From Gammaproteobacteria bacterium (GTDB lineage: Bacteria > Pseudomonadota > Gammaproteobacteria > JAADGQ01), in contig JAKITI010000016.1 of assembly GCA_021648145.1 (NCBI GenBank), forward strand, positions 1-61,386: a stretch of 61,386 nt of DNA, in the 5' to 3' direction. A program made the translations under genes and the position numbers. Numbering within the stretch: the stretch's first letter is position 1; each line of letters begins with the position of its first letter. The notes beneath the pieces are model-generated. The model was not told the origin of the DNA. It worked only from the letters and a program-made list of their open reading frames with translations, and ran no database searches. Positions 1 to 61,386 of this stretch are shown here, in pieces.

Positions 1-131
1 AAGCAGAGTTAAAAGCCAAGGCGGATGCAAAAAAAGCAGAAGCTGAGAAAAAGCTTAAAGAGAAACAGGAAGCTTTAAAAGAGAAAGCAGCTGATGAAGT
101 GCAAGATAAACTAAAGGGTCTTTTTAATTAG
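1..131 (+). CDS. C-terminal end of a Lys/Ala/Glu-rich protein (possibly AsmA family), 5' end outside the window
   Basis: An open frame enters from the left edge (first full codon at base 3) and stops at TAG 129-131. The visible 42 residues are almost entirely Ala, Lys, Glu and Asp in a heptad-like helical pattern and end KDKL-like (...DKLKGLFN). Highly charged helical tails of this kind are common at the C-terminus of AsmA-family envelope proteins, but the diagnostic domain is outside the window, so that name is a guess. No terminator follows; a small ORF with an RBS-like AGGAA begins 14 nt downstream. Confidence 0.45.
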   Translation, partial: AELKAKADAKKAEAEKKLKEKQEALKEKAADEVQDKLKGLFN

Positions 132-144
132 GAACGAGCACATC

Positions 145-348
145 ATGACTCCTTCTGATTCTCAACAAGCTCCACACCCAGAACAAACCCAGCTCTTTTT
201 AAGTGCTCGAAACTATCGTATTTTCCTTAAGGGGCTGTCGCTGGCTTTGTCATTTAATTCTAATTCACGTTCCAATCGTTATCTGTGGCTCCAAAACCGT
301 CATTGCCTTCGTCCCAGCGGCGAGCACCGGCATTGCTCAGTGTCATAA
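145..348 (+). pseudogene. Possible truncated gene at the edge of pilin cluster 1
   Basis: An ATG with an upstream AGGAA opens a 67-codon frame directly after the preceding gene. The first ~35 residues (MTPSDSQQAPHPEQTQLF...) look like an ordinary protein start. From about base 250 the frame runs antisense into the 3' end of pilE, where the base composition changes abruptly. The reading is that a gene start was cut when the pilin cluster was joined here. No homologue is recognised, and it may not be expressed. Confidence 0.22.
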
Positions 349-742
349 CGCCATCGCCGGCCTGTCGGCCGGTGGGTGTGGCGGTCAGGGTGTAGATGCT
401 TGCGGTGGCCGCAATGGTGAGGTTGTAGGCCGCTGTGCCGCCGTCAACGGGTGAGGTGCTGGAAAATATCCACGGGCTGCCGGTGTCAGTAGGTGAACCC
501 TGAGTGCCGGCCGCACCCTGAAACGAGCTGTTGCTGATGAAGTGTCGTTCCATGGCGTTGGCCAAACCCAGTAAGGCGCCCTGGGCATCGGTACGGCGTG
601 CTTTTGTTACCGAGTCCTGGTAAGCGGGCAGAGCGATGGAGGCGAGGATGGCGATGATAGCAACGGTGATCATCAGCTCGATCAGGGTAAAGCCGTGCAT
701 TATGTGCGTGGATTGTGTGCGGGCGGTCAACGGAATGTACAT
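260..742 (-). CDS. pilE: Type IV pilin-like protein PilE (minor pilin), cluster 1
   Basis: A 160-aa prepilin. The class III leader ends ...HIMHG before FTLIELM, so prepilin peptidase should cleave after Gly17 and methylate Phe; Glu5 of the mature protein is present. The hydrophobic helix (ITVAIIAILASIALPAY) is followed by the PilE-type segment ending RRTDAQGALLGLANAMERHF. It is the last gene of a minus-strand operon after fimT, with a 43-nt gap. PilE-like minor pilins join the PilV/W/X/FimT/PilY1 tip complex that primes pilus assembly in the inner membrane. Translation could start internally (MHGFTLIE), which would give a very short leader. GC content is visibly higher than in the homologous genes of cluster 2. 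Confidence 0.88.
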   Translation of the reverse strand: MYIPLTARTQSTHIMHGFTLIELMITVAIIAILASIALPAYQDSVTKARRTDAQGALLGLANAMERHFISNSSFQGAAGTQGSPTDTGSPWIFSSTSPVDGGTAAYNLTIAATASIYTLTATPTGRQAGDGVMTLSNAGARRWDEGNDGFGATDNDWNVN

Positions 743-785
743 GATTTTACCTTGTCTTGTGAGTTCAATGCGTGTGATGCGATGT

Positions 786-1400
786 TTAGCCTGGCGCAGT
801 GCAACTGCCTAGTGGAGCTGTGTTGCTACCGCTAATCAAACGCGGCCGTCCGGTGGCACTGATGCGGATTTGCCGACCATAATTTACACCTCGGCTATCG
901 CAAATAGCGAAGTTGGCTACAGCACCGGCGTTGTTGCCATCCGCAGAATAAATAAAGGCGTTGAGTGTAGCGCCGGTAAGTATGGTGGTGTCACCGTTCA
1001 CGCTGTTACCGACCTTGATGAGAGTATCGGTGGTGGCGGCAAATTGGGTGGCATCTGTATCACTTATGCCATTCACAAAGATAATCCAACCTGATGTCCA
1101 GGTATTACCACTGCCCGTGCAGATGGGGGTGGTGGCACTGGGGCTGGCGCTAGTACATAGCACTACATTTGTGCCGCGTTTAACCGCTTCGCTGCGGGCA
1201 ATATTGATATCTGTGACCAAGTTATTGGTTTGCGTGGCTAGCCGGTTATTGGCGATGGTGGTCTGAAAGCTGGGTACAGCTACTGTAAGCAAAATAGCGG
1301 CTATAGACAGGGTGATCATCATTTCGATTAAGGTGAAACCGGCTTGTGCACCGGGCGGAAAATGCCCTATGCAAGTATCAGAATGGACTCTGTTTATCAT
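786..1400 (-). CDS. fimT: GspH/FimT family minor pseudopilin, cluster 1
   Basis: A 204-aa protein with a 22-residue leader ending GAQAG before FTLIEMMITLSIAAILLTVAVP, a type III signal. After the helix comes the GspH/FimT signature region (NNLVTDINIARSEAVKRG), a Cys pair and a Gly/Ser-rich beta domain with a C-terminal GRPRL motif. FimT/FimU proteins are tip or core minor pilins and in some species bind DNA during transformation. Here fimT lies between pilY1 and pilE, 18 nt after pilY1. In cluster 2 fimT is first. A FimT-like fragment at 8425-8517 marks the position where a first-gene fimT would be expected. Confidence 0.88.
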   Translation of the reverse strand: MINRVHSDTCIGHFPPGAQAGFTLIEMMITLSIAAILLTVAVPSFQTTIANNRLATQTNNLVTDINIARSEAVKRGTNVVLCTSASPSATTPICTGSGNTWTSGWIIFVNGISDTDATQFAATTDTLIKVGNSVNGDTTILTGATLNAFIYSADGNNAGAVANFAICDSRGVNYGRQIRISATGRPRLISGSNTAPLGSCTAPG

Positions 1401-1418
1401 GACGTGTGTGCTCGTTGG

Positions 1419-4400
1419 TTATTTGATTTGGCGCCAGGCCTGACGGCCGGTGCCCTGACCAAAGGTATTTTCACGAATGACCTCAGTGGTACCACTACTG
1501 GTGTTTTGGTATTTGAGATCAGAATCAGATTTGCCATCGTTAAGAATAGCGGGTGTGCCGGAGGGGGCTCCACCCTGAATAAGGCGTCCGCTACCAGGTA
1601 ATTCAACATCGTCGTAGGTCACTCTGTCATTATCGTCGAACAGACCGTCGCCATTAATGTCAAAGGGTGACTCTTGCAGACGACCACCGTCTGCGGCATC
1701 CAGCTCCATGAGCCAACCAGTACCTTCAGGATTACACAGATTTCCGCTGGGAATGAGGGTCACAAAGACTATGACATCTCCCATCAGCAGCGGGCGGTAA
1801 ATGACCCGTTCACCAGGTTCTGGTAGCTGCATAAACCAGCCCTTGTCACCACTGGCCATAGTATTGTCACTGGTGACCCGGATTTCACAGTTTGCAGAGT
1901 TGGAAGCAATATCCACACACGTGGTGTTAATCACGGTGGAGATGGTTTGTTCTAATAGTTCGATGGCGGGGGTACCGGTTATGCGGCTGCCGCTGTCGAT
2001 AATGCCGTAGAAGTTTTGGCTTTGTGAACCGGTGGCAGTGTTATCGGTAGCTTCCAGATATTTGCCCGAACCGAAGTAGACCATCAAGTCCGAGCCGTTA
2101 GGGGCATAACCCACTTCCGGCTGGCTGGTGATGGGTTGCGCGTTGCCACTGGCATCTTTGGCAACGAACAGTGGTTTTGGCGTAGTGCCTTGTGAGTAGG
2201 CCACGCTCCAGCTACTGGAGCTGCTACTGCTCAGGTCAAACTTCCACATATTACCAAACAGGTCACCAGCGTAGACCACGTCAACAATGTGGTCACCATT
2301 GGTATCAACTGGAGCCACATCGCTTAAGCCATTGGCACGACCGGCACCAGTGGGGTCTTCTGCCATGCCTGCCTGGGTGTTGATCTTGCGGATCACTGAA
2401 CCGTTGGAGATGTCGAGGATGTACAACACCGCATCGCCGGTGGTGCTGGCAGCGCCGTCAGACTCTGTGTTGTTGTAACCATTACCAAATACTGCACCCC
2501 AGGTGCCGCTATTGAGCCGCACAATCGCGGGTTTGCTGTAGGTGTAACCCAATGCATATTGCATGTCAGCATCGGTGTCGGTATCGTCTTTGTCAGCGTA
2601 CTCCCACAGCACGGTGGAGGCAGCGTTGCTTTCCGTGAAACTGGCGCTGGTTACATCCAGTGCATAAATGGCCTGGCCACCACGATTGAGACCCGCAGCC
2701 AGTACGGAATGCCACGAACCGCCAAAGAAGGCATCGGATATCGTGGGTGTACCATCTACATAATATTTGTGACTGTAGCTGGGCGAGGTCAGGGCGCTAA
2801 GCCGTGAATAGACTTCGTTGGGTACATAGGCCATCATTTCCGTACCCTTGCTGCTGCCGGTTGAAGCATCGAAGCCATGTAACATGCCGTCGTTGGCGCC
2901 GACATACACCATGGGAGTGCGGGGCGAGCTGTGATATGTATTGTGAAAAGTGGAATAGGCCACGGCATTTTCCGGTGCGCCCGCTCCCCATGTGTCTGGG
3001 AAGAAGGAATTGGGATTGCCCACAAAGACCGGGCTGGAATTGACCATGTCGCCGAGAACGTGGCTATTGCCATTTAAATCGACCCGATCGCGGAAGCCAC
3101 TGATGCCGGTTTTACCGCGCAAGAAATCAACACGGTCGGAACCCAGGCCATCGACAACACCGTTGGAGTTGTTATTCAACATGGCCTGCTGCGTAACTGA
3201 AATACCACTGTTCCAGCGGAAAGGCACGCCCGCGCCAGATACTGCCGAACCGTCATGAGTGAGGATCACCCGTAATCCAAAAGTGGGGATGTTGTCCACC
3301 GCCGACCAGCTGGGCGTGCTGCTGATACTGCCCACTACGCCCAGAGCCGGATCAGATATTATGGAATAGGCTTTCAGGTCGCCCGTCCAGGTACCGGTAT
3401 CGAAGGTGGACTGGATCAGGGCAGTATCCGAGCTGATTTCACCGCTGGTCAGCGCTGCGGCACTGGCCGATACACCGCTGCGCGCGATGATTTCATTAAA
3501 GGCATTGGATAGCTGTTTTTTCAGGTTTAACGCATTGGTCACCAGGAAATAATTGTCTGGGTCACCATCGCCGTCGCTATCCCACTCGGAGGTCATGTCG
3601 GGCAGGTTGTTGGCAGAGGCACTATCTTCCTGGAATCCGCCCCACTTGGCGGCATACCACAATGGATCTTTGAGGAATGTGGCGGAAGTACCCGAGTTAC
3701 CAGGGGTGAATGTGCGTGATGCCACAAGTGGTAAGGGATCACCTGCAATGTTAGGGGTATCCAGAAAATAGTCAGGGTCACTGCTGGCACCAGTGTCTAC
3801 ATCGCGTATTTCCAGATAGGTACCATCGGCGGTGGTGCCAGAGATGATGTAACCCATATGCTGAACGATACAGCCGGAGGCATAAGTGGAAGTCATATTG
3901 ATGGTTACTGTGCCATCGCCATTGACAACGTATTCGTACACCGCAATGGCATCCATATCATGATCAGCACCCTGCTCCACATCTTCGTAGTTGATGCGAA
4001 ATTTGCCGTAGGTTGGCGTGAGGGTTTCGACATAAAAATCCACGATGGTGTTGGTGGGCTGGAAATCGCTCACAGACGGGGTGATACCCAGGCAGCCGCC
4101 CACGGATTTGGCAAATGGCACCAGAGTGATGTTGCCGCCGCCAGCCATTGGGATGTCGATGTTTGGCAATGGTGAAGCAAGCGCGACAGAGAAGGTATCA
4201 ATCTTCTGGTCACCCATGGCTGGATTGACATCGTTAATGGTGCCGTAATAACCGATACTCGCTGAGTAGTAACTGCCTTCTTTGGTGGGTTCTTCCGGTG
4301 CCAGGCCGCGGATAGTGCCGAGGCTGGTGACGGTCTTGCTGGTGGGTGCGCCATCATAGACGGCATTTGATTGGCCAATGAAGTGGTTGCCAACAATACC

Positions 4401-6353
4401 TGTTTCACCGCTGGTAATCGTATTGGCGAGTGTTGATACGTTTACGCCGCTCATATCGCTAGCGAGACCACCGAAATAACTGCCCGGCAGTTGATTGGAA
4501 TCATAGGACGGATTGATGTCCGCAATCACGATCTGAAAAGGTTTTGCACAGGCGGGAAAGCCACTGGTGCCATACGGATCTATCCAGCTTGGCAACGGCA
4601 GACCCAGGGTCGCATCATCATTCCCTGAGCTGGCAATATTGAACTCAGGTGTGGGCGTTGCCTTGCCAGCAAAATAACGCATACCTTCATACATCATTTC
4701 GGCAACCGGGTTACCCCAGTCGGTAATCACACCTTCTGTCATCGGACCATTGGTCACCCATGCGCCAGGCCAGCCAGGTGCGTAGTCTTTGCTTCCATAG
4801 CGGAAATTAGCGATTCTCAAACGATCCATGGTACCAATCACACCAATGGTGCTGGTATAGGTGCCATCATTGGCGTTGATTTCGTCTGTGATGGAACCAA
4901 CGTTTTTGCGCAGAACGCCACCGGACATATTTTTTTCGTAGGATCCGGTTAGCAGACCGAAGTACATGCTGTCGTTTTCACCGTAGCTTTGCAGCAGGCC
5001 GACAGGTTTGTAGTTACCGTTAGGGTAAACCTGGCAGTTGGCTTCCAATAGACCTGCGACACAAACCTGAGTGCGGACGACGTAATCACTAATGGTCGAA
5101 GCGGGACGGGCTTTCTGCCAATAGAGGAAATAATTGTCACCGTCCCCAGTTTCTTGGTGGCGAAATTTGATTGTGTGATTGCCGACGGACAGGAACCGTG
5201 TGCCACTGTGGGTTTGACAGTTGCATTTACCGTGGGCACCATACCAATCAGCGACAACAAAGCCATCGATAATGACATCGACTGCATCGTCACCATCCAC
5301 TGCAAAGGAGTAAATACCTGCTTCGCCAGGAGGAATGACCAGTATACCTTCAAAGATCGTCAGGTAATTATCGTTGCTGCCGTATGGGTTGCCGCTACCA
5401 TTGATTGTGCTGACATTGCCTGAGCCAAACTTGTTTCCAGCAGTAGCATAAGAGGCTTCCAGCGCGTCGTAATCAGCCGTATTGCTGGGGTAGGAGCCGT
5501 AGTGATGGGTATCGTATGTTGTTTGAGTAAGATTTTCCAGGCCTGCTACCGTTGGGTCGGAGCTGGCGGGCACAATTTGCCAGCTACTCGCAGTTTGTGC
5601 GCAGTTTGTATCGCCGCAAGTGCTGCCCGCCACAGGGCGTTCTTTGGAGACCCATTCCCAGATGCGAAAATAACTATCATTCAATACTCGGAAAAGGGGC
5701 GGGTCATTGCTGCTCACTAGAGTGGTATTGGCAAACAAGTGACGTGTACCTGAGACGGGCAGGTTAAGTGGTGAATATTCTTGAATATCGTAACCATCTG
5801 TGGCGATGCTGGCGTATTCCTTGCCCCAGCTATGGGCATCCTGTGGAATGTAGGAACGTTCCAGTACCGTCGTAGAAACGGTGTCTGTGGAACGGCTGCC
5901 ACCGTAAAACACTTTGCGCAGGGCATCAATGCGCGAGGTCGTGAGGTAATTCAGAAAGTCGCCGGACCATTCGTTAGCACCCACGCACTTTTTGGTAACT
6001 GTGGTGGCGCTGGGTTCAAAGCGGCTGTTGGTCGAGTTGTAGACGTAACATAAGTTAGAGCCGAAATAGCCGTAATAATCAATGACTGTCGGTTTGTAAC
6101 CCACGTCTAATATTCCATCACTATTGAGATCAGAGGCATCGTTGTAAGCCTCGTAATACAATTTGTGGTCACGACCCATCGTCATCAGGGTAAGCGGCGG
6201 AGCAGATTGCGCGGCAAATAATGGGGAATCAGAAAGATTCAGGGTTGCGGCCATACCCGTTGTGGCGGTGGTTAACAAACCCATAGCCAGAATGTTTGTA
6301 GCGAGAATGGCTGTAGTAAAAATGTGTGGCATTTTCATAACATGAAACCTCAT
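1419..6353 (-). CDS. pilY1: PilY1-like pilus tip adhesin/assembly protein with inserted PA14 domain, cluster 1
   Basis: A 1644-aa protein with an N-terminal Sec signal (hydrophobic run ending TTGMAA). The mature N-terminus has the PilY1 start DHKLYYEAYND and an EF-hand-like DLNSDGILD near residues 75-85. Residues ~325-418 read as a PA14 carbohydrate-binding domain (YLTIFEGILVIPPGE, YSFAVDGDDAVDV). The C-terminal third is the PilY1 beta-propeller, with the typical PMVYVGANDGMLHGFDA and a calcium-loop-like DTNGDHIVDVVYAGD, ending GRQAWRQIK. Start ATG 6353 overlaps the pilX stop (ATGA), implying translational coupling. PilY1 caps the pilus and modulates retraction and adhesion in a calcium-dependent way. 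The PA14 insertion is absent from the second PilY1 in this window and suggests a different ligand. Confidence 0.9.
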   Translation of the reverse strand: MRFHVMKMPHIFTTAILATNILAMGLLTTATTGMAATLNLSDSPLFAAQSAPPLTLMTMGRDHKLYYEAYNDASDLNSDGILDVGYKPTVIDYYGYFGSNLCYVYNSTNSRFEPSATTVTKKCVGANEWSGDFLNYLTTSRIDALRKVFYGGSRSTDTVSTTVLERSYIPQDAHSWGKEYASIATDGYDIQEYSPLNLPVSGTRHLFANTTLVSSNDPPLFRVLNDSYFRIWEWVSKERPVAGSTCGDTNCAQTASSWQIVPASSDPTVAGLENLTQTTYDTHHYGSYPSNTADYDALEASYATAGNKFGSGNVSTINGSGNPYGSNDNYLTIFEGILVIPPGEAGIYSFAVDGDDAVDVIIDGFVVADWYGAHGKCNCQTHSGTRFLSVGNHTIKFRHQETGDGDNYFLYWQKARPASTISDYVVRTQVCVAGLLEANCQVYPNGNYKPVGLLQSYGENDSMYFGLLTGSYEKNMSGGVLRKNVGSITDEINANDGTYTSTIGVIGTMDRLRIANFRYGSKDYAPGWPGAWVTNGPMTEGVITDWGNPVAEMMYEGMRYFAGKATPTPEFNIASSGNDDATLGLPLPSWIDPYGTSGFPACAKPFQIVIADINPSYDSNQLPGSYFGGLASDMSGVNVSTLANTITSGETGIVGNHFIGQSNAVYDGAPTSKTVTSLGTIRGLAPEEPTKEGSYYSASIGYYGTINDVNPAMGDQKIDTFSVALASPLPNIDIPMAGGGNITLVPFAKSVGGCLGITPSVSDFQPTNTIVDFYVETLTPTYGKFRINYEDVEQGADHDMDAIAVYEYVVNGDGTVTINMTSTYASGCIVQHMGYIISGTTADGTYLEIRDVDTGASSDPDYFLDTPNIAGDPLPLVASRTFTPGNSGTSATFLKDPLWYAAKWGGFQEDSASANNLPDMTSEWDSDGDGDPDNYFLVTNALNLKKQLSNAFNEIIARSGVSASAAALTSGEISSDTALIQSTFDTGTWTGDLKAYSIISDPALGVVGSISSTPSWSAVDNIPTFGLRVILTHDGSAVSGAGVPFRWNSGISVTQQAMLNNNSNGVVDGLGSDRVDFLRGKTGISGFRDRVDLNGNSHVLGDMVNSSPVFVGNPNSFFPDTWGAGAPENAVAYSTFHNTYHSSPRTPMVYVGANDGMLHGFDASTGSSKGTEMMAYVPNEVYSRLSALTSPSYSHKYYVDGTPTISDAFFGGSWHSVLAAGLNRGGQAIYALDVTSASFTESNAASTVLWEYADKDDTDTDADMQYALGYTYSKPAIVRLNSGTWGAVFGNGYNNTESDGAASTTGDAVLYILDISNGSVIRKINTQAGMAEDPTGAGRANGLSDVAPVDTNGDHIVDVVYAGDLFGNMWKFDLSSSSSSSWSVAYSQGTTPKPLFVAKDASGNAQPITSQPEVGYAPNGSDLMVYFGSGKYLEATDNTATGSQSQNFYGIIDSGSRITGTPAIELLEQTISTVINTTCVDIASNSANCEIRVTSDNTMASGDKGWFMQLPEPGERVIYRPLLMGDVIVFVTLIPSGNLCNPEGTGWLMELDAADGGRLQESPFDINGDGLFDDNDRVTYDDVELPGSGRLIQGGAPSGTPAILNDGKSDSDLKYQNTSSGTTEVIRENTFGQGTGRQAWRQIK

Positions 6354-6934
6354 TGTGAGCCGTAAAAGCGTTCGGCATACATTGTTTCGATGATGGATTG
6401 CGCGGTGTCGGTGCCGCCGATGCCTTGGGCGGTAACGCGGTAAATCACACGCTGGGAGCGTGATTGCCCAGTACCCATCACCAAACTACCCCGGGACGTG
6501 CTATTTTGTTCAACAATAAAACGTGGGCTGGCAGCCAGCCCATTGAGGGTGCTGCTGTAGTTGCGACCGTTAGACTGCCACCAGCTGAGTGACTTGTCTG
6601 TCATGTTGGTTAAGTCTGTCGCATTTAATTTAAAGATGTCACAAGGAGCACTGGCGCAGCTATTTACTGTGCCTGGTGCTTGTATCTGGCTATTTATCCA
6701 GCTCTCCCCTTCACGTACGGCGCTTTCCGCAGCCTGGAAGGCAAGCATTGTGTCACGTGAATTACTGGACATGCGCTCCTGCATTATTGTGGATTGCATG
6801 CCCGACAAACCCAGCAGGGTCAGCACCACCAGCAACATCAAACTGATGATGAGAGAGGCACCGGCTTGTACTTTGGCCAGGGGTGTTTTACCGGCGAAAA
6901 CCGTCAGCGATTTGTTGTCAGTGGTGGGGTGCAT
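6350..6934 (-). CDS. pilX: PilX-like minor pilin, cluster 1
   Basis: A 194-aa protein. The N-terminal half has the PilX pattern: a long leader (~27 aa) ending in QAGASLIISLMLLVVLTLLGLSG, where the usual FTLIE is replaced by ASLIIS as in PilX_N proteins, then MQSTIMQERMSSNSRD and the AFQAAESAVREGE segment. PilX_N proteins sit with PilV and PilW in the minor pilin complex. It lies 6 nt downstream of pilW and overlaps pilY1 by 4 nt. Confidence 0.85.
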   Translation of the reverse strand: MHPTTDNKSLTVFAGKTPLAKVQAGASLIISLMLLVVLTLLGLSGMQSTIMQERMSSNSRDTMLAFQAAESAVREGESWINSQIQAPGTVNSCASAPCDIFKLNATDLTNMTDKSLSWWQSNGRNYSSTLNGLAASPRFIVEQNSTSRGSLVMGTGQSRSQRVIYRVTAQGIGGTDTAQSIIETMYAERFYGSQ

Positions 6935-6940
6935 AATAGC

Positions 6941-7894
6941 TTACGGATTCCTGTTGCGAATACTAATGGTGTTATTGAAGGTACGCCGCAGACGGCCATC
7001 ACCACTGGCACCCTTGGGGGATACATTGCTGGATTCACTGCGTACTATCAGGGTGACGCGCAAGCTGTTGACCTGATCTATTTTTAGACTACCGGTACCA
7101 GGACTCACATAACGCATGGCACCGTTGGTGGCATCAAGTAGCTCACCAAACTGGATTTGCAAATCCTCGATTCCTTCCACCAGCTCCACCGCAGAAGTAC
7201 CGTTTATTGAGCGGAACAGAGCGGGTTCGCCGCTGGCACCCGCCTGGATGGAATATGTCGCTTCGCGTACCTGGTAAACCATGGCACCTCCTTGATATTG
7301 CTGGCTCATACTGGAGGTGTTGTTGCCCGGCGAAGTACCTCCACCGGTATTGTGATTCAGGGTATTTGAGGCAGAGGGGTTATTATTGGATATCTGAAAT
7401 AAGTCGCCAGCCTCGCAGTTGGTCACTAGCATTATGTCTCCCTTTGCCAGCCCCGAAGCATCGGCAACATGGAGGACGGAAGATGCTGTAGGCATGAAGG
7501 GGGCGGTGACTCTCATGCCATCGCTTAGTGCGCCCCGCAGAGTAACGGTGTCGGAGCTGTTGAGGCCAGCATTGTTGGTGCCACCGAGGCCGCCCTGGCC
7601 TAGCAGATTTATATATCCCGTACCTCCGTTGTCGAGATTATCGGTGATAGAAATATCCTGGCTACGGCACCCCCAGTATCCGGCCATGCGCAGGTCATCC
7701 GCCAAAATACGCATAGCGGTACGGCCATTTTCCTGCATCCTTGACAGTGACTCCTGCACCAAGAAACTTTTTTTGTTGGCCAAGAAAATTTGCAACACCC
7801 CAGCCATCAGCACCAAGCTGATGACCATAGCCACCATAATTTCGATGAGGGTCAGTCCGGTCTGATGTCTGGATGTGTTGCGTGTATCTTTCAT
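6941..7894 (-). CDS. pilW: PilW-like minor pilin, cluster 1
   Basis: A 317-aa prepilin. Leader MKDTRNTSRHQTG precedes LTLIEIMVAMVISLVLMAGVLQIFLANK, then LSRMQENGRTAMRILADDLRMAGYWGC, the hallmark of PilW. The large beta-rich domain contains a Cys pair (GC in YWGC and TNCEAG). The C-terminus VEGIEDLQIQFGE...VNSLRVTLIVRS is also typical. It lies 33 nt after pilV. It is needed, with PilV and PilX, to initiate type IV pili. Confidence 0.88.
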   Translation of the reverse strand: MKDTRNTSRHQTGLTLIEIMVAMVISLVLMAGVLQIFLANKKSFLVQESLSRMQENGRTAMRILADDLRMAGYWGCRSQDISITDNLDNGGTGYINLLGQGGLGGTNNAGLNSSDTVTLRGALSDGMRVTAPFMPTASSVLHVADASGLAKGDIMLVTNCEAGDLFQISNNNPSASNTLNHNTGGGTSPGNNTSSMSQQYQGGAMVYQVREATYSIQAGASGEPALFRSINGTSAVELVEGIEDLQIQFGELLDATNGAMRYVSPGTGSLKIDQVNSLRVTLIVRSESSNVSPKGASGDGRLRRTFNNTISIRNRNP

Positions 7895-7927
7895 TTTGTG
7901 TGTATAAACAGTTCTCGGTAATAGGGG

Positions 7928-8428
7928 TTAACGGCTGTAAAGCACTTGCCCTGAGATGCTCAGGCATATCATGTCGTTAGGGTCAGTTGGGTCGCAGCTG
8001 ATACCTGTGGCACCGTTGCGTGCGTCGTCCCACATCACGGTAACGGTATGCGGCAAGCTGGCACTAGTACCAGTGACCGTGCCACGCCCCGAGGGCAATG
8101 TGGCGGCAAGGTTGATGGACCATTCTCCAACATCATTGTCGGCCAGATTGGCCGGGGAGCAGCTGGAGATAATGCAGCCAGGATCGCTGGGCAGGCTACC
8201 TGTATCAATGCTGTTGTAGGCATTGGCATCAATGCCCATGGGGTTGGCACGCATGCGATCCAGCATCTCGTAGGCCAAAAAGGTTGCTTGTGAGCGTTGG
8301 TAGGCGCTGTTGTTGTGCTTTAGGCTGCTGGCTTGCAGACCGGCCAGACCCAGTAGGCCGATAGAGATAACGATCATCGTCACAAGAACTTCGATTAATG
8401 AAAATCCTGAAGAGCGTATCGCCATCAT
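7928..8428 (-). CDS. pilV: PilV-like minor pilin, cluster 1
   Basis: A 166-aa prepilin. Leader MMAIRSSG precedes FSLIEVLVTMIVISIGLLGLAGLQ, then the PilV signature (SAYQRSQATFLAYEMLDRMRANP). The C-terminal domain carries paired Cys residues and ends in the HTVTVMWDD...GQVLYSR beta strand typical of PilV. Its ATG overlaps the stop of the upstream FimT-like fragment (ATGA, 8425-8428), so it may have been coupled to a full fimT in the past. First intact gene of the cluster 1 operon. Confidence 0.88.
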   Translation of the reverse strand: MMAIRSSGFSLIEVLVTMIVISIGLLGLAGLQASSLKHNNSAYQRSQATFLAYEMLDRMRANPMGIDANAYNSIDTGSLPSDPGCIISSCSPANLADNDVGEWSINLAATLPSGRGTVTGTSASLPHTVTVMWDDARNGATGISCDPTDPNDMICLSISGQVLYSR

Positions 8429-8517
8429 TTAAGTGCCATTAACACGCTGTGTGGGTAATTGCTGCTACAGCAAGTGACCATGTTTTCTATCAGTGTGAAC
8501 CCAAGTGTGCTTTTCAT
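8425..8517 (-). pseudogene. N-terminal fragment of a FimT/GspH-type prepilin
   Basis: A 30-codon minus-strand frame starting MKSTLGFTLIENMVT, i.e. a class III prepilin leader with cleavage after Gly and Glu5 preserved, and then unrelated residues (CCSSNYPHSVLMALK). Its stop overlaps the pilV start by 4 nt. It occupies the place fimT has in cluster 2, so it is best read as the stump of an internally deleted fimT. Alternative: a real very short ORF acting as a coupling leader. Confidence 0.55.
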
Positions 8518-8632
8518 AATTCAGCCTAATACACAGATCTATTACTCACTAATAGCGTCAGGAACTTATAAATGTTAAGTGAATAATGGCAGAGAAGGCT
8601 GGGCTGTGTTCGGAGTCACAAATATAGCTGAT

Positions 8633-8674
8633 TATTACGGTAGCATCAGTGAAAAGCAGTTTTGTGCTATGTTC
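8633..8674 (+). pseudogene. 42-nt rpsD (ribosomal protein S4) fragment
   Basis: Fourteen codons translate [14 protein letters not shown], against [14 protein letters not shown] in the intact rpsD at 50419-50460. By my alignment 36 of 42 nt match, including a 21-nt exact run (8642-8662 versus 50428-50448), far beyond chance. Similarity stops abruptly on both sides. It ends 6 nt from the stop of the DUF4143 relic on the other strand. Probably a scrap left by recombination or mobile-element activity. Confidence 0.6.
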
Positions 8675-8680
8675 TCAGAT

Positions 8681-9016
<336 letters not shown>

Positions 9017-9034
9017 TCAATAAAAGCATACATT

Positions 9035-9070
9035 TTTTGAACTGCAGTTCAAAATTTACATGTAAATTTT
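9035..9070. repeat. Two overlapping perfect 20-bp palindromes
   Basis: TTTTGAACTGCAGTTCAAAA (9035-9054) and AAAATTTACATGTAAATTTT (9051-9070) are each perfectly self-complementary and share 4 bp. They lie in a ~230-nt stretch without a gene, just beyond the cut 5' end of the DUF4143 relic and upstream of nothing obvious on either strand. They could be regulator operators, a recombination junction or a transposon-end scar. Confidence 0.55.
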
Positions 9071-9246
9071 GAGTTTTTCATCAATGTACAAGTACTCTGA
9101 TTTCATAAATTATTCGCTACACATGCACATTTAATAAGATAGAAAACTATAATTTAAGTTTGTGGGTATGGGGCACGATAATTAAAAAAACAGGGCCTAT
9201 GCCATACCTGCACCTGCTTTTATTAATACCCTCTCATTCTGTTTTA

Positions 9247-9687
9247 TTACCATATTTTCTCTGCTGAAACGATTATTCCGTTATTATCTTTATCCCAGTT
9301 TCTCTGCCCCGTAGAGAGCAGCTCCAGGTAACCATCACCATCTTGTGACCCACCACTAATCGGTGTTGCACGCAATTTATAAGTCGATGCCGTGACCACT
9401 TGTATTGCTAAGTTATAAGTTTTTTTATTAGAGTGAACGGGAGCCTGCGTTGCAAAAATAGTTGTTTTAGGTGGGCCGGGCACAGTTGTCGCTGCATCGA
9501 CATAAGTGAGATTTTGAGATTGGTAACGCACCATTGATGCTGCAAAATCCATTAATGCCCCTTGAGCATCCGCACGGTGACTTTTTTTAACGCTATCGAC
9601 ATAACTCGGATAAGCAATTCCGGCTAATATGCCAATAATTGCTACAGCGATCATGAGTTCAATCAAACTAAAACCTGTTTTTTTCAT
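9247..9687 (-). CDS. pilE: Type IV pilin-like protein PilE, stand-alone copy divergent from cluster 2
   Basis: A 146-aa prepilin with a very short leader MKKTG before FSLIELMIAVAIIGILAGIAYPSYVDSV, then the PilE motif KKSHRADAQGALMDFAASM. The C-terminus has YKLRATPISGG..DGDGYLEL..GQRNWDKDNNG, closely matching the PilE at 16719-17177. ATG 9687 is chosen because AGGAAG lies 7 nt upstream; an upstream TTG is less likely. It is transcribed away from fimT at 9939 across a 250-nt divergent region. It lacks the paired Cys of the downstream PilE. Confidence 0.87.
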   Translation of the reverse strand: MKKTGFSLIELMIAVAIIGILAGIAYPSYVDSVKKSHRADAQGALMDFAASMVRYQSQNLTYVDAATTVPGPPKTTIFATQAPVHSNKKTYNLAIQVVTASTYKLRATPISGGSQDGDGYLELLSTGQRNWDKDNNGIIVSAEKIW

Positions 9688-9938
9688 TTTCAACTTCCTA
9701 ATTGTCTGTTTTTAGCCGCCACCAAGCATGATGTAAATCATACTATGCACATTTTGTTGAGCTTTCCAGTGCCGTTAATCCAAATAGCGTCAGGGATTTA
9801 GTGAAAAATTCCTGAATAGTGGAGAGTTGTGAATTAAATCACATCCAGTCAATTTTCAAGTTCTGGATAGAACGAACGATACTTAGATACGTACATAGCT
9901 GACAAAAAACCGTCATGCATAGGTGAGGTGAAAATTAT

Positions 9939-10562
9939 ATGCAAAGTAGTACAAGCCAGACAGGGAAGTACTCTACAGGTTTTTCATTGATTGAACTCAT
10001 GGTCACCCTTTCAGTCGCCAGCATTGTGATGATGGTCGCCATTCCAAGCTTTCAAAGCACCGTGAGCGATAATCAAATGGCAACAGCGGTGAATGAGTTC
10101 GTTCGTACATTAAATGCCGCGCGAAGTGAAGCACTTAAACAAAGTATTCGAGTGACGGTATGTAAAAGTAATAACCCAACGGTGGCAGAGCCCGCTTGTA
10201 CAACCTCAGGAGGGTGGGAGCAGGGATGGATCGCTTTTGTTGATAAAGATGCCGATAGTGTGGTGGATTACTCTGCTGATCTGACAGTAGATGAAATGCC
10301 GTTTCAAATTCACGCTCCTTTGGAAGGCTCAAACCGCACTTTGCGTGGTCAGTTTGGTTCAGTCACTGATCGTGTGACTTTTCTGGCTTCAGGTTATGCC
10401 ACTGCAACGAACGGACAACTTATTCTCTGTGATGATCGAATAAAAGTCTTTGCAACAGACAAAGGCAAGGCGCGTGTTGTCATTATCTCTCAAATTGGAC
10501 GCATCAGAACAGTTGAAGGTGATCATGCTGATGTGAATGCTGCGGTGAACTCATGCACTTGA
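9939..10562 (+). CDS. fimT: GspH/FimT family minor pseudopilin, cluster 2
   Basis: A 207-aa protein. Leader MQSSTSQTGKYSTG precedes FSLIELMVTLSVASIVMMVAIPSFQ, then VNEFVRTLNAARSEALKQ, the GspH/FimT signature, and a C-terminal ARVVIISQIGRIRTV strand similar to the GRPRL region. Four Cys residues could form two disulfides. First gene of the seven-gene plus-strand pilin operon; its stop overlaps the pilV start (TGATG). FimT orthologues act in pilus assembly and, in some species, DNA uptake. Confidence 0.87.
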   Translation: MQSSTSQTGKYSTGFSLIELMVTLSVASIVMMVAIPSFQSTVSDNQMATAVNEFVRTLNAARSEALKQSIRVTVCKSNNPTVAEPACTTSGGWEQGWIAFVDKDADSVVDYSADLTVDEMPFQIHAPLEGSNRTLRGQFGSVTDRVTFLASGYATATNGQLILCDDRIKVFATDKGKARVVIISQIGRIRTVEGDHADVNAAVNSCT

Positions 10563-11053
10563 TGAATATAAAAAATAGAGGTTTCACTCTGATCGAAGTA
10601 TTGGTCTCTATGGCCGTTTTAGGCGTGGGTATTCTGGGAGTTGCTGCCTTGCAAATAACAAACGCTCAAAATAACAGCAATGCCTACCTGCGCAGTCAGG
10701 CCGTGTTTTTAGCCTATGATATTGCTGATCGAATGCGTGCTAATCCAGTCGCAGTGGGTAATGGAGCTTATGCAGCAGTGACAGGAAGCGAAGATGATAG
10801 TCCGCTTGGTTTCAATTGCGTTACAACTTTTCCTGCTGGATCAACATGCACAGAAGCAGAGTTTGCTTTAGCTAATATTGCTGCATCTCAGTATGGTTGG
10901 TTATCCGCACTTGCAGAGTATTTACCTGCTGGAACCGGAACCATTGTATGCAGTGATGCCCCATGCACTGAAACTTCACCCCATACCGTGACAATTAGCT
11001 GGAATGATCTTGAAGGATTACCCATGAGCTTTGACTTCAGGTTTACTTTATGA
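10562..11053 (+). CDS. pilV: PilV-like minor pilin, cluster 2
   Basis: Leader MNIKNRG precedes FTLIEVLVSMAVLGVGILGVAALQ, followed by SNAYLRSQAVFLAYDIADRMRANP, the PilV signature also seen in the cluster 1 copy. Four Cys are spaced through the beta domain, and it ends HTVTISWNDLEGLPMSFDFRFTL. ATG 10562 overlaps the fimT stop and gives a normal 7-residue leader; ATG 10553 is possible. The stop overlaps the pilW ATG (ATGA, 11050-11053). Structural partner of PilW and PilX. Confidence 0.87.
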   Translation: MNIKNRGFTLIEVLVSMAVLGVGILGVAALQITNAQNNSNAYLRSQAVFLAYDIADRMRANPVAVGNGAYAAVTGSEDDSPLGFNCVTTFPAGSTCTEAEFALANIAASQYGWLSALAEYLPAGTGTIVCSDAPCTETSPHTVTISWNDLEGLPMSFDFRFTL

Positions 11054-11847
11054 AACCACTCATGAAGCAATATGGCTTTTCTTTAGTCGAAGTGATGGTG
11101 GCTTTGATTGTCGGCATGATTCTTACTGCGGGGCTGATTCAAGCTTTTCAAAGTCACAGGTTGTCCCACCAGGCTAATGAAGGTTTTTCTATACTGCAGG
11201 AAAATTCACGCTTTGCTTTAGATATGGTTGGGCGTTATATGCGTTTGGCGGGGTATCGAGATGCTTCATCCAATTCCATAGAAGATGACTTTTCACTGAT
11301 TATAGGTGGAACTTTGATGGCACCAGCACCCGCAGTTCCCGGAGTATTGGCAGGGCAGGTTATTCAAGGCGTTAATGGTAGCAGCGGCGCTCCTGATTCA
11401 GTAACCTTTCGTTATCTGGGTAGCATTCTCGGTGCATCAGATAATTGCCTTGGCACTGCATTGACTGTCGGAGAGGTGACTAATATAAATTTTTATATTA
11501 GTGGCAGCAACTTGGTCTGCCGGTCTGAAGTGAGAGATGCAGCAACAGGTGCTGAGTTGACCGCTGTGGCCGAGCAGGTATTGGCTGAGGGTGTTGATGA
11601 TATGCAGATTTTGTATGGCCTGGATGATGATGCCAATGGTGCGGCGAATCGTTATGCCAATGCGGCAGCGATTACAGACTGGAGCGAGGTTGTGAGTGTG
11701 CGTCTGGCACTGCTATTTAATACCACGATTGCTGTCGAGAGCAGTGATTTGACACAAAATTATACTCTGTTAGGAACAACAAGTGGCTCCTATACAGACC
11801 GTTTAAGGCGGCGTGTTGTAACAACAACTGTGACGTTAAGAAATTAG
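11050..11847 (+). CDS. pilW: PilW-like minor pilin, cluster 2
   Basis: A 265-aa prepilin. Leader MKPLMKQYG precedes FSLVEVMVALIVGMILTAGLIQAFQSHR, then FSILQENSRFALDMVGRYMRLAGYRD (PilW signature) and a beta domain ending VAEQVLAEGVDDMQILYGLDDD..VVSVRLALLFNT. It is about 50 aa shorter than the cluster 1 PilW. Fully overlapped 5' with pilV, and 5 nt from pilX, so co-translation is likely. Confidence 0.87.
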   Translation: MKPLMKQYGFSLVEVMVALIVGMILTAGLIQAFQSHRLSHQANEGFSILQENSRFALDMVGRYMRLAGYRDASSNSIEDDFSLIIGGTLMAPAPAVPGVLAGQVIQGVNGSSGAPDSVTFRYLGSILGASDNCLGTALTVGEVTNINFYISGSNLVCRSEVRDAATGAELTAVAEQVLAEGVDDMQILYGLDDDANGAANRYANAAAITDWSEVVSVRLALLFNTTIAVESSDLTQNYTLLGTTSGSYTDRLRRRVVTTTVTLRN

Positions 11848-11852
11848 GAGTT

Positions 11853-12446
11853 GTGATGGTTGAAATGAAAAAACAGAGCGGTGCGGTGCTGATGATCAGT
11901 TTGTTGGTGTTATTAGTTATTACATTATTAGGTGTGAGCTCAACACATGGTACGCGAACGCAAGAGCGTATGGCAAAAAACTCTCAAGATAGGCAGATAG
12001 CATTTCAAACAGCAGAAACAACAGCTTCCTGGACAGAGCAAAAAGTATTCGATGACATTGGTGGGGATATTTTTAATATAGACCTTACGGAGTGGTGTGA
12101 CCTGTTTGTCGAGGATTTAAGCACCCTGTCTACTGATTGTAAAGATAGTGGTGGTAATGCCAAGCCTTGGGATAGCTCATATAAGGTCTGGGAAAGTGGT
12201 GTTGTAAAAAATCAGGCATTAACTTCCGCTCAGAAAACATCTCTTTTTGGTACGAACAGTGCGATAGCAAAAGACCCGCGCCAACAAGTTGTACTGCTTA
12301 ATCTTGAGAAACGTAAAGGCTTTGAAAGCAGCAGTGCGCCAGGTGGATTAGTGGCGACATTTGTAGTGACCAGCCTGGGCTATGGTGAGGAAGAAAACAC
12401 CACTGTGAAAATCCAGACTTTATTTAATGTTGATGTAGGGCTTTAA
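11853..12446 (+). CDS. pilX: PilX-like minor pilin, cluster 2
   Basis: A 197-aa PilX_N-type protein. A short N-terminus MVEMKKQSG precedes AVLMISLLVLLVITLLGVSS, then GTRTQERMAKNSQDRQIAFQTAETTASW, matching the ...MQERMSSNSRD...AFQAAES pattern of the cluster 1 PilX. A TAGGAG Shine-Dalgarno precedes the ATG. The C-terminal domain has two Cys around a DLFVEDLSTLSTD loop and a final GYGEEENTTVKIQTLF strand. Confidence 0.84.
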   Translation: MMVEMKKQSGAVLMISLLVLLVITLLGVSSTHGTRTQERMAKNSQDRQIAFQTAETTASWTEQKVFDDIGGDIFNIDLTEWCDLFVEDLSTLSTDCKDSGGNAKPWDSSYKVWESGVVKNQALTSAQKTSLFGTNSAIAKDPRQQVVLLNLEKRKGFESSSAPGGLVATFVVTSLGYGEEENTTVKIQTLFNVDVGL

Positions 12447-12479
12447 GGCTCTGTTTAATACGATAAGAGGATCGAAATT

Positions 12480-15400
12480 ATGCGTTTTTATCGAAAAATA
12501 TGTAGTGTCACCATAATACTGAGTTTGTTGATAACGCCCAATGTCAATGCGACGACTAATACAACCACGGTCGCCCCTAATTTGATGATTATTTTCAGCA
12601 CTGCATTTTCGATGCATCGTGAAATGGATGACTCAACTTACCCACGTATAGATACTGATAACGATGGAGTAACACGTGATGATTATTATCGCTTTGATGA
12701 TGGTGGCTTCGATCAATGGAATCTTGGTAATGCTTCGCCAGCGCCCGCACCGTGGAATAGCAGTGGGACTTTCCTGAGAACTGGGCTACATGGTAACCAG
12801 CCTGATTCAAAGCTTTATCAGAGTAAGAAGGCCTTTCTGGAGATTTTAAATAATGATAGCCTTACGGGTGATATCAATATTGGATTTTCTACATTCAGGC
12901 AAATGTTTGGCTTGTCAATGGCCACTATGGAACGTATGAGCACTGCAACTTATCCTGAAGTTCTTCCACCTGGAGGTAACCCTTTTGCGAATCTGACTAA
13001 CAGAGGTAACCCTGCAGACCCTGCCTCACTGCACCCAACACACCCAGCCGGAAATGATATTTTTAAAGCTTCAACGCCTGACAAAAATGTGTTTGCAAGT
13101 GATATGACTAATTTTTCTTCAATGAAATGGTGGCGGCAATGGTTTGATTGGAAGGCTCCTGAAAGCGTAACAGGGAATGACTATAGTAACTCTGGTTTAG
13201 TGACCCCTTGTGCTTATCCTGTTTCAGGAAGCCCAATGTATGGAAATCCTGCTTTGGGAGGAGCTAGTGGTAAATATTATGAGACAGGCCGAGGTTTTTT
13301 AGACGATAGTTTTACAACGTTTCTTGACAATAACGGTGGTGATGGTGGATTGCCGCTTCGGTTAAAATACCGGAGTGGAGCAAAAGATCAGTCATATAGT
13401 CGTACAGAGTGTAGTATTGATGGAGATCGTTGGCCTTGGGGGGTGCGTAATGTTACGGGGGCACGCAGTCAGGCTGAAGTTGATGTCAATCTCCCTGTGA
13501 TTGAACATTACCTGTGCAGAGTATCGTATAACTCACAGATGAATAGGTTTGTAGCATTTTATAATGCCAATCGACCTTATCGTCACGCATACCCAGGGGT
13601 TAGTTCAGGCTACGGTCTACGTTACTCTACACCAGACGGCTATTTGTTTGACGCAAACGGCTTGTTGGTTGACAGAGCAGGCGATGATAGGTCAATTTCT
13701 GATTATGTTACTAATTGTGCGTCACCTCTTTCAGCTCAAAATATTATTACTCAAACTGCACGAGTTAGTGATCAGCTTAGAGCGTGGGGGCCTCTTTCAG
13801 GAAACCCTAGTTTGACACCAGCCTATTTTTCACAAATACCATACTACTGGATGGGCGTTAGCGCTAATACGACGGATGCTGAAATTGGAGCAATGACTGG
13901 ATGGTCTGGTAAAACGATCTATAAAAGGGATTGTGATGGAGCAGGAGTCGGTACAGATGAGTGCATGACAGCCTCTTATCCTTCAGGTGTAACGGACCCT
14001 TGTGATGACAGCCGTAATTTATGCCCTAATACAACTGATGTTAACGATCCTGACAAGTTGTATCGATATGTTAAAACCATGGGGGAAGATTTGCCCTCAA
14101 ATTCACGCCACATGGGCATATTCCTGGATCTTCCTGATCCGGCATTGGGATACGCTGATAACAGGGCAAAAATAAAGGGGTTTATGGGTTATCAACAGAT
14201 GGGGCTTGATGGTAATGATTACAATCCTGCAACTCAGACTATAGCTGGAAGTAAAGGTATTGCTGCCAGCTCACACCCATGGCAGGCGAATCAATCACCG
14301 ATTTATCAATCACTCATGAGTGCTTATGCCTATTTCAGTGCTTATAAAGAGGCTGATACTCTATATGATAGTTGTCGAAGCAATAATATCTTGCTGTTTT
14401 ATGATGGAAAGGAAGATGCTCGCTGGGAAACTGTTGACGGCAATAGAGTTTATGCTAAACCAGAAGAGATAGCAGCCAAATTATATGATGATCTGGGTGT
14501 TCGGGTTCATGTAGTCATCATGTCAAATAACATTGGTGATATTGACCAGGCAAACCTGATTGCAGCTAATGGAAACCCTGCTGTTAATGGCTCTCCTGCT
14601 GAAGCGTATGTTGCGGGTACACCGCAAGAGCTTAAAAATGCTCTGTCCAGTACATTAAGCACTATTGGTCTGAGCGGTGAAGTGAGTGAAGTGGCTCCGG
14701 CTATCCCCACTGTTACCAAAGCGGGTAGCAAGGTTTTTCTGGCAGGGAGTGAGCAATCGCCAAGTGCGGGGCATCTCAGAGCCTATGAAGTTGATAATAA
14801 TGATGCTTTAACTTTAAGTTGGGATGCAGCAGATCAAATGACAGTCGCTGAGCGTAAAAGCAGGCTATGGTCAACAAAGTCTGATGGTGATCTTAAAAAG
14901 TTTAAATCCCTAGATGATGCTGCTTTTGTAGCCAGTGGTACGCCAACAGTAGCGACGATCAAGAAGTATACGCTTGATCCATCCTATGATAACGAAGCGT
15001 ACCTCCTGAATCGAAAATATAGCAGTTTGTTAGGCACTATTGGGGAAAATAACTACACCATGGCTTTGGGTTCACCGAGTGATCCTGCTTTGTGGCGTGA
15101 TTCAGATTATCGTACTTATGTTAAGGCCAGAAAACTTGATCGTATTCCCCTCGTATTAACCAGTTCGGACGATGGTTTTTTGTATGCCTTTAAGCAGTCC
15201 GATGGTGACTTGCTCTGGGGCTGGACTCCACGAAGTATAGTCAAGCATATGCAAACCTATAGCACTTTTCAGTTTGGTAACTATATGGATGGCCGCTTTT
15301 ATGCAGTGGATGCCAGAAAAAAAAGTGGTGATGATTATAAAACATATATTGTGGGAGCAGCCAGGTCAGGTGCAATGTATTACTCATTAAGGCTGAAAGA

Positions 15401-16436
15401 TAATGGAAAATTGAAAAAGATGGCTTGGAGTGAAGAATATACAGGCCATACCTCTCCAGGAGATGGTGAGCCCCAGTTGTGGCGTCATGACAGTAAGGTT
15501 TATGCAATTTATGTCGTGAACAATGGTGCTGGTGCATCAACATTAGTCATACGCAATGTTGCCAAAAAAAGTGACGAAGTGGTTGTGACAGGTTTTTCTT
15601 TCAAAATAACCGCTGTACCACTGATTTCAGGAGATGATGAAATTTACCTTGGCGATGAAAATGGCAATGTTTATCGTACGGAGTTGTTGGATGGAAGTGG
15701 AGTATTGAAAGCGGATAGTGTTTTACTTGCTGATTTAAACTTGACAACGGCTAAATTAGGAAATTTTGTTCCAGCAACTTTTCCATCATCTGAATTGACA
15801 TACCTAGGTATCACAACAAGCAGTGATGAAAAACGTTATTTACGAACTCAGTCAACATCACGTCTGACCATTTTTAGAGAAGACTATGTTGATCATGATA
15901 GCAATTCTGCAACAGCTGATGTGCCCGTATGGCGCAGAGCATGGACCAGCAGTTCTGATGCAACGAATAATGCAGGGTCATGGGATGCTGATGGAGATTA
16001 TACAGCCGACTCAACGGGTTCACTCGGGACTGATACTGATGGGTATTTCACACTTAAAACCACAGGAATTCCTTCATTGCCTCCAGGCGCAGTGATCACT
16101 GATGCTGCTGCTCTTGCTGGTGATGCAGTCGTTCTGCCTGTGGCTTTGGCACTTACTACAGGTGCCTGTAGTTCCCTGGATGTGGCTTATTACTATTTAT
16201 ATGATTTAGCAACAGGTCAATTTCCGGATGGGAAATTTGGAAGTCGTGATCGTCATATACACGCTGGGTTTGGGGAGCCTAATAGGGTATCTCTGACCAC
16301 TACGGGTCCGAATAAAATCGACCTTATACCTAATGCACCTCAAAAAACGGATAACACAACGGGTGTTATGGATGGAATTGAGGTCACAGGTGGTCAGCGC
16401 TCAGGTCGTAATTCCTGGCGCGAATTGATTCAATAA
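12480..16436 (+). CDS. pilY1: PilY1-like pilus tip protein, cluster 2
   Basis: A 1318-aa protein. A Sec signal (VTIILSLLITPNVNA) is followed by PNLMIIFSTAFSMHREMD, which sits where other PilY1 proteins carry a von Willebrand A-like start, but the DxSxS metal site is not conserved. The C-terminal PilY1 propeller is recognisable (PLVLTSSDDGFLYAFKQ, ISGDDEIYLGDENGNVY) and the protein ends GGQRSGRNSWRELIQ, parallel to the QAWRQIK end of the cluster 1 protein. It lacks the PA14 insertion. It is 33 nt after pilX and 20 nt before a small secreted-protein gene. Expected role: calcium-dependent control of pilus extension and surface contact. Confidence 0.88.
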   Translation: MRFYRKICSVTIILSLLITPNVNATTNTTTVAPNLMIIFSTAFSMHREMDDSTYPRIDTDNDGVTRDDYYRFDDGGFDQWNLGNASPAPAPWNSSGTFLRTGLHGNQPDSKLYQSKKAFLEILNNDSLTGDINIGFSTFRQMFGLSMATMERMSTATYPEVLPPGGNPFANLTNRGNPADPASLHPTHPAGNDIFKASTPDKNVFASDMTNFSSMKWWRQWFDWKAPESVTGNDYSNSGLVTPCAYPVSGSPMYGNPALGGASGKYYETGRGFLDDSFTTFLDNNGGDGGLPLRLKYRSGAKDQSYSRTECSIDGDRWPWGVRNVTGARSQAEVDVNLPVIEHYLCRVSYNSQMNRFVAFYNANRPYRHAYPGVSSGYGLRYSTPDGYLFDANGLLVDRAGDDRSISDYVTNCASPLSAQNIITQTARVSDQLRAWGPLSGNPSLTPAYFSQIPYYWMGVSANTTDAEIGAMTGWSGKTIYKRDCDGAGVGTDECMTASYPSGVTDPCDDSRNLCPNTTDVNDPDKLYRYVKTMGEDLPSNSRHMGIFLDLPDPALGYADNRAKIKGFMGYQQMGLDGNDYNPATQTIAGSKGIAASSHPWQANQSPIYQSLMSAYAYFSAYKEADTLYDSCRSNNILLFYDGKEDARWETVDGNRVYAKPEEIAAKLYDDLGVRVHVVIMSNNIGDIDQANLIAANGNPAVNGSPAEAYVAGTPQELKNALSSTLSTIGLSGEVSEVAPAIPTVTKAGSKVFLAGSEQSPSAGHLRAYEVDNNDALTLSWDAADQMTVAERKSRLWSTKSDGDLKKFKSLDDAAFVASGTPTVATIKKYTLDPSYDNEAYLLNRKYSSLLGTIGENNYTMALGSPSDPALWRDSDYRTYVKARKLDRIPLVLTSSDDGFLYAFKQSDGDLLWGWTPRSIVKHMQTYSTFQFGNYMDGRFYAVDARKKSGDDYKTYIVGAARSGAMYYSLRLKDNGKLKKMAWSEEYTGHTSPGDGEPQLWRHDSKVYAIYVVNNGAGASTLVIRNVAKKSDEVVVTGFSFKITAVPLISGDDEIYLGDENGNVYRTELLDGSGVLKADSVLLADLNLTTAKLGNFVPATFPSSELTYLGITTSSDEKRYLRTQSTSRLTIFREDYVDHDSNSATADVPVWRRAWTSSSDATNNAGSWDADGDYTADSTGSLGTDTDGYFTLKTTGIPSLPPGAVITDAAALAGDAVVLPVALALTTGACSSLDVAYYYLYDLATGQFPDGKFGSRDRHIHAGFGEPNRVSLTTTGPNKIDLIPNAPQKTDNTTGVMDGIEVTGGQRSGRNSWRELIQ

Positions 16437-16456
16437 CAAGTTTTTGGAGATTTTCA

Positions 16457-16726
16457 ATGAAAAAAATTCTTGTGATAAGTGCTTTGCTTTTAAGCAGTAC
16501 ATCGCTCATGGCTGCCGAAGAAACAGATAGCAAAGAGCATAAAGTGACAGTAACGGCCACGTTTAATTTTAAAGCAGGTGACGTGTTGAGCAAAGAAGAG
16601 ATTTCAGAGCGCTTAAGGATAGAAGAACTGCGTAATCAACAGATATGGAACTCTTTCGAAAAGCGTGATATGCAAACAAGTAAATATTTTGATGAGGCTA
16701 AAAAGGCAGAGAGAGAGAGTGATTAA
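16457..16726 (+). CDS. Small exported protein between pilY1 and pilE
   Basis: An 89-aa protein with a clear signal peptide (MKKILVISALLLSSTSLMAA, cleavage after AMAA-like LMAA). The mature ~69 residues are polar, helical and charged (SKEEISERLRIEELRNQQ), with no Cys. A GGAG-type RBS precedes the ATG. It lies in the pilin operon: 20 nt after pilY1, and it overlaps the downstream pilE start by 8 nt. Cluster 1 has no counterpart. Function unknown; the position suggests a periplasmic helper or accessory subunit of the PilY1/PilE tip complex. Confidence 0.75.
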   Translation: MKKILVISALLLSSTSLMAAEETDSKEHKVTVTATFNFKAGDVLSKEEISERLRIEELRNQQIWNSFEKRDMQTSKYFDEAKKAERESD

Positions 16727-17177
16727 TCATCAAAAAGGGTTCACGCTTATTGAGCTGATGATCGCCTTGGTTGTATTGGCGATACTGGCCAGTATTGCCT
16801 ACCCATCTTATGTGGAGCAGGTTAAAAAGTCACGAAAAGGTGATGCACAGGCGGCACTTTTGGAGTTAAGTCAATTTATGGAAAAGTTTTATACTGATAA
16901 TAGCTGTTATCAGTATAAGGGGGTAGATGGGCTTTGTTCGACTACAGGTGACAATACAGACCCTGTGTTACCTTTCACCCAAAGCCCAAAACAAGGCTCA
17001 ACAAAATATTATGATTTAACAATTCAGTCTTCAACTAACGCAACACGTTACACTTTACGGGCAACACCTATCGCTGGTGGTGCTCAAGCGGGTTATGGCT
17101 GGCTGGAAATAACCAACACGGGTCTGATGCATTGGGATAAAGATAACGATGGTTCTAGCGGAGAGAGTCGTTGGTAA
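16719..17177 (+). CDS. pilE: Type IV pilin-like protein PilE, last gene of cluster 2
   Basis: The start is taken as GTG 16719 (overlapping the preceding stop, purine-rich RBS), giving leader VINHQKG before FTLIELMIALVVLAILASIAYPSYVEQV. An ATG at 16665 would give an implausible Arg/Lys-rich 25-aa leader. PilE features: KKSRKGDAQAALLELSQFMEKFY, a Cys pair (NSCYQYKGVDGLC) and YTLRATPIAGG..GYGWLEI..GLMHWDKDND. The 3' end overlaps convergent prmC by 23 nt. Role as a minor or major-like pilin subunit. Confidence 0.88.
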   Translation: MINHQKGFTLIELMIALVVLAILASIAYPSYVEQVKKSRKGDAQAALLELSQFMEKFYTDNSCYQYKGVDGLCSTTGDNTDPVLPFTQSPKQGSTKYYDLTIQSSTNATRYTLRATPIAGGAQAGYGWLEITNTGLMHWDKDNDGSSGESRW

Positions 17178-18027
17178 TATAGCTTGGTTTTCCCAGAGTG
17201 ACTCGGTCGTTTCCTGAGAGATCTTGATGTGTTGTGACATGAGTATAGTTTTCACGAATGAAAAGATTGCGTACAGCATCACCTTGATTATAGCCGTGCT
17301 CAAGCAGTAACCAGCCTCCATGTTTTAACAATAGTGGCGCGCTGGAAATAATCAATCGAATATCATCCAGCCCATCTTTTCCGCTGACCAAGGCGCTGCT
17401 GGGTTCAAACCTGATATCACCTTGAGTCAAATGAATATCTTGCTCGGCAATATAGGGAGGATTAGAGACGATGATGCCAAACTGATCTCCGAAGAGCGGC
17501 TCAAGCCAGTTTCCTGTTATAAAATCAATATTATTGATTTCAAGTTGCTTGGCGTTGGATTTTGCAACTTCTAAGGCGCTGGGTGAACAGTCAACTGCAT
17601 AAACATGGCAGTTAGGGCGTTCACTGGCGATGGCTAATGCAATCGCACCTGAACCCGTTCCCAGATCAACAATTTTCCATTTAGTATTAACGGGTATTTT
17701 TTCCAGTGCCAGCTCGACGAGTCGTTCAGTATCGGGGCGGGGAATCAATACATCAGCACAAACATTGAGCTCTAAAGACCAAAAATCTCGTGTGCCGACC
17801 AGATAAGCGACGGGTTGCCCAGATAAACGCTGTTTGATAAGTTGTTGGTAATCATCTTGTTGCTGCTGTGTGAGTGTGTGCTCTGGCCATGAATAGATAA
17901 AACTGCGATTTTTATTAATCACATGACATAACAAAATTTCTGCATCAACGGCCGCTGTATCATGCTTAGAGGATAAAGAGTCTTTGGCATTTTTGAGAAG
18001 TACATCAACGCGATTGGTTTTAGCCAT
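17155..18027 (-). CDS. prmC: Peptide chain release factor N5-glutamine methyltransferase PrmC (HemK)
   Basis: A 290-aa protein that methylates the GGQ glutamine of RF1/RF2 using SAM. The SAM motif I ([13 protein letters not shown], ~120-132) and the catalytic NPPY (189-192) are intact; the N-terminal helical RF-binding domain includes [12 protein letters not shown] and the family motif VLIPRPDTE (93-101). Length matches the family. In many gammaproteobacteria prmC follows prfA; here it is downstream of and overlaps (8 nt) a YaiI-family gene instead. Its 3' end is convergent with pilE. Confidence 0.96.
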
Positions 18028-18466
18028 GTTTGGTTAAGAGCGTATCCAGATGGTTTGCAAAAGCTTGTCGATCACTTTGGCTGAGCGCGGGTGGCCCACC
18101 GGTATGAATTCCACTGCCTCGTAAGGTATCCATAAAATCTCTCATATTCAAGCGCGCCTTAATACTGTTTGCGCAGTAGAGTTCACCTCTAGGGTTAAGT
18201 GCATAGGCTCCTTTTTCAATCACCTCGTCAGCCAAAGGAATATCACTTGTAATAACAAGATCACCTACACTGGCTCTTTTGACAATTTCATTGTCAGCGA
18301 CATCAAACCCAGGTGGAACTTGAATTGATGTTATGTTCGGTGCAGGTGGTGTAGGTATTGGTTGGTTTGCAACAAGTGTGAGTTGCACTCCAGTGCGCTG
18401 CGCGGCGCGGAACAAAATTTCTTTGATCACGACAGGACAGGCATCAGCATCGACCCAGATTTTCAT
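18020..18466 (-). CDS. YaiI/YqxD family protein (UPF0178, PIN-like)
   Basis: A 148-aa protein starting [18 protein letters not shown], the UPF0178 signature, with conserved [13 protein letters not shown] and a C-terminal [19 protein letters not shown]. Acidic residues in DADACP and TSDIPLAD resemble a PIN-like metal site. The biochemical role of the family is not established. Its 3' end overlaps prmC, so the two genes are probably co-transcribed. Confidence 0.93.
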
Positions 18467-18562
18467 TTTATGATATTCACCCCAAAATATGTGGTTGAAA
18501 GCGCTTATAATATATCGTAGCCTGATTGGAATTCTACCAGAATCATAATGAGATTTTATTGT

Positions 18563-19288
18563 ATGAGTCGAACTTTTTTTCCCTTTTTTCTTGGAAGTGC
18601 TTTGTTTTTTTGCCTTGTGACGAGCGCTAAAAGTGCTTCATTTCCTGAAAGTTTTGAAGCAGTTTACGAACTTAAAAAAGGTTTTATCACATTTGGTGAG
18701 ACTCGGCGTACCTTGAAAAAGCTAGAGCAAGGGCGCTTTACTTATGAATCCAAAACAAAGCCGACCGGGTTTGCTGCATTTTTTGTGAAAGGAGAAGTTT
18801 CGGAAAAAAGCATCTGGCAATTTCAGGGAGAGCGCTTGCAGCCACTGGAGTTTAGCTATTTAAATACCGGCGGTGGGAAAAAGAGAGAAGTGGAGTTGAA
18901 GTTTGATTGGCAAGCTAAAAAAGTGACCAATCGAATTAATGGTGATCCGTGGACAATGGCATTGACTGATGGAACATTGGATAAATTACTTTACCAACTG
19001 AGTTTGATGAAGGATTTAGCGGCAGGCAAAAAACAGATGAAATATGCCATTGCTGATGGTGGGAAGTTAAAAACTTATGATATTCGTGTGCGTGGTGAAG
19101 AGACTATTGAAACGCCTGCAGGAAAGTTTGACACAATCATAGTGGCTCGTGAAGGTGATGAACGCAGCACCACAATGTGGTGCGCGAAATCTTTAAACTA
19201 TCTTCCAGTTAAAATCCAGCAAATAGAAGCCGATGGTAACCGATTTTCAGCAGAGCTGAGTCAAGTGAAGGGTTTGCCTGTTAGATAG
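18563..19288 (+). CDS. Periplasmic DUF3108 domain protein
   Basis: About 241 aa. ATG 18563 gives a good Sec signal ([21 protein letters not shown], cleavage before SFPE); an ATG 15 nt upstream is also possible, and neither has a clear RBS. The mature part has the DUF3108 pattern: [19 protein letters not shown], then alternating strands, [15 protein letters not shown], and [16 protein letters not shown]...[18 protein letters not shown]. Family members are periplasmic lipocalin-like proteins of unknown ligand. Monocistronic. Confidence 0.85.
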
Positions 19289-19446
19289 CAATTACAGGTT
19301 CAGGCTTCTCAGCTTGATCTTTTTAGAAATATACAAAGTCAACCGCTGTACCGCGAAAAGTAGAATTCTAACTAGTCCACATAAGGCTATAACCAGTTGC
19401 TGTACGCTGAAAAATAGGGGAGCACTGATGTTAAATATAGTGAATT

Positions 19447-19467
19447 TTTCACAAAAATATTGTGAAA
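19447..19467. promoter_or_regulatory. Inverted repeat upstream of secreted-protein gene
   Basis: TTTCACAA-N5-TTGTGAAA (8-bp arms) in the 285-nt gap before the gene at 19574, in an otherwise AT-rich stretch. Could be a regulator operator. No canonical promoter boxes could be fixed with confidence. Confidence 0.3.
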
Positions 19468-19573
19468 TTTTATCAGCTTAAATGAATGGCTAGATGTTAA
19501 TCTTCAATTTGAAAATCAATTAAGGGCTTAGGAACTTAATTGATATTTCAGATACTTTAAAAAGGAGATTAAA

Positions 19574-20653
19574 ATGAAAATCGTAAAAAATATTATTCTC
19601 AGCGGTGTTATTTTAGCTGCAGGATCCGCTACCATTGCACATGCTGAAAAAGTCCCTGCTGTTTTTACTGGAAATGGCCTTGAGGTGGCCTATAACAGCC
19701 ATGGTCTGTGGAATGACCGCTCCGTTGGGCAAGGTATGGATTTTAATGGCATACCTATCTCTTATCCTGGAAACCCTTGGCAACAGGTAAGCATTGCCTA
19801 CAATGACAGTGACCAGTTCCTAGGTAACTCTACTTATTATTGCTGGGGATTACAAGTGCCTGTTGTCGGCTATGTTGGTGGCTCAGGCTTTGGAAACATT
19901 GGTTCAACAACGGTTTGGAACGCTGGCAATATGCGAGTTATGAAAGAAGAAAGTTGGTATCAAAATGGCAATATAATGAAAATTGATGTTGTCGTTACCA
20001 ATGAAGACCATCGCGATGTGGAAAATTTTATCTTTATGCATGCTGTAGACCCAGATCAGGATCACCCCGGATATGATGAATTCCGAACATACAATGACGT
20101 GATGCCATCGGGGAATTTAGTGATGAGTTCAGGGCACCATACCCGACTAACAACCAGCTATGGTGTTTGTGATCAAAAGAGACAAGATGTTGGCCATACC
20201 CGATGGAAGACAGATCCCGATGGTGAATTTGAGGATCAAAATTTTGCCTATAAAGACGATACAATGCACATTCGGCATCGTGAAAAACTTATTAAGGCAG
20301 GTGAAACCATTCGCTTTACATTTGTATTTTTCGTTTCAAATGGCGTTCTATCCGCTCTTCATGATTACGAAACTGCCATAGCAAAAGCATGCAAGCCTAC
20401 ACCTAGGGTAAACGTTGCAGGCAGCTACAGCTACGAAACATTGGAAGCACGTGAGAGTGAGGCGTTAAGTATTGTCATCTCTGAGAAGGATTTTACTTAT
20501 GCGCTGGAGAAAGAAGTCATGTTAAACAGTATCAAAAATCTGGACGATGCTAAAGAACTGGGCATTAAAATAGGTACACCAATCGCAAGGGATAACAAAG
20601 TTGATGTGATTGGCAGAGACCAGTTAGCCCCCCCTGCGTCGCTAAGATATTAA
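19574..20653 (+). CDS. Secreted protein of unknown function
   Basis: A 359-aa protein with a strong AAAGGAG RBS and a clear signal peptide (IILSGVILAAGSATIAHA, cleavage before EKVP). The mature domain is rich in aromatic residues and short beta-strand patterns (WQQVSIAYND, MKIDVVVTNEDHRDVENFIFMHAVDPDQ, IRFTFVFFVSNG), suggesting a beta-sandwich, perhaps of the mutarotase-like kind, followed by a helical tail (~285-340). Two Cys at mid-protein. I recognise no family. Monocistronic, followed by a terminator hairpin. Confidence 0.75.
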   Translation: MKIVKNIILSGVILAAGSATIAHAEKVPAVFTGNGLEVAYNSHGLWNDRSVGQGMDFNGIPISYPGNPWQQVSIAYNDSDQFLGNSTYYCWGLQVPVVGYVGGSGFGNIGSTTVWNAGNMRVMKEESWYQNGNIMKIDVVVTNEDHRDVENFIFMHAVDPDQDHPGYDEFRTYNDVMPSGNLVMSSGHHTRLTTSYGVCDQKRQDVGHTRWKTDPDGEFEDQNFAYKDDTMHIRHREKLIKAGETIRFTFVFFVSNGVLSALHDYETAIAKACKPTPRVNVAGSYSYETLEARESEALSIVISEKDFTYALEKEVMLNSIKNLDDAKELGIKIGTPIARDNKVDVIGRDQLAPPASLRY

Positions 20654-20682
20654 GAGCGTGATTAAATAATTAGTGATATAAC

Positions 20683-20719
20683 TGCCAGGACAGGTAAAAA
20701 TGATATGACCTGTTCTGGC
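20683..20719 (+). terminator. Hairpin terminator after the secreted-protein gene
   Basis: GCCAGGACAGGT (20683-20694) pairs with ACCTGTTCTGGC (20708-20719), 12 bp with one G-U, 13-nt loop, followed by TTATTT. It could also serve the convergent minus-strand relic. Confidence 0.6.
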
Positions 20720-20739
20720 TTATTTACTTCTATTAATGC

Positions 20740-21006
20740 TTAAGCATGTGCCATTCGAGTCTGACCCCATTTTACCCGATAATAAATCACTTTGAAATAC
20801 TCCTGAATTCGGCTAATAACTGCGTAACTATGATTAGTCACTGTCACTTTATCAATATTTTTCAGGCTTTCTCCAGTGGCGACCAATATCATGAAAATGG
20901 CATCAAGTTTGTCGATACCCTCTTCGGTGTCGAGAAAGTCATCTGGTGATTCGATGGGAGCAAAGCGGCGTTCAATCCGCTCAATAGCCACAAAAATTTG
21001 TGTCAA
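20740..21006 (-). pseudogene. HepT-like toxin relic (HEPN/DUF86), truncated
   Basis: The frame (KKEIL)TQIFVAIERIERRF..SPDDFLDTEEGIDKLDAIFMILVATGESLKNIDK matches the N-terminal half of HepT-type HEPN ribonuclease toxins of MNT/HepT pairs. After residue ~55 the sequence departs from the family, and the catalytic R-x4-6-H region is missing. The only upstream start is TTG 21006; the frame merges upstream into the end of dcd. No MNT antitoxin is present. An inactive remnant. The final codons contain TGGGGTCAGACTCGAATGGC, which I associate with the ends of small mobile cassettes (recollection, unverified). Confidence 0.6.
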
Positions 21007-21052
21007 TATTTCTTTTTTGTTCTTAATTCGTATTTTAAGAAAACGCCGAATG

Positions 21053-21619
21053 CTATGTTTTCGGTAAAGTCACACCGGTTTGCCCTTGATACTTGCCGCC
21101 TCGATCTTTGTAGGATGTCTCACACTCCTGATCTGATTCGAAAAACAGGAATTGAGCTACGCCTTCATTAGCATATATTTTTGCAGGAAGCGGGGTGGTG
21201 TTTGAAAATTCCAATGTGACGTGACCCTCCCACTCTGGCTCCAAAGGTGTGACGTTTACAATAATCCCGCAGCGAGCATATGTTGATTTCCCCAGGCAAA
21301 TTGTTAGCACGCTACGAGGAATTCGCAAATATTCTATGGTGCGTGCGAGTGCAAATGAGTTGGGTGGAATAATGCATACATCGGATTGCACATCGACAAA
21401 GCTGTTTTCATCAAAATTTTTCGGGTCAACAATGGCTGAGTTAATATTAGTGAAAATTTTGAATTCATTAGAACAACGTACATCATAACCGTAGCTTGAT
21501 GTGCCGTAGGAAATGATGCGGTTATTATTCACTTCTCGAACCTGGCCTGGTTCAAAGGGTTCGATCATGCCGTGCTGCGAAGCCATTTGACGAATCCACT
21601 TGTCTGATTTAATGCTCAT
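21053..21619 (-). CDS. dcd: dCTP deaminase
   Basis: A 188-aa protein of the usual length that deaminates dCTP to dUTP for thymidylate synthesis. Recognisable: SDKWIRQM at the N-terminus, [21 protein letters not shown], the catalytic segment [16 protein letters not shown] with its Glu, and the C-terminal [13 protein letters not shown] that closes over the nucleotide. It lies downstream of apbC with a 32-nt gap on the same strand, the usual neighbourhood in gammaproteobacteria. Confidence 0.97.
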
Positions 21620-21651
21620 ATTCTGGAATAAACCTTATAAATTATTGGTTG

Positions 21652-22740
21652 TTAATTATTGACTACAATTTCAGGAAATTTACTGCTGTAGTCTTTGGGG
21701 CGTTTTGAAAGTTGTGCGGCGGCTCGAAGTGCTATTTTACGATAAATTTGGGCAATTTTGCTATCGGGTTCAATGGCAACGCTGGGTTGACCCCGATCTG
21801 CATTTTCTCTGATTGATATATCAAGCGGTAATTTTCCGAGCAGTTCAATATGGTTTTGTTGAGCCATCTTTTCACCGCCACCCGAGCCAAAAATGGCTTC
21901 TTCATGTTGGCAGTTGCTACAGATATGTGTACTCATATTTTCAATGACCCCCAGCACAGGAATATTAACTTTTTCAAACATTTTCAGTGCTCGATGTGCA
22001 TCAAGCAGGGCAATATCTTGAGGAGTGGTCACGACGAGTGCTCCACTGACGGGGAATTTTTGTGCCAATGTGAGTTGAATATCTCCCGTACCTGGGGGCA
22101 TATCAATAATCAGATAATCCAAATCGTGCCAGTCTGTCTCTGTCATTAACTGGTTCAACGCTTGAGTCACCATAGGGCCGCGCCAGATCATTGCAGTCTC
22201 TTCAGAAACCAGGTTGCCCATCGACATCGCTTGAATGCCCCATGCTGAAATGGGTTCCATCAATTTACCATCGTTTGATACAGGTTTTTCAGTGTTGCCT
22301 ATCATGCGTGGTAGGCTGGGGCCATAAATATCGGCATCCAAAATGCCGACACTGGCTCCTTCAGCCGCCAATGCCAAGGCAAGGTTAATCGAAACTGTTG
22401 ATTTTCCAACGCCGCCTTTACCGGAAGCGACTGGAATAATGTTTTTGATATTTTTGAATGGTTTGATGTTGTTTTGCGTTGTATGAGCCACTATTTTTGA
22501 TGTGACTGTAACGTGGACATTATGAATGCCTTCAATTGCAGCCAGTGCTTGGCTCAGCTTTACATTTAACGATTTTTCATTTTGGGTTGAGCGATAACCG
22601 AATACAATATCGAGCGTGACTGTATCGCCATTGATTTCGAGTTTTTTTACAGTGCCACTACTGAGTAAATCCTGTTGTAGGTTGTCATCAATAACTGTTT
22701 TTAAAAGTGCTTCGATTTGTGTTTGAAGAGTATTAACCAT
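21652..22740 (-). CDS. apbC: Iron-sulfur cluster carrier protein ApbC (Mrp)
   Basis: A 362-aa ATP-binding scaffold/carrier of [4Fe-4S] clusters. Residues 1-85 form a MIP18/DUF59-like domain; the deviant Walker A SGKGGVGKS is at 106-114, LDADIYGPSLPRM follows, and the cluster-binding CSNC lies at 274-277. The 3' end is followed by dcd. Divergent from trmJ, with a 112-nt intergenic region holding both promoters. It matches the isc operon 2 kb away functionally. Confidence 0.96.
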   Translation of the reverse strand: MVNTLQTQIEALLKTVIDDNLQQDLLSSGTVKKLEINGDTVTLDIVFGYRSTQNEKSLNVKLSQALAAIEGIHNVHVTVTSKIVAHTTQNNIKPFKNIKNIIPVASGKGGVGKSTVSINLALALAAEGASVGILDADIYGPSLPRMIGNTEKPVSNDGKLMEPISAWGIQAMSMGNLVSEETAMIWRGPMVTQALNQLMTETDWHDLDYLIIDMPPGTGDIQLTLAQKFPVSGALVVTTPQDIALLDAHRALKMFEKVNIPVLGVIENMSTHICSNCQHEEAIFGSGGGEKMAQQNHIELLGKLPLDISIRENADRGQPSVAIEPDSKIAQIYRKIALRAAAQLSKRPKDYSSKFPEIVVNN

Positions 22741-22852
22741 CTTTGGGTTACAGCCTGTTGTTATAAAATAATAGGAACATTGTACAAAAACATGGGGAAA
22801 TTTACAGTTTAGGATACACTACGCATATTCTTGAAGTTTAGGATTTTGGGTC

Positions 22853-23584
22853 ATGCTCTCCAATATTCGTTTTGTTCTGATTAATACATCTCATCCCGGT
22901 AATATTGGCGCGGTTGCACGGGCGATGAAGAATATGCGCCTAGAACAGCTTTACTTGGTTGATCCACAAAACTTTCCTTCAACGATTGCAACGGCACGTG
23001 CGTCGGGTGCGATCAGTGTTTTGGAGAATGCAACGGTTTGTAAAACAGTCAGTGAAGCGATTGAAGGTTGCTCGTTAGTATTGGGAGCCAGTGCTCGTTT
23101 ACGTACTATTTCCTGGCCACAGATGGATGCACGAACGAGTGCTGAAAAAATAGTGGCTGAGAAAGAGAATGCGCAGATTGCCGTGCTGTTTGGGCGAGAG
23201 CATTCGGGGCTGACTAATGAGGAGTTGGAGTTGTGTCACTACTTGATGCATATCCCTTGTAATCCAGATTTTTCATCACTGAATATTGCGGCGGCGGCAC
23301 AAGTGATTGCCTATGAAATACTTGTAGCAAAGCAAAATATACAAAAAGGTTGTTTGAAAGAAACAACAAAGACTGAGAATGAATATGCGACCTCAGATGA
23401 AATCGAACGGTTTTATCATCACCTTGAAGATGTCTTGATTGAAACAAAATTTCTTGACCCATCCAGCCCTGGTTTATTGATGCGCAAAGTACGGCGTTTA
23501 TATCAGCGTGTACGGCTTGAACAAAATGAAGTGAATATATTGCGTGGAATGTTGACATCTGTGCAGCGCGTGATAAAAAATTAA
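22853..23584 (+). CDS. trmJ: tRNA (cytidine/uridine-2'-O-)-methyltransferase TrmJ
   Basis: A 243-aa SPOUT enzyme that methylates position 32 of tRNAs. The N-terminal motif RFVLINTSHPGNIGAVARAMKNM, QIAVLFGREHSGLTNEEL and the knot segment HIPCNPDFSSLNIAAAAQV are all intact. The C-terminal helical extension ends LRGMLTSVQRVIKN. Next genes are cysE and iscR, the conserved gammaproteobacterial order trmJ-cysE-isc. Confidence 0.96.
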   Translation: MLSNIRFVLINTSHPGNIGAVARAMKNMRLEQLYLVDPQNFPSTIATARASGAISVLENATVCKTVSEAIEGCSLVLGASARLRTISWPQMDARTSAEKIVAEKENAQIAVLFGREHSGLTNEELELCHYLMHIPCNPDFSSLNIAAAAQVIAYEILVAKQNIQKGCLKETTKTENEYATSDEIERFYHHLEDVLIETKFLDPSSPGLLMRKVRRLYQRVRLEQNEVNILRGMLTSVQRVIKN

Positions 23585-23630
23585 CATACTACTAATAGAA
23601 TAAGTTTGGAATTAATAATGAGTGACAACT

Positions 23631-24386
23631 ATGAGTCTTGAGCGACTTAAAGAAGATATTCAGTGCGTATTTGAACGTGATCCAGCCGCGAGAAGCACTT
23701 TTGAAGTGTTAACCTGTTATCCGGGTTTGCATGCTCTGCTGCATTATCGGATGAATCATTTTTTGTGGAACTTGGGGTTAAAGTGGGTGGCTCGTTTTAT
23801 GTCAATGGTCAGCCGATGGTTGACTGGTGTGGAGATTCATCCAGGTGCTCGCATTGGTAGGCGCTTTTTTATTGATCATGGTATGGGGGTTGTGATTGGT
23901 GAAACGGCTGTTATTGGTGATGATTGTACTTTATACCATGGCGTGACATTGGGTGGAACGAGTTGGAAAAAAGGAAAGCGTCACCCAATTCTGGAAGATA
24001 ATGTTGTGGTGGGTGCTGGGGCTAAAGTGATTGGGCCTGTTGTCATTTCACAAGGCACACGTATTGGCTCAAATGCTGTGGTTGTTAAAGATGTACCTCA
24101 GTATTCAACTGTCGTAGGTGTGCCAGGGCGTGTTGTAGAAGAGGTTAAAAACAGACAAAATGCCATCGCAGAGAAGGTATTTGATGCTTATGGCGGCGCA
24201 GAAGAGATGCCCGATCCAGTCGCTCACGCGGTGGGTTGCATGTTGGATCATATCAATGCAATGGATCGCAATATGAAGGCGATGCATGATGCATTAAAGG
24301 GTATGGGAGTCGAGTTAAAAGATATATCTTTACCTGAGTTGGAAGTGCTGGATAGCGGTAGCGCTATTAGTAACAAAACTAAGTAG
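23631..24386 (+). CDS. cysE: Serine O-acetyltransferase
   Basis: An EpsC-type serine acetyltransferase (~251 aa) making O-acetylserine for cysteine synthesis. [22 protein letters not shown] begins the family; left-handed beta-helix hexapeptide repeats run ~65-165 with [23 protein letters not shown], the catalytic His/Asp region and [12 protein letters not shown] 23631 is preferred over GTG 23622 because it gives the standard N-terminus. A ~75-aa C-terminal tail follows the helix. It sits between trmJ and iscR, feeding the cysteine used by the desulfurases. Confidence 0.94.
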
Positions 24387-24390
24387 CTTA

Positions 24391-24415
24391 AAGGTTGACT
24401 AATTTAGTATGGAAT
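24391..24415. promoter_or_regulatory. Putative IscR type 1 operator / iscR promoter
   Basis: The 25 bp around TTGACTAATTTAGTATGG fit about 20 of 25 positions of the type 1 IscR consensus (core YYGACTRWWWYAGTCRR) as I remember it. TTGACT can also act as the -35 box, with TTAAAT ~17 nt on. It lies 76 nt before the iscR ATG, as expected for [2Fe-2S]-IscR autorepression. Prediction only. Confidence 0.5.
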
Positions 24416-24490
24416 GTTTAAATATGTAAAACAAATACATCTTTTGATTTTTTTCAAATTTGTATTTAAAATATTAAGGAATTTTTAAAG

Positions 24491-24964
24491 ATGAGATTGA
24501 CTACAAAAGGTCGCTATGCAGTGACAGCAATGTTGGATTTAGCAATAAACTCCACAGAAAAACCCACGTCGTTGTCAGAAATTTCGGGGCGTCAAGGTAT
24601 ATCACTCTCCTATCTGGAGCAGCTTTTTACACGCTTGCGCAGGGGTGAGTTGGTGGAAAGTACACGTGGCCCGGGGGGTGGATATCGTTTGAGTCTTGCC
24701 GCGTCAGAGATTACGGTGCTCGCAATACTGGATGCGATTGATGAAAAAGTTGATGCAACTCGCTGTGAGTCTCAAGGGGGATGTATGGATGGTGACGATT
24801 GTCTGACTCATGTTCTCTGGTGTGATTTGAGTAAACGTATACGTGAATTTCTGGGCGGGATTTCACTGGGTGATCTGGTGAAAAATCGTCAGGTGAAAAA
24901 AATAGCTGAACGTTTGGACGGACAGTTACGTGATCGAGTGAGCCAGCTTCAGAAGATGGGTTAA
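24491..24964 (+). CDS. iscR: Fe-S cluster assembly regulator IscR
   Basis: A 157-aa Rrf2-family regulator. The winged helix ([41 protein letters not shown]) is followed by the cluster ligands Cys92, Cys98, Cys104 and His107, identical in position to E. coli IscR. Holo-IscR represses its own operon; apo-IscR controls other targets. First gene of the isc operon, 24 nt before the first cysteine desulfurase. Confidence 0.97.
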
Positions 24965-24988
24965 TATTTAATAGATGCTATTTGAATC

Positions 24989-26122
24989 ATGAGTATCTAT
25001 CTGGATCATAATGCAACAACACCGCTGGATGAGCGAGCTCTTGCAGCAATGATCCCTTATTTAAAAAGCTGTTATGCAAACCCTTCCAGTATTTATCGTG
25101 AAGGGCGATTGGCACGAACTGCTATAGATTATGCGCGTGAACAAGTGGCTGATTTGGTCAACGTGCAACCATCGCAGGTGATTTTTACCAGTGGAGGCAC
25201 GGAAGCCAACAACCTGGCGATTAAAGGTATTGTTTTAGGTGAAACTCAGCATTTGGCTGTGAGTGCAGTTGAGCATGACTCTGTGTTGCAAACGGCTGAT
25301 TCACTGAAAAGTAACTTGATATTGGATGTCATTCCTGTGGATGACTCGGGGCGTGTCACTGAAAAAGCGATTGACCATACTTTGAAGGCAAAGCCTAGTT
25401 TGTTATCCGTCATGATGGCTAATAATGAAACCGGTGTGATACAGGATATTGCTGCTATCTCAGATAGAGCGCGACAATCAAGTGTGGTGGTACATACTGA
25501 TGCTGCACAGGCAGCAGGTAAGATCAAAGTCGATTTTCAGGCATTAAATGTAAATTTGATGACACTATCAGCACATAAGTTATATGGCCCAAAGGGCATC
25601 GGTGCTTTGATTATTGACAAGTCTTTGGAGTTAAGCCCACTGATTCATGGCGGTGGTCATGAAATGGGGTATCGCAGTGGCACTGAAAATGTTGCCGGTA
25701 TTGTGGGTTTCGGCATGGCGGCTGCACTGGCAAAAAATGAGCTTGATACGCGGCAAACTCATTTGATGGAGTTGCGTAATCACCTGGAGCTTCAACTTCA
25801 AAAAATTTCGGGCGTATCAGTGATTGCACAAAATGCGCCACGTTTACCTAATACGACGATGATTGTTGTGCCAGGTATCGAAGGCGAAACCTTGTTGATG
25901 CAGTTGGACAAAGAAAATATTGCTGTTTCCAGTGGCTCGGCTTGTCACAGTCAAAGTGGTCAGGCGAGCCATGTATTGCTGGCTATGGGAATAAGCCCTG
26001 AAATTGCTCGTTGCACACTGCGTATTAGTTTAGGGAAAGATAACAGCATTAATGATATTGACTGTTTCGTTTCCGTACTGGAAAAACTGTTAGATCAATT
26101 AGTAAGTTCTACGTGGCCTTAA
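24989..26122 (+). CDS. Second cysteine desulfurase (NifS/IscS family) inserted between iscR and iscS
   Basis: A 377-aa PLP enzyme. PLP lysine Lys197 lies in SAHKLYGPKG, and the catalytic Cys319 lies in [17 protein letters not shown] and HTDAAQAAGK are also conserved. The loop is longer than in SufS-type enzymes, so it belongs to group I (IscS/NifS). It differs from the following IscS at many positions and is shorter by 27 aa, lacking the IscS C-terminal IscU-binding extension. Co-transcribed with isc genes: 24 nt from iscR and 14 nt from iscS. Resembles the NifS-like enzyme that accompanies isc operons in some sulfur bacteria; the exact role is unknown. Confidence 0.9.
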   Translation: MSIYLDHNATTPLDERALAAMIPYLKSCYANPSSIYREGRLARTAIDYAREQVADLVNVQPSQVIFTSGGTEANNLAIKGIVLGETQHLAVSAVEHDSVLQTADSLKSNLILDVIPVDDSGRVTEKAIDHTLKAKPSLLSVMMANNETGVIQDIAAISDRARQSSVVVHTDAAQAAGKIKVDFQALNVNLMTLSAHKLYGPKGIGALIIDKSLELSPLIHGGGHEMGYRSGTENVAGIVGFGMAAALAKNELDTRQTHLMELRNHLELQLQKISGVSVIAQNAPRLPNTTMIVVPGIEGETLLMQLDKENIAVSSGSACHSQSGQASHVLLAMGISPEIARCTLRISLGKDNSINDIDCFVSVLEKLLDQLVSSTWP

Positions 26123-26136
26123 GAGATGTATTGTAA

Positions 26137-27351
26137 ATGAAACTGCCTATTTATTTTGACTATGCCGCCACAACTCCAGTTGACGCACGTGTTGCGACAA
26201 AAATGATGGAGTGTTTAACGACGACAGGAAATTTCGGAAACCCTGCTTCACGTTCACATGAGTTCGGCTGGCAAGCTGAAAAAGCGATTGACGTGGCTCG
26301 AAAACAGGTTGCAGATTTGGTGAATGCCGATCCAAAAGAGATTGTCTGGACTTCAGGGGCCACCGAATCTGATAATCTGGCGATTAAAGGTGTGGCGCAT
26401 TTTTATAAGAAAAAAGGCAAACACATCATCACCTGTAAAACTGAGCACAAAGCCGTGCTGGACAGTTGCAGGCAGTTGGAGCGAGAAGGTTATGAAGTCA
26501 CTTATCTGACTCCTGAAACAAACGGTTTAATTGACCTGAAAAAACTGGAAGCCGAGATACGTGACGATACCGTGCTGGTTTCTATTATGCACGTCAATAA
26601 TGAGACTGGGGTGATTCAAGATATTGCAGCCATCGGTGAAATAACGCGTGCTAAAAAAACACTGTTTCATGTGGATGCCGCACAAAGTGCCGGTAAAATT
26701 GCTATTGATTTAGCATCAATGAAAGTGGACTTGATGTCCTTTTCTGCTCATAAAATCTATGGCCCCAAAGGCTGCGGTGCGCTCTATGTTCGGCGTAAGC
26801 CACGAATTCGTCTGGAAGCACAGATGCATGGGGGCGGACATGAGCGAGGCATGCGTTCAGGCACATTGGCGGTGCATCAAATTGTGGGTATGGGCGAAGC
26901 TTTTCGCATTGCACGCGCCGAGATGCAACAGGATGATCAACGAATTCGTCAGCTGCGTGATCGGTTAGAGCAAAGTTTGATGCAGCTGGAAGAGGTTTAT
27001 ATCAATGGTGACTCCAAGCAAAGGGTCGCAGGTGTGCTCAATATCAGTTTCAACTTTATTGAAGGTGAGTCACTTTTGATGGCGCTGAAAGATTTGGCGG
27101 TTTCATCAGGCTCAGCCTGTACCTCGGCCAGTCTTGAGCCTTCTTATGTACTACGAGCATTAGGCCGTAGTGATGAATTGGCGCATAGTTCAATTCGTTT
27201 TGCACTAGGTCGCTTTACAACGGCTGAAGAAATTGAACATGCAATTAACTTGATTCCGGATAAAATCGAAAAATTACGTGAATTATCACCGTTATGGGAG
27301 ATGCATCAGGATGGTATCGATCTCTCTAAAATACAGTGGGAAGCACATTAA
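26137..27351 (+). CDS. iscS: Cysteine desulfurase IscS
   Basis: A 404-aa protein, the same length as E. coli IscS. Schiff-base Lys206 ([12 protein letters not shown]), catalytic Cys328 ([20 protein letters not shown]), and the C-terminal [13 protein letters not shown]...IQWEAH tail that contacts IscU. Supplies persulfide sulfur for Fe-S clusters and tRNA thiolation. Followed 21 nt later by iscU. Confidence 0.98.
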
Positions 27352-27372
27352 TCATAAGCGAGGTAGTTAGTT

Positions 27373-27768
27373 ATGGCATATAGCGAAAAAGTATTAGATC
27401 ATTATGAGAATCCACGCAACGTAGGTGTGTTGGATAAAAATGATGATTCCGTGGGCACAGGTATGGTGGGAGCGCCCGCATGTGGTGACGTGATGCGCCT
27501 GCAAATTAAAGTCAACGATGATGGCGTGATTGAAGAGGCGCGTTTTAAAACATACGGCTGTGGTTCAGCAATTGCTTCGAGTTCATTATTGACCGAGCTT
27601 GTGAAAGGAAAAACACTGGACGAAGCGGGAACCATAAAAAATAGTGATATCGCAGAAGAACTTGCATTGCCACCCGTTAAAATTCATTGCTCCGTATTAG
27701 CTGAGGATGCAGTAAAAGCAGCAATTGATGATTATAAGTCCAAGCATAAATCTACTGTTATAGAGTGA
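27373..27768 (+). CDS. iscU: Fe-S cluster scaffold IscU
   Basis: A 131-aa scaffold on which IscS and Fdx assemble [2Fe-2S] clusters. Ligands Cys37 (GAPACGDV), Cys63 (YGCGSA), His105 and Cys106 (KIHCSVLA) and Asp39 are present; the HscA-recognition motif LPPVK is at 99-103. Starts [18 protein letters not shown], typical for IscU. Five nt before iscA. Confidence 0.98.
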
Positions 27769-27772
27769 AAAA

Positions 27773-28096
27773 ATGGCCATTACACTAACAGATGCAGCTG
27801 CAACACATATTCAGGGCTTTTTAGATAAGCGTGGCAGTGGTTTGGGATTGCGCCTAGGTGTGAAGACATCTGGTTGCTCTGGAATGGCGTATGTCATGGA
27901 GTTTGTTAATGAGGCCGCACCAGAAGATAAGCTATTTGAAAATAAAGCTATTAAAATTTATGTAGACCCAAAAAGCTTAATCTATATTGATGGTACAGAG
28001 CTTGATTATATGCGTGAAGGGCTTAGTGAGGGTTTTAAGTTTAATAATCCTAACGTGAGCGATGAGTGCGGATGTGGTGAAAGTTTTACTGTTTGA
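27773..28096 (+). CDS. iscA: A-type Fe-S carrier IscA
   Basis: A 107-aa A-type carrier with the three conserved cysteines Cys35 (TSGCSGMAY), Cys99 and Cys101 (DECGCGESF), identical in position to E. coli IscA. It passes clusters or iron from IscU to apoproteins. It sits between iscU and hscB; the stop is 2 nt from the hscB start. Confidence 0.97.
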
Positions 28097-28098
28097 TC

Positions 28099-28647
28099 AT
28101 GTCTTCTTTGTCAAAAAAAAACTATTTTGAGTTTTTAGCTCTGCCTTGTGATTTTGATCTTGACCTAAGAGCACTTACTGACTGCTATCAATTACTTCAA
28201 AAAAACTTTCATCCCGACCGATATGCATCGAAACCTGATCATGAGCAACGATTGGCAATGCAACATAGCACTGAACTTAATGACGCTTATAGCATACTAA
28301 AAGATCCGGTTAAGCGCGGTTTTTATCTGCTGTCGCTTTATCAACCTGATGAGCAAAACCTGCCAGAGGAAGTTTCAATAAAAGATCCTGTTTTTTTGAT
28401 GCAGCAATTTGAGCTCAGAGAAGAGCTGGAATCGATAAAAACAGCACCAGATAGTTTAGATCATCTGCTTCTGTTTATTAAGAAAACGGACGACTCTATC
28501 AGTGAAATCATTGAGCAATTGAAAACAGAGTTTAAAGAAATTTCGCCGAATAATTTATCAACCATTCAATCTACATTAAATAAAATACAGTTCATGGTGA
28601 AATTGCGGGAAGAAGCGTTTCTGCTTGAAGATGAGCTGATGGATTAA
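28099..28647 (+). CDS. hscB: Co-chaperone HscB (J-domain protein)
   Basis: A ~182-aa protein with an N-terminal J domain ([12 protein letters not shown]..., HPD at 38-40, then [19 protein letters not shown]) and a C-terminal IscU-binding three-helix domain (~95-175). ATG 28099 is chosen over an upstream TTG overlapping iscA. Stimulates the HscA ATPase and delivers IscU to it. Confidence 0.95.
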
Positions 28648-28657
28648 TTTTAAAAAC

Positions 28658-30541
28658 ATGTCATTATTACAGATCAGCGAACCTGGGCAGTCTCCAGCCC
28701 CTCATCAAAGGCGTTTAGCTGCAGGAATTGATTTAGGAACCACGAATTCACTGGTAGCAACATCGCGCAGTGGTGTTGCTGATGTACTGCCTGATATTGA
28801 GGGATACCATCTGCTCCCTTCAATTGTCTCATATTCAAAAGATCAGCCAGTGATTGTGGGTCGGGTTGCTGCAGCAAAGGCTGTCTCTGACCCACTTAAT
28901 ACCATCGCATCGGTAAAGCGTTTGATGGGGCGTGGTATTGAAGATATCGTCCAAACAGGTAATAAATTACCTTATCAGTTCACAAAATCTGAGCAGGGAA
29001 TGCCACGGATTAGTACGGCTGCGGGTGATGTCAGCCCTGTTCAAGTCTCTTCAGAAATATTAAAAGAACTTAAATTACGTGCAGAGCAGAGCCTGCAGGG
29101 TGAGCTTGATGGGGTGGTGATTACCGTGCCCGCCTATTTTGATGATGCGCAGCGCCAGGCCACCAAAGATGCTGCTCGATTAGCCGGGCTCAATGTTTTA
29201 CGTCTGCTCAATGAGCCAACGGCTGCGGCTATTGCGTATGGATTGGATCGTGGCTCTGAAGGCATTCATGTTATTTATGACTTGGGTGGTGGTACGTTTG
29301 ATATCTCAATACTGCGTTTTAGCAAAGGTGTGTTTGAAGTGATTGCTACCGCAGGCAATGCCGCTTTGGGTGGTGATGATCTTGACCATGAAATTACCAA
29401 ATGGATCATGACACAAGCAGGTATTAGTGATGATGCAAGTCACAGCCAAGTGCGCCATATTTTGAATGAATCACGTATCGCAAAAGAAACTTTAACAGAG
29501 CAGCACTCCGCTCCGTTGAATATTGATTTGGATCAGGGTGGAACTTGGCAAAGCCAATTAACACGCGAACAATTTGAAACACTGATTGAGCCTATCATTC
29601 GCCGCACAATCGCACCTTGTCGCCGCGCTTTAAGGGATGCTGGTATTCAGGTGAGTGATATAGAAGATGTTGTGATGGTCGGTGGCGCGACCCGAGTGCC
29701 ATTAGTGCGAAAATTGGTGGGCGAATTTTTTGCACAACCGCCTCTGGTCGATATTGATCCCGATAAAGTTGTCGCTATTGGTGCGGCGATTCAAGCAGAC
29801 ATTTTGGTGGGTAATAAAAACGATGGTGAAATGCTGCTTTTAGATGTGATACCACTGTCACTGGGTCTGGAAACAATGGGAGGGTTAAGTGAAAAATTGA
29901 TTGCACGCAACACCACGATTCCCGTTGCAAGAGCACAAGAGTTCACAACCTATAAAAATGGCCAGACAGCCATGATGGTTCATGTCGTACAAGGCGAACG
30001 GGATCTGGTCGATGATTGCCGCTCACTGGCACGCTTTGAACTTCGTGGTATTCCTCCCATGGCTGCAGGTATCGCGCGTATTCGTGTTACATTTCAGGTT
30101 GATGCGGATGGCTTGTTGAGTGTCTCTGCTATTGAGAAAACCTCAGGTATCAGCAGTCAGATCGAAGTGAAACCCTCTTACGGGCTTCAAGAAAACGAGA
30201 TTGAACAGATGCTCAAAGATTCTATGCATTATGCAGAATCTGATGTTGAAGCAAGACGCTTACGAGAAGCTCAGGTGGATGCAAAAAGATTAATAGAAGC
30301 TGTAGAGAGTGCTTTGGCGGCGGATGCCGAAAAACTTTTAAGTTATAATGAGTGTCAAAAGATTAATCAGACACTGGAAAAACTTAAAGAGTCAGAAAAT
30401 AGCGCTTCACTTGAAGAGGTTAAACGTTTGACATCAAGCCTAGATGAAGCCAGCGCAAGTTTTGCAGCCAAGCGTATGGATGCCAATATCCAGAAGGTTT
30501 TGGCTGGTCATAGCGTGACTGATTTTGATAATAAGGGGTAA
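28658..30541 (+). CDS. hscA: Hsp70-type chaperone HscA
   Basis: A 627-aa Hsp70 specialised for IscU. ATPase domain motifs: [64 protein letters not shown] and [11 protein letters not shown]. The substrate domain follows [13 protein letters not shown]. The N-terminus has the short HscA-specific extension before AGIDLG. It uses ATP to release clusters from IscU via LPPVK. It ends 5 nt before the fdx ATG. Confidence 0.97.
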
Positions 30542-30545
30542 ATAT

Positions 30546-30884
30546 ATGCCGCAAATTATATTTCTACCACATGATGAATTATGCCCTGAAGGGGCAGTAA
30601 TAGAGACCCAAGCAGGAGTCAGTATCTGTGATGCTGCGTTGGCTTCTGATATCCCTATTGAACATGCATGTGAAAAAGTTGCCGCCTGTACGACCTGTCA
30701 TGTTTATATCAGAGAAGGGGCTGAATCACTGAATGAAGCCAGTGAAAATGAAGATGATATGCTGGATAAAGCTTGGGGGCTTGACCCAGATTCGAGATTA
30801 AGCTGTCAAGCGATTGTAGGAGAAGACGATCTCGTGGTCGAAATTCCAAAGTACACCATCAACATGGTTTCAGAAGGGCACTAA
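30546..30884 (+). CDS. fdx: [2Fe-2S] ferredoxin Fdx of the isc system
   Basis: 112 aa from ATG 30546, which has AGGGG just upstream; an upstream ATG (30525) overlaps hscA and is unlikely. Ligands Cys42, Cys48, Cys51 and Cys87 match E. coli Fdx exactly (HACEKVAACTTCHVYI, RLSCQAI). Donates electrons for cluster assembly on IscU/IscS. One nt separates it from iscX. Confidence 0.97.
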   Translation: MPQIIFLPHDELCPEGAVIETQAGVSICDAALASDIPIEHACEKVAACTTCHVYIREGAESLNEASENEDDMLDKAWGLDPDSRLSCQAIVGEDDLVVEIPKYTINMVSEGH

Positions 30885-30885
30885 A

Positions 30886-31086
30886 ATGACACTGCGTTGG
30901 ACCGATACACGAGATATAGCCATTGAACTGGATGAAGCTCATCCTGATGTTGATCCACAATATGTACGTTTTACTGATTTGCAGCAATGGGTGCTTGAGT
31001 TGGCAGAGTTTGATGATGACCCTACGCATTGTGGTGAAAAAATTCTGGAAGCCATTCAGATGATGTGGCTGGAAGAGCGAGATTGA
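30886..31086 (+). CDS. iscX: IscX (YfhJ), iron-binding regulator of IscS
   Basis: A 66-aa acidic protein with the family motifs WTDTRDIAIELDEAHPDVDP, VRFTDLQQWVLEL and FDDDP, ending EAIQMMWLEERD. IscX binds IscS at the IscU/Fdx site and tunes desulfurase activity with iron. It closes the isc operon; no strong terminator follows. Confidence 0.96.
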   Translation: MTLRWTDTRDIAIELDEAHPDVDPQYVRFTDLQQWVLELAEFDDDPTHCGEKILEAIQMMWLEERD

Positions 31087-31145
31087 CATAGGTAGGCCTG
31101 TCAAGCTAGATTAAGGGCAATTCTTTAACTTAACTAGGAGGAGTT

Positions 31146-31661
31146 ATGTACTCCCGATTTGCCTTGGCTTTATCCGTTTCACTTTTTACTTTTAGTACTT
31201 CATTGGCGGCTGATAACTGTAAAGGTATGGGCTTGGAAACGGCTCCCGCATCTCAGTTTAAAAATAATGGTGATGGCACTGTTACCGATAAAAAAAATGG
31301 CCTAACATGGATGAAGTGTTCTGTAGGTATGAGCTGGAACGGAGAAATTTGTGCAGGTGATGCTGATCGTAAAAGCTGGCGTAAAGCAACGTCAGAAGTT
31401 AAATCTTTAAATAAAGAAGGTTTTGCAGGCTCTAAAAAGTGGCGCTTGCCCACTCGTAATGAGCTGGAAAAAATTGTAGAACATAAATGCTTTGCTCCAT
31501 CCATCAGTACAGAAGTTTTTCCAAGAACAGCCACAACAGGTTATTGGACTGAAACCAAGGATCTTCACTCTGACAAACATGCATGGATTGTGTTGTTTCG
31601 GCATGGCTCAAGTTACATAAGCAGTAAAAAAGATGAGTGGTTTTTACGCTTGGTGCGTTAA
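31146..31661 (+). CDS. Exported DUF1566 (Lcl C-terminal domain) protein
   Basis: A 171-aa protein with a signal peptide (ALALSVSLFTFSTSLAA). The domain starts FKNNGDGTVTDKKNGLTWMKC, the standard DUF1566 opening, and has KKWRLPTRNELEKIVEHKC and GYWTETKD, ending FLRLVR. Four or more Cys probably form disulfides. A perfect AGGAGGAG Shine-Dalgarno lies 6 nt before ATG. DUF1566 proteins resemble C-type-lectin-fold surface proteins; the ligand is unknown. Confidence 0.88.
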   Translation: MYSRFALALSVSLFTFSTSLAADNCKGMGLETAPASQFKNNGDGTVTDKKNGLTWMKCSVGMSWNGEICAGDADRKSWRKATSEVKSLNKEGFAGSKKWRLPTRNELEKIVEHKCFAPSISTEVFPRTATTGYWTETKDLHSDKHAWIVLFRHGSSYISSKKDEWFLRLVR

Positions 31662-31662
31662 T

Positions 31663-31785
31663 ATGTCTATAGAAAATGTCACTGTAACGAAAAACACACT
31701 GAGTGTTGAAGGACTAATAGCGGGTAAGGCTTATGGGGAAAGACTGGCATCATTGAAAAAATGGATGAAATCAAGAAGTATTTAA
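31663..31785 (+). CDS. Possible 40-aa peptide between the DUF1566 gene and the efflux operon
   Basis: ATG 1 nt after the preceding stop opens 40 codons (MSIENVTVTKNTLSVEGLI...WMKSRSI), ending 7 nt before the efflux outer-membrane gene. The C-terminus is basic. There is no RBS of note and no recognised family. Could be translationally coupled or just open by chance. Confidence 0.3.
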   Translation: MSIENVTVTKNTLSVEGLIAGKAYGERLASLKKWMKSRSI

Positions 31786-31792
31786 AAACATA

Positions 31793-33157
31793 ATGTTACA
31801 GCGATATCTACCCATTGCTGCAATATTGTTATTGGCATCATGCGCCACTTCTGAAAAAGCAGTGGTTCAACCCCCCTCACTTCCTCTGGAATTCACTCAA
31901 ACAGGCTCATCCGAGCTGCCGGAAAAATGGTGGCGAGTATTCAATGATGAATCTCTCAATCAATTAATTGAAACAGCACTGCTCGATAATTTTGACCTCC
32001 AAAGTGTCAGGAATCGTCTGGAGCAGGCGCGTGCTGTTGCACGTAAAAGTGGAGCTGCAAGTTTTCCTCGTCTGGATGGGTCGGCAGGTTCTTCACGTTC
32101 AGTCAGTCAAAGCGATGAACTGAGTAAAGTCACGACCGATATCTCTTCGATCGGTATTGCAGCAAGTTATGAATTGGATTTATGGGGAGGAATCAACTCA
32201 AACACTCAAGCGGCTGAGTTAGATTTTCTTGCTAGTCAGGAAGCACTGAATGCGGCTGCAATTTCACTCAGCTCTGAAGTGGCTGTTACATGGTATCGTT
32301 TGGTCGATCAACAACGTCAAATTGAGTTACTTAAACAGCAGCACCTGACGGATAAAAAACACCTGAGTGCTGTCACCGGACGATTCAAAGCAGGGCAAAT
32401 TACTTCGACTGATCTGCTTCAGCAGCGTCAGAAAGTCGAAGCAACATTGGGTGAAACTTCTCTGGCTGAATCAACGCTTCAGCTGTTAAATCACCAGTTG
32501 GCGCTCTTGTTAGGGCAGTCACCTCATGCTGATTTATTCCCCAAAGCACAAATATTCCCCAAATTACCTGCACTGCCTAAGACGGGCATTCCTGCTGAAC
32601 TTATCAATCAGCGACCCGATGTTCGTCAGACTTATCTACAGGTTCAGGCAGCGGATCAACGTATGGCAGTGGCGGTGAGTGAGCGCTTTCCTCGCATCAG
32701 CTTAACGGCAAAGCTGGATTTTGATGCGACTGAACTATTTAATAACTGGTTGACTAATATAGCAGCTAATTTATTAGTGCCGATTATTGATGGCGGTCAG
32801 CGCAAGGCCGAAGTTGATCGCACTGAGGCGGTTCGCTTCGAAGCGTTGAATCGCTACAAACAAACGGTGTTAACAGCGCTGAAAGAGGTGGAGGATGCTT
32901 TGGTTCAAGAGGTGCATCAACAGCAATGGCTGGATCGTTTAAATAAACAGCTATCATTTTCAGAGGCTGTTGTCGAGCAAACACGGCAGCACTATATTCA
33001 TGGTGAAATGGATTTTTTCCGTTTCCTCGGCGCAGTATCCAGTCATCAAAAATTACAGCGTAGTCAGTTGCAGGCGGAGCGTGAATTGATTGAATATCGT
33101 ATTAATTTGTATCGGGCACTAGCGGGCGACTGGGATGTGAAACATGTCAGAAACTAG
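31793..33157 (+). CDS. Outer-membrane efflux lipoprotein (NodT/OprM family)
   Basis: A 454-aa lipoprotein: signal with lipobox LLASC (Cys17). Two TolC-type repeats, each with the helical hairpin and the conserved LWWRVFND-like start (EKWWRVFNDESLNQLIETALLDNFDL), then YELDLWGGINSNTQAAE, and in the second repeat LINQRPDVRQTYLQVQAADQRMAVA. Forms the outer-membrane tunnel of a tripartite pump with the two downstream genes. It overlaps the fusion-protein gene by 14 nt. Confidence 0.93.
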   Translation: MLQRYLPIAAILLLASCATSEKAVVQPPSLPLEFTQTGSSELPEKWWRVFNDESLNQLIETALLDNFDLQSVRNRLEQARAVARKSGAASFPRLDGSAGSSRSVSQSDELSKVTTDISSIGIAASYELDLWGGINSNTQAAELDFLASQEALNAAAISLSSEVAVTWYRLVDQQRQIELLKQQHLTDKKHLSAVTGRFKAGQITSTDLLQQRQKVEATLGETSLAESTLQLLNHQLALLLGQSPHADLFPKAQIFPKLPALPKTGIPAELINQRPDVRQTYLQVQAADQRMAVAVSERFPRISLTAKLDFDATELFNNWLTNIAANLLVPIIDGGQRKAEVDRTEAVRFEALNRYKQTVLTALKEVEDALVQEVHQQQWLDRLNKQLSFSEAVVEQTRQHYIHGEMDFFRFLGAVSSHQKLQRSQLQAERELIEYRINLYRALAGDWDVKHVRN

Positions 33158-34295
33158 ATTTAAAAAAATATTTAAAATATTGATTGCGCTGGCTATTTTA
33201 TTGGTTGCAATTGCACTCTCTTTTTATCTTATTTCGACTCAACCTCAGGCTGAGCGAGTTAAACCTGAGGTTAAAGTACCGTTGGTTGAAACGGTGATTC
33301 CACCATTCCGTGAGCACTCAGTGACCGTGCAAGCGATGGGTCGCGTGATCGCGGCGCAGCAAATTGAGTTGATGGCGCGAGTGAGCGGTGAAGTCATTAA
33401 AGTAAGCTCTTCACTTGTACCTGGTGGAATGTTCAAAAAAAATAGTGAGATTTTGAAAATTGATCCGACAGATTATGAGTTGGTTGTCCAACAACGTAAA
33501 AGTGATCTTGTCCGTGCTGAATATGAGCTGGCACTGGAAGTAGGACGGCAACAAATTGCAAAGCAAGACTATCTGCTGTTAGGTGAAAAACTGGAAGGTG
33601 AAGAGCTCTCTCTGGTGCTTCGTCAGCCGCACCTGCAAATGGCAAAAGCGAATATTGCAGCGGCTCAATCATCACTGGATCGAGCTCAACTGGATCTGCG
33701 CCGGACACAGATTAAAGCTCCTTTTAATGCGCTTGTTCAAGAAAAAAAGGTCAGCGTGGGTTCACAAGTGACTACAGCGACAGCGTTGATGACATTAGTC
33801 GATACCGATACGTACTGGGTTGAAGTCGCTATTCCGGTGGATCAGCTTAAATGGGTCAATATCGGGGCAGACGCTCACATTAAGCACACATCTGCCTGGG
33901 GAGAGAACACTTTTCGGCAAGGAACCGTGAAATCAATTAAGCCCATGATTGGACAAGAGGATCATATGGCTCAAATTATAGTATCAATCAAAGATCCCAT
34001 GGCACTAAAAACGGAGAATAAGGATCGACCAAAATTGATGGCAGGTGCTTTTGTTCGTGTTGAAATGATGGGGAAAATTCTTACCGATGTACTGCATATT
34101 CCAGAGCCATCACTGCATGAAGGCTCGCAGATCTGGGTGATGACCCAAAACAATGAGCTGGATATTCGTACCGTCGATATTCGCTGGCGTGAAAGTGGTA
34201 TTGTTTATATCTCTGATCAATTAGCAACGGGAGAGCAACTGATCGTGAGTGACCTGGCCGCTCCTGTTCAAGGTATGAAGCTGCGGTCTGAATAA
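33144..34295 (+). CDS. RND efflux membrane-fusion protein, with replaced 3' end
   Basis: A 383-aa HlyD/AcrA-type adaptor: N-terminal membrane anchor (~9-31), lipoyl/barrel-sandwich start VETVIPPFREHSVTVQAMGRV, a coiled-coil hairpin ~105-170, then LRRTQIKAPFNALVQEKKV and beta-barrel regions. Its last ~18 codons are present twice: here and, with three synonymous differences, just before the RND pump gene (35588-35639). The downstream copy continues to a stop that overlaps the pump ATG, so it is probably the original end, and the gene now carries a recombined 3' end. The reading frame is intact (...GMKLRSE). Confidence 0.92.
   Translation: MSETRFKKIFKILIALAILLVAIALSFYLISTQPQAERVKPEVKVPLVETVIPPFREHSVTVQAMGRVIAAQQIELMARVSGEVIKVSSSLVPGGMFKKNSEILKIDPTDYELVVQQRKSDLVRAEYELALEVGRQQIAKQDYLLLGEKLEGEELSLVLRQPHLQMAKANIAAAQSSLDRAQLDLRRTQIKAPFNALVQEKKVSVGSQVTTATALMTLVDTDTYWVEVAIPVDQLKWVNIGADAHIKHTSAWGENTFRQGTVKSIKPMIGQEDHMAQIIVSIKDPMALKTENKDRPKLMAGAFVRVEMMGKILTDVLHIPEPSLHEGSQIWVMTQNNELDIRTVDIRWRESGIVYISDQLATGEQLIVSDLAAPVQGMKLRSE
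34238..34289 (+). repeat. Left direct repeat bounding the insertion in the efflux operon
   Basis: 52 nt matching 35588-35639 at 49 positions, beginning with a 27-nt identical run. The three differences (34265, 34274, 34283) are all third codon positions of the fusion-protein gene. Offset is exactly 1350 nt. Probable left attachment or recombination junction. Confidence 0.85.
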
Positions 34296-34373
34296 GGGCT
34301 GGCTTCATTTCATTGTTTACATCAAATACTAAAACCAATTGATTAACGCTTTCAAAACACTTGGATACGAGCT

Positions 34374-35195
34374 ATGAGCAAAAAGAATAAAAAAATAGAT
34401 GTCCAGGGGAGTGAGATAACTATCATTTCTACCAAAGAACAAGACTATATATCTCTTACCGATATGGTTCGGGATATTGATAATGGGCTTGTTCTTATTG
34501 AAAAGTGGCTAAGAAACAAGAACACGATTGAATTTCTTGGGATTTGGGAAGAAATTTATAACCCTAATTTTAATTCCCCCGAATTCGAGGGAATTAAAAA
34601 TCAGGCAGGCTTAAATCGCTTTGCACTTTCTGTTAAACAATGGGTAAGTAAAACAAACTCCATTGGTATTATTGCCAAAGCAGGAAGGTATGGCGGAACC
34701 TATGCTCATAAAGACATTGCCTTTGAGTTTGCTTCTTGGATTTCGCCAAAGTTTAAAATCTTTCTGATAAAAGAATTTCAACGTCTAAAAGATGAAGAAC
34801 AAAAGCAACTCGGTTGGGATATTAAACGCAACCTCACCAAAATAAACTATCGCATACATACAGATGCTATTAAAGAAAACCTTATCCCAAAAAACCTAAA
34901 TAAAAAACAAATATTTGTTGTTTACGCCAATGAAGCAGATATTTTAAATGTGGCTCTCTTTGGGAAAACAGCCAAACAGTGGCGAGACGAAAACCCCAAA
35001 GAGAAAGGTAATATTAGAGATTATGCCAATGTCAGCCAATTGGTATGCCTTGCCAATCTCGAAAACTTAAATGCGGTGTTTATTAATGATGGTTTGCCAC
35101 AAAGCGACCGATTGGTAAAACTGAATCAAATTGCTATTTCACAGATGAAAATATTGTTGAGAGATAAATCTGTAAAAATGTTGGATGATGAGTAG
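34374..35195 (+). CDS. KilA-N domain DNA-binding protein
   Basis: A 273-aa protein. Residues ~8-115 form a KilA-N domain: YISLTDMVRDIDNG, VLIEKWLRNKNTIEFLGIWE, AGRYGGTYAHKDIAFEFASWISPKFKIFLIKEFQRLK. The rest is Lys/Asn-rich, with VVYANEADILNVALFGKTAKQWR and ANLENLNAVFIND. Such proteins are found in phages and as an extra gene between hsdM and hsdS of type I restriction systems. Here its stop overlaps the start of an hsdS-like fragment, consistent with that origin. Codon use is more AT-rich than in the flanking efflux genes. DNA target unknown. Confidence 0.88.
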   Translation: MSKKNKKIDVQGSEITIISTKEQDYISLTDMVRDIDNGLVLIEKWLRNKNTIEFLGIWEEIYNPNFNSPEFEGIKNQAGLNRFALSVKQWVSKTNSIGIIAKAGRYGGTYAHKDIAFEFASWISPKFKIFLIKEFQRLKDEEQKQLGWDIKRNLTKINYRIHTDAIKENLIPKNLNKKQIFVVYANEADILNVALFGKTAKQWRDENPKEKGNIRDYANVSQLVCLANLENLNAVFINDGLPQSDRLVKLNQIAISQMKILLRDKSVKMLDDE

Positions 35196-35343
35196 CTACA
35201 AGCGATTAGGATATTACATACAGTTGGTGGATAAACGAAATGTTAATTCAACAGTAACTTTACTTAGAGGGGTTTCAACAAGAAAAGTACTTATTGAATT
35301 TCTCAAAATTCGATCGTTTGAACCTTGTACAAACCCTTGGTAG
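35188..35343 (+). pseudogene. N-terminal fragment of a type I restriction specificity subunit (HsdS-like)
   Basis: A 51-codon frame beginning MSSYKRLGYYIQLVDKRN, then STVTLLRGVSTRKV, closely following the start of one HsdS subgroup (pattern YKRLGDYIQLVDxRN...VTxLLGVSxxKxFI). It overlaps the KilA-N stop by 8 nt. After ~36 residues the similarity ends, and it runs into zeta-toxin-like sequence in another frame. Target-recognition domains are absent, so it is non-functional. Confidence 0.6.
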
Positions 35344-35411
35344 ATGAATGGGCAGTTTACGATAACTCAGGGGTAACCCCTGAACTTCTTGAAGAGGGTG
35401 TAAAATTATGA
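35322..35411 (+). pseudogene. C-terminal fragment of a zeta-toxin-like ATPase
   Basis: The frame reads TLYKPLVDEWAVYDNSG, then VTPELLEEGVKL, matching by eye the C-terminal tail of chromosomal zeta-toxin family proteins (pattern PLADxWxxYDNSG). Its TGA overlaps the following ATG (ATGA, 35408-35411), the coupling expected for the small gene that usually follows. The kinase part is missing, replaced by the hsdS fragment. Confidence 0.5.
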
Positions 35412-35602
35412 GTGTAGATAAGTTTGATCAAAATTCAAAATCACATAAAAGAGATCCTGATTTGGCAAATGCAGAAATTGCAATGAAGCGAGCAGCGATT
35501 AAAGCACGAGAGATAGCGCAAAAAACTGGTACGGCTGTTGTCACGCTGAAGAATAAAGTGATCAGAGAAGAATACTTTAAATCAGCGACTGATCGTGAGT
35601 GA
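35408..35602 (+). CDS. Small basic protein, partner ORF of zeta-toxin-like genes
   Basis: A 64-aa protein, MSVDKFDQNSKSHKRDPDLANAEIAMKRAAIKAREIAQKTGTAVVTLKNKVIREEY. The DPDLANAE..MKRAA.KARE.A..TGTAVV pattern is familiar from short ORFs directly downstream of zeta-toxin-like ATPases. The role is not established; an antitoxin-like function is only a guess. Its last codons lie inside the right direct repeat, so the C-terminus may have been altered by the insertion event. Confidence 0.6.
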   Translation: MSVDKFDQNSKSHKRDPDLANAEIAMKRAAIKAREIAQKTGTAVVTLKNKVIREEYFKSATDRE

Positions 35603-35657
35603 CCTGGCCGCTCCCGTTCAAGGCATGAAGCTACGGTCTAAACCACATGCAAAATAA
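35588..35657 (+). repeat. Right direct repeat and relic original 3' end of the membrane-fusion gene
   Basis: 35588-35639 repeats 34238-34289. Read in the fusion-protein frame it continues MKLRSKPHAK to TAA 35655-35657, overlapping the RND pump ATG (35647) by 11 nt. Such an overlap is typical of an undisturbed efflux operon (the upstream pair overlaps by 14 nt), so this copy is inferred to be native and the left copy imported. Confidence 0.8.
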
Positions 35658-38600
35658 CCAAAATGGCCCGATAAGCTGGATGGCGGGTCATCCCGTCGCG
35701 GCGAATCTGATCATGGTGCTTTGCCTGTTGGGTGGCTATCTGTTTTTGAGCCAGATGAAGCAGGAAGTTTTTCCTGAATTTGATGCCGACCAGGTGCAGA
35801 TCAATGTGGCTTATCCCGGCGCAAGCCCTGAAGAGGTTGAGCAAGGGATTATTCTGGCGATTGAAGAGGCTATTGTCGGCATTGATGGCATCAAAAAAAT
35901 CAACGCTTCTGCCAATGAAAGCATCGGAACGGTGACAGTTGAAGCACTGGTCGGCACGGATTTAAAAAAGCTCGCGCAAGATATTCAAGGCGTTGTCGAC
36001 CGCATCAGAACATTTCCTCTGGATATTGAAAATCCACAGGTCTCTATTTTGACCAATAAGCGTCGCGTTGTCTCAGTGGCACTTTACGGCGATACCAGCG
36101 AACATTCACTGCACGAACTTTCCGAACAACTGCGTGACCAGTTGTTAAGTTATTCGGGAATCACTCAAGCCGAGCTGTCGGGTGTGCGCCCATTGGAAAT
36201 CAGTATTGAGATATCCCAGGAAAATTTACGCCGCTATCAATTAACGCTGGATGAAGTGGCGCGTCGTCTGCAAAACGCTTCGGTTGATCTGCCGAGTGGC
36301 AGTATTAAAGCATTGAATGGCGAAATACTGATTCGCATGAAAGAGCGGCGTAATTTCGGGCAGCAGTTTGCCGAACTGCCGGTGATTATGACAGCAGAGG
36401 GCGGTGAAGTTTTGCTGGGGCAGATTGCCCAGATACATGATCATTACGCAGATACCGATTATCAGGCCAGTTACAACGGGCAAGCGGCCATGATGGTCAA
36501 TGTTTATCGTGTTGGCAATGAAACACCGATCCAGATTTCAGATTCAGTCTATCAACATCTGGATCAATTTCGACCGACCCTGCCGTCAGGGATTGCAGCT
36601 GATGTTATTTATGATCGCTCTGTTGTTTACCAGCAGCGTGTTGATCTATTGCTGCGTAACAGTGCGCTCGGGCTGATTTTAGTGCTAATTTTTCTGGCAC
36701 TCTTTCTGGAAATACGGCTCGCCTTCTGGGTAATGATGGGTATCCCTATTTCGTTTATGGGTGCGTTTCTAGTGCTGCCGTTCTTGGGTGTTTCACTCAA
36801 TATGATCTCACTGTTTGCTTTTATTGTCGCGCTAGGAATCGTCGTGGATGATGCCATTATCGTGGGTGAGAACGTCTATCACTATCGCCTAAAAGGAGTG
36901 CCGCCCCTTCAGGCCGCGATTCGGGGCGCTCGGGAAATGGCCATGCCGATATCGTTCAGCATTCTGACCAATATTGCGACCTTTATGCCGCTCTATTTTG
37001 TACCCGGCATGATGGGCAAAATATTTCAGGTGATTCCTGTGGTGGTGGTCACCGTATTCATTATTTCGTTACTAGAAAGCTTGTTTGTTTTGCCGGCACA
37101 TCTGGCACGAATAAAAGATAAAAAGCGTCATGGTGCAGGGTTGTGGCTTCATCAAAAACAGCAATCATTCAGCCTGGCTTTTGCACACTGGGTTAAATAC
37201 CGTTTTGGAGCGTTTCTTGATTTTGCTCTGTATCACCGATATTTCACGGTGGTTATCGCTTTTTCTATCTTGCTGCTCACGCTGTCGTACGCCATGAGTG
37301 GGCGCATGGGTATGGAGATGTTTCCTAAAACAGAATCTGATTTTGCAGTGGCTGGCTTGACTCTGCCATACGGCACATCAGCCGAGAAAACCAACCGAGT
37401 GGTTGACCAGTTATTGCAAAATGCACGAGCTGTCGCAGCTGAACTGCCGCGTGGTGATGAGCTAATAAAAGGAATACTCGCTGAAACGGGGCAAGGTGGA
37501 AGCCATAAAGCGATGATTAAAGTCTATATGACTGACCCTGACATACGTAAAAACATCATGAGTACAGGAGAGTTTACCGAACGCTGGCGTGAGTTAACGG
37601 GCGATATTTCGGGCGTAGAGTCATTACGTTTTCACTCTGATTTTGGCGGGCCGGGGTCAGGGCCTACGATTACGATTGAAGCGAGTCATCGAGATATGGG
37701 CGTGCTAGAGAAGGTGAGCGAGCAGGTTGGCGATGCTTTGAAAGGGTATTCATCGGTTAAAGATGTGGACGATGGCTTTTCACAAGGGAAGCAACAGATG
37801 GATTTTAGCCTGCGACCCGAAGGGCGTAGCCTGGGTTTTACCGCTCAGGATGTGGCCAGGCAGGTCAGAGCAGCATTTTACGGCTCAGAAGTGGTGAGAC
37901 AGCAGCGCGGGCGTAATGAGATCAAAGTGATGGTTCGCCTGCCTGAAACAGAGCGACTTTCAGAGCGTGATATCAATGAACTGATGTTGATTACAAAGCA
38001 AGGCAATGCTGTGCCACTGCGCGATGTGGTCAATATTGAACGAGGGCATGCGTATACAGAAATCAGTCGTCAGAATGGTCGCCGGATTATTCAAATTACC
38101 GCTAATGCAACACCGCAAAGTAAAGCCGGTGAAGTGCTGAATGATTTGCAAGAAAATTTATTGCCCGAGCTGGAAAACCAATACCCTGGATTACAGTTTA
38201 ATTTTGGAGGGCATCAGGCAGAAATGAGTGATAGCTTGGGTAGCCTAAAAGTCAGTTTTGTGGTTGCGATGCTGATTGTATACGCCATGCTTGCGATACC
38301 TTTCCAAAGTTATATTCAGCCTGCCATTGTTATGGTGGCGATTCCTTTTGGGATTATTGGCGCGATTTATGGCCACTTAATTATGGGGTACGATCTGAGC
38401 ATTACCAGCTTGCTCGGGGTGGTGGCGCTGTCAGGAATCGTTGTCAATGACTCACTGGTGTTGATTAATTATGCAAACCAATTAAGGCGCGAAGGTGGGA
38501 AGTCGGTGCATGAAGTGGTTAAAGAAGCAGCGATACAGCGCTTCAGGGCGATTGTATTAACAACATTGACTACCATTGGTGGGCTTTCGCCCATGATATT

Positions 38601-38748
38601 GGAGACATCAATACAAGCCAAAATTTTGATCCCTATGGCGATTTCATTAGGATTTGGTGTGCTGTTTGCGACGATGATTACATTAATATTAGTGCCATCA
38701 CTCTATCTGATTCTGGATGATTGCACTGCACGCTGGAAGAGGGCGTAA
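35647..38748 (+). CDS. RND efflux transporter, inner-membrane pump (AcrB/MdtC-type)
   Basis: A 1033-aa proton-driven pump. Starts HPVAANLIMVLCLLGGYLFLSQMKQEVFPEFD (TM1), then the periplasmic porter domain with VNVAYPGASPEEVE-type motif. TM blocks are centred at ~335-485, 530 and 870-1020. The relay region ALGIVVDDAIIVGENVYHY contains the paired Asp (VVDDA) of TM4, and GIVVNDSLVLINY is its counterpart in the second half. Substrate unknown; the sequence looks like the small-molecule/drug RND branch rather than the metal-specific one. Now cut off from its operon partners by the 1.35-kb insertion, so its expression depends on read-through or a new promoter in the insertion. Confidence 0.95.
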   Translation: MQNNQNGPISWMAGHPVAANLIMVLCLLGGYLFLSQMKQEVFPEFDADQVQINVAYPGASPEEVEQGIILAIEEAIVGIDGIKKINASANESIGTVTVEALVGTDLKKLAQDIQGVVDRIRTFPLDIENPQVSILTNKRRVVSVALYGDTSEHSLHELSEQLRDQLLSYSGITQAELSGVRPLEISIEISQENLRRYQLTLDEVARRLQNASVDLPSGSIKALNGEILIRMKERRNFGQQFAELPVIMTAEGGEVLLGQIAQIHDHYADTDYQASYNGQAAMMVNVYRVGNETPIQISDSVYQHLDQFRPTLPSGIAADVIYDRSVVYQQRVDLLLRNSALGLILVLIFLALFLEIRLAFWVMMGIPISFMGAFLVLPFLGVSLNMISLFAFIVALGIVVDDAIIVGENVYHYRLKGVPPLQAAIRGAREMAMPISFSILTNIATFMPLYFVPGMMGKIFQVIPVVVVTVFIISLLESLFVLPAHLARIKDKKRHGAGLWLHQKQQSFSLAFAHWVKYRFGAFLDFALYHRYFTVVIAFSILLLTLSYAMSGRMGMEMFPKTESDFAVAGLTLPYGTSAEKTNRVVDQLLQNARAVAAELPRGDELIKGILAETGQGGSHKAMIKVYMTDPDIRKNIMSTGEFTERWRELTGDISGVESLRFHSDFGGPGSGPTITIEASHRDMGVLEKVSEQVGDALKGYSSVKDVDDGFSQGKQQMDFSLRPEGRSLGFTAQDVARQVRAAFYGSEVVRQQRGRNEIKVMVRLPETERLSERDINELMLITKQGNAVPLRDVVNIERGHAYTEISRQNGRRIIQITANATPQSKAGEVLNDLQENLLPELENQYPGLQFNFGGHQAEMSDSLGSLKVSFVVAMLIVYAMLAIPFQSYIQPAIVMVAIPFGIIGAIYGHLIMGYDLSITSLLGVVALSGIVVNDSLVLINYANQLRREGGKSVHEVVKEAAIQRFRAIVLTTLTTIGGLSPMILETSIQAKILIPMAISLGFGVLFATMITLILVPSLYLILDDCTARWKRA

Positions 38749-38810
38749 ATTTTGAATTTTATTCATTTTTTTCTGTCTTAATGTATAAGCCTTAAAAAAG
38801 GAGTGAGAAT

Positions 38811-39008
38811 ATGTGTGTTGATCGAAAAAATATAACTCAAGATGAACCACAAGTGTCATGTGGTGTGTGTATGAATGAAATTCCTGCTTCTGTTGCACTC
38901 AGTGTGGAAGGTGATGATTATGTGCAATATGTTTGTGGTATGGAGTGTCATCAAAAATGGAAAGAGCAATCAGAAAAAAATAAAAAACCAGATATTGCAG
39001 CAGGGTAA
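38811..39008 (+). CDS. Small DUF3330 (two-CxxC) protein
   Basis: A 65-aa protein with CGVCMNEIPASVALSVEGDDYVQYVCGMECHQKWK: two Cys pairs spaced like a zinc ribbon, the DUF3330 pattern also seen in proteins linked to mercury-resistance and sulfur-oxidation loci. An AAGGAG RBS lies 7 nt before ATG. Cytosolic; role unknown, probably metal or cofactor binding. Confidence 0.8.
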   Translation: MCVDRKNITQDEPQVSCGVCMNEIPASVALSVEGDDYVQYVCGMECHQKWKEQSEKNKKPDIAAG

Positions 39009-39018
39009 TTTTTTATAC

Positions 39019-39045
39019 GAGGCTTCTTAAATTTTCAGAAGCCTC
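39019..39045. terminator. Bidirectional terminator between the DUF3330 gene and bcp
   Basis: GAGGCTTCT (39019-39027) pairs perfectly with AGAAGCCTC (39037-39045) around a 9-nt loop, between convergent genes. No long T tract. Confidence 0.5.
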
Positions 39046-39050
39046 AATGC

Positions 39051-39518
39051 TTAGAGCTTTTCAACTACTGTAAGCACCTCATCCACATGCCCTTTGACTT
39101 TCACCTTACGCCATTCAGCTTTTAAAATGCCCTCTTGATCAATGATAAATGTGCTGCGTTCAACACCCATGAACTCTTTTCCATAGAGTTTTTTAGGCTT
39201 GATTACATCAAATAACCGACATAGGATCTCTTCTTTATCCGATAAAAGATCAAACGGAAAATTTTGTTTTGCTTTGAAGTTTTCATGCGCCTTAATGCCA
39301 TCGCGGGATACACCCAGTATCACAGAATTCAATGCAATAAAACGATCATGAAGGTCTCGAAAATTTTGCCCTTCTAATGTGCAACCAGGAGTACTGTCTT
39401 TAGGGTAAAAATAGAGAACGATATTTTTACCTCTTAATCCTAAAAGGCTGATGGATTGCTCACCTGTTGCGGGCAACTCAAAGTCTGGCACGGGTTGATC
39501 TATTTCAATATTATTCAC
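39051..39518 (-). CDS. bcp: Thioredoxin-dependent peroxiredoxin (Bcp/PrxQ)
   Basis: A 155-aa protein. Peroxidatic Cys in YPKDSTPGCTLEGQNFRD. The resolving Cys usually five residues later in E. coli Bcp is replaced (GCTLEGQN), and the only other Cys is in EEILCRLFD, where alpha3-type PrxQ enzymes place their resolving Cys. It therefore likely forms the alpha2-alpha3 disulfide. Reduces H2O2 and organic hydroperoxides via thioredoxin. 13 nt upstream of the DUF2846 lipoprotein gene in the minus direction (downstream of it in transcription). Confidence 0.93.
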   Translation of the reverse strand: MNNIEIDQPVPDFELPATGEQSISLLGLRGKNIVLYFYPKDSTPGCTLEGQNFRDLHDRFIALNSVILGVSRDGIKAHENFKAKQNFPFDLLSDKEEILCRLFDVIKPKKLYGKEFMGVERSTFIIDQEGILKAEWRKVKVKGHVDEVLTVVEKL

Positions 39519-39531
39519 TTGGTTTTATTCC

Positions 39532-39993
39532 TTAAAATAATTTTTTAATCGTTTGAGCAGTTGCTTGATCAACACTTTCTATTTCAAAATACCCACCCCT
39601 GAACTCTTCATCAACTGCTTTGAGTACAAGGTAGTAACTTGTACCTTTCTTGAAGGTAAACCAGCGCTCACTGGATGCTTCTTTGATTTCGTTTTTTGCG
39701 CCAGATACATGTTTGTAGCGTAGTGTAACTAAATATTCTGCAGGTTCGAGTTTGATTGATGTGCTATCACGTTTTTTGAGTTTAAGGCGAGGTTGTTTGT
39801 CGATTTCAATCAAAAGTGTATTATCCATAAAACCCATCGGGCGCTCTGTATCAGGACGCAAAAAATGAATGGTTGCATGAGTGGCACTATCACTTTCTGA
39901 TGTCTTCTGGATGAGTGTTGAGCAACCACTTAAAGATAGCAAAGCGGTACTCATCAGTAGATTGAAAAAAAGAATGAATGCGTTATTTTTCAT
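39532..39993 (-). CDS. DUF2846 lipoprotein
   Basis: A 153-aa protein with a lipoprotein signal (LLMSTALLSLSGC, Cys24). The body matches DUF2846: ATIHFLRPDTERPMGFMDNTLLIEIDKQPRLKLKKRDSTSIKLEPAEYLV, then WFTFKKGTSYYLVLKA. Members are small beta-rich outer-membrane-linked lipoproteins of unknown function. First gene of a two-gene unit with bcp, divergent from prk. Confidence 0.85.
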   Translation of the reverse strand: MKNNAFILFFNLLMSTALLSLSGCSTLIQKTSESDSATHATIHFLRPDTERPMGFMDNTLLIEIDKQPRLKLKKRDSTSIKLEPAEYLVTLRYKHVSGAKNEIKEASSERWFTFKKGTSYYLVLKAVDEEFRGGYFEIESVDQATAQTIKKLF

Positions 39994-40219
39994 TTGGACT
40001 CCTGAAGACTTAGTTAATTCTTGGTGGTTATCGTCAATAATTGTGCCGAAATTAAAGCCGGAATTCTCTTAAATATACCGGAATGTTGAATTCAGTGATA
40101 GAATTCCATTGTTTGTAAAGTCGCAGGTTGTAGCACGCGCATTGTTACTGCCAAAAGCATCCTGGGCTAAAAAACAGAATTTTTATTATTTATTTATACT
40201 AACCAAGGAGTTACCATCT

Positions 40220-41092
40220 ATGTCAGTTAAACATCCGGTGATTGCAGTTACGGGTTCTTCAGGAGCAGGTACTTCAACAGTAAAGCATGCATTTGATGAT
40301 ATTTTTCGTCGTGAAAAAGTAGAAGCGGCTGTCATCGAAGGTGATAGCTTTCATCGCTACGACCGTAACGAAATGAAGGTTGCAATCGCTGAAGCAGCAA
40401 AAAAAGGCACAACCATCAGTCACTTTGGGCCAGAAGGTAACCATTTTGATAAGCTTGAAGAGTTGTTTCGGACTTATGGTGAAACCGGAACGGGTAAAAA
40501 ACGTTATTACCTGCATAACGAAGAAGAAGCTGAACCTTACAATCAAGCGCCTGGAACCTTTACTCCCTGGGAAGATATTGATACAGAAAAAGATCTACTT
40601 TTTTATGAAGGTTTGCACGGCGGTGCGGTTGATGGTGATGTGAATGTCGCACAATGGGTTGATTTACTAATTGGTGTTGTACCTAGTGTTAATCTTGAGT
40701 GGATTCAAAAAATTCATCGTGATACAGCAACGCGTGGCTACTCTGCTGAGGCCGTGACGGATACTATTCTTCGCCGTATGCCCGATTACGTTAAATTTAT
40801 TGCACCACAGTTTTCACTGACTGATATTAACTTTCAGCGTGTACCGATGGTTGATACTTCGAATCCTTTTATTGCTCGTGATATTCCGACTCCAGACGAA
40901 AGCTTTGTTGTGATTCGTTTTCGCAAGCCTAAAGAGCATGACCTTCTTGGCTACCAACAGATGGTTTTAGGCTCATGGATGTCACGCCCAAATACTTTGG
41001 TTGTGCCAGGTGTAAAAATGGGTTTCGCGATGGAAATTATTTTGAAGCCAATGATTGAATCACTTATTGCAAACAAAAGCACAGCAAGTTAA
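40220..41092 (+). CDS. prk: Phosphoribulokinase
   Basis: A 290-aa Calvin-cycle kinase that makes ribulose-1,5-bisphosphate from ribulose-5-phosphate. ATG 40220 is chosen because AAGGAG precedes it by 9 nt; the frame extends 37 codons upstream without an RBS. P-loop GSSGAGTSTVKHAF (13-26), then EGDSFHRYDR, HFGPEGNHFD and YEGLHGG; the proteobacterial short form. RuBisCO is not in the window. The 226-nt upstream region contains inverted GAATTC-centred repeats (GGAATTC...GAATTCC) that could bind a CbbR-type regulator, not verified. A terminator follows. Confidence 0.96.
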   Translation: MSVKHPVIAVTGSSGAGTSTVKHAFDDIFRREKVEAAVIEGDSFHRYDRNEMKVAIAEAAKKGTTISHFGPEGNHFDKLEELFRTYGETGTGKKRYYLHNEEEAEPYNQAPGTFTPWEDIDTEKDLLFYEGLHGGAVDGDVNVAQWVDLLIGVVPSVNLEWIQKIHRDTATRGYSAEAVTDTILRRMPDYVKFIAPQFSLTDINFQRVPMVDTSNPFIARDIPTPDESFVVIRFRKPKEHDLLGYQQMVLGSWMSRPNTLVVPGVKMGFAMEIILKPMIESLIANKSTAS

Positions 41093-41143
41093 GGAACAAC
41101 TTATACAGTAATAGTGCCGAAATTTTATTCCAGTTTTAAACGA

Positions 41144-41178
41144 TCTCAAGAGTAAATGAAGCTTTTGAGACTGTTTTT
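41144..41178 (+). terminator. Terminator of prk
   Basis: TCTCAAGAG (41144-41152) pairs with CTTTTGAGA (41162-41170), 9 bp with one G-U, followed by CTGTTTTT. The rest of the 297-nt gap to the next gene is AT-rich, with no ORF. Confidence 0.55.
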
Positions 41179-41389
41179 AACGTAACTGGGGCGGGAAAGG
41201 TGAGCCGAAAAAAGGTTTTTTACTTGATCAAGACTTAATTTAAGTGTTATTTTTTCTAAAGAAATTTCACTAATGAGCGGACAATATAGTAAGACCTTTC
41301 TTTAAAAACAGTTTTTAAGATGGGAAAAATAATTTTCGCAGCCTTATGCTGTCGTACATTCAGATATATGTTGTTAAAGGTAATCTAGC

Positions 41390-43498
41390 ATGCACGATAG
41401 AAGTTTTGGCTTTACTCAAGTATTGAAATTATGGCTGATTAGTGCAGCTTTTCTGTCAATGCCTGCAGTATGGGCCGCTAGCTTTCAAGTTGATCCTGAT
41501 GCAGGTGATTCTATAGATTCACTGCCAGGCGATGGTTTTTGTGCCAATGCCAGTGGTGCGTGTTCGTTGCGTGCTGCAATTATGGAATCCAACAGCTTAA
41601 ATGGTGCCGATTTAATTGTTGTGCCGCCCGGTACTTATCAAATTACACTTGCGACTACGAATGAAAACCAGTCAATTGATGGTGACCTGGATATTCTGGA
41701 TAGTGTGACCATTGTGGGCCAAAATAGGGATACAACCATTATTGATGGTAATGGAATTGATCGTGTATTTCACATTAAGGATCCAGACGAAAAAGGTACT
41801 ATTGATGTAACGATCAGAGGGTTGACTATTACAGGTGGGCAGCCGAAAACATTTGTCAGTAATGGGGGTGGCATTAATAATGAGGGGGGATACCTAATCG
41901 TCTCTAACGTTATTATTGAAGGAAATTCGGCCAGCTCTGGTGGCGGTATTAACAATAATAACACGGCCTCTAACTCTATTTTTGGTACCTTTATCCTTTC
42001 CGATAGTATCGTGCGTAATAATGAAGCGACTCTGTTTAATGGTGGTGGAATTCAAAACCTGAACGGAGAAATGAGCCTTGTTAACTCTGTTGTGAGCGGC
42101 AATCGAGCGCCAACAGATCAAAGCAGTGAAGGAGGGCCGTTTATTTTGAGCACTGGGGGACGCGGTGGTGGGATTTATAATGCGGCTAACTTGAGTTTAA
42201 CGTATGTAACAGTCAGTGATAATATCGGTTCTGGCGGCGGCGGTATTGCTAATTTTCCAGGAGCAGGGTTTTCAGGTGAAAAAACGCTTCTGGAGATATT
42301 GGGAAGCGCGATTATAAATAATAAAGCGACTCATACTCAAACTTGGTCAGTGGGGGGTGGCATCTACAATGTGGGTGCGAAAGCAGAAGTAACGATAACT
42401 AACTCAACAGTGAGTGGCAATGAAGCATTAAGTAAAGATGAAAATGGTCAGGTTTTTGCGCAAGATAGCAAAGGAAATGTGATCATCAGCCAGGGAGGAG
42501 GGGTTTACAGTAGTGGCGGTCAATCTTCAATCGTCACATTACGCAATGTAACAATTTCAGAAAATATTGCCGGTGAGGGGGCAGGGCTGTATCAAAAAGT
42601 TGATGGTGCCGGTATGACCTCAATTAAGAACAGTATTGTTGCAAAAAATTGGTTACAGACAGCGAGCTCAGAGCCTACTCCAGGTGGAGATTGCAGTGGC
42701 TTAATCAGTTCTGATGGCTATAATCTGGAGAGTGAAGAGCTCTGTGGCTTTAATAATACAACAAAAGGGGAGATAAATAATACGGATCCCTTTTTGGCTG
42801 CATTGGAGATTGAGCCAGGGAGTTTGACCGAAACGCATAAAATTGGAGCAGGCAGTGCTGCAATTGATGCGGGTGACCCAAATGAATGTAAATCATTTGA
42901 GGATAAAAAGCTGAGCATTGACCAGCGTGGGTTTTTACGTCATACCGATGGTGATGGCGATGGTGTTGCAAGGTGTGATATCGGTGCTTATGAAGCGGGT
43001 TCTTTAGGGCCTGCTGTGCTGCAATTTAAACAGCCTAGTTATACAATTAATGAAAATGATGTTACTGGGTTTGCAACGTTGATTGTGCAGCGCACGGGCA
43101 ACAGTGTGGGTGAAGTCTCCGTGCGTTATAAATTGGCTGAAAGTGACCCAGGAACTGCTTGGCGCGGGACTCATTATAACTTCGTTGAAAGTAAACTCAC
43201 TTGGGCCGATGGAGAGTTAAGTGAAAAATCCCTCATAGTTAATGTTATTAATGATACCGATTTTACACTGGGTAAAAAAACAGTGGTTTTGGAGTTATAT
43301 TCTGAAGCTGGTGGAGCCATTATCGGTGGAAATGGCAAGACAATATTGGAAATCATTGAAGATGAAAATGATGTGACAACGGGAAATCCTGGAGCCGGAG
43401 GTGGTGAAAATGTTGAACGTTTTGGCGGCGGTGGTGGTTTTTCCGGGTTGTTAACACTGTTTATTTTTTCATTGCCACTATTCAGGCGCTATTTTTAA
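41390..43498 (+). CDS. Surface-anchored parallel beta-helix protein with CSLREA, Calx-beta and GlyGly-CTERM
   Basis: A 702-aa exported protein: signal to ~30 (MPAVWAA), then the CSLREA-type start (GDGFCANASGACSLRAAIMESN), a right-handed beta-helix of ~50-480 with repeated NGGGINN/GGGIYN turns, a 'CDIGAYE' choice-of-anchor segment, and a Calx-beta domain (~545-655: AVLQFKQPSYTINENDV...). The C-terminus GGGGGFSGLLTLFIFSLPLFRRYF (Gly run, hydrophobic helix, Arg pair) is a GlyGly-CTERM signal for rhombosortase processing. Expected on the outer surface, perhaps as an adhesin. Monocistronic, with no close partner. Confidence 0.88.
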   Translation: MHDRSFGFTQVLKLWLISAAFLSMPAVWAASFQVDPDAGDSIDSLPGDGFCANASGACSLRAAIMESNSLNGADLIVVPPGTYQITLATTNENQSIDGDLDILDSVTIVGQNRDTTIIDGNGIDRVFHIKDPDEKGTIDVTIRGLTITGGQPKTFVSNGGGINNEGGYLIVSNVIIEGNSASSGGGINNNNTASNSIFGTFILSDSIVRNNEATLFNGGGIQNLNGEMSLVNSVVSGNRAPTDQSSEGGPFILSTGGRGGGIYNAANLSLTYVTVSDNIGSGGGGIANFPGAGFSGEKTLLEILGSAIINNKATHTQTWSVGGGIYNVGAKAEVTITNSTVSGNEALSKDENGQVFAQDSKGNVIISQGGGVYSSGGQSSIVTLRNVTISENIAGEGAGLYQKVDGAGMTSIKNSIVAKNWLQTASSEPTPGGDCSGLISSDGYNLESEELCGFNNTTKGEINNTDPFLAALEIEPGSLTETHKIGAGSAAIDAGDPNECKSFEDKKLSIDQRGFLRHTDGDGDGVARCDIGAYEAGSLGPAVLQFKQPSYTINENDVTGFATLIVQRTGNSVGEVSVRYKLAESDPGTAWRGTHYNFVESKLTWADGELSEKSLIVNVINDTDFTLGKKTVVLELYSEAGGAIIGGNGKTILEIIEDENDVTTGNPGAGGGENVERFGGGGGFSGLLTLFIFSLPLFRRYF

Positions 43499-43513
43499 AA
43501 GTACTCATTAGTA

Positions 43514-44878
43514 ATGTCTCTGCTGTCAATCAATCCAGTTAATGGTAAAGTTGTAAATACGTTTAAAGTTTGGGATCAGGCACAGCTTCAATGCGTATTA
43601 CATGATGTAATGACCGCAACACCATGTTGGGCTGCTCGATCAATCAATGAACGCTCTCAGAGTTTAATTGGTGTTGCTGAAAAATTAAAAGCACGGCGTG
43701 AGGAGTTGGCACAACTTGCCTCACTGGAGATGGGGAAGCTTATCGGTGAAGCGCGTACTGAAATTGATAAGTGTGCTGCAGTTTGTGAATATTATGCAAA
43801 ATACAGCTCACAATTTTTAAAGTCCGAAGAAGTTACTTCTGATGCCAGCAAGAGTTACGTGACATATCAGCCGCTAGGAACCGTGTTGGCGATTATGCCT
43901 TGGAATTTTCCTTTTTGGCAGCTATTTCGCTGTGCGGTGCCTGCCTTGATTTCTGGTAATACTGTTTTACTAAAGCATGCCTCTAATGTGCCTCAGTGTG
44001 CTCATGCGATTGAGCAAATATTTAAAGCGGCAGGGATGCCAAAAAATATTTTTCGGACGTTGGACATTGAAGCAAAGCAAGTGGCTGATGTGATCAGCCA
44101 TGACTCTGTACAGATGGTGGCACTCACTGGCAGTGAATATGCAGGCCGTAAAGTTGCGGCAATAGCGGGTGCTCATCTGAAAAAAACAGTATTAGAGCTG
44201 GGTGGTACCGATGCCTTTATTGTGCTTGAAGATGCACAGATTGATTTAGCAGTCGAAACAGCTTTAATTTCACGATTTTTAAATGCTGGACAAAGCTGTA
44301 TTGCGGCAAAGCGTTTTATTGTTGTTGATGCAGTGGCTGATCTTTTTGTTGATTGTTTTAAACAAGCTATTGAAACGTTGCAAATGGGTTCACCACTGGA
44401 TGAAGCGGTGACATTAGCGCCGATGGCAAGGCTTGATCTGCGTGATGAACTGCATCAACAGGTGATGGATAGTGTGGCTCTAGGAGCAACTCCTGTCACG
44501 GGTTGTGTTGTGCCTGAATTAGAAGGTTCTTTTTATCCTGCGTCACTACTGGATTACGTGCGATCCGGTATGCCCGCCTATGAAGATGAACTTTTTGGCC
44601 CAGTTGCAGCGGTGATTCGTGTGTCTGATGAAAAAGAGGCGTTAGCCGTCGCAAATAGTTCACGTTATGGTCTGGGTGGCAGTGTCTGGACGGCCGATCA
44701 AAAGCGTGGTGAGGCACTGGCTTTGCAAATGCAGTCAGGTGCTTGTTTTGTCAATGGTTTGGTGAAAAGTGACCCACGCTTGCCATTTGGTGGTGTCAAA
44801 GCGTCAGGTTATGGGCGAGAATTGTTTCGTCATGGTATTCGAGAATTTGTCAGCGCAAAAACTATCTGGTTACGATAA
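43514..44878 (+). CDS. NAD(P)-dependent aldehyde dehydrogenase (succinate-semialdehyde type)
   Basis: A 454-aa protein. LGTVLAIMPWNFPFWQLFRCAVPALISGNTV (NAD site), catalytic Glu in VLELGGTDAFIV, catalytic Cys in NAGQSCIAAKRFIV, and EDELFGPVAAVI plus PFGGVKASGYGREL at the C-terminus. Closest in pattern to short GabD/YneI-like succinate-semialdehyde dehydrogenases that oxidise the C4 aldehyde to succinate; the substrate cannot be fixed from sequence. Starts 15 nt after the beta-helix gene. Confidence 0.92.
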   Translation: MSLLSINPVNGKVVNTFKVWDQAQLQCVLHDVMTATPCWAARSINERSQSLIGVAEKLKARREELAQLASLEMGKLIGEARTEIDKCAAVCEYYAKYSSQFLKSEEVTSDASKSYVTYQPLGTVLAIMPWNFPFWQLFRCAVPALISGNTVLLKHASNVPQCAHAIEQIFKAAGMPKNIFRTLDIEAKQVADVISHDSVQMVALTGSEYAGRKVAAIAGAHLKKTVLELGGTDAFIVLEDAQIDLAVETALISRFLNAGQSCIAAKRFIVVDAVADLFVDCFKQAIETLQMGSPLDEAVTLAPMARLDLRDELHQQVMDSVALGATPVTGCVVPELEGSFYPASLLDYVRSGMPAYEDELFGPVAAVIRVSDEKEALAVANSSRYGLGGSVWTADQKRGEALALQMQSGACFVNGLVKSDPRLPFGGVKASGYGRELFRHGIREFVSAKTIWLR

Positions 44879-44907
44879 ACAGCCGATTTTCATCTAATTT
44901 TTTTGTA

Positions 44908-44931
44908 GGGGCGAGCCTGTGTGTTCGCCCC
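44908..44931. repeat. Dispersed-type hairpin repeat (GGGGCGA...TCGCCCC)
   Basis: GTAGGGGCGAGCCTGTGTGT followed by TCGCCCC makes a 7-bp GC stem with a 10-nt loop, then GTTTAGTTTT. From memory this unit is a widespread intergenic repeat in several bacterial phyla. It lies between the dehydrogenase and sat genes and may also terminate transcription. Confidence 0.5.
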
Positions 44932-44968
44932 GTTTAGTTTTATTGAATTTATTTTAAGGAGTAAAAAT

Positions 44969-46186
44969 ATGTCAAAGTTAGTCAAGCCTCACGGTAGTGA
45001 TGAACTAAAACCGTTGTTGCTGGAGGGTGACGAACGGGCATCTGAACTGGCGCGTGCTAAAAAAATGCCACAAGTCAAAGTGAGCTCACGCGAAGTGGGC
45101 GATCTCATTATGATGGGAATTGGTGGTTTCACTCCATTAGCAGGCTTTATGACACACGCTGACTGGTCAGGTGTGTGTGATGGCATGAAATTGTCTAATG
45201 GTCTGTTCTGGCCGATTCCTATTACTTTATCGACTGATGAAGGTACAGCCAACAGTATTGATCTGGGAGCTGAAGTCGCATTGGTGAATCGTGAAAATGA
45301 TGAAATCATGGCGACAATGAAAGTCACAGAAAAATACAGCATTGATAAAGCGCATGAATGCATGATGGTTTTCAAAACGACCGATGAAGATCACCCAGGT
45401 GTTGCGATGGTAATGGCGCAAGGTGATGTGAATTTGGCGGGTTCGGTTAAAGTGCTGTCAGAAGGTAGCTTTCCAGTAGAGTTTGCAGATACTTATATGA
45501 CCCCCGCGCAGACTCGTAAAATTTTTGAAGAGAAAAGTTGGTATACCATCGCTGCTTTCCAAACACGTAATCCAATGCATCGCTCGCACGAGTATTTGGT
45601 AAAAATTGCAGTTGAAATCTGTGATGGCGTGATGATTCATTCGTTACTGGGTAAGTTAAAGCCAGGTGATATTCCTGCTGATGTACGTAGCAATGCAATT
45701 GGTGAGCTAATTGATAAACATTTTGTAAAAGATACTGTATTACAAGCGGGCTACCCACTGGATATGCGTTATGCTGGGCCGCGTGAGGCTCTATTGCACG
45801 CGCTGTTTCGCCAAAACTACGGTTGTTCACACCTGATCGTTGGGCGTGATCATGCGGGTGTGGGCGATTATTATGGACCATTTGATGCGCACCATATTTT
45901 TGATGAAATCCCTGCGGATGCGTTGGAAACCAAACCGCTTAAAATTGACTGGACTTTCTGGTGTTACGAGTGTGCTGGCATGGCCTCCATGAAAACTTGT
46001 CCTCATGAGGCGAAGGATAGACTCTTGTTGTCAGGGTCAAAACTGCGCAAAGCACTTTCTGAAGGTGATGATGTGCCAGCAGAGTTTAGTCGCCCTGAAG
46101 TGTTGAAAATTTTGCGTGAATATTATGCAGGCTTGAAAGATGATGAGAAGGTTGAAGTAAAGCTGAGCGGTCATTCAGCCAGATAG
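44969..46186 (+). CDS. sat: Sulfate adenylyltransferase (ATP sulfurylase, Sat type)
   Basis: A 405-aa protein from ATG 44969, chosen for AAGGAG 8 nt upstream. PUA-like N-terminal domain ([20 protein letters not shown]), then the catalytic motifs [30 protein letters not shown] and [13 protein letters not shown]. This is the homo-oligomeric Sat of dissimilatory sulfur metabolism, which in sulfur oxidisers runs APS + PPi to sulfate + ATP, as opposed to the CysDN assimilatory enzyme. aprAB is not in the window. Strong terminator 25 nt downstream. Confidence 0.96.
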
Positions 46187-46210
46187 TTTTAACTTGATTT
46201 TAGTCTTACA

Positions 46211-46240
46211 AAAAAGCCGCATTAATATGCGGCTTTTTTT
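46211..46240 (+). terminator. Strong Rho-independent terminator of sat
   Basis: AAAAAGCCGCAT (46211-46222), TAAT loop, ATGCGGCTTTTT (46227-46238), continuing in T. Also usable by the convergent pgm transcript because of the flanking A tract. Confidence 0.9.
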
Positions 46241-46290
46241 GGTGATTATTTCATGGTTTTATAATATTAATGGTGACTTCTGTGTTGCCA

Positions 46291-47937
<1,647 letters not shown>

Positions 47938-48060
47938 TTATTAATATAAAAGAGGGTGTATTACGTACAGTATCGGTAGACCTTGAAAAACTGGTAGGTC
48001 GAACCCACTATTTTGCCATCGTTTGTTAATAAATGGAAAAATAAGGGGAAATATCCTGTC

Positions 48061-49953
48061 ATGACGATTGAATCACATAAAGAGACGCTCGGTTTTCAAA
48101 CTGAAGTCAATCAGCTTTTGAAACTGATGATCAACTCGCTTTATTCCAATAAAGAAATTTTTTTACGGGAATTGATTTCCAATGCCTCTGATGCGTGCGA
48201 TAAATTACGTTTTGAAGCGCTGGCAGATGACGCGTTGTATGAAGGCGACAGTGATTTCAAAATCAAAGTCGATTTTGATAAAGAAAAACGTACCATTACG
48301 ATTACTGATAATGGTATCGGTATGACTCGTGAAGAGGTGGTGGATCATATTGGTACGATTGCCAAGTCGGGTACAAAGCAGTTCATGTCAGCACTGACGG
48401 GTGATCAGGCGAAAGATTCCCACTTGATCGGCCAGTTTGGTGTGGGTTTTTATTCAGCATTTATTGTTGCAGACAAAGTGACATTGACCACCCGTAAAGC
48501 AGGTTTGGGTCATGAGCATGGAGCGCGTTGGGAATCTGAAGCTGAAGGCACCTACTCACTGGAAACAGTTGAAAAAACAGCTCGCGGTACTGAGATTGTT
48601 TTGCACCTTAAAGAGGGTGAAGATGAGCTGTTAGAGAGCTACCAATTACGCTCAATTATCACGCGCTATTCAGATCACATCAATTTGCCGATCGAAATGA
48701 AATCAACAGAAGAAGGCAAAGAAGATGAATATGAAGCGGTGAATCGTGCTTCAGCTTTATGGGTTCGCCCTAAGCAGGAAGTCACAGAAGAAGAATACAA
48801 TGAGTTTTACAAACATGTTGCACATGATTTCGAAGATCCGCTGACATATATTCATAATCATGTTGAAGGTACACAGTCTTATATTTCATTACTTTACATT
48901 CCTAAACGGGCTCCTTTTGATCTGTATGAAAGAGAGCGTTCTCACGGAATTAAACTGTACGTAAAGCGTGTGTTTATTATGGAGGATGCGGATCAGCTAA
49001 TGCCAACTTATCTGCGCTTTGTTCGTGGAGTGATTGATTCTGATGATTTGCCATTGAATATTTCGCGTGAAATATTACAGAAGAATCAGCAGATTGATAA
49101 GTTGCGTTCAGCCTCGGTTTCCCGAATTTTGGGCAGACTGGAAAAAATGGCAAAAAATGAGCAAGAGACTTACGCTGAGTTCTGGAAAACTTTTGGCAAA
49201 GTAATGAAAGAGGGGGTTGCAGAAGATACTGCAAACCGTGAACGCATCGCCAAGCTGTTACGTTTCTCTTCTACTCATAATGACAATGATGTTGAAGATG
49301 TCTCTTTGGATGCGTATATCGAGCGCATGAAAGAGGGGCAGAAAGATATCTACTATATTACTACCGATAGTTATGCTGCAGCCATTGGCAGCCCACACTT
49401 GGAAGTATTCCGCAAAAAAGGCATTGAAGTGTTGTTGATGCATGAGCGTGTGGATGACTGGATGATCTCTTATTTGAATGAGTTTGAAGGGAAGTCACTG
49501 AAGTCCATTGCTAAAGGAACTCTGGATCTGGGTGATCTGGAAGATAAAGAGGAAAAAGAGGCGCAAAAAGAGACGGAAGAAACGTTTAAGCCTCTTGTTG
49601 AAAAAATGCAGAAAGCGATTGGTGATCAAGTTAAAGAGGTTCGTGTCAGTCATCGCTTAACTGACTCTCCATCATGTCTGGTTGTTGAGGAGAATGACAT
49701 GGGAGCAAGTTTGCAAAAGCTGATGAAAGAAGCCGGGCATAACATGCCGGAAGTCACTCCAATTATGGAGATTAACCCAGATCATGCCTTGGTTGAGTTT
49801 ATTAAAGCTGAAAATGACGAAGAACGCTTTAAGGAATGGAGCTTGCTGTTGTTTGATCAAGCACTGTTGACCGAAGGCGGACAGCTTAATGATCCTGTTG
49901 CATTTGTTCGTCGTATGAACGGATTGCTGCTGGGTGATAAAAAAGCGGCGTAA
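48061..49953 (+). CDS. htpG: Molecular chaperone HtpG (Hsp90)
   Basis: A 630-aa Hsp90 from ATG 48061 (AGGGGAAA upstream; an in-frame ATG 48 nt earlier lacks an RBS). ATPase motifs [29 protein letters not shown] and [11 protein letters not shown]; middle-domain [14 protein letters not shown] and [21 protein letters not shown]. Length normal. Likely heat-inducible, but I see no convincing sigma-32 box. A long inverted repeat follows. Confidence 0.97.
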
Positions 49954-49962
49954 TATATATGG

Positions 49963-50000
49963 CCTAAATTCTGCAAGCATTATCGCTTGCAGAATTTAGG
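49963..50000. terminator. Perfect 16-bp inverted repeat after htpG
   Basis: CCTAAATTCTGCAAGC (49963-49978), loop ATTATC, GCTTGCAGAATTTAGG (49985-50000), all 16 pairs matched. No T tract follows, so it may be a terminator of the extended type or an RNA-processing stem. The following ~230 nt up to rpsD hold no convincing gene. Confidence 0.6.
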
Positions 50001-50232
50001 TATGAGGGAGTCGAGAAGCGGGTCATCCAGCCTTCTTGATATATTGATTTATACAGAGTGTTCGTGTATAAAGCTCGTTCGCAATCCGCCTTATGGAAGT
50101 GGTTTTGATCACTTTTTCGATAAATGCGGCACGGGAAGTTATTGCGATGTCTGTTTTTTTACAGATGATCCCAACTTTTTAATTACCGATTTTTAATTAA
50201 TTATTAAAGCGTGAAGGTAGAGGAAATATATT

Positions 50233-50853
50233 ATGGCTGGAAGTAATCAGCGCACAATCCCCAAGTACAAAATTTGTCGTCGTCTGGGCGAAAATTTATG
50301 GGGACGCAGTAAATGTCCAACAAATTCTAAAGGAACACGTCCGGGTCAGCATGGCGCTAAACGTGCTAAAACAACGGATTATGGTGTTCAGTTACGTGAA
50401 AAACAGAAAATTAAAGGCTACTATGGCAGCATCAGTGAAAAGCAGTTTCGCGCTATTTTCAAAGAAGCTGCGCGCCGTAAAGGTGATACTTCAGAAAACC
50501 TGATCGGACTGCTTGAGTCGCGTCTTGATGCGATCGTTTATCGTATGAATTTTGTACCGACTGTTTTTGCTGCACGTCAGTTTGTTAACCACAAGCATGT
50601 CACTGTTAATGGTGTGGTTGTTAATATTCCATCTTATCGTTGCAAGCCTGGCGATATTATTGAAGTACGTGAGAAGAGCCAGAAAATTCCAATGGTCGTT
50701 GAAGCGTTACAAAAAATGGAACGCGATATTCCTGATTACTTTACGATGGAAGAAAATGTGAAAGGAACTTTTAAAGAGATTCCTGTGATCAATGATGTTC
50801 CTTATCCTGTTCAAATGAGTCCAAATCTTGTTGTGGAATTTTATTCTCGTTAA
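50233..50853 (+). CDS. rpsD: Stand-alone ribosomal protein S4 paralogue
   Basis: A 206-aa S4. The core S4 RNA-binding domain is intact: [44 protein letters not shown], ending [10 protein letters not shown]. The N-terminus ([21 protein letters not shown]) and C-terminus ([17 protein letters not shown]) follow the alphaproteobacterial/Legionella-like S4 type rather than the usual gammaproteobacterial S4. It is isolated from any ribosomal operon, with its own RBS (GAGGAAA) and terminator. An additional rpsD in the alpha operon is expected elsewhere. A 42-nt scrap of this gene occurs at 8633-8674. May be an alternative-condition (e.g. low zinc) S4; only two Cys remain in the N-terminus. Confidence 0.93.
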
Positions 50854-50873
50854 GGTTTTTCATTGACCTTGAT

Positions 50874-50902
50874 AAAAAGCCTGACTTCAGTCGGGCTTTT
50901 TT
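50874..50902 (+). terminator. Rho-independent terminator of rpsD
   Basis: AAAAGCCTGAC, loop TTCA, GTCGGGCTTTTTT: 7-bp GC-rich stem with one G-U extended by A-T pairs, followed by T. It also lies at the 3' end of convergent pstB. Confidence 0.88.
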
Positions 50903-50926
50903 GTGCTTTTTAAAAAGTAATATTTT

Positions 50927-51694
50927 TTAGCAGTCACACACACTCCACTTTAAAAACTCGCGGCTCTCAATACGCTGTGGCTGCTTAAAAAAATCAGAGC
51001 CAGCCGCTTGCTCGATGATTCGTCCTTCACAAATAAAAATAACCTGCTTGCTGATGCGCATTGCTTGAGCAATGTCGTGCGTGACACAGAGCATCGGGAT
51101 TGTTTCTGAGAGATCAAATAATGATTGTTCAATAAGTTGTTTAGATTTAGGGTCAAGTGAAGCGGTAGGTTCATCAAGCAATAAGAGACCAGGTTTAATG
51201 GCTAATGCTCTGGCTAGACACAAACGCTGTTGTTGGCCAATAGAAAGATGACGGGCAGGCATCTCCAGGCGATTCTTGACTTCATCCCATAAGGCAGCAG
51301 CACGTAAACAGCGCTCAACTAATTCATGAGCTTTACGGCGTTGATTAAATCCACGGATTCCAAAAGTAACATTTCTATAAACAGAGCGAGGAAAAACACA
51401 GGGTTTTTGACCAATTAACCCTACATGTCGGCGTAATGCAGTCATGCCACCAGGCCACTTTCGTGTGTCGTGTCCCGCAACGCATACCGAGCCTGTCCAG
51501 TGTTGTAATAGACCATTTAAACAATGTAGCAAGGAGCTTTTCCCTGCACCTGATGGCCCAATCAACGTTGTAATTCCAGTCGAAGGCAAGTTAAAAGATA
51601 GGTCGTGTAAAATGGTATCCCCTTGTATTGCCAAGCTCAGGTTTTGAACTTGAAAAAAAGGAGTGCAGTTTTTGGTTTTTTGAATGGCTTGCAT
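50927..51694 (-). CDS. pstB: Phosphate ABC transporter ATP-binding protein PstB-like
   Basis: About 255 aa. Walker A GPSGAGKSS, Q-loop region GLIGQKPCVFPRSVYRNV, signature LSIGQQQRL (variant of LSGGQ), Walker B PGLLLLDEPTASLDP, H-loop CVTHDI. The FPRSVYRNVTFG and EVKNRLEMPARHLS segments resemble PstB (YDNVAFG.., VKDRL). ATG 51694 is preferred to a GTG 9 nt upstream. It is 3.1 kb from pstA/C/S and separated from them by an envelope operon on the other strand. Somewhat divergent, so another substrate is possible; phosphate is inferred from context. Confidence 0.85.
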   Translation of the reverse strand: MQAIQKTKNCTPFFQVQNLSLAIQGDTILHDLSFNLPSTGITTLIGPSGAGKSSLLHCLNGLLQHWTGSVCVAGHDTRKWPGGMTALRRHVGLIGQKPCVFPRSVYRNVTFGIRGFNQRRKAHELVERCLRAAALWDEVKNRLEMPARHLSIGQQQRLCLARALAIKPGLLLLDEPTASLDPKSKQLIEQSLFDLSETIPMLCVTHDIAQAMRISKQVIFICEGRIIEQAAGSDFFKQPQRIESREFLKWSVCDC

Positions 51695-51814
51695 ATTGAA
51701 CACTCTAAAATTAACTTTATCTGTAGTTAAGGTTATATCAATTATAGATGTGCAGTCATCTTCGCAAGACGTTATAGTGCGTGTGTGATGAGCTTATTGG
51801 TGGCAGGAGTGCAG

Positions 51815-53221
51815 ATGAAAGTGAAGGGGGTCGTGGTATGGGGGTTGTTTTGCGCCGTCCTGCTGAGCGGCTGTGCGACTAATTCACTCTTCAGCCCTTA
51901 CCCATTGCAGGCGGAAGTCATCAAGCAAAAAATCATGGCAGGTGAATTTTCTGCCGCGCAAATGTTACTGGGAAAACAGAGTCAGGGCGCAGACAAAATA
52001 CTCTATCTAATGGAGCGGGGGCGTATCTCCCAGATCGCCGGGAACATTGATGCAAGTGTGCAGGATTTTGAACAGGTGCTGGATCTATTTGAGGCGAATG
52101 AGGCCGCAGCAAAAATGACCGCTTCAGGTGCTATCAGCAAGGCTGGAGCCATAATGCTGAATGAAAATGCGATGCCGTATCGTGGTGAAACTTATGAACG
52201 CGTTTTTGTTCACAGTTTTCAGGCGCTGAACTTCCTTAACCAGCGAAACCTTGAGGCGGCCGCTGTTGAGGTACGGCGTGCCAATCTTGAGCAACAACAA
52301 GCGTTGCTTGAGTATGAGGATGATCTGAATAAGGCGGAACAGCAGGATACAAAAGCCAGAAATAAAGCGATGATCCTTGCTAATAACAGGAATTATAAAC
52401 AGAAGTTTTCATCATTGACTTCACTCTCATCCAAAGTCAAAAACTCTTTTCAAAATGCCTATACCTTCTATATATCAGGTCTGATTTATGAGATTAATGG
52501 CGAATACAATGATGCTTACATCGACTATAAAAAGGCGCTGGAGATCTATCCCGATAACAGTTATTTGCGTGGTGATGTAGTACGTTTGGCGCGGTACCTC
52601 GGAATGGAAGAGGATCTGGAACGAATCAAGGGTAGGGTTTCTGAAGAAAAAATGGTATCTCTGGCCAAGGGAGAGAGTCGGGTGGTTGTGCTTTATGAAC
52701 AGGGGTATGCGCCAGAAAAGCAGGAAATTAATCTTTTTCTTGATCTGTACGGAGTGCCTAATAATATGGTATTTCCGACCTACGTGAATCATAAAAAAAA
52801 TTATCGTCCACTGGTTGTTGGGTTAAGTGGTGATCGCCTTGGTGAAACTGAGACGATCGTCGAAATTTCTGCAATGGCAGCCAAGGCATTGGAAGAGCGG
52901 CTTCCAGGAATCATTGTTCGGCAGGGGTTGCGTGCCATTGCTCGCGAGCATTGGAGTGATCGTCATCAGGATAATCTCTTTGGTGCGCTGGCGGGATTGG
53001 GGCAACTATTATTAAACCGTGCTGATCTGCGTAGTTGGTTGACGTTACCTGCCGAGGTGCAGATTCTGCATACCGTTGTGAATGGAGGGCAGCAGACATT
53101 GACGTTGAGCAATGGGCTTTATAATGATGAGATGAGCATTCAGGTTTCCCCTGGGCAGACTACGGTGATACATGTCATTGCCGCTGGTGGTCGATTGCAC
53201 ACACGGGCAATAACGTTATAG
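51815..53221 (+). CDS. COG3014-type lipoprotein
   Basis: 468 aa from ATG 51815 (GGAG upstream; the open frame starts 30 nt earlier). Lipoprotein signal with LLSGC. TPR-like helices in the middle (FHYISGLIYEINGEYNDAYIDYKKALEIYPDN region, ~230-265) and a beta-rich C-terminus ending HTVVNGGQQTLTLSNG. Members of COG3014 occur next to YcfL and LpoB homologues, as here. Function not defined; likely an outer-membrane partner of the two downstream lipoproteins. First gene of a four-gene operon. Confidence 0.85.
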   Translation: MKVKGVVVWGLFCAVLLSGCATNSLFSPYPLQAEVIKQKIMAGEFSAAQMLLGKQSQGADKILYLMERGRISQIAGNIDASVQDFEQVLDLFEANEAAAKMTASGAISKAGAIMLNENAMPYRGETYERVFVHSFQALNFLNQRNLEAAAVEVRRANLEQQQALLEYEDDLNKAEQQDTKARNKAMILANNRNYKQKFSSLTSLSSKVKNSFQNAYTFYISGLIYEINGEYNDAYIDYKKALEIYPDNSYLRGDVVRLARYLGMEEDLERIKGRVSEEKMVSLAKGESRVVVLYEQGYAPEKQEINLFLDLYGVPNNMVFPTYVNHKKNYRPLVVGLSGDRLGETETIVEISAMAAKALEERLPGIIVRQGLRAIAREHWSDRHQDNLFGALAGLGQLLLNRADLRSWLTLPAEVQILHTVVNGGQQTLTLSNGLYNDEMSIQVSPGQTTVIHVIAAGGRLHTRAITL

Positions 53222-53245
53222 AATGAATATATATGGAGTATTCAA

Positions 53246-53680
53246 ATGAAAAGAGTCGAAATGAGTCAACATAACCGCTATATAAAGGTGCTTCCTTTGA
53301 TGCTGTTCGTGATGTTACTGAGTGGTTGCAGTACCTCGGGCATTGAAGCGATTGGTCAACCTAGTGCGGCTGGTACTGAAGTTAAAAAGCACTTGCTGAT
53401 ACATAATGATGCACTCGCCAAAAAAATTACGATTTCAGATATGCGCAGTCGAGAGGTGGGTGGATTGCTTGAAGTCAGGTTGAAACTGACCAACCTGACT
53501 GGCAGTGATAAAGAGGTGTCATATCGTTTTTCCTGGTTTGATCACGATGAGTTTGAAGTTGAAGCGGGTACGGATGGCTGGACTCCTGTGAGCTTGCATG
53601 GCGCACAGAGTGTTAGCGTGTATGGTGTCGCACCAAATAGCTCTGTGAAGAGTTACCGATTAAATGTAAAGGGGCAGTAA
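53246..53680 (+). CDS. YcfL-like lipoprotein (DUF1425)
   Basis: A 144-aa protein with lipobox VMLLSGC (Cys29). DUF1425 body: KITISDMRSREVGGLLEVRLKLTNLTGSDKEVSYRFSWFDHDEFEVE and a final KSYRLNVKGQ strand, an immunoglobulin-like fold. GGAG RBS. Its stop directly abuts lpoB (0 nt), so the pair is co-translated. In E. coli ycfL is next to lpoB in the same way. Confidence 0.9.
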   Translation: MKRVEMSQHNRYIKVLPLMLFVMLLSGCSTSGIEAIGQPSAAGTEVKKHLLIHNDALAKKITISDMRSREVGGLLEVRLKLTNLTGSDKEVSYRFSWFDHDEFEVEAGTDGWTPVSLHGAQSVSVYGVAPNSSVKSYRLNVKGQ

Positions 53681-54292
53681 ATGTCGATGAAAAAATATTC
53701 AACTCTGGCTGGAATATTATGGGTCACCGTATCGCTGCTGCTATTGCAAGGTTGTGCAAACAAGGTGGGTTACAAGGATGCCACTGAAGTTGAAACAACG
53801 AGCGTTGAGTTTGGTTCTACGGATTTACAACAAATGGCCACGAAAATGGTTGACTCATTGTTGGCTTTCCCTCCGATTGTAGAGGCGACCAGTCAGCGTC
53901 GTCCGGTGATGTTTGTTGAGAAAATCAAAAACAAGACCACGGAGCATATTGATACAGAGTCGATCACAGATACAATTTCCACCCGCCTTCTACGTTCCGG
54001 AAAATTCCGTTTTGTTGATATGACCAAAGTAACCGAAGTGCGCGATCAGTTAGCGTTTCAGAACGAAAGCGGTATGGTCGATCGTAACAGTGCTGTGCAA
54101 ATCGGTCGTCAGATCGGTGCTGAATATATGATGTATGGCAACTTGAGCAGTATTGTGAAAAGGAGCAGTAGTGTGAAGGATGTCTATTACAAATTGACGC
54201 TGAAAGTGATGCATATTGAAAGTGGGATGATTGAATGGTCTGATGAAAAAGAGATCCGCAAACAGCGTGAGAAATCACTGTTCGGATTGTGA
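53681..54292 (+). CDS. lpoB: Penicillin-binding protein activator LpoB-like lipoprotein
   Basis: A 203-aa protein with lipobox LLLQGC. The LpoB domain is clear: QQMATKMVDSLLAFPPI, MFVEKIKNKTTEHIDTESITDTISTRLLRSGKFRFVD, and then GRQIGAEYMMYGNLSSIVKRSS, with EIRKQREKSLFGL at the end. LpoB spans from the outer membrane to activate PBP1B; LpoB-like proteins outside Enterobacteria may serve other roles. It has no long Pro-rich linker, which E. coli LpoB has. Confidence 0.92.
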   Translation: MSMKKYSTLAGILWVTVSLLLLQGCANKVGYKDATEVETTSVEFGSTDLQQMATKMVDSLLAFPPIVEATSQRRPVMFVEKIKNKTTEHIDTESITDTISTRLLRSGKFRFVDMTKVTEVRDQLAFQNESGMVDRNSAVQIGRQIGAEYMMYGNLSSIVKRSSSVKDVYYKLTLKVMHIESGMIEWSDEKEIRKQREKSLFGL

Positions 54293-54307
54293 TTAAGGAG
54301 GGTTGAA

Positions 54308-54865
54308 ATGAAACTGAAATCAAAAGTTGTTCTTGCCACGATGGCGATATTGGCATCACCTGTTATTAATGCAGCCGATTCAGATATTGTCACCAGCCAC
54401 AGCAAGATAGGTCAGGGGTTTGCCCCTTATCTCGGTGTTAATCTAGGAAGTGCCAAGTATGATCTGGCAAATGACAGTTCGCCTTCATTCTCTATTTTTG
54501 GTGGGCTGAAATTGAATGAGCTGTTGTCTATTGAGCTGGGTTTTGTCGATTTTGGTGATGTTGATGCCGTCTCTGTAAAGAGTGAAGCTAGTACACTTTA
54601 TGGTAGTGTGGTGGCCAATGCTGATTTGTCAAATGAATTAACGGCTTTTGTACAGATTGGGCTGGCTAATTGGGACTATGATGTGGGTGCGGTGAATGAC
54701 TCCAGTGTTGATGTTTTTTTTGGAGGAGGGTTGAACTATGAAGTTGGGCGTAATCTGACGGCTCGTTTCGCCATTCAGAAGTTTTCAATGGATGCTAAAA
54801 TTTCGAATACTGCGGTGGATGAAGATATTCTGAATGTAAACTTTGGTCTTTTGTACCAGTTTTAG
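54308..54865 (+). CDS. Outer-membrane beta-barrel protein (OmpX/OmpA-like fold)
   Basis: A 185-aa protein. Signal peptide ending SPVINAA, then alternating strands typical of an eight-stranded barrel: GFAPYLGVNLGSAKYDL, FSIFGGLKLNELLSIELGFVDFGD, TAFVQIGLANWDYDVG, VDVFFGGGLNYEVG, LTARFAIQKFSMDA, and a terminal NVNFGLLYQF with C-terminal Phe, the barrel-assembly signal. AAGGAGG RBS. Last gene of the COG3014-YcfL-LpoB operon; convergent with pstA (15 nt). Confidence 0.88.
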   Translation: MKLKSKVVLATMAILASPVINAADSDIVTSHSKIGQGFAPYLGVNLGSAKYDLANDSSPSFSIFGGLKLNELLSIELGFVDFGDVDAVSVKSEASTLYGSVVANADLSNELTAFVQIGLANWDYDVGAVNDSSVDVFFGGGLNYEVGRNLTARFAIQKFSMDAKISNTAVDEDILNVNFGLLYQF

Positions 54866-54880
54866 GCGCGTGAATACCGC

Positions 54881-55714
54881 TCATGATGCTCCTGCTTTTT
54901 TTAATACGCGTGCCGCGATTCCAAAAAATGCGATTAAGGTGATCAATACGGCGGCACTGCCCCATGCAGTGCTTACAGCAAGTGGATTTGAGCCTTCCTG
55001 GGCAAGATAAAATATGTGTGTTTGAAGGGTGGGGACGGGTGAGAAAATTGAGTCTGGCCATTGTACACCTGAAAAAATGGTGGCGGTAAAAAGAATCGGG
55101 GCTGTTTCACTCAAAGCGCGGGCAACTCCCAGTAGCAAACCGGTCAAAATATTAGGCCACGCCTCTGGAAACCAAACCCGCCAAACCACTTCACTGTCCG
55201 ATAAGCCTAATGAACGTGCGGCATTCGTATTGTTAGCTGGGATACGTTGAATGGCAGATATCGTATTTAATACCATGAGTGGAAGTACCACGACTGCTAA
55301 AATAACGATGCCACTGGCCAGTGAAATTCCCCACTTTAAAGCATGTACAAAAATGATTAAACCGCATAAGCCAAATACGATCGGTGGAATACCTTGAAGG
55401 GTATTGAGTAGGGAATTTAACCACTGTTGCTGCCAGGGTGAAGCGAATAACTTGTGATAGAGAGCCGTACCGAGCGCAAAAGGGGCTGCGAGTAAACATG
55501 CGCCCAAGGCTAAAATCAGTGAGCCTGTGAGTTGTGGCAAAATACCGCCGGACACGCCAAACTCAACCCCATCCTCTGCTGTACTGATAAACTCTAAATT
55601 CAGCACGGGCAGGGCTTGCCAGAAAATATAGATCAAACAGAGCGCAGGAAGTAGCAGCGCAGGCAGTGCCAGTAAAATAATCACAGACTTTGTAAATACA
55701 TCACGCTGTATCAT
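54881..55714 (-). CDS. pstA: Phosphate ABC transporter permease PstA
   Basis: 277 aa from ATG 55714, which overlaps the pstC stop (ATGA); the frame is open further upstream inside pstC but that part is antisense-like to it and not used. Six TM helices, with the ABC-permease EAA-like loop RSLGLSDSEVVWRVWFPEAWPNILTGLLLGVARAL. HWGI-like IPPIVFGLCGLIIFV is PstA/PstC typical. Forms the membrane channel with PstC. Confidence 0.93.
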   Translation of the reverse strand: MIQRDVFTKSVIILLALPALLLPALCLIYIFWQALPVLNLEFISTAEDGVEFGVSGGILPQLTGSLILALGACLLAAPFALGTALYHKLFASPWQQQWLNSLLNTLQGIPPIVFGLCGLIIFVHALKWGISLASGIVILAVVVLPLMVLNTISAIQRIPANNTNAARSLGLSDSEVVWRVWFPEAWPNILTGLLLGVARALSETAPILFTATIFSGVQWPDSIFSPVPTLQTHIFYLAQEGSNPLAVSTAWGSAAVLITLIAFFGIAARVLKKAGAS

Positions 55715-56568
55715 GGTTTTTTTAGGGCTTCTGTTGGTGTGGTTGGGCGTAGGGAAATCACAGCCACGGCCATAGCAAATAAAGCCAATAGAAGGCCGCA
55801 AGCCATCAAAGCAGACCAATGAATGGAGTCCACTCCGGCTTCGGCCATTTCACGGCCGAGCCTGGATGTCAGTGTTTGGGCGGGTTCGAGCAAGTTGTAC
55901 CAAGGTTCAGGAATGCGATCAATTGAACCCACAACCAGCATAACGGCAATGGTCTCACCCATAGCTCGGCCCATGGCGAGCAGTGTAGCAGTGCGAACGT
56001 AAGGCCATGATTCAGGAATCATAATTCTAAGCAAACGCTCACTCCAGTCCAGCCCCAGATTAGTTGCGGCTTCTTTCTGGGCTTTGGAAACACTGTATAT
56101 GGCATCTTCTGATAACAGCATGATCGTGGGTAAAATCATAAGAGCGAGAAGCAAACCTGCGGCAAGCAGGCTCCGGCCTGAGAGTAAATCGAATTGCACT
56201 TCAATAATGGGGAGAAGTACCCATAGCCCGATCAAACCGTAAACCACCGAGGGAATACCTGCGAGCAGCTCCATACCAAAGCGAACGAATTGCCGAGCAG
56301 GTTCGGATAACAGTTCAGCACTGAAAAGCGCAGCAGAAAACCCCAAGGGAACTGCAATCAATAGTGCGAGTGAAACACTCCAAAGTGTACCAATAACGGC
56401 AGGTAGCATGCCGTATAACGCCTCATAAGGGTACCACTCTGTTTCAAATAAAAAAGTGAATCCCTGAGATTGAACCAGAGGCCAGGATGCTTGTACCAAA
56501 AATCCGATGACTAAAAAAATTGTGGCCGTGGCGAGTGCGGCTGAAAGTGTGCAATAGAGCTTTAACAT
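55711..56568 (-). CDS. pstC: Phosphate ABC transporter permease PstC
   Basis: A 285-aa permease. LLAGIPSVVYGLIGLWVLLP and the EAA loop ATNLGLDWSERLLRIMIPESWPYVRTATLLAMGRAMGET are PstC-like. TM segments at ~10-30, 60-85, 105-130, 145-165, 200-225 and 255-275. It overlaps pstS by 1 nt and pstA by 4 nt, so pstSCA is translationally coupled. pstB, phoU and phoBR are not in this operon. Confidence 0.94.
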   Translation of the reverse strand: MLKLYCTLSAALATATIFLVIGFLVQASWPLVQSQGFTFLFETEWYPYEALYGMLPAVIGTLWSVSLALLIAVPLGFSAALFSAELLSEPARQFVRFGMELLAGIPSVVYGLIGLWVLLPIIEVQFDLLSGRSLLAAGLLLALMILPTIMLLSEDAIYSVSKAQKEAATNLGLDWSERLLRIMIPESWPYVRTATLLAMGRAMGETIAVMLVVGSIDRIPEPWYNLLEPAQTLTSRLGREMAEAGVDSIHWSALMACGLLLALFAMAVAVISLRPTTPTEALKKP

Positions 56569-57386
56569 TAATGAATTGGAAGGTAACCTACATTTTGCAC
56601 AATTTTTTGCCCTTCAGGTGACAATAAAAAATCAATAAACTTACGGGTTTTATCGGATGCATTTTTAGGTAGTAAAATATCCAGAGTTCGTTGAATGGGG
56701 TAGTGGCTATCAGTGATGTGAGTGAGTGACCCAGGCTCATGGTTTGCGCCAATAATGGCAAGCGCACGTACCTGGTCATTTAACCAGGCAGTTGATAGCA
56801 TGCCAATGGCTTGGTCACTTCTGGCAATTGCGGCTTGCTCTTCATTGTTAGAGCCTGTAATGATGGATGCACCTCGTGCTCTTGCCTGAGCATGACCCAG
56901 TACAACTTTCGCAAAAACATGCCGAGTACCTCGTGAAGCTTCTTTGTCAATGACTAAAATAGGTGTGTCAGCCCCGCCGACACTTTTCCAATTACGTCTC
57001 TTGCCACGATAAATATCCGCGATTTGCTCAATACTTAACTGTTTGATACCTGATAAATAGACGGTTTTGGAAACAGCGATTGCAACCACATCACGTGCGA
57101 TGGGTATGGTTTCTACGCTGTTATTGAAGCTATTTTTTTCTTGCTCGGTAAGCTCACGAGATACCATACCAATCTGCGCTGTACCTTGGCGTATGCTGGC
57201 GACCCCAACTCCGGAACCACCGCCCGAAACAGTTAATATAATATCAGGATGTAAATGACGGTAACGTTTAGCGGCTTGTGCCATGATGGGTAGCACGGTT
57301 GTTGAACCCACGATACTGATTCGATCAGAGGCAGCGGGAAGATTAAAGCTGGATATTAGCAATAAAATAGCAAGCAGGAATTTCAT
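56568..57386 (-). CDS. pstS: Phosphate-binding periplasmic protein PstS
   Basis: A 272-aa protein. Signal peptide LLAILLLISSFNLPAA, then RISIVGSTTVLPIMAQAAKRYRH (start of the PBP_like/PstS2 type) and TVSGGGSGVGVASIRQGTAQIGMVSR, the phosphate-contact region, and DKEASRGTRHVF. It belongs to the short PstS subfamily that binds phosphate. First gene of pstSCA. Immediately upstream (13 nt) is the truncated vapC remnant, so the original promoter of pstS may have been disturbed. Confidence 0.94.
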   Translation of the reverse strand: MKFLLAILLLISSFNLPAASDRISIVGSTTVLPIMAQAAKRYRHLHPDIILTVSGGGSGVGVASIRQGTAQIGMVSRELTEQEKNSFNNSVETIPIARDVVAIAVSKTVYLSGIKQLSIEQIADIYRGKRRNWKSVGGADTPILVIDKEASRGTRHVFAKVVLGHAQARARGASIITGSNNEEQAAIARSDQAIGMLSTAWLNDQVRALAIIGANHEPGSLTHITDSHYPIQRTLDILLPKNASDKTRKFIDFLLSPEGQKIVQNVGYLPIH

Positions 57387-57399
57387 TGAAGTTCCATTT

Positions 57400-57546
57400 T
57401 TATAGAGTGATCATTGATAATAGTGAGTCAGTTTCTACTCTGTCCAAGGGTTCATCAGCGATTTCTTCCACAACCCTTCGTACATTTGTGTTGCAGTTGT
57501 CCTTGCGTAATTCAGACAGAACACAAGTATCCAGTAACACCCTCAC
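57400..57546 (-). pseudogene. Truncated VapC-type PIN toxin
   Basis: GTG 57546 overlaps the antitoxin stop and starts VRVLLDTCVLSELRK, the classical VapC N-terminus with the first catalytic Asp (LLDTC) and Glu (SELRK). After ~35 residues it departs and stops at 48 aa, whereas PIN toxins are ~130-140 aa and need two to three more acidic residues. The toxin is therefore most likely dead, cut by a deletion next to pstS. Confidence 0.72.
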
Positions 57547-57785
57547 AGGTCAACCTCTCGCATTCCTGATTTATCACGGTTCAGAGCAAGGTCATCCAGA
57601 TTCGGGGTTTGCTTGAGCAGGAACTCTTTAAAACCAGGTCGCACTCCTGTCAGTCGATCATACTCTTGCTGTGCGAGTAGAATAACAGTGTCATCACGGC
57701 GTGAAATACGTTGTGGCCCTTCAATCAAGGCTCTATTAACGACCTCACTAAAAAGATTTTTTGCTTCTGCCAAACGCCAGTCCAT
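57543..57785 (-). CDS. Phd/YefM-family antitoxin
   Basis: An 80-aa protein starting MDWRLAEAKNLFSEVVNRALIEGPQRISRRDDTVILLAQQEYDRL, the Phd/YefM DNA-binding fold (LAEAKNxFSEVV..A...GPQ.ITRR...V.V.S..EY..L), then a toxin-neutralising tail. It overlaps the vapC relic by 4 nt. Intact antitoxin with broken toxin; may persist as an autoregulator or as an anti-toxin against other PIN toxins. Confidence 0.88.
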   Translation of the reverse strand: MDWRLAEAKNLFSEVVNRALIEGPQRISRRDDTVILLAQQEYDRLTGVRPGFKEFLLKQTPNLDDLALNRDKSGMREVDL

Positions 57786-57876
57786 CTCTTTACTCCACCA
57801 TTAATCTAGCCAGATTATTTTATAGCAAATGTGTTGTCAAGCTCTGTTTGATATGCTGTTTCTTTTGTTTAGAACA

Positions 57877-57906
57877 GCCTCAGCATACTTTGATCTGAGG
57901 CTTTTT
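57877..57906 (+). terminator. Orphan terminator hairpin
   Basis: AGCCTCAG, 11-nt loop, CTGAGGCT then TTTTTG: 8-bp perfect stem with a T tract, oriented plus. No plus-strand gene precedes it within 2.9 kb, so it is probably left from a deleted gene. Confidence 0.55.
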
Positions 57907-57960
57907 GTTTTCCAGAATCCAGCGTATAACGACTGAACTATCGAGAACATTAAAGAGCGT
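57880..57960 (-). pseudogene. Possible N-terminal scrap of a second PIN-domain toxin
   Basis: An in-frame stretch TLFNVLDSSVVIRWILENKK reads like the opening of PIN proteins (xxVLDSSVxIxWxL) with its first Asp, then meets TGA after 26 codons. No start codon is evident. Weak but suggestive, next to an already broken phd-vapC pair. Confidence 0.3.
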
Positions 57961-58037
57961 CAAGCTTGGCAAATAGACTTTTCTATGCAGGGGTATGAAA
58001 TAAAATAACCGCATTGATTGGTGTAGTCTCTGTTTTT

Positions 58038-58053
58038 TGTGAGCTTCATCACA
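58038..58053. promoter_or_regulatory. CRP-like binding site
   Basis: TGTGAGCTTCATCACA is an exact TGTGA-N6-TCACA, extended by T and A runs on both sides (TTTT...AAAAA). It lies 316 nt before the LuxR ATG, in a region with no other gene to serve on that strand. A CRP/FNR-family regulator is inferred. Confidence 0.6.
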
Positions 58054-58170
58054 AAAACAGATTGTTATTTTTTGTCGTGGAATAACATATTGTAACCCAT
58101 GTTTTTTTGTGATTTACTAAATGTGTAAAAAATATTGACACGATTTTTAATAATAAAAACAATGAGATTG

Positions 58171-58198
58171 TGATCTGTGATCTGTGATCTGTGATCTG
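58171..58198. repeat. Four tandem copies of a 7-bp unit (TGATCTG)
   Basis: TGATCTG is repeated four times without a mismatch, and the partial GTGAC continues. It lies 170 nt upstream of the LuxR gene, within its leader/promoter. Repeats of this type can change copy number by slippage and alter spacing of regulatory elements. Confidence 0.8.
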
Positions 58199-58368
58199 TG
58201 GTGACTCCTGTTGCCTATGCAGATTGGCTCTCTTTTGAAGAGTTGTTCACTTCAATATTATGTATTCAAATCGGTCAAAATCAATTTTTTATTAAGATAC
58301 TAAACGCACTTGGTTTGTTGGTGGGTTATCTCAGCAGGGTGTAATAATCGAAGCGATCAGGGTGGTGT

Positions 58369-59196
58369 ATGTATTGCAACTGTTTAAGTGAATCTTGCAA
58401 GCTTGAAGTTTTTTCAATTATTGAGTCATGTCTCAATTTTCATTCAAACGATGAGTTTGAAAGCATATTAAAAAGAACACGGGAGCTGATGGGTTATGAG
58501 ATGATGGCATGTGGTATAGGGATTCGAGACGGTCGTTCGATGAAAGCTGTCACAAGTCTGAACAAAGGGTTTCCTGAAAAATTTATTTCAATGATTGTTG
58601 GCTCATCGGGTCAAGTCATATCTCCACTGTTTTGTCATTGGTTTGAAAGCCAATCACCACAGGTATTGGATGTTCATAAAGAATCTTGCCAGAGTTCTTC
58701 TGACGATATCGCTTTTTACCAGAGGTTTTCAATTAATAATGTCATGTCTCATGGCGTACTGGATTGTGGTCAGGGTTATGCATCGTATTTTGGTTTTGCC
58801 AATATAGTGGGTGGCATTGAAGAGCGTCATGTTGACCTGATGAAGATTCTAGTCCCTCATTTACATGCTGTATATACAAAAACAGCAGCTGTAAAAAAGG
58901 CTTTATCACCTATATTTCCAGTGGTTTCAACACTCCAGAGCGGTGACCTTTCAGATCAATATCTGGTTGCTCAAGCGGAGGTATCCCACAATAAAAAAAT
59001 ACTTTCAGCGCGTGAAACTGAAGTATTGAGATGGGTGTATTTAGGAAAAACTAACTGGGAAGTCGCGCAAGTGTTAAGTATTAGTGAGCAAACCGTGAAA
59101 AACCATGTTAAAAAAATCACTAAAAAGCTTGACGTAAATAATCGACAGCATGCTACTGCCAAGGCACTTCAAATGAAAATCATAGTAATCCAGTAA
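58369..59196 (+). CDS. LuxR-family transcriptional regulator (EpsA-like)
   Basis: A 275-aa protein. The N-terminal ~190 aa is a GAF/autoinducer-domain-like sensor (ELMGYEMMACGIGIRDG, FSINNVMSHGVLD, ASYFGFANIVGGIEERHVDLMKILVPHLHAVY) reminiscent of the EpsA-type regulators near exopolysaccharide genes. The C-terminal LuxR HTH at ~210-270 is complete: LSARETEVLRWVYLGKTNWEVAQVLSISEQTVKNHVKKITKKLDV. No phospho-receiver domain and no obvious luxI nearby. It is followed by a terminator and then four small genes in the same direction, which it may control. Confidence 0.85.
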   Translation: MYCNCLSESCKLEVFSIIESCLNFHSNDEFESILKRTRELMGYEMMACGIGIRDGRSMKAVTSLNKGFPEKFISMIVGSSGQVISPLFCHWFESQSPQVLDVHKESCQSSSDDIAFYQRFSINNVMSHGVLDCGQGYASYFGFANIVGGIEERHVDLMKILVPHLHAVYTKTAAVKKALSPIFPVVSTLQSGDLSDQYLVAQAEVSHNKKILSARETEVLRWVYLGKTNWEVAQVLSISEQTVKNHVKKITKKLDVNNRQHATAKALQMKIIVIQ

Positions 59197-59199
59197 AAT

Positions 59200-59219
59200 A
59201 ATAGCCCTTTCGGGCTATT
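59200..59219 (+). terminator. Terminator after the LuxR gene
   Basis: AATAGCCC, loop TTTC, GGGCTATT: 8-bp perfect stem, followed by TGCTATTGGTTTTTT. Separates the LuxR transcript from the downstream exported proteins. Confidence 0.75.
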
Positions 59220-59300
59220 GCTATTGGTTTTTTCTGTGTGTAAATTAAACCTCAAGTTGTCAAAAAACTTTACATTTTAAATAGTAACTGGAGAAATAAC

Positions 59301-59735
59301 GTGAATAAAAAATTAATAGCGGCTGTATCAATGTGTGCCTCAGTTTACTCTGGCACTTTGCTTGCCAATAGTGATGAAATCTCTTCACAACTGGAGAGTG
59401 TTCTCAAGTCACAGAATGTGGCCATGTCAAAAGATTCAGAATCCATTGAAGGTGTGATGAAGAGTATGCACTCTGAATCTCCTGCTTCTATGCATGTCAA
59501 GGTTGCAATGGAACAAATGTTTCCTGTTTATGATATGAATGTCTCCCTGCAAGAGTTCAGCTTTGTTGGTGTGAGTGGTGATTATGCTATTGCACGGGTC
59601 AAAGAAAAAATTGAAAAAATCAGTGGGCCAGCATCATTTAAGAGTCAAGTGAACGAAAAAATACATATATTCAAACAAGAACAAAGTCAATGGAAACTCT
59701 GGCAGGCTATAGCCTTGGATGTGGAGTATCTGTAA
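59301..59735 (+). CDS. Exported NTF2-like small protein, copy 1
   Basis: A 144-aa protein from GTG 59301 (TGGAG RBS). Signal peptide MNKKLIAAVSMCASVYSGTLLA, then a helical segment (SSQLESVLKSQ..AMSKDSESIEGVMKSMH) and a beta sheet (EFSFVGVSGDYAIARVKEKIEKISG, KIHIFKQEQSQWKLWQ) that together read as a SnoaL/NTF2-like cone. About 64% identical (my count, 92/144) to the next gene, with identical length. No catalytic residues are evident. Function unknown; it lies between a LuxR regulator and a double-glycine peptide gene. Confidence 0.78.
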   Translation: MNKKLIAAVSMCASVYSGTLLANSDEISSQLESVLKSQNVAMSKDSESIEGVMKSMHSESPASMHVKVAMEQMFPVYDMNVSLQEFSFVGVSGDYAIARVKEKIEKISGPASFKSQVNEKIHIFKQEQSQWKLWQAIALDVEYL

Positions 59736-59791
59736 GGTTTTTATGAATCACATCATACAAAAATAATATTTTTATAGAGGTGTAGGTTTCT

Positions 59792-60226
59792 ATGAATAAA
59801 AAATTAACAACAGTTATATCTCTTTGTGCTTCGGTCTATTCCGGCACCCTACTTGCAAACAATGGTGCTGTGTCATCGCAGCTGGAAAATGTGATGAAAA
59901 CACAAGCCGCAGCTATGTCAAAAGATTCAGAGTCCATTGAAGATGTGATGAAGGTTATGCACCCTGAATCTCCAATTTATATGCATGAGAAGACAAAATT
60001 AGAGAGATTGTTTCCAGCGTCTGATGCCAATATTTCATTGATCAAGTTTAATTTTGTCGGCATTAGTGGTGATTATGCTGTTGCGCGGGTAAAGAGCAAA
60101 GTGGAAAAAATCAGTGGCATTGCATCAATAAAAGACCATGTATATGAAGGGATATACGTATTCAAGCAAGATCGGAGCCAATGGAAAATCTGGAAATCAG
60201 TTTTATTGGATAAAGAGTATCTGTGA
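59792..60226 (+). CDS. Exported NTF2-like small protein, copy 2
   Basis: A 144-aa tandem paralogue of copy 1, starting at ATG with GAGGTG about 10 nt upstream. Conserved blocks: ASVYSGTLLAN, AMSKDSESIE, FVGxSGDYAxARVK, EKISG and SQWKxW. The divergent parts are the helix after ESP and the strand-3/4 loop. Same orientation, with a 56-nt gap. Duplicated secreted proteins of this type may bind a peptide or small ligand, but nothing specific can be claimed. Confidence 0.78.
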   Translation: MNKKLTTVISLCASVYSGTLLANNGAVSSQLENVMKTQAAAMSKDSESIEDVMKVMHPESPIYMHEKTKLERLFPASDANISLIKFNFVGISGDYAVARVKSKVEKISGIASIKDHVYEGIYVFKQDRSQWKIWKSVLLDKEYL

Positions 60227-60271
60227 TATTTTTGAATTCTCTTTTGATTGATAAAGGAAGAGAGTTAGGAG

Positions 60272-60303
60272 TTTCCGGTGGTGGCTGCAACCACCACCGG
60301 AAA
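60272..60303 (+). promoter_or_regulatory. 13-bp perfect hairpin upstream of the double-glycine peptide gene
   Basis: TTTCCGGTGGTGG (60272-60284), loop CTGCAA, CCACCACCGGAAA (60291-60303). GC-rich within an AT-rich region, no T tract, 75 nt before the peptide ATG. Could be an attenuator, a processing site separating the paralogue and peptide transcripts, or a binding site. Confidence 0.7.
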
Positions 60304-60307
60304 AGTC

Positions 60308-60329
60308 GCTTCTAACTGTTGTTAGAGGC
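60308..60329 (+). terminator. Second hairpin directly after the first
   Basis: GCTTCTAAC, loop TGTT, GTTAGAGGC (9 bp, one G-U) followed by ATTTTG. Looks like a weak intrinsic terminator; with the 13-bp stem 4 nt before it, it forms a tandem stem-loop leader. Confidence 0.5.
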
Positions 60330-60341
60330 ATTTTGAAACGA

Positions 60342-60357
60342 AGCGTAATTATACGCT
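60342..60357. promoter_or_regulatory. Inverted repeat AGCGTA-ATTA-TACGCT just before the peptide gene
   Basis: 6-bp perfect arms around ATTA, ending 20 nt before the ATG and 6 nt before the GAGGT RBS. Could be an operator, including for the LuxR-type regulator, although it does not match the classical 20-bp lux box. Confidence 0.4.
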
Positions 60358-60377
60358 AATTAATGAGGTAACTCAAA

Positions 60378-60650
60378 ATGAGAGAATTAAATTTTAGTGA
60401 AGTTGAGCAGGTTTCTGGTGGTCTTGATTGGCTCAGTAAATTTATTTTCGGGGCTGCTACAGGGCTAAGCCCAATAGCTTTGCTCACTCAATCTGATGAT
60501 GTTGGTCTAGGAAGTGATATTGTTTCGCCTCAGCCTTGGCCTCAGGATCCGTATGATTTCGGTATTGGTGATTATGGCACACCGTATAACCCCCCAAACT
60601 ATGGTTATACCCCTCCGTCGAATGAAGGCTATGGCCCCCCCGGATGGTAG
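60378..60650 (+). CDS. Double-glycine-leader secreted peptide precursor (bacteriocin-like)
   Basis: A 90-aa precursor. Leader MRELNFSEVEQVSGG is a textbook GG leader (hydrophobic L/V positions, Glu, Ser-Gly-Gly) recognised by C39-peptidase ABC exporters, with cleavage after Gly15. The mature ~75-aa product starts LDWLSKFIFGAATGLSPIALL, an amphipathic/hydrophobic segment, then turns into a Pro/Tyr/Gly/Asp-rich tail (PWPQDPYDFGIGDYGTPYNP ... GYGPPGW). No Cys, so not a disulfide- or lanthionine-type peptide. GAGGT RBS. No exporter gene in the window. It may be a class II-type bacteriocin, a signal peptide or a small adhesin; bacteriocin-like is the best guess. Confidence 0.82.
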   Translation: MRELNFSEVEQVSGGLDWLSKFIFGAATGLSPIALLTQSDDVGLGSDIVSPQPWPQDPYDFGIGDYGTPYNPPNYGYTPPSNEGYGPPGW

Positions 60651-60694
60651 TAAATAGCTTCGATTCGTGATCTAAATAAAAGATGATGAAGATA

Positions 60695-60729
60695 TCCCCT
60701 CCTTTTTGTTGAAAGGGAGGGGGTTAGTT
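60695..60729 (+). terminator. Terminator after the GG-leader peptide gene
   Basis: TCCCCTCCTTT and AAAGGGAGGGG pair with one bulge (loop TTGTTG), followed by TTAGTTTT. Stable G/C stem; the short gap to the next gene contains its own RBS. Confidence 0.65.
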
Positions 60730-60808
60730 TTGTGAGGTCTGAAGTGTCTATAGAATAAAACATCTGTGGTGCGGTTTTTTGTAATTATTAATGAGGTGAA
60801 TATTATTT

Positions 60809-61120
60809 ATGTATGCCTATACTTTACTCGTTAGTTTAACAAAAAATAAGTTTTCTTTAAAAAAAATATATCTTATTGGTTTGCCAGCTGAATTAGGTGG
60901 TGTGTTTATTGGTTTGATTTTATCAACTTATCATTGGTTACTTTTTTTCGTTGCAGTAGCTGCTGCTGTGTTGTTTTATTACTGCACCTTCAAATATCTG
61001 TATAAATTGGAAATGTATAAGAAAGGTTGTATTGAAAAGTCGTTTTACTACCAAATTATATTGGCTCAAATTATATTTATATTGTGTGTTCTTTTGTTCA
61101 TGCAATGGATTTTATGGTGA
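60809..61120 (+). CDS. Small three-helix membrane protein, candidate immunity protein, 3' end abuts IS1
   Basis: A 103-aa protein. Hydrophobic segments at ~21-40, 42-62 and 80-102 (e.g. LLFFVAVAAAVLFYYC, YYQIILAQIIFILCVLLFMQ), with Lys/Tyr-rich loops between them. The upstream sequence ATTAATGAGGTG resembles that of the GG peptide gene (ATTAATGAGGTAA). Its last two codons and stop (TGG TGA) coincide with the IS1-like left end GGTGATG at 61116, so the original protein was probably longer or ended differently. The position directly after a GG-leader precursor suggests an immunity or accessory role; no family recognised. Confidence 0.62.
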   Translation: MYAYTLLVSLTKNKFSLKKIYLIGLPAELGGVFIGLILSTYHWLLFFVAVAAAVLFYYCTFKYLYKLEMYKKGCIEKSFYYQIILAQIIFILCVLLFMQWILW

Positions 61121-61386
61121 TGGCTTAAAGCTGTAATTATTTGATATAATAGCATTTATGAAATGTTATTAAGAAGTTAAATGCCCGAAGTGTAGTGGCA
61201 ACCAAATAATGAAATCAGGGCTTAGCAACAAAGGAGTTTAGCGTTATTGTTGCAAAAATCCCGAATGTAAAATGAACACTTTTATGCTGAGTTATCGAAA
61301 TAAAGCTTATGAAGCTGGGGTTAAAAAACAAATTGTGGATATGGCAATCAATGGAAGTGGCATACGTGATACTGCTCGAGTACTTG
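61116..61386 (+). mobile_element. Left part of an IS1-family element (runs out of the window)
   Basis: GGTGATGGC at 61116-61124 matches the IS1 terminal repeat start GGTGATG, with a promoter-like TATAAT 21 nt later (61145-61150), then an InsA-like coding frame. Only ~270 nt are visible; the right end, insB and any target duplication lie outside. The inner frame is broken, so this copy cannot supply InsA. Confidence 0.72.
61173..61386 (+). pseudogene. insA: IS1 InsA-like zinc-finger/HTH protein, nonsense mutated
   Basis: The frame KCPKCSGNQIMKSGLSNKGV, stop, RYCCKNPECKMNTFML and then QIVDMAINGSGIRDTARVL aligns with InsA (CPxC zinc knuckle, QIVDMAFNGAGVRDTARAL). TAG at 61239-61241 falls where InsA has Gln (G-R-Q-R-Y), a likely CAG to TAG change. 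No ATG/GTG/TTG lies in frame between the TAA at 61170-61172 and the first Cys. A degraded 5' part of the transposase regulator; the C-terminus is outside the window. Confidence 0.78.

Follow-up and report, generated by a model that had tools for sequence, protein, structure and literature searches.

A putative class II microcin-type peptide with an exchangeable core in a LuxR/C39-exporter locus of a gammaproteobacterium

Fifteen microcins are confirmed, all of them from Enterobacteriaceae (PMC10233263), and the verified class II microcins (n = 10) come mostly from E. coli (PMC9746304). Their leader is defined as an N-terminal stretch of 15–18 amino acids ending in GG or GA (PMC10233263). The genetic criteria for the class comprise this leader, a PCAT with its triad, an MFP, TolC and an adjacent small membrane protein (PMC9746304, PMC10233263). 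Chimeras of MccV and MccH47 assigned uptake to the C-terminus and activity to the N-terminal part (PMC10233263). In the Mcc1229 cluster, the DUF4440 protein MctD gives immunity together with MctE (PMC8853679). The locus described here lies on a stretch of 61,386 nucleotides, the window, that makes up contig C16 in full; the gammaproteobacterial genome comprises 2.66 Mb in 31 contigs. As far as the evidence goes, the locus is microcin-like by anatomy. We consider it likely that its peptide is a class II microcin-type effector with an exchangeable core, embedded in a LuxR/C39-exporter locus.

The open reading frame at 60378–60650 (+) starts with ATG, is preceded by a Shine-Dalgarno-like GAGGT (60365–60369, +) and encodes a precursor of 90 amino acids, composed of the leader MRELNFSEVEQVSGG and the mature part LDWLSKFIFGAATGLSPIALLTQSDDVGLGSDIVSPQPWPQDPYDFGIGDYGTPYNPPNYGYTPPSNEGYGPPGW. 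Translation, a leader-pattern scan and the relatives identified the double-glycine leader (60378–60422, +), which at 15 residues agrees with the class II microcin definition. The mature peptide has 75 residues (60423–60650 including the stop codon, +), arranged as an amphipathic head (residues 16–50) and a Pro/Tyr/Gly tail (residues 51–90, from approximately 60528). It contains 12 Pro, 11 Gly, 6 Tyr and no Cys at a predicted charge of −7; the 40 residues of the tail account for 11 Pro, 7 Gly and 6 Tyr. The peptide is acidic with a hydrophilic tail, unlike many pore-forming bacteriocins, and its Pro/Tyr/Gly-rich C-terminus, SNEGYGPPGW, differs from the Gly/Ser-rich C-terminus of siderophore (class IIb) microcins. 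The AlphaFold model was weak (pLDDT 53.5), with a helix at residues 15–28 and an unstructured tail. A degenerate DNA pattern of the leader matched once in the own genome and not at all in two relatives, the reversed control matched nowhere. Codon choice followed that of the long genes in the window, with a synonymous score of 0.042, where randomly drawn synonymous codons gave −0.088 ± 0.046 (z 2.8), and similar values for neighbouring genes. A chance ORF is ruled out by the single match of the leader pattern, the codon score and the mostly synonymous changes in a paralogous tail described below; the ORF is a genuine double-glycine precursor gene. Direct searches with the peptide against genome contigs, viral contigs, plasmids and phages returned no convincing homologue, and there was no match in Pfam, NCBIfam, PHROGs or the PDB. 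A phage origin was rejected, the peptide and the companion protein of the locus being free of phage matches and of phage family membership.

Upstream of the peptide lies a gene for a LuxR-type regulator of 275 amino acids (58369–59196, +) with an autoinducer-binding domain (Pfam Autoind_bind, 1.5e-6) and a GerE HTH (6.5e-20). Four tandem copies of TGTGATC (58169–58196), about 170 bases upstream of this gene, could be a regulator site. Elsewhere in the window, an antitoxin-like ORF (80 aa) is followed by a 48-aa ORF resembling the start of a PIN-domain toxin (57400–57785), possibly a decayed toxin-antitoxin pair, and two adjoining minor type IV pilin gene sets occupy 260–17177 in opposite orientations, each with a PilY1-like protein (1644 and 1318 aa). 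Between regulator and peptide gene are two copies of the companion gene. Copy 1 (59301–59735, +) encodes a protein of 144 amino acids, putatively DUF4440/SnoaL-like, with a predicted signal peptide; copy 2 (59792–60226, +), also of 144 amino acids, was recognized by its 64 % identity to copy 1 and by homologues in relatives. The family assignment is weak, with DUF4440 in four of six members and SnoaL_3 in three (best about 7e-4) and no match for the window copies, and the AlphaFold model of the companion is poor (pLDDT 37.5). Few genomes carry this family, 2 of 63 in the relatives' order, and a query of plasmids and viral contigs found none. Behind the peptide gene, a consensus scan detected a terminator-like hairpin of 14 pairs (60694–60724, +), alone no evidence of function. 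The gene directly downstream codes for a membrane protein of 103 amino acids (60809–61120, +), for which hydropathy predicts three membrane segments. By position and type it is the likely candidate for the immunity protein of the producer.

Contig C16 breaks off 736 bases 3' of the peptide gene in a degenerate IS1-like InsA fragment (61184–61386, +) that reaches the contig end, a truncation of the locus that the preliminary description had no means of recognizing. Contig C12 (L005) opens with the very 31 nt on which the window closes. When the genome was searched with the window end, the intact 31-nt overlap turned up at these two ends and nowhere else; further copies of the element either resemble it by 66–67 % or end before it. 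The InsA-like frame, degenerate and with an internal stop, runs on across the join, and just behind the remnant C12 carries a truncated second peptide, of which the C-terminal tail LSQNGYTPPGNEGYGSGR and its stop codon remain (C12, 115–173). The genome contains the tail pattern GYTPPxNEGYG at two sites only, one in the window and one on C12. The paralogous tail keeps 10 of the 11 residues of this pattern and four of its five changed codons are synonymous, which suggests past selection on its protein sequence. From these three agreeing signs, overlap, InsA frame and paralogous tail, we infer that C16 and C12 adjoin and form one locus, the gene content of which is also seen in relatives. C12 continues with genes for a 166-aa membrane protein (412–912), HlyD (917–2161), a C39 ABC exporter (PCAT) of 709 amino acids (2161–4290) and TolC (4290–5600). 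Homology between the 166-aa protein and the 103-aa protein of the window was considered and dismissed, the pair giving a marginal local match only. The exporter has a strong Peptidase_C39 match (2.2e-34), its Cys28, His101 and Asp117 occupy the positions of the CvaB Cys-His-Asp triad, and the HlyD-family adaptor and TolC adjoin it. Because C12 continues in this way, the peptide gene can be placed in a full class II microcin-type export locus, the adjacency of exporter and peptide being taken from the 31-nt overlap. The sister species has kept the exporter, while no peptide or LuxR was found there, possibly owing to a gap in its assembly. The degenerate InsA with its internal stop and the truncated second peptide, situated between the two halves of the locus, might indicate a locus in decay, in which the second peptide fell to the insertion element and the surviving gene no longer has a function. 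However, the frames of LuxR, both companions, the peptide, the 103-aa protein, HlyD, PCAT and TolC are intact and the codon score of the peptide resembles that of its neighbours; decay is thus a very improbable explanation.

The gap between companion copy 2 and the peptide gene (60227–60377, +) was recognized as a structured untranslated RNA by folding and covariation. Helices were located at approximately 60235–60266, 60272–60303, 60308–60329, 60342–60357 and 60364–60375 (+), the last a small hairpin that wraps the Shine-Dalgarno sequence. Compared to shuffled sequence, folding of the 150–170 nt gap gave z values of −6.8 for the window and −6.35 for the related locus L056, where the equivalent lies at 5814–5965; further equivalents occupy the companion-peptide gaps of L080. 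In six sequences from three genomes, of which four are near-identical and with the third helix of L056 misaligned, 92.3 % of the cells paired in the consensus structure derived from this same alignment, versus 40–47 % with the partners slid. Eight pairs showed two-sided changes, and the covariation score surpassed all 500 shuffles and all slid controls. The main hairpins also fold independently in each of the three genomes, with different bases. These comparisons characterize the untranslated region as a conserved multi-hairpin RNA. The hairpins are present in a single copy in the genome, which dismisses a dispersed repeat, and no Rfam family matched them, which dismisses a known RNA family.

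Relatives of the locus were reached only with the HlyD of the exporter as bait. The MAG contig JALUUH010000149.1 (L056), with an HlyD of 82 % identity, carries in one piece LuxR on the opposite strand, the 3' part of the companion gene, the hairpins and a GG peptide, then small membrane proteins, two of which are homologous to the 103-aa protein (one, at 56 % identity, adjoins the peptide locus), and finally HlyD, PCAT and TolC. Its peptide consists of the leader MRELTFSELGHVSGG and the mature part NDYSMEWVTVGGLIGTRLGGAYGGIMGA, an ordinary Gly-rich core. HlyD, PCAT, TolC and LuxR were found in a Thiomicrorhabdus MAG (L057), PCAT, TolC, LuxR and the companion in another one (L089). The PCATs of the related loci have 84–85 % identity to that of the window genome, the LuxR homologues of L056, L057 and L089 have 46–50 %. 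A protein of approximately 250 amino acids without a Pfam match above the cut-off is linked to the exporter genes at L057:7182–7937, L059:2981–3721 and L056:12704–13483, the L056 copy sharing 31–35 % identity with the Thiomicrorhabdus copies; neither the window nor the initial 20 kb of C12 yielded one. Less closely related HlyD proteins from other members of the class also have GG peptides as neighbours, but the cores of these are unrelated.

A query of the relatives' genomes with the window peptide scored five times in the Thiomicrorhabdus MAG, at E values between 2e-6 and 0.1, and inspection of the contig added a sixth peptide. On contig C70 (L080), cassettes follow one another, composed of companion (146 aa), GG peptide and one or more small membrane proteins; the companion homologue precedes the GG peptide here as in L056. 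Cassettes with unrelated cores cover L080:1–10600 and L081:7785–8051, one companion being frame-broken and another shortened. Among four cassettes, pairwise DNA identity was 86–98 % in the companion, 91–96 % in the untranslated region and 96–97 % in the leader, versus 14–44 % in the mature part, and the DNA downstream of the mature part differed as well. Thus identity ends at the Gly-Gly codons. An alignment of homologues, proposed in the preliminary description to see which part is conserved, found 10 of 15 leader positions invariant in eight peptides from three genomes (M1 R2 E3 L4 F6 E8 V12 S13 G14 G15). The refuting condition named there, an unconserved leader, thus did not arise. The GG leader had been read correctly, as the conserved part in the relatives and with the protease-exporter required for its processing encoded in the same locus. 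The eight mature parts range from 28 to 75 amino acids and from −7 to +3 in charge. One of them ends in NPYGW, and the core at L080 5468 has a head, LDW...GAA.G, in common with the window peptide. All are free of Cys, a property first taken as unusual that turned out to be the rule. The supposed contrast to typical class II microcins is weaker than claimed, the mature part being hypervariable across the family, lack of Cys being normal in it and some relatives having ordinary Gly/Ala-rich cores. The class IIb bacteriocin model TIGR03949 matched weakly in four of eight relatives (best E 0.0082), and did not match the window peptide up to E 1. These data describe the mature part as the interchangeable core of a rare modular cassette, in which companion, RNA and leader stay constant.

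The low-complexity composition of the Pro/Tyr/Gly tail, known from binding or assembly proteins, would also suit an extracellular structural or adhesive component on the cell surface or in the biofilm matrix. The tail recurs in the truncated C12 paralogue, and the L081 core has a Pro-rich tail ending in GDGYSPHW. However, most relatives lack the tail behind the same leader and companion, the cores differ wholly, which is incompatible with a shared structural role, and a membrane protein stands beside each peptide; a structural component is hence very improbable. As the tail is missing in most relatives, the shared docking or assembly tag suggested earlier finds no support either, and by comparison of the cores the tail appears as part of the variable region, not as a family hallmark. 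A role as binding segment is plausible, because the C-terminus of MccV sets uptake.

Returning to the microcin-type effector, the small secreted peptide is probably antibacterial. The LuxR-type regulator would control the locus and the C39 domain of the exporter, some 2.5–3 kb downstream across the contig break, would cut the leader after Gly15, releasing a 75-aa mature peptide that may exit via HlyD and TolC, the machinery for which is present. The 103-aa three-segment membrane protein would protect the producer. By analogy to MccV, the target membrane may be the site of action of the amphipathic head, and a receptor on the target surface the binding partner of the Pro/Tyr/Gly tail, so that the variable core, tail included, would set the target. 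The secreted companion could serve all cores alike as an accessory, perhaps as a guard or chaperone in the periplasm; given its constancy next to changing cores, such a general role is more likely than specific immunity. The multi-hairpin RNA probably sets peptide expression, translation or transcript stability. The effectors would diversify by cassette duplication and core exchange, with the mature region as the exchangeable module. Points against this reading are the acidity of the window peptide and its hydrophilic tail, its lack of a family match and the sister species, in which neither peptide nor LuxR was found. Alternatively, the variable peptides could be secreted signals or self-recognition tags sensed by kin, with the small membrane proteins as receptors or regulators. 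A LuxR with an autoinducer-type domain occurs in every related locus whose sequence covers that part, passages in PMC7018657 and PMC10986499 describe the export of signalling peptides by PCATs too, and hypervariability fits kin recognition as well. However, neither a sensor kinase nor a peptide receptor is encoded in the locus, several of the cores resemble bacteriocins and are rich in Gly and Ala, and the presence of several different peptides in one genome, each beside a membrane protein, fits toxin-immunity pairs better. We therefore regard signalling as unlikely.

More surprising than the tail is the constant upstream block carrying unrelated effector cores. The secreted DUF4440-like companion, the multi-hairpin RNA and the GG leader may form the constant 5' block of an undescribed diversification platform, in which unrelated cores, along with their membrane partners, are exchanged at the Gly-Gly codons and which needs companion and RNA for every core; we put this forward tentatively, as a possibility with slightly less than even chances. 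The locus would carry the microcin kind into Gammaproteobacteria that appear to be autotrophic sulfur oxidisers. It provides a set of naturally occurring, unrelated cores that share a single leader, exporter and companion, by which it becomes testable which part of the core sets the target and whether the constant companion and RNA are required. Companion, RNA structure and leader are search handles for cores too variable for searches with their own sequence. A search of a paper library for the combination of companion, RNA structure and cassette array found no description, in itself weak evidence of novelty; these three features set the locus apart from the systems in the cited papers.

With class II microcins such as MccV (colicin V, CvaA-CvaB-TolC), the locus shares the 15-aa GG leader, the C39 exporter with its triad, the HlyD-type adaptor, TolC, the small membrane protein adjoining the peptide gene and the Gram-negative host. 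It differs in a host outside the Enterobacterales, a LuxR-type regulator, the constant secreted companion and multi-hairpin RNA before each peptide, the cassette arrays with unrelated cores and the Pro/Tyr/Gly tail of the window core. As in the Mcc1229 cluster, a protein putatively of the DUF4440 family stands beside the microcin-like gene, a likeness to MctD by description only; unlike MctD, the 144-aa companion has a weak DUF4440 membership, carries a predicted secretion signal and does not vary with the cores. The Lactobin A/cerein 7B family (TIGR03949) resembles the system in its GG leader and Gly-rich cores, as reflected in the weak matches of half of the relatives, whereas the window peptide stands outside the model. 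In streptococcal blp-type regions, a single PCAT serves several leader-sharing peptides, which are accompanied by small membrane proteins for immunity; these regions are Gram-positive, are regulated by a two-component pheromone system and are not known to have a secreted companion of this kind. Leader-sharing peptides, small membrane proteins and a single PCAT recur in the present system, in contrast combined with a LuxR-type regulator, a Gram-negative host and a constant secreted companion.
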